This document shows, piece by piece, positions 1 through 34,951 of a stretch of DNA of 34,951 nt (position 1 is its first letter; each line of letters starts with the position of its first letter). Location: NCBI GenBank assembly GCA_013329255.1, contig DUKM01000088.1, forward strand, positions 34,839-69,789, in the 5' to 3' direction. Under the pieces are notes generated by a model. The model saw nothing but the letters and a program-made list of their open reading frames with translations. It made no database searches and was not told where the DNA came from. The DNA is from Candidatus Poseidoniaceae archaeon (GTDB lineage Archaea; Thermoplasmatota; Poseidoniia; Poseidoniales; Poseidoniaceae). The position numbers were made by a program, and so were the translations under genes.

Positions 1-91
1 AGCCTCAAAGAGACAGCACCCGAGTGAATTTTCTGCCGCCATCAACCCACTCAGCCCCCATTACGCACGCTCTTTAGTCGGGTGAAAGGTC

Positions 92-96
92 TTAAA
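92..96 (+). promoter_or_regulatory. Possible TATA element of the flotillin gene
   Basis: TTAAA lies 23-27 nt before the ATG at 119. That is the archaeal TATA-to-start distance expected for a leaderless or nearly leaderless mRNA. The only SD-like sequence between it and the start is a weak GGGA. This is a weak call from spacing and composition alone. Confidence 0.3.
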
Positions 97-118
97 GGTC
101 GGTGTACATGGGAATAAC

Positions 119-1507
119 ATGGCAGAACTATTCGTAATCGGAATTGGACTTTTCCTTTTTGTACTCCTCGGGACAATCTATGTTGCAACTCAGAGATACA
201 AACTCGCACCATCTGACCAAATTCTCGTCGTCTATGGTAACGTGAAAAATAAACAATCGGCAGAATGTATCCACGGTGGTGGAAAGATTGTTTGGCCTTT
301 GATTCAACACTACGCCTACTTGTCACTGCGCCCAATGACCCTTAACATCCCTCTTAAGCACGCTCTTTCAAAGCAAAACATCCGCATCAACGTCCCTTCA
401 TCGTTCACAATCGGAATCTCAACTGAGCCTTCGATCATGCAGAACGCTGCTACTCGACTGCTCGGCCTTCCACAGAGCGACATCGAAAAACTTGCAGAAG
501 ACATCATTTTCGGACAACTCCGATTGACCGTTGCTTCGCTCACCATCGAGCAAGTCAACCAGGACCGTGATTCATTCCTACGAATTGTGTTTACCAACGT
601 CGACACAGAACTGCACAAGCTCGGACTTTACCTCATCAACGTCAACGTGGTCGACATCACCGACGAGCGACAATACATCGAATCGATTGGTACCAAAGCC
701 GCAGAAACCGCTGTCAACGAAGCACTCGTGGAGACCGCCATTGCTCGCTCGACTGGTGAACTTGGTCAGGCCAAGGCAGACCGAGAGCGTGAAGTTGGTG
801 TTGCACAAAACTCCGCTGAGTCCGAAAAGGGCCAGAAGGAAGCAGAAGTCAACCGACGTGTTTTCGTCATGCAGCAAGAAGCAATGGGTAAGCAAGGTGA
901 AAACGTTGCTGCCGCAGAAATTGCTGACTTTGAAGCAGACCTCATTGTCAAGCAAGCCGATGCGCGAAAGCGTGCTGAAGTCGCTCAGCGTAACGCACAG
1001 AAGGATATCGAATCCGCTCAGTATGAACTCGAAGGCGAGCGATTGCGCGCTTTGGAAGTTGTTCGTGAAGAAGTTTCGAAGAAGACTGTCGAAATCGCTG
1101 CGGAAGCAGAAGCAGAGCGACAACGCCGAATCGCAAGGGGACAAGCCGATGCAACCCTCGCTCGATACCAAGCAGAAGCAGAAGGTACCAGAGCCGTGCT
1201 TGAAGCAAAGGCAGTTGGATACCAAAAGCTCGTGGCAAGCGCTGGTGGCGATGCAAAGGCTGCTGCCACACTCCTCATGGTCGAGAAGATGGAAGAATTG
1301 GTTGCACGACAAACTGAAGCAATCTCCAACCTCAAGATTGACAAGATTACCGTTTGGGACTCCGGAAACGGTGGCGCAAACGGCGAAGGCGGATCCACTT
1401 CCAACTTCATCTCCTCGTTGATGCAAAGCCTCCCACCTGTGCACGATGTTGCCAAGATGGCTGGTGTAGAACTGCCAGAATACCTCGGACGAGTCAAAGA
1501 AGATTGA
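119..1507 (+). CDS. Flotillin-like SPFH/band 7 membrane protein
   Basis: The 462-residue product has one N-terminal membrane helix (about residues 3-23), then an SPFH/band 7 domain (about 28-200). A long Ala/Glu/Arg/Gln-rich coiled coil follows (about 200-395), and a short Gly/Ser-rich linker leads to the C terminus. This order and length match flotillins, which oligomerise on the cytoplasmic face of the membrane and organise membrane microdomains. Seen: the helix and the heptad-like AEAEAERQRRIARGQAD region. Known: the family role. Inferred: microdomain function in this cell. The ATG at 119 puts the hydrophobic helix at the extreme N terminus, as usual. A TTAAA element 23-27 nt upstream suggests a leaderless or short-leader transcript. 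No nfeD-like partner is adjacent. The long antisense reading frames here are by-products of coiled-coil codon use. Confidence 0.9.
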   Translation: MAELFVIGIGLFLFVLLGTIYVATQRYKLAPSDQILVVYGNVKNKQSAECIHGGGKIVWPLIQHYAYLSLRPMTLNIPLKHALSKQNIRINVPSSFTIGISTEPSIMQNAATRLLGLPQSDIEKLAEDIIFGQLRLTVASLTIEQVNQDRDSFLRIVFTNVDTELHKLGLYLINVNVVDITDERQYIESIGTKAAETAVNEALVETAIARSTGELGQAKADREREVGVAQNSAESEKGQKEAEVNRRVFVMQQEAMGKQGENVAAAEIADFEADLIVKQADARKRAEVAQRNAQKDIESAQYELEGERLRALEVVREEVSKKTVEIAAEAEAERQRRIARGQADATLARYQAEAEGTRAVLEAKAVGYQKLVASAGGDAKAAATLLMVEKMEELVARQTEAISNLKIDKITVWDSGNGGANGEGGSTSNFISSLMQSLPPVHDVAKMAGVELPEYLGRVKED

Positions 1508-1525
1508 GTCCTCACGGCGCTTCAA

Positions 1526-1546
1526 AATGGGTTGCCAAAACCCATT
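1526..1546. other. Perfect hairpin between flotillin and fhs
   Basis: AATGGGTT and AACCCATT form a perfect 8-bp stem around the 5-nt loop GCCAA, 19 nt after the flotillin stop. No T-tract follows on the forward strand, so it is not a clear terminator. It may be an mRNA 3'-end stabiliser or processing site. Confidence 0.6.
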
Positions 1547-1602
1547 GCAAAACCCCCATCCACCCGAGGGATTGAAAGCCATAACCACACGGTACAAGGT
1601 CC

Positions 1603-3318
1603 ATGGCCAGTGACTTAGAAATTGCTCGAGCGGCTTCCTTAGAGCCCATTGAAACCATTGCATGGAAATTGGGCATCTCGAGCCATGAGTTGATACCCAT
1701 GGGTAAGGGCATGGCAAAGATCACTTGGGAAGCCCTCAGTGAACGCTTTTCACGCCCGCAAGGCAGCCTCGTTCTCGTCACTTCGGTCAATCCTACGCCG
1801 TTTGGAGAAGGTAAAACAGTCACAACAATTGGCTTGACTCAGGCCTTGTGTGCAATCGATCAATCAGCAACGTGCGTTATTCGTGAACCATCCATGGGTC
1901 CCGTATTCGGAATCAAGGGGGGTGCCGCAGGTGGGGGCCAATCGCAAGTGCTTCCAATGGAAGACATCAACCTCCATTTCACTGGAGATCTTCATGCTGT
2001 AACTTCGGCGCACAACCTTCTTTCCGCACTGGTGGACAACCACATCAAGCATGGCAATGCGACCAAATTAGATCCGACAAGGATCTTCTGGCCTCGAGTG
2101 ATTGACATGAACGATCGAGCCCTGCGCAGCATAACCGTCGGGCTTGGCGGTCCTGCAAATGGAAATCCACGCCAAGACCGATTCGACATCACCGCCGCAA
2201 GTGAAGTGATGGCGATCCTGGTGCTCGCCAATGACTACGAAGACCTACGCCGTCGACTTGGCGATATCGTTGTCGGACAATCCACAGAAGGACGTCCGGT
2301 AAAAGCGGAAGAGATTGAGGCAGCTGGAGCAATGGCCTTGCTCTTGCGCAATGCCTTTTTACCTAATTTAGTCCAAACCCTCGAAGGAAACCCTGCTTTC
2401 ATCCACGGTGGGCCTTTTGCCAACATTGCTCATGGCAATTCGAGCATCATCGCCGACCGATTGGCGCTCGGCGCAGCAGATATTGTGGTCACGGAAGCAG
2501 GATTTGGTTCCGATATGGGCGCTGAGAAGTTCATGCACATCAAAGCCGCTACTTCAGGAAAAGCCCCCGATTGTGTAGTCATGAACGTCACCGTGCGTTC
2601 TATGAAACTGCACGGAGGAGCGTTCGGGAGCCGTGGTGGCTACCGTCCATCGAGGGAGGAACTCGATGAGGAGAACATCGACGCAGTCACCCGTGGCGCC
2701 CAAGGAAACCTCGACCGCCACATCCGCAACATGGCTGGTTTTGGCATGCCCGTAATCGTCTCAATCAACCGGTTTACTGCCGATACAGACGGCGAACTTG
2801 ATGCGCTCGCCGCCCAAGCACGAGCAAGTGGGGCTCATGCGGTTACCATGACTGAAGTTCATGCCAAAGGTGGAGCCGGTGGCGAAGAATTAGCCCGAGC
2901 CGTTGTCTCTGCCATCCAAGATCACGTGGCTGCAGGCCGCCCTTTCACTCCGCTGTTCACCAAGGACGCACCGGTTATGGACAAGGTCAACGGCATTGCC
3001 AAGCGCATCTACAAAGCAGAAGGCGTAGAAGTTGACACAAAAGCCATGAAACAACTTGCTGCCATTGAATCGTGGGGTTACGGCCATCTTCCTGTATGCA
3101 TGGCAAAAACTCAGTATTCGTTTTCGCATGATGCAGGGCTGTTGGGAGCACCTGTTGGCTTCACAATTCCAGTCCGGGAGTTCCGACTGAATGCAGGAGC
3201 AGGATTCATCGTGGCCGTACTTGGCAACATGATGACCATGCCAGGTCTACCAAAGCGCCCTGCAGCAGCAGACATGGACATGGACGAAAACGGCCAACTC
3301 ACTGGCGTCTTTGGGTGA
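1603..3318 (+). CDS. fhs: Formate--tetrahydrofolate ligase
   Basis: The 571-residue protein catalyses ATP-dependent ligation of formate to tetrahydrofolate, giving 10-formyl-THF for purine and one-carbon metabolism in the cytoplasm. The family P-loop TPFGEGKT is at residues 65-72. It is followed by the highly conserved EPSMGPVFGIKGGAAGGG and MEDINLHFTGD blocks. Length is close to the usual 555-560 residues, with a slightly long N terminus. The ATG at 1603 is preceded by AAGGT, a weak ribosome-binding match. Pelota starts 5 nt after the stop, so the two are probably co-transcribed although unrelated in function. The gene is widespread in bacteria and patchy in archaea, so ancient transfer is plausible. 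The assignment is very secure. Confidence 0.97.
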   Translation: MASDLEIARAASLEPIETIAWKLGISSHELIPMGKGMAKITWEALSERFSRPQGSLVLVTSVNPTPFGEGKTVTTIGLTQALCAIDQSATCVIREPSMGPVFGIKGGAAGGGQSQVLPMEDINLHFTGDLHAVTSAHNLLSALVDNHIKHGNATKLDPTRIFWPRVIDMNDRALRSITVGLGGPANGNPRQDRFDITAASEVMAILVLANDYEDLRRRLGDIVVGQSTEGRPVKAEEIEAAGAMALLLRNAFLPNLVQTLEGNPAFIHGGPFANIAHGNSSIIADRLALGAADIVVTEAGFGSDMGAEKFMHIKAATSGKAPDCVVMNVTVRSMKLHGGAFGSRGGYRPSREELDEENIDAVTRGAQGNLDRHIRNMAGFGMPVIVSINRFTADTDGELDALAAQARASGAHAVTMTEVHAKGGAGGEELARAVVSAIQDHVAAGRPFTPLFTKDAPVMDKVNGIAKRIYKAEGVEVDTKAMKQLAAIESWGYGHLPVCMAKTQYSFSHDAGLLGAPVGFTIPVREFRLNAGAGFIVAVLGNMMTMPGLPKRPAAADMDMDENGQLTGVFG

Positions 3319-3323
3319 ACTGA

Positions 3324-4388
3324 ATGAAAATCCTCAAGCGAGAACCCACCAAGTGGCGTTTGCGGATTGAATCAGAAGATGACTTGTGGACCTTATCCCA
3401 TCTTGCAAGACCCGGGCTAAGCATCGGTATGCTTGGAGAACGCCGCGACCAAACGACTACCGGAGAAGAAGGCGGTCGAGCAAAGGTTGCCGAGCGAAAG
3501 AAAATGTGGATACGACTGAAGATTGCTACAACTGAGTACCAGGCGTTCAGTGAACTGCTCCGTGTACACGGTTTGATCGAGGAAGCACAATTCGATGTTG
3601 GGCTCCACCACACCCACATTGTCGAACTACGCAATGATGTTGAATTAACAGCAATCCACGCCTTTTCACAGGCAGATTACGAACTTCTGCGACAATCTGA
3701 AAAAGCAGCTCAACAAACCAACATAGCACTCGCGATGGTTGAAACGGATGAAATTGTCCTGTTCTACATTACACCAAGGGGCCTCAAGGAAGGGGCGACT
3801 TGGACCATGCGAGGTGGAGGAAAGCGAGGTGACCTCAAGCAGTCTTCCGGTATCGCCGCAACATTTCGCAGCAACGTCATCAAAGCAGTGACCGCAACCC
3901 TCGATGAATCCACGCCACTGTTGCTATGCGGGCCCGGTCATCCAAGAGATGTCCTCCTCAGCGACATGAAGGCATTAGGGCACACGAGATTCATGAAATC
4001 AATTGCCACTTCGATGGCAGGCAGAGCCGGAGCCAATGAACTGCTTCGAGAAGGCCTTGCAGGAGACCTGTTGAGTGAATACGCTATTTCCAAAGAAACC
4101 TCCCTTTTGGACGAAGCTTGGACTCGCCTATCGACCAATGGGGCTGTGGCTTACGGTCCGGAAGCGCTGGCTAAAGCGATGGATGAAGGCGCTATTGAAG
4201 TGTTTTTGATCACAGCAGATTTGCTCCGCAACCAAGACCAAAGAATCAACGGAAAGACTTGGGCGATATGGGCCGAAGGGTTGGCCGATATTGGCGCTAC
4301 AATGATTCAATGTTCAGTCGATCATGATGCTGGTCAGCAATTGGTCGGTATGGGCGGAGCTATTGCCTTGCTTAGGTACGCGATGTGA
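3324..4388 (+). CDS. pelA: Pelota (Dom34-like mRNA surveillance factor)
   Basis: The 354-residue protein is an eRF1 paralogue that enters the A site of stalled ribosomes and, with ABCE1 and aEF1A, splits them. The N-terminal Lsm-like domain (about 1-130) shows the family pattern of RIESEDDLWTL, the WIRLKI strand and a GLHHTHIVEL strand. The C-terminal eRF1 domain 3 carries AYGPEALAKAMDEGAIEVFL near residues 275-295. No GGQ tripeptide is present, as expected for Pelota and unlike eRF1. Length matches archaeal Pelotas of about 350 residues. The start is supported by GGTGA, which overlaps the fhs stop codon and lies a few nucleotides before the ATG, so translational coupling is likely. Confidence 0.95.
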   Translation: MKILKREPTKWRLRIESEDDLWTLSHLARPGLSIGMLGERRDQTTTGEEGGRAKVAERKKMWIRLKIATTEYQAFSELLRVHGLIEEAQFDVGLHHTHIVELRNDVELTAIHAFSQADYELLRQSEKAAQQTNIALAMVETDEIVLFYITPRGLKEGATWTMRGGGKRGDLKQSSGIAATFRSNVIKAVTATLDESTPLLLCGPGHPRDVLLSDMKALGHTRFMKSIATSMAGRAGANELLREGLAGDLLSEYAISKETSLLDEAWTRLSTNGAVAYGPEALAKAMDEGAIEVFLITADLLRNQDQRINGKTWAIWAEGLADIGATMIQCSVDHDAGQQLVGMGGAIALLRYAM

Positions 4389-4397
4389 GGAATAGCT

Positions 4398-4706
4398 ATG
4401 CGAATCGTTCATCTCAAAGATTTAGGAGATAATCCTCGTGCCTCGATGTCCGGTGCACGGTGGTTGGTTCTCAAAGCCGACGAGATTGCTCATTCAACCA
4501 CACTGTTGATGTTCACAGAACTTGATGACATCTTGGTTGCAGTTGACCACCGTGGATCTCGACCGGAGCCGGGATTGTGGCAACGAGCGGTTCATTTCAT
4601 CATGATCGATGGTACAACTGCGGATGCTGAAACCTTCAGACGAACTTCGGGAATTACCAAAGTCGTAGCTGGCTCGAGCGAAGCACTCGTGCAGCACCTT
4701 TGGTAG
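4398..4706 (+). CDS. Small conserved-looking protein, unknown function
   Basis: I do not recognise this 102-residue protein. It is predicted soluble, with no signal peptide, membrane helix or metal-binding cysteines. It has alternating hydrophobic strands (TLLMFTEL, ILVAVDH, HFIMIDG) and a C-terminal helix, suggesting a small alpha/beta fold. It is a real gene on context: GAGG at 4387-4390 overlaps the Pelota stop with 7-nt spacing to the ATG, and it sits 9 nt after Pelota in the same direction. Coupling to Pelota suggests a translation-related role, but that is inference only. It ends one base before the reverse-strand tRNA-Val. Confidence 0.75.
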   Translation: MRIVHLKDLGDNPRASMSGARWLVLKADEIAHSTTLLMFTELDDILVAVDHRGSRPEPGLWQRAVHFIMIDGTTADAETFRRTSGITKVVAGSSEALVQHLW

Positions 4707-4707
4707 A

Positions 4708-4780
4708 TGGGTCTGGAGGGATTTGAACCCTCGATCAACGCCGTGTAAGGGCGGTGTCATAACCACTAGACCACAGACCC
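4708..4780 (-). tRNA. tRNA-Val (anticodon UAC)
   Basis: The reverse strand folds as a 73-nt cloverleaf. It has a perfect 7-bp acceptor (GGGTCTG/CAGACCC), discriminator A, the T-arm GAGGG-TTCAAAT-CCCTC, and the anticodon loop CTTACAC, which gives UAC at 4745-4747. The outermost anticodon-stem pair (27-43) is C-U, a mismatch. CCA is not encoded. The gene lies between two forward genes, transcribed against them. Confidence 0.95.
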
Positions 4781-4816
4781 ACTTCGTCCTGTAAGCCTCA
4801 GTTCTTGAAGCCATTG

Positions 4817-4835
4817 TTTGAGGGTTAACCTCAAA
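4817..4835. promoter_or_regulatory. Perfect 7-bp inverted repeat upstream of cinA and tRNA-Val
   Basis: TTTGAGG and CCTCAAA are separated by GTTAA. The palindrome sits 37 nt from the tRNA-Val 5' end and 27 nt from the cinA start, in the divergent intergenic space. It could be an operator-like site or a hairpin. The symmetry is seen; the function is not. Confidence 0.4.
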
Positions 4836-4861
4836 GACGATGAGTCGCGCCCTCAGGTTGC

Positions 4862-5548
4862 ATGGATGAAGATGTCCAAGCGGCTGCAGCCCGCCTTGTG
4901 CGCCGTCTGAAAGAAGGTGGCCACACCATCACAGTAGCAGAGTCCTGCACGGGTGGATTGCTGGCAAGCTCCTTCACAGACATAGCCGGTGCATCGCAAT
5001 GGTTCAACCAATCTTGGGTGACATACTCAAATGAATCGAAGATTCAAGAACTGAGTGTCAAGCCAGAAACATTGGAGTCGAAAGGGGCTGTTTCAGCCAT
5101 TGTCGCCATGGAAATGGCTCAAGGGGCACGGGAGCGTGCAAACGCCAGCCTCGCCATATCCATTACCGGTATTGCTGGACCCGCCAGTGATGGAACCAAC
5201 AAGAAGGTCGGCATGGTCTATGTCGGCATTGCCTCAGCCACATGGGCAAACGCAGATTCCACTCAAATTGGAGGGAACAGGGCTGAAAATAAAATTGGCT
5301 TTGTCCACTTTGCACTGCTGACCGCCATCCGTCGTTACGACATAGCCATGGCCAAGCAAGAAGAAAGCGAGCGGGCTCAAGATGAAGCCAGAAAGGCAGA
5401 AGTTCTTGCTCAGGCCCAGTTTGAAATTGATCGGGCCAAAAGGGATGCAGCAACCCGAGAAGCAGCGCCTTGGCGGGATGATGATTTCGACGGCGATGGA
5501 AAACCCACCGGGTCAGAAGATGCCATCGACAGCGACGTCAAGTGGTAG
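4862..5548 (+). CDS. CinA/PncC-type nicotinamide-nucleotide amidohydrolase with a charged EF-hand-like tail
   Basis: Residues 1 to about 160 form the CinA C-terminal (PncC) domain. It has AESCTGG with the expected catalytic serine at residue 28, a VTYSNESK motif near 57-64 and an ITGIAGPASDG loop. This family deamidates NMN to nicotinate mononucleotide in pyridine-nucleotide recycling. The protein is 228 residues, longer than the usual 160-170. The extra C-terminal part is a charged, coiled-coil-like helix (about 162-200) followed by DFDGDGKPTGSE at 208-219, which fits the 12-residue EF-hand loop spacing of D1, D3, D5 and E12. The ATG at 4862 is preceded by AGGT. DNA polymerase D small subunit follows 67 nt later. 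The enzyme assignment is strong; the role of the tail is unknown. Confidence 0.88.
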   Translation: MDEDVQAAAARLVRRLKEGGHTITVAESCTGGLLASSFTDIAGASQWFNQSWVTYSNESKIQELSVKPETLESKGAVSAIVAMEMAQGARERANASLAISITGIAGPASDGTNKKVGMVYVGIASATWANADSTQIGGNRAENKIGFVHFALLTAIRRYDIAMAKQEESERAQDEARKAEVLAQAQFEIDRAKRDAATREAAPWRDDDFDGDGKPTGSEDAIDSDVKW

Positions 5549-5615
5549 CGCTTCACACAAAAAAATCACTCACCCTCACCGGTGTGCTTTTGGAGGGCCT
5601 CCGTTACCTTGTGTT

Positions 5616-7250
5616 ATGAGTGCGCCGTGGGAAGACATCCTCCCTGTCCTGCGCTCACGAGGCATTGTCCCTACAGCATCCGTACGGGATGAATTGGTCA
5701 AATTGGAAGACCTGAAGGGCGTTCTTGATTGCGCAGAGGCGGTGGCCTTTGACAAGGGATTTCTGACGGCTGAAATTTTGGAAGACATGGTCGCAGTTTG
5801 GCGTGGAAAGCAGCGAATGATGGCCAATCAGCCAGCAGCACAACCTGCCACATCCCCTCTGCCTGCACCGCCGATCAACAGTACAAACAACACAGATTTA
5901 GGACGAACAATTGCCCCAATCCACGAACCTGAGCCGCTCGATGTGCGGTTCAGAAATAACCTACCGGACTGGAAAGAAAGTGATTTCAGCGAACATGCGA
6001 ATGACGCTTCAAGCGATATTTTGGTCCACTATGACATCACAGGAAACAGCACCACAGAAGGGAAGATGAGTGATATCACCTCTTGCTTCAGCGACCGTCT
6101 AACAAGCATCAGAAAGATGATTATCCAAAATTCTCGCCTTCCACGAACACCGACAGAAATTGTCAGACTTCACGCTGAAAGCAGCCGCTATCAAGGTTAT
6201 GAGAACAAAGCCGTAGCCATTGGTTTGGTCAATGAACCGAGGTACACAAAAAACGGTCACCTCATTTGGAACCTCGAAGATGAGACTGGAGAATTGACCT
6301 GCCTTCTCACAAAACGAAAGGGCGATGATCGAGATCGAGCGCACGAGCAAATACTGGAAGCGGGGCTCATGCCGGATGACGTGCTGGGGGTTTCAGGAAC
6401 CTTCAGCCAAACTGGTGATTTGTTTTACGTTGATGATCTTCACTTTCCAATGAAAGAAAAACACATCAAGGCCAGTTCAGAACACGGTGTAAGCGTGGCC
6501 TTCCTTTCGGACATTCACGTCGGTTCGAAGACATTCCTCGAAGCCCAATGGCATAAGATGGTCCGCTGGTTCCATACAGATCCGCTGGCAAAGACCATCA
6601 AATACCTCATTCTTTCAGGTGACTGCGTGGATGGAGTGGGTATTTATCCCGGACAAGACAGTGAATTATCCATACCAGATTTGTATGGCCAGTACCAGGA
6701 ATTCGCTCGATTGCTGGAACTGCTCCCCGATTGGGTGGAGTGCGTCATGCTCCCTGGAAATCACGATGCTGTACGACCAGCAGAACCTCAGCCGACATTC
6801 GAAAAAGACATTCAGCAGGATTACAACACGACCACGTTTGTTGGCAATCCCTGTGACTTCTCGTTGCACGGTGTACGCCACCTCTCATACCACGGGAAAT
6901 CAATTGACGACTTTGTTGCGGGGTTGAGAACGGTGACGTACGCAGATCCTGTTGAAGCCATGCGACAAATGCTGAGAAGGCGCCACTTAGCCCCTCAGTG
7001 GGGTGGAAAAACACCATTATCTCCGGAACCAGAGGATGGGCTCGTCATTCGAGAAGTTCCGGACATTTTCGTAACAGGTCACGTTCACGGTCACGCTTGC
7101 ATTGATTACAAGGGGACCACACTGATTTGTTCAAGCACTTGGCAGGATCAAACCTCATACCAGCGAATGCTTGGATTCCAACCTAAGCCATGCATGCTGA
7201 CCATTGTCAACCTCAAAAGCCACGCAACGACAGCAATACCATTCGCCTGA
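5616..7250 (+). CDS. polB: DNA polymerase D small subunit DP1 (3'-5' exonuclease subunit)
   Basis: DP1 is the Mre11-like proofreading subunit of the archaeal replicative polymerase D and partners with DP2, whose gene is not in this window. From the ATG at 5616 the product is 544 residues. It has an N-terminal helical domain, a variable Pro/Ala-rich linker, and an OB-fold near 170-280 (GHLIWNLEDETGELTCLL). A calcineurin-type phosphoesterase domain follows, with DIHVGS near 299, GDCVDG near 335, GNHDA near 381 and GHVHGHA near 488. All metal-ligand motifs look intact, so exonuclease activity is likely. The frame stays open upstream to 5382, but that part overlaps cinA and looks non-coding, so I chose the MSAPWEDILP start. 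No clear SD precedes it. Confidence 0.95.
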   Translation: MSAPWEDILPVLRSRGIVPTASVRDELVKLEDLKGVLDCAEAVAFDKGFLTAEILEDMVAVWRGKQRMMANQPAAQPATSPLPAPPINSTNNTDLGRTIAPIHEPEPLDVRFRNNLPDWKESDFSEHANDASSDILVHYDITGNSTTEGKMSDITSCFSDRLTSIRKMIIQNSRLPRTPTEIVRLHAESSRYQGYENKAVAIGLVNEPRYTKNGHLIWNLEDETGELTCLLTKRKGDDRDRAHEQILEAGLMPDDVLGVSGTFSQTGDLFYVDDLHFPMKEKHIKASSEHGVSVAFLSDIHVGSKTFLEAQWHKMVRWFHTDPLAKTIKYLILSGDCVDGVGIYPGQDSELSIPDLYGQYQEFARLLELLPDWVECVMLPGNHDAVRPAEPQPTFEKDIQQDYNTTTFVGNPCDFSLHGVRHLSYHGKSIDDFVAGLRTVTYADPVEAMRQMLRRRHLAPQWGGKTPLSPEPEDGLVIREVPDIFVTGHVHGHACIDYKGTTLICSSTWQDQTSYQRMLGFQPKPCMLTIVNLKSHATTAIPFA

Positions 7251-7256
7251 ACGAAT

Positions 7257-7943
7257 TTAAACTCCAAGGTATGGAGCGATGTCGAACAAATCTTTGCCCA
7301 TAACCACTGGAACTCCAGCAGCCTCGAATGCTAGTTTGGATGAATCCCGTGTAGGATTGAAGCCAATGAAATGGCCTCCATCAATACGCATTGAAAGATC
7401 CATTTCGGAATCACCCACACTGACGCAGCCACTTGCCTCGAGATTGTTCATGGCTAATAGCCGCTGAATAATTTCACCCTTACCAGTAGCATGAAGTCGG
7501 CAAATGCCCTCGTCTCCAAGCGTGTCATCTTCGTTAAATTCAAAGCCATTCGCAATCCAATCGTCGACCTTGAGCATGGCAGCGATGGAGGCAACAAACA
7601 AATCGACCCCAGCGCTGACAATGGCCACGAAAATACCCTGATCTTGGAGGTGCTGAACCAATTCTCGTGCCCCTTTCATCAGTTGCACACCAGCATAGGC
7701 CCTAAAGAGGTCTTCTCGATGGATTGGGTCTTCTATCGACTTCCATTTCTTGATGTCCAACCGCATGAATTCAGCATCTGATATTTCGCCATCGATGAAC
7801 CTCTGGAGGTTGGCACCATTGTCTGTTCCGAAGTGGTCATGGAGCGTGCGCCAAGAGCTGACTGCATCGACAAGAACACCGTCGCAATCAAACACAACAC
7901 ACGTCGTTTTAGTGAGCGGTGTAATGATTGGACCTTGTGCCAT
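7257..7943 (-). CDS. HAD-family phosphatase, SerB-like
   Basis: This 228-residue HAD hydrolase has the nucleophile motif FDCDGVLVD (Asp19 nucleophile, Asp21 acid/base). It also has a motif II region VAIVSAGVD, a GKGEIIQ lysine segment as motif III, and VGDSEMDLSM as motif IV. Cap-domain size and the motif II serine context resemble phosphoserine phosphatases, which complete serine synthesis. Substrate choice in this superfamily cannot be settled from motifs, so phosphoserine is the leading guess rather than proven. The gene converges on the polD small subunit with a 6-nt gap. It lies downstream of the giant surface gene, separated by a strong terminator, so it is probably expressed on its own. 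Confidence 0.85.
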   Translation of the reverse strand: MAQGPIITPLTKTTCVVFDCDGVLVDAVSSWRTLHDHFGTDNGANLQRFIDGEISDAEFMRLDIKKWKSIEDPIHREDLFRAYAGVQLMKGARELVQHLQDQGIFVAIVSAGVDLFVASIAAMLKVDDWIANGFEFNEDDTLGDEGICRLHATGKGEIIQRLLAMNNLEASGCVSVGDSEMDLSMRIDGGHFIGFNPTRDSSKLAFEAAGVPVVMGKDLFDIAPYLGV

Positions 7944-7995
7944 GGCTTGTGGACAGAGTGCGGGTTTGAAAGGCTTCGCAACAACACTGTCGTTG

Positions 7996-8031
7996 AAAAA
8001 GAAAAGAGGGGGGCCGAAGACAGGGGGCCCC
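7996..8031 (-). terminator. Terminator of the giant surface-protein gene
   Basis: On the reverse strand a GGGGCC/GGCCCC stem (8026-8031 with 8010-8015) is followed by the T-rich run CTTTTCTTTTT (7996-8006). A GC hairpin plus T-run ends the transcription unit of the giant gene before the SerB-like gene. Confidence 0.75.
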
Positions 8032-8063
8032 TTTCGGAAACCCCCTGCGTTCGGGCGGGCTTT

Positions 8064-8137
8064 CCACCGTTGAGGTGGATCATCCCATTTCTGGGATGTT
8101 GGGAGACAAGAGGGATAGAGGCCGAAGCCCCTATCCC
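8064..8137 (-). other. Cluster of three hairpins in the 3' UTR of the giant gene
   Basis: There are three inverted repeats in a row. At 8112-8137 an 11-bp stem closes a UUCG tetraloop when transcribed on the reverse strand, with one G-U pair there that would be an A-C mismatch on the other strand. At 8081-8098 are CATCCC/GGGATG, and at 8064-8078 are CCACC/GGTGG. The G-U versus A-C asymmetry indicates the reverse-strand RNA is the functional one. They probably protect the 3' end of a 13.5-kb mRNA or reinforce termination. Confidence 0.65.
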
Positions 8138-8174
8138 CAATGCGTCCGATTGTCTTCAGCGTTCAAACTTGAAC

Positions 8175-8726
8175 TCAAGCCTTGACGTCGTATGACAAAC
8201 CAGTCCAGGAGCGCAGGAGCGCACCTTGTCCAACGCTTGGAGCGTAGGATAGAGTGATTGTCACTTCAGTCAATGGCGTGCCATCAGGTGCGTGGGTTCG
8301 CACGAAGATGGTGTCTCCGGTATTGAAGGTCGAGACAGAGTCGCTTCCTTCCTTGTTCACCTGGTCGACAAAGGTGATGAATGCATCACTGTTGTCGGGG
8401 TTGAACCCGTAGACACCGTTCGTGTCCGCCATGTTCGCTTCTTCAATCGCTGTGTTTCCATCAGCGTCTGTGTAGATCACACGGAGCACAACTGCTTGTG
8501 TAGCCAAGTCGGTTTCAGCCGACTGCACGGTAATTCGCCAGTGACCGGTTTCAGCATCAAAGCCGTCGATGTCCTCGATGTCGAAGGTGATCCGAGGAAC
8601 ACCCTTGACGTCAGTTTCAGCGAGGCTGCTTGCCCAAACGTAGATCACACCGGAGAGAACGACGGTGATAGCGACCATCAAGATGGTAGCAATCACTGGG
8701 CTCACTGCGACGTCACTGTCAACCAT
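8175..8726 (-). other. C-terminal prepilin/archaellin-type module of the giant protein
   Basis: The last 183 codons begin at an in-frame ATG (8726) and read MVDSDVAVSPVIATILMVAI onward. This is the class III signal/H-domain of archaeal type IV pilins (Pilin_N, formerly DUF1628). A beta-rich domain of about 150 residues follows, with the family pattern VPRITFDIED, HWRITV and FNTGDTIFVRTH. On its own it would be a normal-sized archaeal pilin. It is joined in frame to the preceding giant with no stop between. No good SD precedes the internal ATG. Prepilin-peptidase cleavage near DVAV, on the cytoplasmic side, would split the two parts. Cleavage is inferred and has not been shown. Confidence 0.75.
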
Positions 8727-11700
8727 GGTCTCGGCGACTTCTTCTTCATCATCAGCACGGCGGCTGGAGAAGGCAAGTGCGCTCACGAAGAGACCGGTGA
8801 GGCTGACCACAACGATGCTTGGTGCGAACGATGGGACCGAGCTGGCTCCGATTGTACGAACAACGCTTGGTAGCGGTTGTCCAGTAGCTTCGAAGTTAGC
8901 AGGTGGCTGGTTTGCGTGGTTACAGACGGATCCATTCTCGAGCGACGTCATTCGGTTGTTACACCAGTTGCTGTCTTCGAGAAGTGGTCGGCGTTCGGAG
9001 GTCTGAGTAGCGTTGCTACCGTACTGTCCAGGCTTGGACCAGTCAGCGCCCTGGATGCCGTTGTTGTTGGCACGGTGGGATGCTGGGTCGTCGGTCTGGA
9101 AGCGGTCCGAAACTGCTGCAGTCAAGTCACATGGGTCGTTCAAGCAAGTCACAACATCCATTTCAACCCACACATTGGTGGTGTCCTTGGTGATGTAGAC
9201 CATTTCGTCGAAGGCCACATTCGTTCCATAGGATGGAACGGTGTAGTATCGAGTTTGCTCGTCCTCAGTGTGGCCGTCCGAGTGGAAGGTCACAGCAAGC
9301 ATGTGATCGTAGGTGAACGGTCCTTCGTCGCCACCAGCGCCGACCTTCACAGTAACCGGCACGTAGGTGCCTGTCATGATGTTGGTCACGCCGTTGAAGT
9401 CGAAGCCAGAGAGGCTGTCTAGGTAGTAGTCAGCGACTTGCTCACGAACGTTTTCGACACGGACACCGATTTCGATGTCATCTTGGCCTTGTTGGTAGGC
9501 TGCGATTGGCATCAAGGTGGTGTCGTAGTTTGGCACGTAACTTGGGGCTGTTGCGGTGTCCTCGAGGACCAAGCGGATCTTACAGAACTCGGAGCCAGAT
9601 GGTCCGATTTGGTGGATACCGTTGTCGTTGAGGTAATCGATTTCCCAATCCTTAGCGTTGGTCGTTGCGTCAGGAATCAGTGTGAACACGAGTTTGTCCA
9701 CAACGATGGTTGTCGTGAAGTAGTTCGTGTAAGCACATTGAGACGTTGGCTCAACGGTCCAAGTGAGGTCAGAGAGGTTGTGGTCAACATCTGTCATCAC
9801 GGAGCTTAGGTCGTAGGTCAAGTTCTCGGTCGACAAGTCGTCTTCCATCAAGCTGATCTGCCATGGTGCTGCAGGGATGGAGCCGTTTCCGGCTTCCATG
9901 ACCGTACCGTTCTGTCGGTCCCATGTTGGGATAACAGGTGCGTCGTTCACTGGAGCAACGGAGAAGGCAACTTCGTAAGGAGTTGCTTCACTGTTTGCAG
10001 CAGCGTCGTCAGCCAGGGTGAGGGTCACCGTACAGGTTCCACCGAGTTCGTTGTTCGTGTTCTCGGTGATCACAAGTTCGTTCAGTGCGTTCACTTCAAC
10101 AGTGAATGCGATACAGTCAGCAGGAATGCTTGCATCCCAATCGTAGACTTGGCGGTCGGGCGTTTGCTCGTTAGCCATGTCACGGATGTAGGACTTGGAA
10201 GCGTTTGACACGTTTCCAAGGAACTTGCTGTGCACACCAAAGCCTTCAGCCAAGATGTTGGTGTAGGCGTCGTCTTCAGAGAAGATTGGCAAGCAGTCAG
10301 TTTGTTCCACGTTGCAGATCACAGGTGCGTCGTTGACGTTGAGAACCTCGAACGAGATGTTCTTGGTGTCGGTCAATCCGTTGCTGTCAGTCACAGTGAA
10401 CTCGTAGTCCATGGTACCAAATTGGTCGTCCATTGGTGTGATGGTCACGGTGTGTCCGTTCTGAGCCCAGTCAACGAGTACGTTGGCGTGAGCGACAATG
10501 TTTCCGGAGGTCGAGACCCACGAGAGGCTCGCCTCTTCGTCTTGCACGTCGTCAGCCATGTTGGTCAGGCTGAAGGTGTAAGCACCAGAGTCTTCGTCAA
10601 CAATCACGTCAGCCAATTCAGCCTGAATTTCTGGGCAGGCACGGGCCATGTCCATGTTCAGGTTGACGTTGGTAGCAAGTGAGACGTCTTCAGTTGTAGC
10701 CCAATCGTAGGCACAGTCTGCTTCGGTCTTGATCATCACGTCGTAGTTCTTGGCGACGCTTGGTGTGTTGCTGCCCTTGTAGGAGCGGTACACAAGCACT
10801 TCGTCAGAGATTGCACCGGAGGTCAAATCGTCGTGCGTTAGCTCGACGGTCATGTATTCGGTGAACGACTGGATGGTGTTGCTGGCGTCGATGGTCTGAG
10901 TCGGGTGAACCGTGCTCACATCAGCGGTGGTCTCGCCTTGAACGATTGCCACGATGTCAACTTGGCTAGGTGTTCCACCCATTCGAGAGAATGGGATAGA
11001 AATCTCAGCGAAGTCAGTCGAGAAGTCCATGTCCACTGCAGCGGTGCTGAGTGAAGTTGGGCCCCAACCGAGGAAGCCGTAGCTGTACAAGTCGTAGGAG
11101 GATTCACTGTCTGCCCAAAGCACGTAGTTTGCTTGGAACGGCAAGTTGTGTGCTCCACCGAGGTTGTATCCAACGCTGCTTCCTGCGCCATCGACACTGA
11201 GGTAGATGAGCAAGTCGCTTGTTGAGAGATCAACACCGCTTAGACCGAAGTACAGGTCGTCGCCTTCAATGTAGGTAACTCCCATGTCGCTGGTTCCGTC
11301 GCCACTCATGATACCTGGCATTGCATAGCCAGATGGGTTGAGGTCGTTTCCGCCATTCCAGTCGTCCATCGATCCGTCAATACTCATGACTTCAGGTTGG
11401 AAACTTGTGGACACGTAGGAAGCACGAGACCCGTCGGTCGACTGAATGAGCATGCTGACTTCCTTGGTAGGAGCAGCAGTCAAGTGGGTCGAACTCATCG
11501 AGAACAAGTTTGCTTCATCAATGGTAGCGGATGCATCGACAATCAACTTCGAGGCGTCAATCGTGTTACCGATCGAGGTCACGTAGGCATTGGTGCCAGC
11601 GTTGATTTGGTTGGTCGAAGCGGTCCAGGTCATGTTTTCAACAGTACCTTGTGCTTCCACGACTTCAAGAGCAGTGGTTGCATCAACCGAGCCTCCGTCC

Positions 11701-14700
11701 CAACGGAACGGAGAGTTTTCGACGTACATACCGACGAGTCCAGAGGCGTTCATTGGGTAAACCCAAACATCATCGGAGTCGATGACATAGAGTCCAGTTC
11801 CAGTTGCGCCACCATCGACGTTAGCGGTGATTGCACTCACGGTTGCGTCATCCACGTAGGCACCGTATGAGGTACCAGTGAGGGAAGCATCGCCAGTGAG
11901 GTAAAGTGCACCGCTCGTCTTGGTCACACCGTTTTCGTAGCCGCTCACGGTGGTGCCCGACAAGGTCAGGGAGTCACCGTTAAGGTCGTCAGCGTCAATT
12001 CCGTTGGTGGATGCAGTTCCATCTCCTTGGAGGGTGGAGCCAACATCAGAAACGTCACAGTTGCTGATAACCATTGCAGCGTCAGACAGGGTCACGGAGT
12101 TGTTCGCCGAGTTGATCGTCACACCAGCACAGTCTTCCATAAGGAGACCGATAGCGTTTGGAGCAACACGTCCAGCGGACAGCTCAATGGTGTTGTCAGC
12201 AATGCTTGGGCCAGTGTAGCCGCCAGCAGCGCCGCCTTCAACCATGAAGACATCAGTACCACCGTCACCGTATGAGTCACGGAGCGTCAACGTGTAGCTT
12301 CCAGCATCGCTGTATGAGGCCAGTGGTTCGTAAGCAGTGTTGCTTGCGAACGTATTGGTTGGCCACGAATCAGTCGTACCGTCAGGCTTGTCGATGGTGA
12401 TGCTTGCTTCATAGCCCCACGAATCAGTCTGGACGTTAACTGCCATGACCTTGCCTGTAGCGAGGGTCACAACACAGGTTGTAGGTCCAGACGAGTAACT
12501 GTAGGCTCGGATGGTGCAAAGCGAACTGGTTGGCGCTGGAGGGTTGGTCATCGAGTCAAGCACGATACCGCCGTCAGCGTCAATCAATGTGTTGCCTGTC
12601 ACGTCACCATAGCCACCGTTGATGTCGACACCAGCGTATGCTGAGTCGCCGGCACCGTTGATGGTGTTGCCAGAGACTGTGAAGTCAAGGGCGTTCACCA
12701 TGTAGATACCGCTCTTCAGAGTGTTGATCGTGTTGTCCGCAATGATTGCACCTTCATGGTCACCAGGGTAGAATGCAACTGCACCGTTGCTGGTATCACC
12801 AGAGTTGAAGGTGTTTCCAGAGATCTCTGCGAAGTCAGCGTCACCGTTGGTGTATGCCCAGATGTCGGCGATTTCGCCACCATCGTTGAACGTGTTACCA
12901 GAGATGGTGATGTTGTCTGCGCCGACCACACCGTTGTGGTAACTGTAGTAGGTCGCACGCTCAAGCATGATACCAACACCACAGTTGTTGAAGGTGTTAC
13001 CGTGGATGAGACCGCTGTCACCACCAGACACCTGCATGCAGATGTCGGAGACTTGGATAGCGTTGTTCAACGAGGTGTAACCCTTGTAGTGCGTAATCGT
13101 CGAGTTGGTGAGCGCCAAAGTTTCGACTTCCCATTCGTAATTATTTGCATAATTATATCCATTCGCGATATCAATCGTTGCGACATTCGAGAAGATCGAG
13201 TTGTTTGCAACAAAGTTGTTCATGCTGTAGAAGTAGTCACCAAGTTGGATACCGTAAGGTTCGCTTGTGTCTTCATCAACTGCGACACCGTAGAGGCCAC
13301 CGTCGTTCATGTAGAATCCACTGCCACCAGGGCTCTTGCTGTACCAGCGTTGATTTCCGTAGAAATCATAGACGCCAGTTGAAAGCAGAGTCGAACCGTT
13401 GAAGTTGTAATCCGTGTTACCGTTGAGGTAGATGTACGGAACGTCAACCATGACGATCTGGTTAGCCAGGTTCGCTCCAACACCACCATAGTAACCGTAT
13501 TCGGTCACAGTACCGCCATCACCGTCGCTTAGGGTTCGGGATCCCGAAGTCGAGAACGAACCTGAACAAGGTGAAACAGTATCGTATGCGGTGCTCGAAG
13601 AGTACCAGCAAACACGGTGTGCAATCTTGGTCGTCAGAGCAACTGACTCTGCGTTTCCAGATGCATCGCTGAGCGTAACGCCAGTGCTAGCATAACGGAA
13701 GTCAGCAACTGTGTTGTTGTAGAACACTTCTGCAACGGTCATTGCTTTGTATCCACTGAGCGATGGAATGGTCTTTCCGGCCTTGTCCACAGTAGCGGTC
13801 ACGAAGGTAATGTCGTTTGCTACACCCATCGAGTTGGTGAGTGCTGCACCCGCTGCGCCGCCATCGGCGTCAAGGAGGGTAACAGTAGCATCAGCGACTG
13901 GATTCGAGTCAGCAGTGAGGGTCACGTCAACCGTACGCATACGGGTGAACAAACCTGAGCCTGTGACATCGACGGAATCAACATCGACGGTTCCTTCGAT
14001 GAACTCAATCATCGAACTTCCGCTGATCGCAAAGTCCTTGCCATTCGCCATGGTCATGTCGGTCAGTGTAAACTCACCTGAGCCAGCGGTTTCGATACCA
14101 ACTGCGTTGGTCGAAATCGTCATGCCGGACATCGCGACAGGGTTGTCAGTGTTTTGTCCGTACTTGAACGCTGCACCTGCGCTGTTGGTGACCGTACCTG
14201 TGACATCTCCAGAGATGTCCTTAGCGTAGTAAACACCAGCCGAGGTTTGGCTGTCAAGGTCGAGGTTAGCAAGTTCAATTGAACCGGATGCAGAACTGCC
14301 AACGAGGACACCGTATGTGCCGCCGTTCACTTCCAATCCGTCAACAGTTGCTGCTGATTGACCTGTCACTTCAAGACCGGCATCGGTTGGGGAGGTGACC
14401 GCGATGTTCTCGAAAGAACCTGCAGCGTATGCTCCGCCAATTTCAATACCATTTTCAGCTCCAGTGATGGAACCATCCTTGAACATAGGCGTACCAGATT
14501 CTCGGACGTAATCACCAAGGGTGCTTGCATCGTTGCCTGAACGAGCGACAAACTCCAAGCGATCTTGGAAGTTGTCAGCACGGTTGTGCAGGACGTCAAT
14601 GTACAGCGAAACCTTCGAGATGTTCGAAGCCGAGATGTCAACGGTAGGCATGGTCAAACGGGCACCTTGTCCTGGACTCATGTAGTATGAGTACGCATAG

Positions 14701-17700
14701 TCAAGGCAGACGTTGTAACTGGATGGGTATCCGCCACCATAGCCTTCAGGAGGCGTGAATGGTCCGTTGGTACCACCGTGGTAAGAGGTGTAGTAGTAAC
14801 CCCAGTAGTGGTACGGGTAGTAAGCGTAGGAACCAGTTGGGCTAACGCCGTCAATGTTTTCCCAGCCGAAACCGAACTCAGAAGGAGCTTGGTAGTAAGC
14901 AGGGTAAGACGGGGTCGTTCCGGGACCACCAGGCCAGTAGCGCCACATGTAGTAGAAGTAGCCCTCAAAGCTCGATGGATAGTTTGGTCCGTACGAGTAA
15001 CCGTAGTAGTCACACGACCAACTTGGTACACCACCGGTAGCACCAGCAGCGTAGGCAGCGGTTGAACCGACGCCGGATGCTGGGTCTGCAGCACTGTATG
15101 GGTAGTAACCGAGGTCAGATGAATCAGTGATGTTCCAGGCGTTGCCGTTGTCATCTTCCAATTCAATGTTGTATCGGTCAGTGATCATGTAGTACTTCGA
15201 GGTAGCGTAGTTGTATGTTGGGTGAGCGTTTCCGCCACCGTAGATACTGTTCCAGCCAACTTGGAGGTAGTCTTCCGAGAGGTAGGTCGACAAGTCGATC
15301 TTGTAGGTTTTCCAACCAGTGTTTTCACCGCTGAGCAAAGTACTGCGGTAAACGGTTGGGAGTGACATACCACCGTAGACGTCGACACCAACGGTGTTGT
15401 CAGTCGAGGTGAATCCGTCAACCTGTGGAGCGCCGTTGTAGGATTGGATACCCACAGCTGCGTTCTTCACGATCACGTTCTCGATGGTACCACCAGAGGC
15501 TTCCACCCAAAGGGCGGTTCCGGTACCTGATCCTGCTTGCTTGGAGTTGATAATGCTGGAGTCTGCGATGTTCACAGTTCCACCCATTACCTTGACCGTA
15601 GCCATCTCAGAGTTCGCAGTGGTAGCGCCGAAAACTGTAGCGCTGTTCTTCATGATGAACGTAGCACCGTCGCTGACCATGAGGGCAGCGCCAGTAGCGG
15701 AGTCTTGAGCGACATCACGTAGGGTTCCACCGTCAAGTTCGAGCGTACCATCTTGGATATCCATGTGGAGTCCATAGGTGCTTGAAATTGCTTTCACTTC
15801 GCCGACTGCGCCGGTGTCAGGTGAAATGGTAACCGTAAGCGAACCGCCATCAGAGATGTTCAACCAAGGGGTGCTTGTTGCTGTGCTTCGAACCTTTAGG
15901 ACCGATCCCAAGAGGATGATGTTGCATCCATCGAGTTCAAGATCTGCTGCCAAGGTCATTGGCGTGCTGTCAAAGACATATGCATTCAATCCAGCGTTGT
16001 AGGTCGTAGCAAGGGTTGTGTTAGCCGCAATCCATGCGCAGTCCATACCTGCTGCGTCGAATTCCACAGGAGCGGGTTCAAGCAAGAGATCGATTGTGTC
16101 TCCCACGGTGTAGGTACCGTCTGTAGGGTACCATGAATCCGTGTGAAGGGTTTCGTTCTGTCCTGCTGCACCGAATGCTCGCAAGTTGTGGTCGTCGTAA
16201 GAGTTACCAGATTCGTCACCAGTAATGACCCAAACTGTGGCCATGCCCGTTGCATCGGTGATGTGAGACCCAACTTCGAAGATTTCGGAGCCAGATGAGT
16301 CAACAAGCGTAGCCGAGACGTAATGCCCCGACTTGTACACAATCGCAGCGACACCGTTGATGAGTGCGTTACGGTAGGTGTAAGCGCTTGCAAGTCCACC
16401 ATACCAGATTTCCGAAGAACTGGAGGTTGAGACCTTGCCATCAGATCCATCGTAGGCGGAGGTAGCTCCGTCAACGAGGACATGAATCAAACGGACATCA
16501 GCGTTGGTGTCAGCGTATGCAAAGTCTGCAAGGCCTGTACCCGAGGTTGTCACGTCAGATTGACCAACAGTCACAGTAGCGTATCGTGCGTAGAGCATTG
16601 GATTAACCGTGTTGCTGTGGGTGATGTCTGCATTCTCGATGGTCAACTTGGAAGGTGCAGCAGAGCATCCAAGAATACTGAAACCGGTTGCGGTTACACT
16701 GTTCATGTGAATGTTCCATCCACAGTCGTTCAAGGAAACGCTCGTAGCTTCCATGTTGTTCATGGAAACCAAGTTCGAGGTGATTGCGTTGCCAGTCATG
16801 GTGAATGTTCCCATGGTGACGCTGTCAAATGTACCTGGTTGAATACGGGTCATAGCGGTGTTACCAACGGTCACGTCGTCAAAGACAGCGCTGTCGCCGG
16901 ATGGTCCGTTTCCTGTACTCGATGTGCCACCAGGGGTCATGGTCAAGGATGCAGGTCCAAAGTCAACAGTCTTCATTGAGATTCCGTCCATTGCTTCAAT
17001 CGAAACAGTAGCGTAGTCATCAGCGTCGAAGTTGAACAAAGTAACTTCACTGCCACTGCCTGCTGCGGAAGCGAATGCGCTTCCGGTTTGGGTGGTGGTG
17101 GAAGAACCTGGTAGAACAGTCGTGACTGTAGCGGTTACGTTGCTAACTGTCACGGTTGCGAAGTCTACATCGATGAGGTTCACGTATGCGTTGGTCACGG
17201 TGGTGTTCTCAAGGAACAACGATCCACCAGTGGAACCTGCAACGTTAACGATTGCACCAGCGCCGGCGTTGCCGTCGGTGTTACAGTCCTTCATGACACC
17301 TTCAGTCAATGTAGCCATGGTGTCTTCAGCGAAGTCGAAACAGGACGAAGAAGCCCCATCGACGTTGAAGTCGCTCATGGAAACAACTGTGCCTTGTCCG
17401 CTTCCGTGTGAGAAAGCAGATCCAACGTTGGTGAATGTCACATGGTCCATCGTGAAGTTTCCAACGTTCGAGTTGGTGCTTGGCGAAGAACCGTGGCGTG
17501 AACCAGCGGAGATTGCAGCGTCAGTTGTGTTCTTGAAGTCAACGTAAGAGAAGACGTGACGGTCATCGGTGCCTGCAGCGCAAGCAGCGGTGAATGCCAT
17601 TCCAGTCCACTCAGCGCCGTCTGCACCCTCGAAGAGGATTGGGTCGGTGCTGTTGCCGTTGAGGGTCATTTGGTCGCATGTTCCATCAAACGAAATTCCC

Positions 17701-20700
17701 TTGCCAGCTGCGACTTGAATCACAACACCAGGTTGGATGGTCAAGTCTGCAGAAATGGTGAGGTAGTCGTTGCTTGGGTTGACACGGATTGGGCTGTCTT
17801 CCAAATCCCAAGTGGTATCTTGGGTGATGTCAGAACTCACGTCTGTTCCCTTGCCTTCGAAAGGCATGGTTCGGTAGTAAACACCACAGTCGAGGTTGCT
17901 GTTTTGGTAGCAGTAGTAAGTACCGTAGTACGACCAGTAAGGTGCGATTGTACCTGCACGAGCGTAGGTGCTCGACGAGTACGGCAACTCAGGCATGTTT
18001 CCATACCATGTGGTCATGCTGCGAACCAGTGCAGTGGATCCAGAGCTTACAAAGTGCATGTTACCATGTCGACCGAGGTTGATACGGTCGTTGGTGTCAG
18101 TGTAGTTGTAATCTGTACCGAAGTAGGTAAAGTTGAATCCATCAGGCATTGCGATGTTGTCAGCGCACTTGTTAGCCCATGTGTTCCAGTAGTAGTTGGA
18201 TGCACAGTAGTAGCCAGACGGTGTACCAGCAGAGGAACCCATGATGCCAGAGGCATCTGCATTCACCAAGCCAGAGAGGCCACGGTCGAAAGACTCGTAG
18301 CTGCTACCGGTCGAGGATGTCGAGATACGGTAGTTGGCTGGGTGGGGGTTCGTTCCGGTGATGTACTGGGTACTGGTACGATGACGGATGGTTTGTCCCA
18401 TGGTTCGTGTTTGATCCATGAAACCAACGGTTCCTGCGTCGTACGAGTTGGTACAAGCATCGTCGTACTTGTATTCGATTTCGTTTGTCACGTCATAGAA
18501 TACAGCTTGGTAAGTACAGGTGTCCGTGGTGGAGTAACCCATGTCTCGCCATTCAACGATAAACATCTTGTTTGGATCACCGACCGAGAAAGACTCGGTT
18601 GAGGTGGTCTGGGTGTTGATGCCGCCTGCGACTGCAGAAACGTCTTGAGCCTTCATGTAGTATTCAACAAAGTCTCCACGTTCTAGGTCTTCGATATCAG
18701 CGGACCAGTCACAGTTCGACAACTGGCATTCTGCACGGGTGCTGCCAGACTCTTGAGCCATGACAACAGAGGTCCAAGAACCAGCGGAGCCGCCATCAGG
18801 CGTTACACGGTAGTACATTGTTGGACCAACGCCTGCAGAGGTGCTCACGTTGAGACCTGCTGGTGGGTCGCCTGCATCGGCAAGTGTTGCGGAGATCGTT
18901 CGGTCCTTGCTGTGGGAATCAGCGAGCGCAGAATGGGTGAATTCAGGCTTGAACGTATCAGGTGTTGGTGCAACGTTACCAATTTTGTAGGTGACATCGC
19001 CGGTTGAGGCGATTCGGCCGTAGTATCCCATACCGAGAGCAAATCCGCTCCACTTGTAGTTGGTGACACCAGAGTAGGCACCAGCGTAGTAGTAAGCAGG
19101 AGAGCAGTCGTTGTAGGAACTGTATGGGCTGCGCCAGAAGTAGGTGAATCCATTGCTGGTCACGCAAAGTCGGTTGGCGTTTGTTCCAGCACCGGCGGTT
19201 TCGTTTCCGAATCCGAACTTGCCAAACATGCCGCCGTAATCGGAGCCGAGCGTGATCTTGTATGCATTGGTGTAACCATAGGACCGGCTGCTGTCAGCAG
19301 AGGTTCCGCCGGACAACGAATCAGAGATCGAAGTCGAGGTTCCAATTCCGACCATTGCAAACGCATTGCTGGAACTGTCATAGAGGTACATGAGGTTCAT
19401 TCCAGGGCCATTTGCAGCAGAGATGGTGAGGTATCCACCGTCATCAGAGTGCAGTTGGTCGATGTTCGACCGGGTTCCACCCATACCGTTGTATCCAGAC
19501 GAAGCGGTTGTTGTGTGTTGAACAATCCAGTTCGAGTAGAAGTAGTACGACGAGGAGTAGAAGCAAGAGTTGCTACCGGTTCCACAAGACGAGGTGTCGA
19601 ATTCGAAGTAGTATTCGTTGCTTCCGTCGAAGTGAGTCATCTGTCGGTCGAAGTATTGGTTAGCGCCAGGCGAGTAGTAAGCAGCAGCGTGGACATCGGT
19701 TGTCTTCACTGTGAGCTTCTTGTCGTCTCCAGCATCTGCAACATCTTCTACTGCGAAGTAGTAAGGTGTTGGAGTGGTTTGCGAACCTGTGAGGGCTGGG
19801 TCGTATCCAACGTTAGCACCGCCAGCGGTGTTAAGATCTTGGAACTTCCAGTAGTACTCGACGTAGTCACCAGCAGAGATTGTCGCCGTTGTAGCCTTGA
19901 ATTGGCACTCGGACGATGTTGCGCTGCAGGTACCAATGCTAGTTGCGGCGACGCTTGTGTACGAACCGTTGTTGAGTGCGTAGTTGAGCGTTGGTGCGTT
20001 AGCAGTGGTGGTGTCGATTCCAGACATGTCAGTGAAGGTCGTGAAGAATGTGCGAGCACCTTCAACGTACGAAGTCACGTCAGAGTATGGAACGAAGTTC
20101 GATAGAGGAGCGTCCGTATCTGAACCACCAGAGTAAGTGATTTGGATGTAGGAGTTCGACGAACCGCTGTTCAGTGTGTAACTGTAGAGGTAAGTCGAGG
20201 CAGACACTCTTTGACCGATACCGACGGTACCAGCGTTGGTTTGAGCCGAGGTGATGTACCCTGCTGCTGTGCCAGAAGCACAGGTTGTAGCAGAAGTACA
20301 AATGTCAGCGGTCTTCCAACCGTTGCTACCAATGGAGTACGTGTCGAAGGACGGACTGTTCCACAAGGAAGTGATCATTCGGCGAGAAGCGGCAGAGTTG
20401 TAGCTGCTTCCAGTGAGGATCTGGCTTGCGGTGAGTGCGCCTGAACATGTGCCAGTCGGCATCGTGTGGCTGTAGGATGACAACGTTGGTGAGCCACAGT
20501 TCTCGAGAACTGTTGCTGTGACTGACGTTGAGGTCGAGCCGGAGCGGTAGTTGAGGTAGGACTTCCAGCTGATGGCGTCAACAGTGGCGCCGGATGGAAG
20601 AGCGTTGCTCGAAGTGAATGTGTAACGGTGCCATGGCATGTAACGCATCTGCGAGTAGTACTTGTACGTGTACCGGTAGGAACTCGAGTAGCAGTTGCGG

Positions 20701-21728
20701 TAGTAGCGGTAGCAGTAACCACCAGCGTTGCTGTAGACCTTGATGGTCGGGTCAATAGCAAGCGGGAAAACACGGTCATCGGACATCAACCAGTCAGCTT
20801 CCACTGCTGTCGTAATGACAACCTGTGGGCCGAAAACTTGGATGAAGTAGGTAGCCGTGTATGGTTCATCGGACCCTTCTTCAATCACGGTAGGAACTGG
20901 GATCTCTGCAAGCAGTTCGCCAGTTTCCATGTGACGGATTTCAAGGGATTCCTGAGTTTGCGTCATGTCTTCGCCGAGCATTTCGTCGCCGAGGTAGAGT
21001 GCAAAACCAGATGGAATTTGGATGGTTTCCGAAAGACCGAACCAAGCAGCGTTTGGCTCAAGCACAGGTCGCTCGCGGATGACGAGGTTCTGCTTGAGTT
21101 GCGTTGACTCGACGGTGTAGTCGAGGTCAAAGCCTTCTGCAATCGGGTACCGTAGAACGTTACCGCCAACGGTCACGCCTTCTTCAGAAGGTGCGACGTG
21201 GTACGGTTGTGGCGCAGTGCCAGTTTCGTCCAGGGTTACGATCATTGGTGCGATTCCAGTGATGATAGGATCAACAAACTGGTTTGGTTGAACCGCAACA
21301 CCATAGGCCATTTCAGGAGCGAAATGTGTGCTGTAGGTGTTATCGGTTACTTCCCAACCGTTGGATGTTGCGACGACATTCAAATCAATGTCTTCCCATG
21401 CACCGCTGTCATCCATGAAGTGGACTGGCGTAGCGTGGTTTAGCTGCGCAAACTTGCCATCTTCAGTGATGTAGGTCTTGGTCGTTTGGTCTCTCATGCC
21501 GATCAGTTCATCGGATGGTTCGTGTTCGTAGTCAGTTGTCTTCACAGCTTCTGGCAGTGCAAAGAAATCATTCTCTGCTGTGGTCTTTGTATCTACAAAG
21601 TCCACGTCGCCTGCGTTGTTGTCGACGAACCCAGCCATAGGCATTAGGGCCATCAAAGCGCACAACAGCAGTGCGATGCCAATGCCGCTGAAGACTGACG
21701 TTCTCTTGGTGTTCTTATTTCCCAACAT
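8175..21728 (-). CDS. Giant 4517-residue multidomain surface protein ending in a type IV pilin-like module
   Basis: Predicted secreted adhesin-like giant. A signal/anchor helix is at residues 12-33. Residues about 75-335 resemble the module preceding DNRLRE domains in WapA/RHS-type wall proteins (TKTYITEDGK, FPLAIDPTIKV). A DNRLRE-like part runs to about 530, with Ig-like domains near 540-660 and 927-1055. Beta-helix blocks lie at about 1300-1770, 1920-2115, 2380-2590, 2840-3065 (NosD-like ISGNTF repeats) and 3165-3440. A Tyr-rich block is at about 2230-2353, a DOMON-like domain (SIDGSMDDWNG) at about 3440-3600, and cadherin-like repeats (NDAPVI) at about 3700-4090. A membrane helix (4304-4320), RR and an acidic loop precede a pilin-like module from about 4335. 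The ATG at 21728 has GGTGA 7 nt upstream. The frame is open throughout, with no sign of a frameshift. Domain borders are estimates by eye. Confidence 0.93.
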   Translation of the reverse strand: MLGNKNTKRTSVFSGIGIALLLCALMALMPMAGFVDNNAGDVDFVDTKTTAENDFFALPEAVKTTDYEHEPSDELIGMRDQTTKTYITEDGKFAQLNHATPVHFMDDSGAWEDIDLNVVATSNGWEVTDNTYSTHFAPEMAYGVAVQPNQFVDPIITGIAPMIVTLDETGTAPQPYHVAPSEEGVTVGGNVLRYPIAEGFDLDYTVESTQLKQNLVIRERPVLEPNAAWFGLSETIQIPSGFALYLGDEMLGEDMTQTQESLEIRHMETGELLAEIPVPTVIEEGSDEPYTATYFIQVFGPQVVITTAVEADWLMSDDRVFPLAIDPTIKVYSNAGGYCYRYYRNCYSSSYRYTYKYYSQMRYMPWHRYTFTSSNALPSGATVDAISWKSYLNYRSGSTSTSVTATVLENCGSPTLSSYSHTMPTGTCSGALTASQILTGSSYNSAASRRMITSLWNSPSFDTYSIGSNGWKTADICTSATTCASGTAAGYITSAQTNAGTVGIGQRVSASTYLYSYTLNSGSSNSYIQITYSGGSDTDAPLSNFVPYSDVTSYVEGARTFFTTFTDMSGIDTTTANAPTLNYALNNGSYTSVAATSIGTCSATSSECQFKATTATISAGDYVEYYWKFQDLNTAGGANVGYDPALTGSQTTPTPYYFAVEDVADAGDDKKLTVKTTDVHAAAYYSPGANQYFDRQMTHFDGSNEYYFEFDTSSCGTGSNSCFYSSSYYFYSNWIVQHTTTASSGYNGMGGTRSNIDQLHSDDGGYLTISAANGPGMNLMYLYDSSSNAFAMVGIGTSTSISDSLSGGTSADSSRSYGYTNAYKITLGSDYGGMFGKFGFGNETAGAGTNANRLCVTSNGFTYFWRSPYSSYNDCSPAYYYAGAYSGVTNYKWSGFALGMGYYGRIASTGDVTYKIGNVAPTPDTFKPEFTHSALADSHSKDRTISATLADAGDPPAGLNVSTSAGVGPTMYYRVTPDGGSAGSWTSVVMAQESGSTRAECQLSNCDWSADIEDLERGDFVEYYMKAQDVSAVAGGINTQTTSTESFSVGDPNKMFIVEWRDMGYSTTDTCTYQAVFYDVTNEIEYKYDDACTNSYDAGTVGFMDQTRTMGQTIRHRTSTQYITGTNPHPANYRISTSSTGSSYESFDRGLSGLVNADASGIMGSSAGTPSGYYCASNYYWNTWANKCADNIAMPDGFNFTYFGTDYNYTDTNDRINLGRHGNMHFVSSGSTALVRSMTTWYGNMPELPYSSSTYARAGTIAPYWSYYGTYYCYQNSNLDCGVYYRTMPFEGKGTDVSSDITQDTTWDLEDSPIRVNPSNDYLTISADLTIQPGVVIQVAAGKGISFDGTCDQMTLNGNSTDPILFEGADGAEWTGMAFTAACAAGTDDRHVFSYVDFKNTTDAAISAGSRHGSSPSTNSNVGNFTMDHVTFTNVGSAFSHGSGQGTVVSMSDFNVDGASSSCFDFAEDTMATLTEGVMKDCNTDGNAGAGAIVNVAGSTGGSLFLENTTVTNAYVNLIDVDFATVTVSNVTATVTTVLPGSSTTTQTGSAFASAAGSGSEVTLFNFDADDYATVSIEAMDGISMKTVDFGPASLTMTPGGTSSTGNGPSGDSAVFDDVTVGNTAMTRIQPGTFDSVTMGTFTMTGNAITSNLVSMNNMEATSVSLNDCGWNIHMNSVTATGFSILGCSAAPSKLTIENADITHSNTVNPMLYARYATVTVGQSDVTTSGTGLADFAYADTNADVRLIHVLVDGATSAYDGSDGKVSTSSSSEIWYGGLASAYTYRNALINGVAAIVYKSGHYVSATLVDSSGSEIFEVGSHITDATGMATVWVITGDESGNSYDDHNLRAFGAAGQNETLHTDSWYPTDGTYTVGDTIDLLLEPAPVEFDAAGMDCAWIAANTTLATTYNAGLNAYVFDSTPMTLAADLELDGCNIILLGSVLKVRSTATSTPWLNISDGGSLTVTISPDTGAVGEVKAISSTYGLHMDIQDGTLELDGGTLRDVAQDSATGAALMVSDGATFIMKNSATVFGATTANSEMATVKVMGGTVNIADSSIINSKQAGSGTGTALWVEASGGTIENVIVKNAAVGIQSYNGAPQVDGFTSTDNTVGVDVYGGMSLPTVYRSTLLSGENTGWKTYKIDLSTYLSEDYLQVGWNSIYGGGNAHPTYNYATSKYYMITDRYNIELEDDNGNAWNITDSSDLGYYPYSAADPASGVGSTAAYAAGATGGVPSWSCDYYGYSYGPNYPSSFEGYFYYMWRYWPGGPGTTPSYPAYYQAPSEFGFGWENIDGVSPTGSYAYYPYHYWGYYYTSYHGGTNGPFTPPEGYGGGYPSSYNVCLDYAYSYYMSPGQGARLTMPTVDISASNISKVSLYIDVLHNRADNFQDRLEFVARSGNDASTLGDYVRESGTPMFKDGSITGAENGIEIGGAYAAGSFENIAVTSPTDAGLEVTGQSAATVDGLEVNGGTYGVLVGSSASGSIELANLDLDSQTSAGVYYAKDISGDVTGTVTNSAGAAFKYGQNTDNPVAMSGMTISTNAVGIETAGSGEFTLTDMTMANGKDFAISGSSMIEFIEGTVDVDSVDVTGSGLFTRMRTVDVTLTADSNPVADATVTLLDADGGAAGAALTNSMGVANDITFVTATVDKAGKTIPSLSGYKAMTVAEVFYNNTVADFRYASTGVTLSDASGNAESVALTTKIAHRVCWYSSSTAYDTVSPCSGSFSTSGSRTLSDGDGGTVTEYGYYGGVGANLANQIVMVDVPYIYLNGNTDYNFNGSTLLSTGVYDFYGNQRWYSKSPGGSGFYMNDGGLYGVAVDEDTSEPYGIQLGDYFYSMNNFVANNSIFSNVATIDIANGYNYANNYEWEVETLALTNSTITHYKGYTSLNNAIQVSDICMQVSGGDSGLIHGNTFNNCGVGIMLERATYYSYHNGVVGADNITISGNTFNDGGEIADIWAYTNGDADFAEISGNTFNSGDTSNGAVAFYPGDHEGAIIADNTINTLKSGIYMVNALDFTVSGNTINGAGDSAYAGVDINGGYGDVTGNTLIDADGGIVLDSMTNPPAPTSSLCTIRAYSYSSGPTTCVVTLATGKVMAVNVQTDSWGYEASITIDKPDGTTDSWPTNTFASNTAYEPLASYSDAGSYTLTLRDSYGDGGTDVFMVEGGAAGGYTGPSIADNTIELSAGRVAPNAIGLLMEDCAGVTINSANNSVTLSDAAMVISNCDVSDVGSTLQGDGTASTNGIDADDLNGDSLTLSGTTVSGYENGVTKTSGALYLTGDASLTGTSYGAYVDDATVSAITANVDGGATGTGLYVIDSDDVWVYPMNASGLVGMYVENSPFRWDGGSVDATTALEVVEAQGTVENMTWTASTNQINAGTNAYVTSIGNTIDASKLIVDASATIDEANLFSMSSTHLTAAPTKEVSMLIQSTDGSRASYVSTSFQPEVMSIDGSMDDWNGGNDLNPSGYAMPGIMSGDGTSDMGVTYIEGDDLYFGLSGVDLSTSDLLIYLSVDGAGSSVGYNLGGAHNLPFQANYVLWADSESSYDLYSYGFLGWGPTSLSTAAVDMDFSTDFAEISIPFSRMGGTPSQVDIVAIVQGETTADVSTVHPTQTIDASNTIQSFTEYMTVELTHDDLTSGAISDEVLVYRSYKGSNTPSVAKNYDVMIKTEADCAYDWATTEDVSLATNVNLNMDMARACPEIQAELADVIVDEDSGAYTFSLTNMADDVQDEEASLSWVSTSGNIVAHANVLVDWAQNGHTVTITPMDDQFGTMDYEFTVTDSNGLTDTKNISFEVLNVNDAPVICNVEQTDCLPIFSEDDAYTNILAEGFGVHSKFLGNVSNASKSYIRDMANEQTPDRQVYDWDASIPADCIAFTVEVNALNELVITENTNNELGGTCTVTLTLADDAAANSEATPYEVAFSVAPVNDAPVIPTWDRQNGTVMEAGNGSIPAAPWQISLMEDDLSTENLTYDLSSVMTDVDHNLSDLTWTVEPTSQCAYTNYFTTTIVVDKLVFTLIPDATTNAKDWEIDYLNDNGIHQIGPSGSEFCKIRLVLEDTATAPSYVPNYDTTLMPIAAYQQGQDDIEIGVRVENVREQVADYYLDSLSGFDFNGVTNIMTGTYVPVTVKVGAGGDEGPFTYDHMLAVTFHSDGHTEDEQTRYYTVPSYGTNVAFDEMVYITKDTTNVWVEMDVVTCLNDPCDLTAAVSDRFQTDDPASHRANNNGIQGADWSKPGQYGSNATQTSERRPLLEDSNWCNNRMTSLENGSVCNHANQPPANFEATGQPLPSVVRTIGASSVPSFAPSIVVVSLTGLFVSALAFSSRRADDEEEVAETMVDSDVAVSPVIATILMVAITVVLSGVIYVWASSLAETDVKGVPRITFDIEDIDGFDAETGHWRITVQSAETDLATQAVVLRVIYTDADGNTAIEEANMADTNGVYGFNPDNSDAFITFVDQVNKEGSDSVSTFNTGDTIFVRTHAPDGTPLTEVTITLSYAPSVGQGALLRSWTGLSYDVKA
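14670..15040 (-). repeat. Tyr/Gly/Pro-rich low-complexity block within the giant protein
   Basis: Residues about 2230-2353 contain roughly 28 tyrosines in about 123 residues, with Gly, Pro, Ser and Trp in short motifs such as YAYYPYHYWGYYY. It lies between a beta-helix block and a jelly-roll-like segment. It probably forms a flexible or self-associating aromatic segment. A smaller Tyr-rich stretch occurs near 20640-20720. Confidence 0.7.
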
Positions 21729-21753
21729 GTGTCATTCACCCATACGGATTGTA

Positions 21754-21785
21754 TGCAAAGCATCCCACGCTTTGCACCCCTTATA
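21754..21785 (-). promoter_or_regulatory. Promoter of the giant gene with overlapping inverted repeat
   Basis: On the reverse strand TATAAG (21780-21785) is a TATA box predicting a start near 21757 and a leader of about 30 nt. TGCAAAGC and GCTTTGCA (8-bp arms, 7-nt spacer, 21754-21776) fall between the TATA box and the predicted start. A repressor would block RNA polymerase at that position. The symmetry is seen; the regulator is unknown. Confidence 0.5.
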
Positions 21786-22040
21786 GGAGTTGGGGTACGA
21801 AACCTTTGAATCCAAAGATTGAGATAGAATATGGATTCGTGATACAGAGGCCCAATTCGAGTAAAAAAAACGCATCCAAAGATCAAACTAATTTCCAAGA
21901 AAAGCCGATGAAAAAAGAGGGCATAAAATAAAACAGATTTCTAAGGTTAGAGCAGTAAGCGACCTGGGACCAAAAACGAGCCGACGACGGCATGAAAATG
22001 GAGATCGGTTGAAATAAAAAAATAACTTTTCTCGTTTTGT

Positions 22041-22095
22041 GAAAAAAGGAAAGGAAAGTAAGGGTCTGAGAGGGCCGTCGAAACGGCCCCCTCAG
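22041..22095 (-). terminator. Strong hairpin terminator of the 1027-residue surface-protein gene
   Basis: On the reverse strand a 13-bp stem (22066-22095) with one G-U pair closes a UUCG loop. It is followed by a pyrimidine/T-rich tract ending in TTTTTT (22041-22064). A further CCCC(T)/(A)GGGG hairpin at 22104-22117 lies between it and the stop codon. The design parallels the 3' end of the giant gene. Confidence 0.85.
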
Positions 22096-22144
22096 CGGCT
22101 CTTCCCCTCGCAAGGGGACGGTTGCTCAGAACTCGGGTTGGTGA

Positions 22145-25100
22145 TCAGTAATCCCAATCTTTGTTCTCTTCGTCATCTCCACCACGGGAGAGGATGAATG
22201 CGCCAACAACGAAGGCTGCGATGACAACGCCAGCAATGGCGCCCCAAGCAAGTGCTGGGATTTCTCCTTCAACAACGTCGCCGGTGGTGTTTGTGCCATC
22301 ATCGACGTTGGAGGTGTCTGCATCTCGTTGGTAGTCAATGCTGTTCAACGATGGTGCTGCTGCTGTGTTACCAAGCGCATCGACTGGTACCGCTGTGAAG
22401 TGGTACGTGTAGGTACCGCTAGCGGTAGGCTTGTCGATTTCCACATCAGTCGTAACGGTCGAAGCACAGGTGGTTGGCATGTTAGCTGCATCGAAGGTGC
22501 CACGTTGGTAGCACACGTTCCAAGATGCGACATCGGCGGTTTCGCCTGTTGCGTCCCAGTTCACGATCCACTTCTCGCCGTTTTCTGACACTGACATGTC
22601 CATAGCGGAGACGCCTCCGTCAACTGCTTTGTCAGCAGTAACGTTTGCAACACCCTTTGGGGTGCTGCATCCAACTTCGTTGCAAATCTCGACAACAACG
22701 TTGTAGAATGCACCGTGGTCGGTGTTCGATCCTGAGTAGGAGAAGGTGCTTGTTCCAACACCAAGTCCAGTGGTGAACGCATCGGTGCAGCCAGCTTCGC
22801 CTTTACAGATGGTGACGTCGATGCTGTCGGAAGCGAGCATAGTGCCGTCAACGTTCCAATTAAGGACAATTGCTCCACCCTTTGCTGCTGCTGCGCTGAA
22901 TCCAGTGATGCTTGCATCAGGGACATCTGCTTGAGCGAGTGAACCGCCCATGAGCACAAGAGCGCCTCCTGGGAGCACTGGCCTGTCTGCAGCGAAATCG
23001 TACTCGAACATCTCGGTTGTAGCGTCAACATCGACGGTATCGGAAGTAAGCAAGGCCCAAGTTCCTGCATCGTTAACGTACCAGAGCGAAGTTGCTCCGA
23101 GGTCCTTAGCCACGGTGACATCCATCGATTGTGTGAGGACGTCAGAAGCGGAGAAGGTGGTACCTGGTGCGTAATCCACGGCGCCGACTGCGCTGTAGGT
23201 TCCAGAGTAGCCTGGAAGTTCCTTGTTGGCGAAGTTAGCGAGGTCTGCATCGACTGCAGTCAAGGAGAATGCGCTTGGTGCAAAGTACTTGATTGAGTAA
23301 GACACTGCGATTCCGGAAGCGGTTGTAGCCGAAGCACCACCGTTGTTCCAAATCGTGAGCATCAATTCTTCACTGGTCGATCCGCCGTTTGAATCGAAGA
23401 CTGTGAACGAGACCGGGAATGCGGTAACGTACGAGTCAAGGATTGGAACGGTGCAGGTTTGTGCGGTGGCAGAGCGCTCGCAACCTGGCAATTCAGTACC
23501 AGCGTTAGACCAGGAGTATTCCAAGCCCATTCCAGATGGTTCATCAACGTCAAAGACCTGAGCGGACATCTGAAGTGGTACTTCTTGATTGGTGAACAAT
23601 TCACCTTCATTCATCAAGTCCAAGGATAGGATGAGAGGGTTGTTGTTGCGAACGTCCACGGTCATGCTGCGATCGTTGTTGGATGGTCGTGCGTCATCAG
23701 TTTTTCCTTCGAGTGTTAGAACTGCGTCGAACATGTGTTCGCCTGCGTCAAGGTTCACCATCATGCAAGCATAGCCAGTGAGTTCGCCTGCGCCAGTCGG
23801 GTTGCCGTCAGCATCGAGTGTCTGAGCGGTACCAAGAGGCTTGTACATGTATGAAGGTTCAATACCAGTCTGGCAGGAATTAGCGACAACGGTGTTTTCT
23901 GTTCCCGTTGCATCGGTGACCATCAGCGTAACGTTCCATTCGTAGTTCACGCTTGCGTCGCTTCCTCGGTGTTCAACTTCAACGTGGAAGTAAGAGACAC
24001 CGACGTTGAGGTCAGCAGGAGCGTCGTCGCTCATCATGCTGGTCGGGTTTCCTGTCCCGTCTGCGTTGTAGCCTTGAGCAACGGTCATGCGAGCAACACG
24101 GATGTCGTGGTACGTGCTTGCGCTGCCGAGAATTTCATCTTCGTTGGTGTTTGGATAGGAATCCTGAGTGAATTCTTCTTCACAGACGTTGTTGTAAGTC
24201 TCGTTGTTGGTTGGGTCTGTTTCAATGCATGAATCCCATTGGCTGTATTGAGTGTAACTCATCAACTCTGCAGAGAGTCCGTAGGAAGCATCGGCGTTGT
24301 TTGCATCAAAGGTGAGGCTGCCGCCGAAGGTCCATTCGGTCATGTATGAGAGAACGTTTCGGGTTCCGTTGGTGATCGTTGGTGGGTCGGTCGAAACGTT
24401 GGTGAACACTTCAACAGTGGTGGAACTTCCAACTGCGACGTCATAGAATGCGTCAGCGTACAAATCTGTACCACTGTCGGATTGGAGGGCCGTGATGTCG
24501 CCGCTGCCCTTGAGGCGAACGAGAACGTCTCGTGGATTGAAGGTGTCAGAGCCGTTTGCGATAACAGTCATTGTCCAAGCCTTGACGCCTGAACCAGATT
24601 CTGCGGCTTTGCCACTGTCCCAAGACAGATCGACTTGAATGTCATACCAGTTGACGACGCTGACCTCGATGGTCTGTGCGTCGTTTCCTGCGTCTGCGTC
24701 AGATGGCGTGTCTGCAACAACTTCGATGATGTAGTCACCAACGATTGGCGTCCAGACAATTGGGTTGCCTTGGTATTGGAGGGTGTACTTGCCGCCTCCT
24801 AAGACGCTGCCTGCAGTAAGTGGATTGGTAATGGATGAGAAATCACAGCCTTGACCACACATCACGTTTGCGTTGGAGTACGAGAGATCGTTTCCAGCAG
24901 CATCCTTTGCGAGCATGGTTGGGTTGCCGTTACCATCGGACAGCCACACGTTAACGGTGTAAGCCAATTCGGTGATATCAGCATCGCCGCTGTTCTGGAT
25001 GTAGGCTTCGAATCCTGTGTCTTCGCCTGCATTCAGGGTGTTTCGGCATCCTGCATTTGTACAGGTGGTTTCTTTCGGGCTGGTAATGGCGATGACTTCG

Positions 25101-25228
25101 GCATCTGCTCCCGCACGGGCGCTGCTGTCGTCAACTTCAATGGTTTCTTCAAGCTCGGTGATGTCAATACTAGCCAGTAGACTTAGCATCAACATTGCAA
25201 CGAGAATCATAGGGGTTGTCTTGTTCAT
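22145..25228 (-). CDS. 1027-residue membrane-anchored surface protein with CARDB/Ig/Fn3-like domains
   Basis: An N-terminal signal peptide (about 1-20) is followed by a CARDB-like domain (about 47-195; GFEAYIQNSGDADITELAY). A second similar beta domain (about 196-300), a linker region rich in Asp/Glu/Asn, and a PKD/cadherin-like domain (about 530-640) come next. Two Fn3-like domains (about 772-865 and 872-965) then lead to one membrane helix (991-1013) and the acidic cytoplasmic tail SRGGDDEENKDWDY. Paired cysteines suggest disulfides in an extracellular protein. Likely a cell-surface structural or binding protein, ligand unknown. The ATG at 25228 has a perfect GGAGG 7 nt upstream (25236-25240), and TATAAATA lies at 25275-25282. 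It is followed by a strong terminator, so it is probably a single-gene unit upstream of the giant gene. Confidence 0.93.
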   Translation of the reverse strand: MNKTTPMILVAMLMLSLLASIDITELEETIEVDDSSARAGADAEVIAITSPKETTCTNAGCRNTLNAGEDTGFEAYIQNSGDADITELAYTVNVWLSDGNGNPTMLAKDAAGNDLSYSNANVMCGQGCDFSSITNPLTAGSVLGGGKYTLQYQGNPIVWTPIVGDYIIEVVADTPSDADAGNDAQTIEVSVVNWYDIQVDLSWDSGKAAESGSGVKAWTMTVIANGSDTFNPRDVLVRLKGSGDITALQSDSGTDLYADAFYDVAVGSSTTVEVFTNVSTDPPTITNGTRNVLSYMTEWTFGGSLTFDANNADASYGLSAELMSYTQYSQWDSCIETDPTNNETYNNVCEEEFTQDSYPNTNEDEILGSASTYHDIRVARMTVAQGYNADGTGNPTSMMSDDAPADLNVGVSYFHVEVEHRGSDASVNYEWNVTLMVTDATGTENTVVANSCQTGIEPSYMYKPLGTAQTLDADGNPTGAGELTGYACMMVNLDAGEHMFDAVLTLEGKTDDARPSNNDRSMTVDVRNNNPLILSLDLMNEGELFTNQEVPLQMSAQVFDVDEPSGMGLEYSWSNAGTELPGCERSATAQTCTVPILDSYVTAFPVSFTVFDSNGGSTSEELMLTIWNNGGASATTASGIAVSYSIKYFAPSAFSLTAVDADLANFANKELPGYSGTYSAVGAVDYAPGTTFSASDVLTQSMDVTVAKDLGATSLWYVNDAGTWALLTSDTVDVDATTEMFEYDFAADRPVLPGGALVLMGGSLAQADVPDASITGFSAAAAKGGAIVLNWNVDGTMLASDSIDVTICKGEAGCTDAFTTGLGVGTSTFSYSGSNTDHGAFYNVVVEICNEVGCSTPKGVANVTADKAVDGGVSAMDMSVSENGEKWIVNWDATGETADVASWNVCYQRGTFDAANMPTTCASTVTTDVEIDKPTASGTYTYHFTAVPVDALGNTAAAPSLNSIDYQRDADTSNVDDGTNTTGDVVEGEIPALAWGAIAGVVIAAFVVGAFILSRGGDDEENKDWDY

Positions 25229-25235
25229 TTCAATT

Positions 25236-25282
25236 CCTCCGATGGTTCGGTACTCCCTCTCACATCATGCGTCGTATTTATA
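25236..25282 (-). promoter_or_regulatory. TATA box and Shine-Dalgarno of the 1027-residue surface gene
   Basis: Reverse-strand TATAAATA (25275-25282) predicts a start near 25252. GGAGG (25236-25240) is 7 nt from the ATG. This is a textbook archaeal promoter with a short leader. The TATA core also reads TTTATA on the forward strand (25277-25282) and may serve a divergent transcript. Confidence 0.65.
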
Positions 25283-25299
25283 CTATAGGAACAATGTTT

Positions 25300-25405
25300 G
25301 TGTAGAAGAATTGAAGAAAACGCATAACGGTCAACGATAAACCATGCGCAGTACCCCGAACGACTTCTACGCAGATGCCAAGAACTTCAGTTCTTGTCGT
25401 TTTTT
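25300..25405 (+). ncRNA. Candidate structured small RNA with its own terminator
   Basis: On the forward strand, downstream of TTTATA at 25277-25282, GTGTAGAAG (25300-25308) can pair with CTTCTACGC (25364-25372) as 9 bp with one U-G. CGCAT/ATGCG (25321-25325 with 25344-25348) nests inside it. A 7-bp hairpin CAAGAAC-TTCA-GTTCTTG (25379-25396) then precedes TTTTTT (25400-25405). No gene on this strand explains the terminator. The structure is seen; expression is inference. Confidence 0.4.
25379..25405 (+). terminator. Forward-strand hairpin terminator in an intergenic region
   Basis: A perfect 7-bp stem with loop TTCA is followed 3 nt later by six T residues. On the reverse strand no T-run follows the stem, so it is orientated to stop forward transcription. 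It may end a small RNA or block antisense reading into the permease gene. Confidence 0.65.
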
Positions 25406-25447
25406 ATCTCGGACTTGAGATTGAAGTCTTAATCTTAAACCCAATTT

Positions 25448-28400
25448 TCATGCTTCACGTAGCGCTGCCGATGGTGGGACCATCGAGGCTTTTCGAATTG
25501 GATATGCTGTTGCAAGCAACACCATCACCAGGCCTCCGACCAACACCCCAACAATTGAGTCATACGGCAAACTGAACACTGCCCCTTGATCTTTCCAAAA
25601 AGTGTCGTAAAGGGCCCTATGGAAACCAATGGCTATGAGTACCCCGTTGAGCATTCCAAAGACCGCGACCCAAACCACTTCCACCATGAAGGTGGCCATC
25701 ACCATGCTTCGTTTGTAACCTAGAGCACGAAGCACGCCGATGGTTTTGGTCCGTTCTGACACAGAGCGCACCGTGACCACCCCGATTCCAGCGATACCAA
25801 CAATCAACCCGAGCGACAAGTAAGCCTCAAAAATAGCCAATAGCGCTAGGACGAGCGATTGTATCACCATCACGTCTTCGGCGATGACTGAGGCTTGGAC
25901 GCCTTCGCTGTTGAGGGAGCGTTCCAAATCTTCGGCGAGTTCCGCCGATGCGCTTCGAACATCAGATGATTTCCCAATCGGAGAAGAGGCCCCTTGACTG
26001 CCTTCGAATTCAGCCGATGGTTGAGCAGAATCGTCAACGCTCACATACATTCGCGTCAGCCGCCCATCGAACTGTTCGATGGCCACATCATCAGAGATCC
26101 AAACACCTGCTGAGAACAGATATGAAGATTGTTCCATGAACCCTGCAACCTTGACATTTCGAGTGTTTCCTGGGTTCGAGGTATCAATTAGCGAAATTGA
26201 TTCTCCAATTGAAAAACTAAGCATGGTAAAACCGCTTCCATCGGCTATGGATTCAAGTCCAAAGGAGGCATCCAAGATCACCAAATCTTCGCGTGCGCCA
26301 ACGGTCATCCATGCCTCGGTTGCGGTTGCGCCAAGGCTCTTATCCCACTGGTATAATGGCAATCCACCGTGATCGGAAAAGTTCTCATCGAAGCCCCTTA
26401 GAAGGTAGGGCATTCTATCGCCTTCGCTGTTCTCCAAGAACACCTGGCTTCTGTGAATGCGAGCGACTGAATCAATGGAGGATGCCACGGGTGAGGAAAG
26501 ATTCCACTCTTCGGGTGAATCAGGCAATTCGATCGGTCGAGCCCGAGAACCGGTCAACAGGAGTTCATACTCCCCTTCAGCCTCTTCGACGAAGGAACTT
26601 GAGTAGTTATCGAATTGTTCTGCATACCCACTGAGCACGATGACCGAGAACACCGTAATCGAGAACATACCCATCACCACCGCTGTGCGCACCGGCGCAG
26701 CCAATGGGTGGGCAAGGGCAACGGGCAACACAGGTCCAAACCGCTTGGTCATTATTTTCGACTTGCCAAGCCGGCCAACGAGAACTGGTGCAGCGCTTGT
26801 CAGCAGCAAAACGCCGGCGAACACTTCGACAAGGCCTAAGACGATGAACGACAACTCATCGGGCGTCATGCCTTTTCGAATAGGATCAAACGAATGAAGC
26901 CCGACCGTCCAAATGAGAAGGGAAAAACCGAGCGCAGCAAGGGTATTACGTCCAGCATGACGGTGAAGATTCGACCACCTCTTCGAGCGTTGGCGCAAAA
27001 GTGTTGGCACCTCTAAGGTAACTGCGGGAACCAAGCAAATCAGATAGCAAACTCCGGCGACGACCCAAGCAAAATATGCAAACGAGCTGTTCAATCCAAC
27101 AACAGCAAGCAAAGCGAGGCAAAGCGTTCCTGCTCCGAAAAAGATAATTTGCATCAACACAAGCATCCATGAAACTGAATCCGAGCGTGCTTCTCTTCCA
27201 CCCCTCAGGGCGACGACAATGTTGGTTCGAGCCGTCCAAACTGCGGTGCTCCATAGAGTGATTAAAGCTAACAAAAAGCCCCATGCCCAGCCTGCAAAAA
27301 TGGAACTCATGGTCCATTCAAACAAAAATGGTACGTCTTCTCCAACCGAAGAAAACATGCTTTGGAATCCTATGCTGATGAACCAAGCAAGCCCAAGACC
27401 TACCACTGCACCGACGATTCCCGAGACACCTGCGATCATCGAACCTTCCATCACAGCCAACGAGCGGACATCAGATTGAGACATACCAAGCGAGCGCAAC
27501 GTGCCCAACTCACTGCGCCGAGCCTCAGCAAGCATCAGCACGATGGTGAGGACCAAAAGCACGCCCGCTGCGATGGTAAAAGAACCGAACACCAAGAACA
27601 TGCCCGCTAAAACTCCGGATGATTCTGCTGCTAAAGCAGCGGCTTCAACTTTCACCGCCCGAACATTGAGGTTGACATCCTCGGCTGTGGCCCGCTCGTC
27701 AAACCATGCTTGAAGCATTGGAAGTGATGAATCGTCACCCTCGACCGCTGGTGAAAGGACCACGAGGTTTCGTTCGTTTTCTGCAGCGGAAGCCAATTGT
27801 TCCGCATCGGTGAGTGAAATTAGGCCAAGCACAACTCCATCAAGTTCAGAAAGGCCTTCCAAACCTTCTACATCTGTGTAATATCCAGCGTTGGTGAGTC
27901 GATAAGCAGTGTCATCCCCGAACGCGTAGGGGATTAGTCCCTTCATCCAGAAGTCGCTCGTCCCTGCGGTCAAGTTCAGGTCGCTGAGTCGCTGACTGAT
28001 CAGAACGGTTTGGTTTTCAACAACAAACGGAGCGTCTGCACCACCAAAAGCCAAGAGCATTTGTGGCATGGTTCCAAAGCCACCTGCGCTCGACAACACT
28101 GGGATGCGCACCGAATCAACAGCCTGACTGGCTGCGTCCCAACGCAACAAGCCACCATTGAAACTGCACCAGTGTTGAACTGGAATGAACAAACTGATTG
28201 AAGCACTCCCGTCGCAGCGCTCGTGCAAGTCAACCGACGCCACGTTGGATTCAAATGATGGCCATTCACCGTTCGAAAAGGGTGTGAAATTGCTGCCTAA
28301 ACTGACTTGCGGTGCAGCGTATCGCTCAACAGAGAGCAAGCCCTCAATCTCAAGATGCATGCCCTGATCAACTGAAAACTCCACGCCCAAGATTTTGGAA

Positions 28401-30049
28401 GGAACATCAATGTTGATCGCTCGTTGTTCGTGTGTTGAGAGATCGTTGGAAAAGGAGTGGAGGTAGAGGGTTGTGTCCGTTGATTCAATGGCCCACCATC
28501 CCATCTGGTTTGCAGCCAAGGCGTGGAATTGCCCTTGCGCCTCGTACTGAGCGTAGAACTCATCATCCAATTCATTTTCAGAACCAACAAGAAGTCCACC
28601 GTCATGAGCAACCGCACCGAACAGGCCATCGCTGGAAAGGGAGAAGCCATTGACGGACCCTCCATCAGGCACGCGCCACATCCATGCCTCGCCTGCTCCA
28701 TCGATCTGTACGCCGAATCCAGTGCCCGTAGCGTGCCATAGGCCACGATTACCCGCATCGAGGTTGGTGATGCCAGCCGAAGAAAGAGTGAGCAGTGCTT
28801 CATCATCATAGTTGAATTCGATCAATGGAACTTGCAAGACTTCAAGCATTGAAGCCATACCAAATTCAGAAATGTTGCCTCGAAGCGCCAAAAGGTCATC
28901 CCCTGAAATCCGGCCAAGGCCGATGCTTGAAGATACACTCAGGGAGCTCGTTGAAGCCTCAAAATCCAATTCCAATCCGACGTCTTCCGCCTTTAGCACC
29001 TCATCGAGATGCCTTTCGATGGTTTCGACAATGGGCTTGATTGCTGCCGCATTTTCGTGACTGGAAGCCACTGCATAGTGCACGGTGTTGATTTTGTCCC
29101 CCACACCTTGCAGGCGTTGAGCGGTTGCTAAGTCGGTGAACATGGCGGGGGAAGTGGTACCCGCCAAGGCAGCCTGTCCGGTGTTTTTCACCACCTGAAT
29201 GATGGTTGCGTTTTGAGTCACCCGTTCCCTCTTTCCTTCGGTTGTAATGTACCAACCCAATTCAACGCCGTCACCGGCGACGAGGCTGAGTTCTTCGGCC
29301 AACACTTTGTTGATCACAACGCTGAGTGGACGTTCTTCTCCATTGATGAGTTCAATAGCACCGTAGGTGGTCCCGCTTGAACCACCAAGGCCCGGCCAGA
29401 TACCTGAGGCATCAATCGATCCGTTGAACGCCAACCACGTCACGGTTGGGATTGAGCGTGCTGCTGACTCGATGCTCGCACCAGCGATGAGCCCTTGCTG
29501 CTGGCCCGTCACTTCGGTCTGGATGGTCGCGTCTTGTTCAATTAAACGCCACAAATCGGATGCAACGCGCTCCTTCAGTAAGACTCGCTCGCCAGTGGAG
29601 AGATCAAGTCCTCCAATCGTGATGTCTGTTTGATCCCACTCAGCCTCAACCTCAGACTGGACGGTCGCATCGAGTGAATCGCCAACCACCAAGGAAGAGG
29701 TGATAATGGCTGAAGCGATGATGAGGCCAATCATCAAAAGAGCGGCTTGACGTTTCCTGCGCAGCACTGTTTCTTTGGCAATGGTCCAAACAACAAGGCG
29801 CTGAGGGACAAGCAAGGGTTGGATAAATATCATTGAAAGGAGCCCGAAGGAAAGAGCGCCAACAAATCCAGTTGCTCCAGTGACGGAGCACCATTGAAGG
29901 ACAAGATAAGCAACACAACCGTCGGCCACAGGTGCAACAACCAGCACCACTGCGGGCCCCAAGGACACTGAGTGGCTCCGCGTCAAATTCCATGTCGCTG
30001 CGCCAGCCACCACGGCCAACGTGAACGACAGCAGAATGAGCGGCAGCAA
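25448..30049 (-). CDS. Very large FtsX/MacB-like ABC permease with beta-propeller-like insertion
   Basis: Product of about 1533 residues; typical MacB/LolC permeases have 400-850. Several N-terminal hydrophobic helices lead to the conserved ETVLRRKRQAALLMIGLIIASA entry helix and a MacB-PCD-like ectodomain. The first FtsX domain has ARRSELGTLRSLGMSQSDVR, several further helices and a second ectodomain follow, and the second FtsX domain has ERTKTIGVLRALGYKRSM. About residues 410-683 (near 28820-28000) are a soluble insertion with repeated LWHATGTGFGV, GLFGAVAHDGGLLVG and GWWAIES strands that look like propeller blades. It probably partners with the adjacent ATPase in lipoprotein/lipid extrusion or mechanotransmission. 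The start is uncertain: TTG 30049 follows GGAGG and lies 5 nt after the ATPase stop, while a GTG at 30124 would overlap the ATPase by 70 nt. Confidence 0.85.
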   Translation of the reverse strand: MLPLILLSFTLAVVAGAATWNLTRSHSVSLGPAVVLVVAPVADGCVAYLVLQWCSVTGATGFVGALSFGLLSMIFIQPLLVPQRLVVWTIAKETVLRRKRQAALLMIGLIIASAIITSSLVVGDSLDATVQSEVEAEWDQTDITIGGLDLSTGERVLLKERVASDLWRLIEQDATIQTEVTGQQQGLIAGASIESAARSIPTVTWLAFNGSIDASGIWPGLGGSSGTTYGAIELINGEERPLSVVINKVLAEELSLVAGDGVELGWYITTEGKRERVTQNATIIQVVKNTGQAALAGTTSPAMFTDLATAQRLQGVGDKINTVHYAVASSHENAAAIKPIVETIERHLDEVLKAEDVGLELDFEASTSSLSVSSSIGLGRISGDDLLALRGNISEFGMASMLEVLQVPLIEFNYDDEALLTLSSAGITNLDAGNRGLWHATGTGFGVQIDGAGEAWMWRVPDGGSVNGFSLSSDGLFGAVAHDGGLLVGSENELDDEFYAQYEAQGQFHALAANQMGWWAIESTDTTLYLHSFSNDLSTHEQRAINIDVPSKILGVEFSVDQGMHLEIEGLLSVERYAAPQVSLGSNFTPFSNGEWPSFESNVASVDLHERCDGSASISLFIPVQHWCSFNGGLLRWDAASQAVDSVRIPVLSSAGGFGTMPQMLLAFGGADAPFVVENQTVLISQRLSDLNLTAGTSDFWMKGLIPYAFGDDTAYRLTNAGYYTDVEGLEGLSELDGVVLGLISLTDAEQLASAAENERNLVVLSPAVEGDDSSLPMLQAWFDERATAEDVNLNVRAVKVEAAALAAESSGVLAGMFLVFGSFTIAAGVLLVLTIVLMLAEARRSELGTLRSLGMSQSDVRSLAVMEGSMIAGVSGIVGAVVGLGLAWFISIGFQSMFSSVGEDVPFLFEWTMSSIFAGWAWGFLLALITLWSTAVWTARTNIVVALRGGREARSDSVSWMLVLMQIIFFGAGTLCLALLAVVGLNSSFAYFAWVVAGVCYLICLVPAVTLEVPTLLRQRSKRWSNLHRHAGRNTLAALGFSLLIWTVGLHSFDPIRKGMTPDELSFIVLGLVEVFAGVLLLTSAAPVLVGRLGKSKIMTKRFGPVLPVALAHPLAAPVRTAVVMGMFSITVFSVIVLSGYAEQFDNYSSSFVEEAEGEYELLLTGSRARPIELPDSPEEWNLSSPVASSIDSVARIHRSQVFLENSEGDRMPYLLRGFDENFSDHGGLPLYQWDKSLGATATEAWMTVGAREDLVILDASFGLESIADGSGFTMLSFSIGESISLIDTSNPGNTRNVKVAGFMEQSSYLFSAGVWISDDVAIEQFDGRLTRMYVSVDDSAQPSAEFEGSQGASSPIGKSSDVRSASAELAEDLERSLNSEGVQASVIAEDVMVIQSLVLALLAIFEAYLSLGLIVGIAGIGVVTVRSVSERTKTIGVLRALGYKRSMVMATFMVEVVWVAVFGMLNGVLIAIGFHRALYDTFWKDQGAVFSLPYDSIVGVLVGGLVMVLLATAYPIRKASMVPPSAALREA

Positions 30050-30054
30050 CAGGA

Positions 30055-30753
30055 CTATTCCTCCTCTGTCCTCAATGTATCGCTGATGATCAGTCCGTCT
30101 TCCATGTGCAATACTCGATCGCACAACTCAGCAATGCTGGCATCGTGCGTTACAATGAGGAAGGTAGTCTGGTGTTCCGTATTGATTCGTTTTAACAAGG
30201 CGAGAACTTCGGCGGATGTTCTAGAGTCAAGGTTCCCTGTTGGCTCATCGCACAAAACGACTGCAGGTCGGTGCACAATCGCACGAGCGACAGCAACGCG
30301 TTGTTGCTGGCCGCCCGACAGTTCTGCTGGGCGATGTTGGCTTCGATCGCCAAGACCAACATCGACCAAGGCTTGTTGCGCCCGTTTCCTGGCTTCACCG
30401 GCAGAATTGCCAAGCAACAGCAAAGGCAATTCAACATTCTCAACCGCTGAAAGGACCGGCAAGAGGTTGAAGTCTTGAAAGATAAATCCAAGGTAATTCG
30501 AACGCATGATGGTCCGTTCATTATCGCTAATGCCAAACAATGGCTGACCGTTGACAACGACATTACCAGCGCTTGGCTCATCAATTCCAGAGAGCACGTT
30601 GAGCAATGTGGTTTTCCCACAACCGGAGGGGCCCATGATGGCAACCATTTCCCCAACTTCAAGCGAGACGTTGACACCCCGAACCGCTTCGATGGTCGAT
30701 TCGCCTGACGCATAGAGTTTCCAGACATCAGATGCCTTCATCGCAGTGCTCAT
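30055..30753 (-). CDS. ABC transporter ATPase, LolD/MacB type
   Basis: This 232-residue ATPase has Walker A GPSGCGKT (41-48), a Q-loop FQDFNLLP, signature LSGGQ (145-149) followed by QQRVAVARA, Walker B VVLCDEP (165-171) and the H-loop His203. The PTGNLDS sequence and overall pattern place it in the LolD/MacB/FtsE-like group that works with FtsX-type permeases, in agreement with the next gene. It energises the permease from the cytoplasmic side. The two genes are directly adjacent or overlapping and surely co-transcribed. The ATG at 30753 lies about 27 nt from a TTTATC element shared with the divergent MoaD-like gene, suggesting a leaderless mRNA. Confidence 0.95.
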   Translation of the reverse strand: MSTAMKASDVWKLYASGESTIEAVRGVNVSLEVGEMVAIMGPSGCGKTTLLNVLSGIDEPSAGNVVVNGQPLFGISDNERTIMRSNYLGFIFQDFNLLPVLSAVENVELPLLLLGNSAGEARKRAQQALVDVGLGDRSQHRPAELSGGQQQRVAVARAIVHRPAVVLCDEPTGNLDSRTSAEVLALLKRINTEHQTTFLIVTHDASIAELCDRVLHMEDGLIISDTLRTEEE

Positions 30754-30804
30754 GCTTGTTGGACAACGGAGTGCGTTGATAAACTACCGCTTGAAACCCG
30801 GTAC
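30754..30804. promoter_or_regulatory. Compact divergent promoter region between ABC ATPase and MoaD-like gene
   Basis: Only 51 bp separate the two divergent start codons. A single GATAAAC core (about 30778-30784) reads TTTATC toward the ATPase and lies about 25 nt from both starts. It could direct leaderless transcription both ways. No SD is seen before either start. Confidence 0.4.
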
Positions 30805-31056
30805 ATGGAAGAGCAAGGCAACGGAAGCGTTCGCGTCATTGTCTTTGGACCTTTGATTGAATTGCTCGGTTCGCGTACCCACAAGGTGGCCCTCGAACAC
30901 GCCATGAGCATCGAAGACATCGTGCATGCACTGGGTGCTGAGGTATGGCTGAAGCAAGGCCTTGCAGTGGCCCTCAACGGAGAGCAGTGCCCGCTTGACA
31001 TCCACCCTTCAAACGGGGATGAAGTCGCCCTCCTCCCTCCGGTATCCGGTGGCTGA
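30805..31056 (+). CDS. MoaD/ThiS-family ubiquitin-like sulfur carrier
   Basis: This 83-residue beta-grasp protein ends in Gly-Gly (82-83), the residue pair activated by E1-like enzymes. The pattern VRVIVFGPLIELLG, a central helix (SIEDIVHALG), VALNGE and the closing DEVALLPPVSGG is typical of MoaD and of archaeal SAMP proteins. It may supply sulfur for molybdopterin or tRNA thiolation, or act as a ubiquitin-like modifier; sequence alone does not decide. No molybdopterin-synthesis gene is adjacent. TatA follows 72 nt later on the same strand. The ATG is favoured by its distance from the shared TATA-like element. Confidence 0.88.
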   Translation: MEEQGNGSVRVIVFGPLIELLGSRTHKVALEHAMSIEDIVHALGAEVWLKQGLAVALNGEQCPLDIHPSNGDEVALLPPVSGG

Positions 31057-31128
31057 AGTGGCCTTGGCCCCTCACACAAGCCGAAGCCTTCAACAGCGTT
31101 GGCCTGCAGCCCATATTGAGGAAGCGTC

Positions 31129-31443
31129 ATGATTGGTGGCTTGGGTCCGTTGGAAATGTTTGTCCTTGTCGGGATATTCTTTGTCTTGTTTGGTGCAGAA
31201 CGCCTACCGAAAATGGCCAATGCAATTGGCAGGTCCAAAGGTGAATTCCAGAAGGGTTTGGCCGACACCACACGCGCTGTTGATCCTTCAAAAGCAATCG
31301 AAGACATGGACGCTGGTGGACGAACCGCTGAACAGCGCTTGTTCGAACGTGCAAAAGCAGTCGGTATCGACCCGGCAGGGATGGAAGTGAATGCTTTGGA
31401 AACGAAAGTCAAAGCGCTTGAAGCCCTCGAATCAGAAGAGTGA
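31129..31443 (+). CDS. tatA: Twin-arginine translocase subunit TatA
   Basis: The 104-residue protein has the TatA/Hcf106 architecture. There is a short N-terminal helix (about residues 6-21, LGPLEMFVLVGIFFVLFGAE), the FGAERLPK hinge, then an amphipathic helix and a charged C-terminal tail. TatA oligomers form the pore for folded twin-arginine substrates in the membrane. No tatC is in the window. GAGG at 31118-31121 lies 7 nt before the ATG. The stop is 5 nt from the convergent Nob1 gene. Family assignment is strong; TatA versus TatB/E class is less certain in archaea. Confidence 0.92.
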   Translation: MIGGLGPLEMFVLVGIFFVLFGAERLPKMANAIGRSKGEFQKGLADTTRAVDPSKAIEDMDAGGRTAEQRLFERAKAVGIDPAGMEVNALETKVKALEALESEE

Positions 31444-31448
31444 GCGTC

Positions 31449-31943
31449 TTATCGGGCTCGCTTGACGTTCATCGGCGAGCCGCACACATCGCACTCTGCA
31501 ACTGCCCCTTTTTTCGAGCGATCTACATCAGCAGGCACTGGTGTTGTGGCGCGACATCCTGTGCAACGAAGTTCCCAACGCCAAACCTGCTTGGCCCCAC
31601 GGGTCCCAACAGACTGAGTTGGCCGTTCTAATGACTGCATGACGTTTTGAAGTCGGTAATCATCAGTGACAAGGGTGGCATCGAGGGTTAATGCGAGCGC
31701 CAAGACATCCACATCCACGTCGGAAAGTCTTGGGAGATCCCCACTTGATGCTGCGGCTTCTCGAGCGTTTTGCAACCAAGATGCAGGCACGTCGCGCCAT
31801 TCAATGGAGTCCATTGACTGGATTAAGAGCGAACGTTGAGGGCTCACACGCTCCAGTTCTGCCTGTTGACTGACCGCACATACGCCTCCCGCAAGTTGGT
31901 CCGGTGGCCAATGGAGCAAAGCCGCTGTGTCAAGGACTCGCAT
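31449..31943 (-). CDS. nob1: Nob1-like rRNA-maturation endonuclease (PIN domain plus zinc ribbon)
   Basis: The 164-residue protein combines an N-terminal PIN nuclease domain with a C-terminal zinc ribbon, the domain order of archaeal Nob1. That enzyme cleaves the 3' end of 16S rRNA precursors. Candidate metal-binding acids are Asp5, Glu29 or Glu31, Asp77/Asp79 and Asp94/Asp95 (LVTDDYRLQN). The ribbon cysteines are 127, 130, 151 and 154. Length matches the family. GAGG at 31949-31952 (reverse strand) lies 5 nt from the ATG. The gene is convergent with tatA and divergent from the YqaA-like gene. The assignment is good; other PIN/ribbon RNases are the alternative. Confidence 0.9.
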   Translation of the reverse strand: MRVLDTAALLHWPPDQLAGGVCAVSQQAELERVSPQRSLLIQSMDSIEWRDVPASWLQNAREAAASSGDLPRLSDVDVDVLALALTLDATLVTDDYRLQNVMQSLERPTQSVGTRGAKQVWRWELRCTGCRATTPVPADVDRSKKGAVAECDVCGSPMNVKRAR

Positions 31944-32023
31944 GTGTTCCTCGATGCCAGAACATACACCATGAACTCACCGCTCACCCACATCTTCATA
32001 TCAAGGGGCATGAAGTTCCAATC

Positions 32024-32632
32024 ATGTCATGGAAGGAGTCCATCTTGGATGCCTTTGATGTCTTTGGCCCTGCAAGCCTGGCTATGGTTTCGATGAGCGA
32101 AGCCATCATCCAACCGGTTCCTCCAGATTTGGTTTACATCCCGATGTTGCTCAATGAAATAGGGAACCTCAACGTCGTTCTTTGGCTTTGGTTTGTCGTT
32201 ACGGTCTCCTCTGTAGCCGGTTCTTTCATCGGGTATCTGATCGGTCAGCGGTGGGGCCGCTCACTCATTGGCAAGTTTGGCTCATCAAGCCATGTCGAGA
32301 AGATAGAAGCCCTAACCGAACGGTATGGCACGCTTGGCATTTTCATTGCAGCCTTCTCCCCAATCCCGTACAAGGTCTTTGGATGGCTTGCCGGGATGGG
32401 CGCAATGGACAAGCGACCGTTCATCGCTGCTGGATTGTTGGGACGTGGACTAAGGTTCGGGCTTGAAGCGGTTCTCATCGGCGTGTATGGCAACCAAGCC
32501 TACGATGCAATGATGTGGTTCTTGGACAATGAAATCCTTCTGGCCATTTTGATTATGCTTGGCATAGGTGCGGCCATCTTGGCTTGGCAATGGTGGAATG
32601 GTTTGCAACCGGAACCCTCTGACCAATCTTGA
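32024..32632 (+). CDS. YqaA/DedA-like membrane protein (VTT/SNARE-associated family)
   Basis: From the ATG at 32024 the product is 202 residues. Hydrophobic segments include SEAIIQPVPPDLVYIPML as a re-entrant-like helix, VVLWLWFVVTVSSVAGSFIG, the conserved FSPIPYKVFGWLAG, and a C-terminal helix ILLAILIMLGIGAAIL. The PIPYKVF signature is typical of YqaA-type members of the VTT/DedA family, which are linked to lipid scrambling or transport and membrane homeostasis. The frame is open upstream to 31904, but that extension overlaps the Nob1 gene and is hydrophilic and His-rich, so I prefer MSWKESILDAF. No SD is visible. tRNA-Glu follows 79 nt downstream. Confidence 0.88.
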   Translation: MSWKESILDAFDVFGPASLAMVSMSEAIIQPVPPDLVYIPMLLNEIGNLNVVLWLWFVVTVSSVAGSFIGYLIGQRWGRSLIGKFGSSSHVEKIEALTERYGTLGIFIAAFSPIPYKVFGWLAGMGAMDKRPFIAAGLLGRGLRFGLEAVLIGVYGNQAYDAMMWFLDNEILLAILIMLGIGAAILAWQWWNGLQPEPSDQS

Positions 32633-32711
32633 TTCGGTTGCAGGAAGCCATTCATTCTGCCAATGCATGCGAGCGAATCATTATGAAGGGGTGGTCGGTG
32701 GATTGGCTGTC

Positions 32712-32786
32712 GCTCGTGTGGTGTAGCTAGGTCCATCATAGTGGGTTTTCATCCCGCCGACCCGGGTTCGAATCCCGGCCCGAGCA
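32712..32786 (+). tRNA. tRNA-Glu (anticodon UUC)
   Basis: A 75-nt cloverleaf has acceptor GCTCGTG/CCCGAGC with one T-C mismatch at pair 6-67 and discriminator A. The anticodon stem is GTGGG/CCCGC with loop TTTTCAT (UUC), and the T-arm is CCGGG-TTCGAAT-CCCGG. CCA is not encoded. A TTATGA element about 30 nt upstream may be its promoter. Confidence 0.95.
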
Positions 32787-32954
32787 CTTTTGATAAAGGG
32801 CACACTGCGTACGCATAACGGGTGTGCAAAAAAACCAATATTTACTTTTTAGCGGCTTAGGATTTTAGTTCCTTTTCCTCTTTAGAAAAAACCAACTCCG
32901 CGTTCAAGAAACGCCCGAGCACCTGTTGTTGGCTTATGTGACTGCAAGAAAGAA
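32787..32954. other. Intergenic region between tRNA-Glu and pirin gene
   Basis: No gene is seen. It contains GCACAC/GTGTGC arms (32800-32805, 32822-32827) flanking the palindrome TGCGTACGCA. Further on is an A-run near 32885-32890, which reads as TTTTTTC on the reverse strand and may terminate the pirin operon. Confidence 0.4.
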
Positions 32955-33797
32955 TCACGCAAGTGTTCCGTTTTGGTAATCCACCATCGCTTGATGGATT
33001 TCTTCACGGGTGTTCATGACAAACGGGCCGTATCGAGCGATTGGTTCGTTCAATTCTGGTCCTGCGAGGATTAACAATTCTGCATCCCCATCTGGTGATT
33101 CGAGCAGCACTTCATCCCCATCGGCCATCAAACCAAGTTGGCCATCTTGGACGGCGCGACCGTTGAGGTTCACGGTACCTCCAAAGACGTAAATCATACC
33201 GTTGAGGCCTTGGTCAATCTGTTGCACATGTGCGCCTCCTTGTTCGATTTTCATGTGAATGTAGGTGATTGGAATCACAGTGTCGATCACGGCCTTGATG
33301 CCCATTGTTTGGCCTGCGATGACGTTGGCCCATACTTTGCCATCTTCCGAGCGGACGCTCGGGATGTCGGCAGCAGGGATGTCTTGGTAGCGTGGTTGCA
33401 TCATTTTGTCTTTAGCAGGGAGGTTGACCCAAATTTGGAACCCGTGAGTGGTACCGCCAGTTTCATAGAAATCATCTTGCGGCAATTCTGAATGAATGAT
33501 ACCTCGACCTGCAGTCATCCATTGCACATCGCCTGGGTTCAAATCGCCTTTATTTCCTGCGCTGTCCCTGTGTTGCATAGCGCCCTGGAGCATGTATGTC
33601 ACCGTTTCAAAGCCTCGATGCGGATGGTCAGGGGCGCCGATGGCGGAGCGTGGATCCCAGTGGACAGGCCCCATTTCATCAAGCAACAAAAACGGGCTCA
33701 TCAGCGAACCCATTGCAGCAGGCCTTCGCACTGGAAATCCGCCACCTTCGAGCACGGTGTGCGTTGGCACGGTTGTTTTCAGAGTTCGACGCTTCAT
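32955..33797 (-). CDS. Pirin-family protein
   Basis: This 280-residue bicupin has the canonical pirin metal site: His58 and His60 in HPHRGFET, His102 and Glu104 in IHSE, one residue offset from human pirin His56/His58/His101/Glu103. The N-terminal cupin carries the VRRPAAMGSL...DEMGP signature. Some pirins act as quercetin 2,3-dioxygenases and others as redox-sensing regulators, so the role here is open. Its start overlaps the stop of the upstream FMN reductase-like gene by 4 nt (ATGA), so the two are translationally coupled and probably act together in redox or aromatic-compound stress. Length is typical (about 230-300). Confidence 0.93.
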   Translation of the reverse strand: MKRRTLKTTVPTHTVLEGGGFPVRRPAAMGSLMSPFLLLDEMGPVHWDPRSAIGAPDHPHRGFETVTYMLQGAMQHRDSAGNKGDLNPGDVQWMTAGRGIIHSELPQDDFYETGGTTHGFQIWVNLPAKDKMMQPRYQDIPAADIPSVRSEDGKVWANVIAGQTMGIKAVIDTVIPITYIHMKIEQGGAHVQQIDQGLNGMIYVFGGTVNLNGRAVQDGQLGLMADGDEVLLESPDGDAELLILAGPELNEPIARYGPFVMNTREEIHQAMVDYQNGTLA

Positions 33798-34291
33798 GCA
33801 ATCACCCCTTGCACAAGTGCTTCAATGGATTGGAGGTTGATGGGTTTGCTTGAATTGACAATTGCTACACGACCGAGCACATTCGCACCGAGATGGGAAA
33901 ACTGAATTCTCATGGAGGTCATCAAGTTGTGCCCTCCGCCACCGCTATGGCTGGCAAGCGCAACGAATTTTCCATTGAAGTGTTCGCGGAAATCTTCAGT
34001 ACTCGTAGAAAGCCAAGCGATGAAATTATTCAACACTGGAGGCATCGAACCGTTGTATTCGGGAGCGCATACAATAATGCCCTTCGCATCTTTTATCGCA
34101 TCAGAGGCTTCCTTGAAGCCAGGCATCTCGAGGTTCTTTTCCTCCTGCTCCGTGGTGTACATTGGCAGATTTAAATCACAAAGATGAAGCGTTTTGAAAG
34201 CAATGCTGTTCGAGGCCAGTTGTTGCTCGAATGCCTCAGCAAGTGCAACGTTTTTGCCGGTTGAAGCTACAAGAATTGTTACACTGTCCAT
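33794..34291 (-). CDS. NADPH-dependent FMN reductase-like flavoprotein
   Basis: The 165-residue flavodoxin-like protein has an N-terminal strand and phosphate-binding loop (TILVASTGKNVALAE, residues 5-19). It has the family motif APEYNGSMPPVLNNFIAWLS (76-95), which contacts the flavin ring, and SHSGGGGHN later. The family uses NAD(P)H and FMN to reduce quinones, azo compounds, chromate or iron in the cytoplasm. The usual GSxRxxS loop is replaced by ASTGKN, so the cofactor pocket is slightly divergent. It is the first gene of a two-gene unit with pirin. The ATG at 34291 has no obvious SD. Confidence 0.92.
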   Translation of the reverse strand: MDSVTILVASTGKNVALAEAFEQQLASNSIAFKTLHLCDLNLPMYTTEQEEKNLEMPGFKEASDAIKDAKGIIVCAPEYNGSMPPVLNNFIAWLSTSTEDFREHFNGKFVALASHSGGGGHNLMTSMRIQFSHLGANVLGRVAIVNSSKPINLQSIEALVQGVIA

Positions 34292-34339
34292 GTTCCAACG
34301 AACAACCGGTCCTTCTTCAACACAGGGGTCTCAAAGAGA

Positions 34340-34951
34340 CTACCATCGAACCCTGTATGCAATCAGCAGGCCGCCAAGAATAGTGGGCACGAGGGCCATG
34401 GCCAATATTCCAAGGATGAGGCTTTGTACGCCTTCTTCGGAATCGGAGGCCGCAATCTGTTCTTCCTCATCCTCTACTTCATCACATGTGGTGATGTAAG
34501 GATTGCAATCGATTAGGTTTTCACCTTCTTCTGGGGGTTCATAATCGAGGTCCTCCGTTAGATCTTGGCAACCATCGGCATCGGAATCGGTCGCGTTGGA
34601 GGATTGCCAATCTAAATCTCCCTTTTGACAGGAGTCCAGAGTATCGACTACACCATCATTGTCATCATCTAAATCTTCGTCCGAATCCCGGCAACCATCG
34701 CTGTCGTAATCGAGTACAGCATCGGAAATCCAACTCTTTTTGCCACGGATACAGAGATCTAATCGATCTTCAACGCCATCACTATCGTCATCGAAGTCTT
34801 CCATTCCGTCGTTGCAGCCATCTGCGTCATAGTCGGTTTCCAAATTCGATTCCCATTCGAGAATGCCTGTCGTACAGAAATCAAGGGCATCAGGAATTAA
34901 ATCGTTGTCGTCATCGAGGTCTTCCAATACATCTTGACAACCATCGCTGTC
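34340..34951 (-). CDS. C-terminal part of a TSP3-repeat surface protein (5' end outside the window)
   Basis: The frame is open to the window edge, and the visible 203 residues are the C terminus of a larger protein. Three complete 41-residue repeats and part of a fourth match thrombospondin type-3 calcium-binding units, each with DxDADGCxD, EDxDDDxDGxxD, a second Cys and a conserved Trp. An acidic linker (CDEVEDEEEQ), one membrane helix (ILGILAMALVPTILGGLLIAY) and the very short tail RVRW follow. Predicted extracellular, Ca2+-stabilised stalk, anchored by its C terminus. GTCTC/GAGAC (5 bp, 3-nt loop) lies right at the stop. I see no start codon in the window that should be preferred over continuation. 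Confidence 0.92.
   Translation of the reverse strand, partial: DSDGCQDVLEDLDDDNDLIPDALDFCTTGILEWESNLETDYDADGCNDGMEDFDDDSDGVEDRLDLCIRGKKSWISDAVLDYDSDGCRDSDEDLDDDNDGVVDTLDSCQKGDLDWQSSNATDSDADGCQDLTEDLDYEPPEEGENLIDCNPYITTCDEVEDEEEQIAASDSEEGVQSLILGILAMALVPTILGGLLIAYRVRW
34583..34951 (-). repeat. Tandem 123-bp repeats encoding TSP3 units
   Basis: Three consecutive 123-bp units (34951-34829, 34828-34706, 34705-34583) encode 41-residue repeats of identical length. A degenerate fourth begins at 34582. The protein pattern is conserved while the DNA has diverged, so the repeats are old. Confidence 0.85.

Follow-up and report, generated by a model that had tools for sequence, protein, structure and literature searches.

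A giant surface protein of marine Poseidoniales with a pilin-type helix behind its membrane anchor

Does a giant archaeal surface protein carry a pilin of its own, and is that pilin cut from the chain or kept on it? The question is raised by a stretch of 34,951 nucleotides (the window) from a metagenome-assembled genome (MAG) whose named relatives belong to Ca. Poseidoniaceae (Marine Group IIa). Marine Group II reportedly outnumbers all other archaea in the surface ocean and lacks cultured members (PMC6461757); its attachment to particles has so far been argued from gene lists only. One open frame of the window starts with ATG, runs without a stop through the junction between a membrane anchor and a pilin-type helix, and lies among the following features.

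8175..21728 (-), giant surface protein gene, 4517 aa in a single open frame
21618..21728 (-), hydrophobic N-terminal export signal, residues 1-37, from hydropathy; sequence MLGNKNTKRTSVFSGIGIALLLCALMALMPMAGF
10308..10601 (-), tandem-95-type repeat region, residues 3710-3807, a sub-threshold match to NF012211 (34.5 bits, cut-off 90)
9060..9434 (-), D1, membrane-proximal ectodomain, residues about 4099-4223, from homology to L083 and a model
8763..8831 (-), anchor helix (SFAPSIVVVSLTGLFVSALAFSS), residues about 4300-4322, from hydropathy
8706..8762 (-), acidic loop RRADDEEEVAETMVDSDVA, predicted to be cytoplasmic, residues 4323-4341, with RR at the anchor's cytoplasmic end
between bases 8706 and 8705 (-), putative peptidase site A4341/V4342 at the end of the acidic loop
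8613..8708 (-), predicted PilA-type pilin helix, residues 4341-4372, from Pilin_N, TIGR02537 and conservation
8178..8600 (-), D2, C-terminal beta domain, residues 4377-4517, from homology to a relative's secreted protein and a model
22145..25228 (-), upstream neighbour, a 1027-aa secreted protein with a C-terminal anchor helix and an acidic tail (GGDDEENKDWDY)
25448..30124 (-), next upstream, a 1558-aa FtsX/MacB-type permease
7257..7943 (-), downstream neighbour, a HAD-family hydrolase kept beside the giant

The C-terminal stretch of the giant reads ...LPSVVRTIGASSVPSFAPSIVVVSLTGLFVSALAFSSRRADDEEEVAETMVDSDVAVSPVIATILMVAITVVLSGVIYVWASSLAETDVKGVPRITF..., where the anchor (about 4300-4322) is followed by RR (4323-4324), the acidic loop up to 4340, and then A4341-V4342-S-P-V-I. 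Pilin_N (PF07790) matches residues 4341-4385 with 30.4 bits (E 7.3e-7) on the whole giant and 35.7 bits (E 1.6e-8) on its last 228 aa, and TIGR02537 gives 31.5 and 36.3 bits; the curated cut-offs are 25.2 and 20 bits, respectively. The best sequence relatives of this C-terminus in the PDB are solved pilins of haloarchaeal type, with 8fj5 at E 9.5e-12.

The same fused C-terminus occurs in 11 of 11 genera of Poseidoniaceae and in 4 of 11 genera of its sister family (g15, g17, g19 and g21, where the parts follow each other as in Poseidoniaceae), altogether 15 genera from two families; the name Thalassarchaeaceae for the sister family is taken from membership of the order and from PMC6461757. Within Poseidoniaceae, 168 of 171 genomes match the giant's C-terminal 228 aa, and the frames are mostly 4,500-5,500 aa, or about 2,500 aa in genus g2. 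The third family of the class (21 genomes) yielded no fused form, only weaker matches of the strength of stand-alone pilins (best E about 1e-22). The closed MG-II chromosome CM001443.1 (G035, 2,064,136 bases in one contig) encodes a 4513-aa giant (L106) with the same module at its end. Strong matches with short frames, as far as they were checked, lie at contig ends or else in damaged assemblies, with a frameshift (G095), N-rich sequence (G100), an in-frame stop in one of two copies (G139) or a stop 51 bases from the contig end (G067). No clean stop between anchor and pilin was seen among these short frames, and family searches showed no genome with a detached pilin module. In-frame TGA/TAG marks in the matches of genus g3 look like the ordinary gene stop reached slightly early, as frames with and without such marks differ in length by about 3 aa. 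L064, L070, L091 and L092 belong to a second class of giants, about 5,100-5,500 aa long, in which the helix end differs slightly (VVYVWAAQLADTD); both classes are found in genome G103.

The gene order permease, 1027-aa protein, giant and HAD hydrolase is conserved at least partly. Homologues of the 1027-aa protein, for which a Pfam scan gave no match, adjoin giants in 23 loci with both families represented, and a HAD-family hydrolase match lies beside the giant in 120 loci. In four genomes (G035, G091, G095 and G109), the giant is found about 25-36 kb from archaellin genes on one contig.

A first-pass annotation, made from the letters of the window, had claimed an in-frame fusion of a giant surface protein with a pilin-type module. 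This is borne out by the single 4517-aa frame and by the same fusion in independent genomes, and the residue numbers given there agree with the positions of the anchor, RR, acidic loop and pilin helix. Its identification of the helix as an archaeal pilin H-domain holds in view of the two profiles, both above their curated cut-offs, and the comparison with related genomes that it proposed finds the module fused throughout the Poseidoniaceae genera and in part of Thalassarchaeaceae, and in none of the 21 genomes of the third family. The topology it proposed, with the ectodomain outside, an anchor, a cytoplasmic loop and a helix leading out again, is also judged right as a prediction from the sequence.

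No 30-residue segment of the whole giant is more conserved than the pilin helix, which scores 0.988 against 0.851 for the next segment and a mean of 0.62 among 17 full-length giants. In the same set it contains 21 consecutive invariant residues, including the non-helical start VSPV, while the second longest invariant run of the giant comprises six residues, PSFAPS (4298-4303), at the anchor. The acidic loop keeps its charge across giants, but not its sequence. Most of the relatives examined encode a stand-alone major pilin (MKNENRNDEAVSPVIATILMVAITVVLAGVLYVWASSLAE...) and a second class of pilins, with which the giant's helix shares 29 of 31 and 16 of 31 residues, respectively. Archaellins are also present in relatives and have a helix of their own (AAIGIGAMIVFIALILVAAVAAAVIIQTAEKLQQ), unlike that of the giant. 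On these three comparisons, the sequence assigns the giant's helix to the PilA type of pilus. In Haloferax volcanii, only the six pilins with an almost fully conserved H-domain form adhesion pili, and swapping of the pilin H-domain abolishes pili (PMC4371748).

In G063 (L060/L306) and G092 (L038/L007), giant and major pilin carry an identical Tyr-to-Phe change in their helices, which fits packing in a shared filament, although the events are few. Gene conversion as the source of the shared helix is not supported, because giant and pilin helices of the same genome differ at 14-24 of 93 bases; in G063 and G092, the helix DNA of giant and pilin is as divergent as in other genomes. Strict co-evolution of the helix ends (WAxxLA) was seen in part only: Thalassarchaeaceae giants read ILLVAIT against ILMVAIT in their own pilins. 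No pilus genes were recognised near the major pilin of the closed genome in its listing of open reading frames.

The domains on the two sides of the membrane segment appear together elsewhere. D1 shares 49% identity across 128 aa with L083, a secreted protein of 685 aa from a relative, and D2 shares 48% across 142 aa with a domain found in smaller secreted proteins of the giant's genus and others (L083, L084, L085 and L087). In these smaller proteins, D2 stands directly behind D1 after a short linker, without a membrane hairpin or pilin helix, and the alignment places the giant's hairpin after an LPxVVxTI strand and ahead of the first D2 strand. Tandems of D1 and D2 were located at L083:181-2238 (-), L087:2715-4034 (-), L084:3-1880 (-) and in L085; in the two complete proteins, L083 and L087, D2 is followed by an anchor of their own at the C-terminus. 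The tandem predicts, independently of the pilin topology, that D2 of the giant lies outside next to D1, so that the two are probably extracellular partners, and this partnership makes the free release of a normal pilin less likely.

In an AlphaFold2 model of the 433-aa C-terminus, D1 and D2 are confident beta domains (D1 with pLDDT mostly above 80, D2 as a beta sandwich), and the linker, the hairpin and the relative placement have low confidence. Foldseek with this whole model returned generic two-domain beta-sandwich proteins only; with the pilin half, it gave weak matches to archaellins, FlaF (4p94) and FlaG (5tuh), the best being to an archaellum subunit (E 1.6e-3), with TM-scores of about 0.3-0.5. 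D2 was also considered as an ordinary pilin head and rejected, having no significant similarity to 31 stand-alone pilins.

The sequence around the putative cut site points in two directions. Among 121 distinct giants, the -1 Ala is invariant (121/121) and so are positions +1 to +9 (VSPVIATIL), the variation ending exactly at -1, while the -2 residue varies freely. A charged residue at -2 is reported to be critical for recognition of archaeal prepilins (PMC4371748). It is present in 15 of the 121 giants (12%), compared with 63 of 73 stand-alone pilins (86%), and the window's giant has an uncharged Val there (DSDVA/VSP). A PilA2-like register one residue earlier fits 40 of the 121, and 14 more only if Thr is allowed at -1; neither register fits 52 of them (43%), including the giant of the window. 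The leader before the H-domain is not a short N-terminal one: it comprises 4341 residues with an export signal and an anchor. With these signs on both sides, the giant is not filed as an ordinary prepilin, and cleavage by a prepilin peptidase at the loop is rated as possible to likely. A search of the open literature for prepilins that are cut internally, for giant fusions with pilins and for fusions with Pilin_N found no report.

An enzyme for such a cut at first seemed to be missing, as the PF01478 profile detected a prepilin peptidase in 0 of 60 genomes. This absence from the order is an artefact of the profile: at a relaxed threshold, PF01478 weakly matches a 340-aa membrane protein (e.g. 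L182:1204-2223 (-)) with an invariant D36 in AxxDxxxRRxxN and D170 in HGGADAK. They correspond to the pair of catalytic aspartates that defines family A24, of which the second lies in a GxHyD motif. PF06847 (Arc_PepC_II) is above its cut-off in two of the five members of the peptidase alignment and weaker in the other three, and PF01478 stays below its cut-off on them. By these motifs and profiles, the protein is classed as a divergent A24 prepilin peptidase. Searched with a model built from this alignment (A3), 35 of 36 Poseidoniaceae genomes and 8 of 24 Thalassarchaeaceae genomes contain it, the latter belonging to genera g14, g15, g17 and g19. In the genome of the window, the gene is split into two frames, between which part of the model is skipped (G000:C21:4816-6148 (-)), through either an assembly error or a broken gene.

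The peptidase, the platform and the giant are distributed together. In Thalassarchaeaceae, a match to the pilin module is found in none of 16 genomes without the peptidase and in 6 of 8 with it, and all 27 genomes with the fused module belong to the four genera whose genomes carry two or more T2SSF matches (TadC/FlaJ-type platform). T2SSF matches are also present in the window's own genome and throughout Poseidoniaceae. This co-distribution is an association; neither genomes nor genera are independent. Two genomes of Thalassarchaeaceae genus g14 (G173 and G192) have the peptidase and one T2SSF match each, with no Pilin_N match and no giant; G173 also gave a match to the archaellin family PF01917. 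The genomes that encode giants have archaellins and FlaF/FlaG-like proteins in separate genes as well. PF01917 (archaellin/FlaF-type) proteins of about 165 aa adjoin the archaellins; the giant locus is absent among the PF01917 matches listed, and the Pfam scan gave it no PF01917 match.

Three further proposals of the first-pass annotation are therefore to be narrowed. Of its complete pilin module, the helix is real, but the beta domain D2 is unrelated to the head of the stand-alone pilin. Cleavage by prepilin peptidase gains from the presence of the divergent A24 enzyme and from the invariant -1 Ala, and loses from the -2 rule, broken in both registers by 43% of the giants. As for the expected products, an anchored adhesin and a normal-sized pilin, the C-terminal part does have 176 residues, whereas a free ordinary pilin is less likely because D2 pairs with D1 in paralogues.

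The best explanation, to which we give a little less than even confidence, is that the giant is a Sec-exported anchored protein with a built-in pilin, probably cut, whose halves are held by D1-D2 and which is mounted on the pilus or tethers it. After export by Sec, D1 would lie outside and the anchor would cross the membrane inward; the acidic loop would be in the cytoplasm, and the PilA-type helix would cross back to D2, docked on D1 outside. The divergent A24 prepilin peptidase would cut the loop between A4341 and V4342 and free the N-terminus of the helix, so that the 176-residue pilin part could enter the PilA-type filament, or its base, beside the major pilin. The contact of D1 with D2 would keep the anchored part of 4341 residues, presumably an adhesin, attached to the pilin chain, and the giant would thereby be mounted on the pilus system or tether it, which would couple adhesin and pilus stoichiometrically. 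This explanation draws on the fusion across genera, the conservation of the helix and its 29/31 match, the paired Tyr-to-Phe changes, the invariant -1 Ala, the peptidase, the D1-D2 tandem and the co-distribution with TadC/FlaJ. Against it count the mostly lost -2 charge, a leader of 4,300 residues with a membrane helix that is unlike any known prepilin leader, the reliance of the D1-D2 contact on paralogues together with the low-confidence model of the hairpin, and the chance that the co-distribution mirrors joint loss of a whole surface system in genomes that are not independent. The version of a pilin polyprotein, where the peptidase cuts inside the giant's membrane hairpin, D1-D2, a pair that other proteins of these cells carry uncut, holds the chains and the giant is mounted one to one on a pilus subunit, is rather unlikely.

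A close rival, also raised by the first-pass annotation, is that the chain is never cut, and that anchor and pilin helix form a permanent hairpin docking the giant on a pilus or archaellum platform, much as FlaF/FlaG-type subunits, which have a beta-sandwich head on a pilin-like helix, link the archaellum to the surface layer. This is a doubtful but serious possibility. The relaxed -2 charge of the giants, kept in stand-alone pilins, would suit it; it would leave D1 joined to D2, as they are in the paralogues with the tandem, and the weak Foldseek matches of the pilin half include FlaF and FlaG besides archaellins. An uncut hairpin does not account as well for a -1 Ala and +1 Val-Ser-Pro that are invariant amid an otherwise variable loop or for a helix that copies the major pilin rather than archaellum proteins; its tether should hold the N-terminus of the helix out of the filament core, and PF01917 proteins of archaellin/FlaF type are already present beside the archaellins. 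The cut and the uncut chain both give a giant coupled to the pilus, and they differ at one bond.

It is improbable that the pilin part, once cut, leaves as an independent minor pilin whose function is unrelated to the giant, the fusion fixing equal synthesis only. The pilin-like size and PilA-type helix of this part and the presence of the peptidase would allow it, but D2 naturally adjoins D1 in several secreted proteins, the module was seen detached in no genome, and the -2 problem applies here too. Still less probable is a pilin-like helix that serves merely as the second membrane helix of a double anchor with no link to pili: some membrane helices are conserved for packing and the topology alone would be satisfied, yet 21 invariant residues with the non-helical VSPV, near-identity to a co-encoded major pilin (29/31) and absence of the giant module from genera without pilus machinery all speak against it. 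That assembly or annotation artificially fused two genes, for which the 74% completeness and 148 contigs of the window's MAG might be cited, is practically negligible, being refuted by independent genomes: the closed MG-II chromosome and 15 genera from two families show the same frame.

With this arrangement conserved across the order, Poseidoniales seem to couple their largest surface protein directly to the pilus system, whether or not the pilin part is cut off. The conserved giant-pilin protein offers a concrete object for testing cutting, location and the effect on particle attachment. An internal cut, if true, would mean that prepilin peptidase acts on polytopic substrates, which would broaden the definition of a pilin, and such proteins would escape scans that look for a short leader at the N-terminus. 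As the standard profile missed the peptidase of this order, the pilus systems of Poseidoniales may be under-annotated.

Among known systems, the small surface proteins of Poseidoniales with a D1-D2 tandem (L083, L084, L085 and L087) share both homologous domains and their order with the giant, but have no anchor, loop or pilin helix between the two. With the archaeal PilA/Pilin_N pilins (PF07790, TIGR02537; Haloferax PilA1-6; 8fj5 and 8gi2), the giant shares the H-domain SPVIATILMVAIT and a peptidase site before it, and where pilin 8fj5 reads NDDSAVSPVIGVILMVAIT, several giants read DDESAVSPVIATILMVAIT. In the giant, however, this helix sits behind 4,340 residues and an anchor instead of at the start of a short prepilin, the -2 charge is mostly lost, and the head is unrelated to that of the stand-alone pilin. 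The FlaF/FlaG stators and archaellins have a beta-sandwich head on a pilin-like helix, to which the modelled pilin half of the giant shows a weak fold similarity, whereas the giant's helix is of PilA type rather than archaellin type and its pilin part is covalently joined to the giant. The large PilY1/DUF2341-type adhesins of type IV pili (PMC4858521) are likewise large surface proteins believed to work with a pilus; they are separate proteins, whereas the giant has the pilin part in the same chain, behind its anchor.
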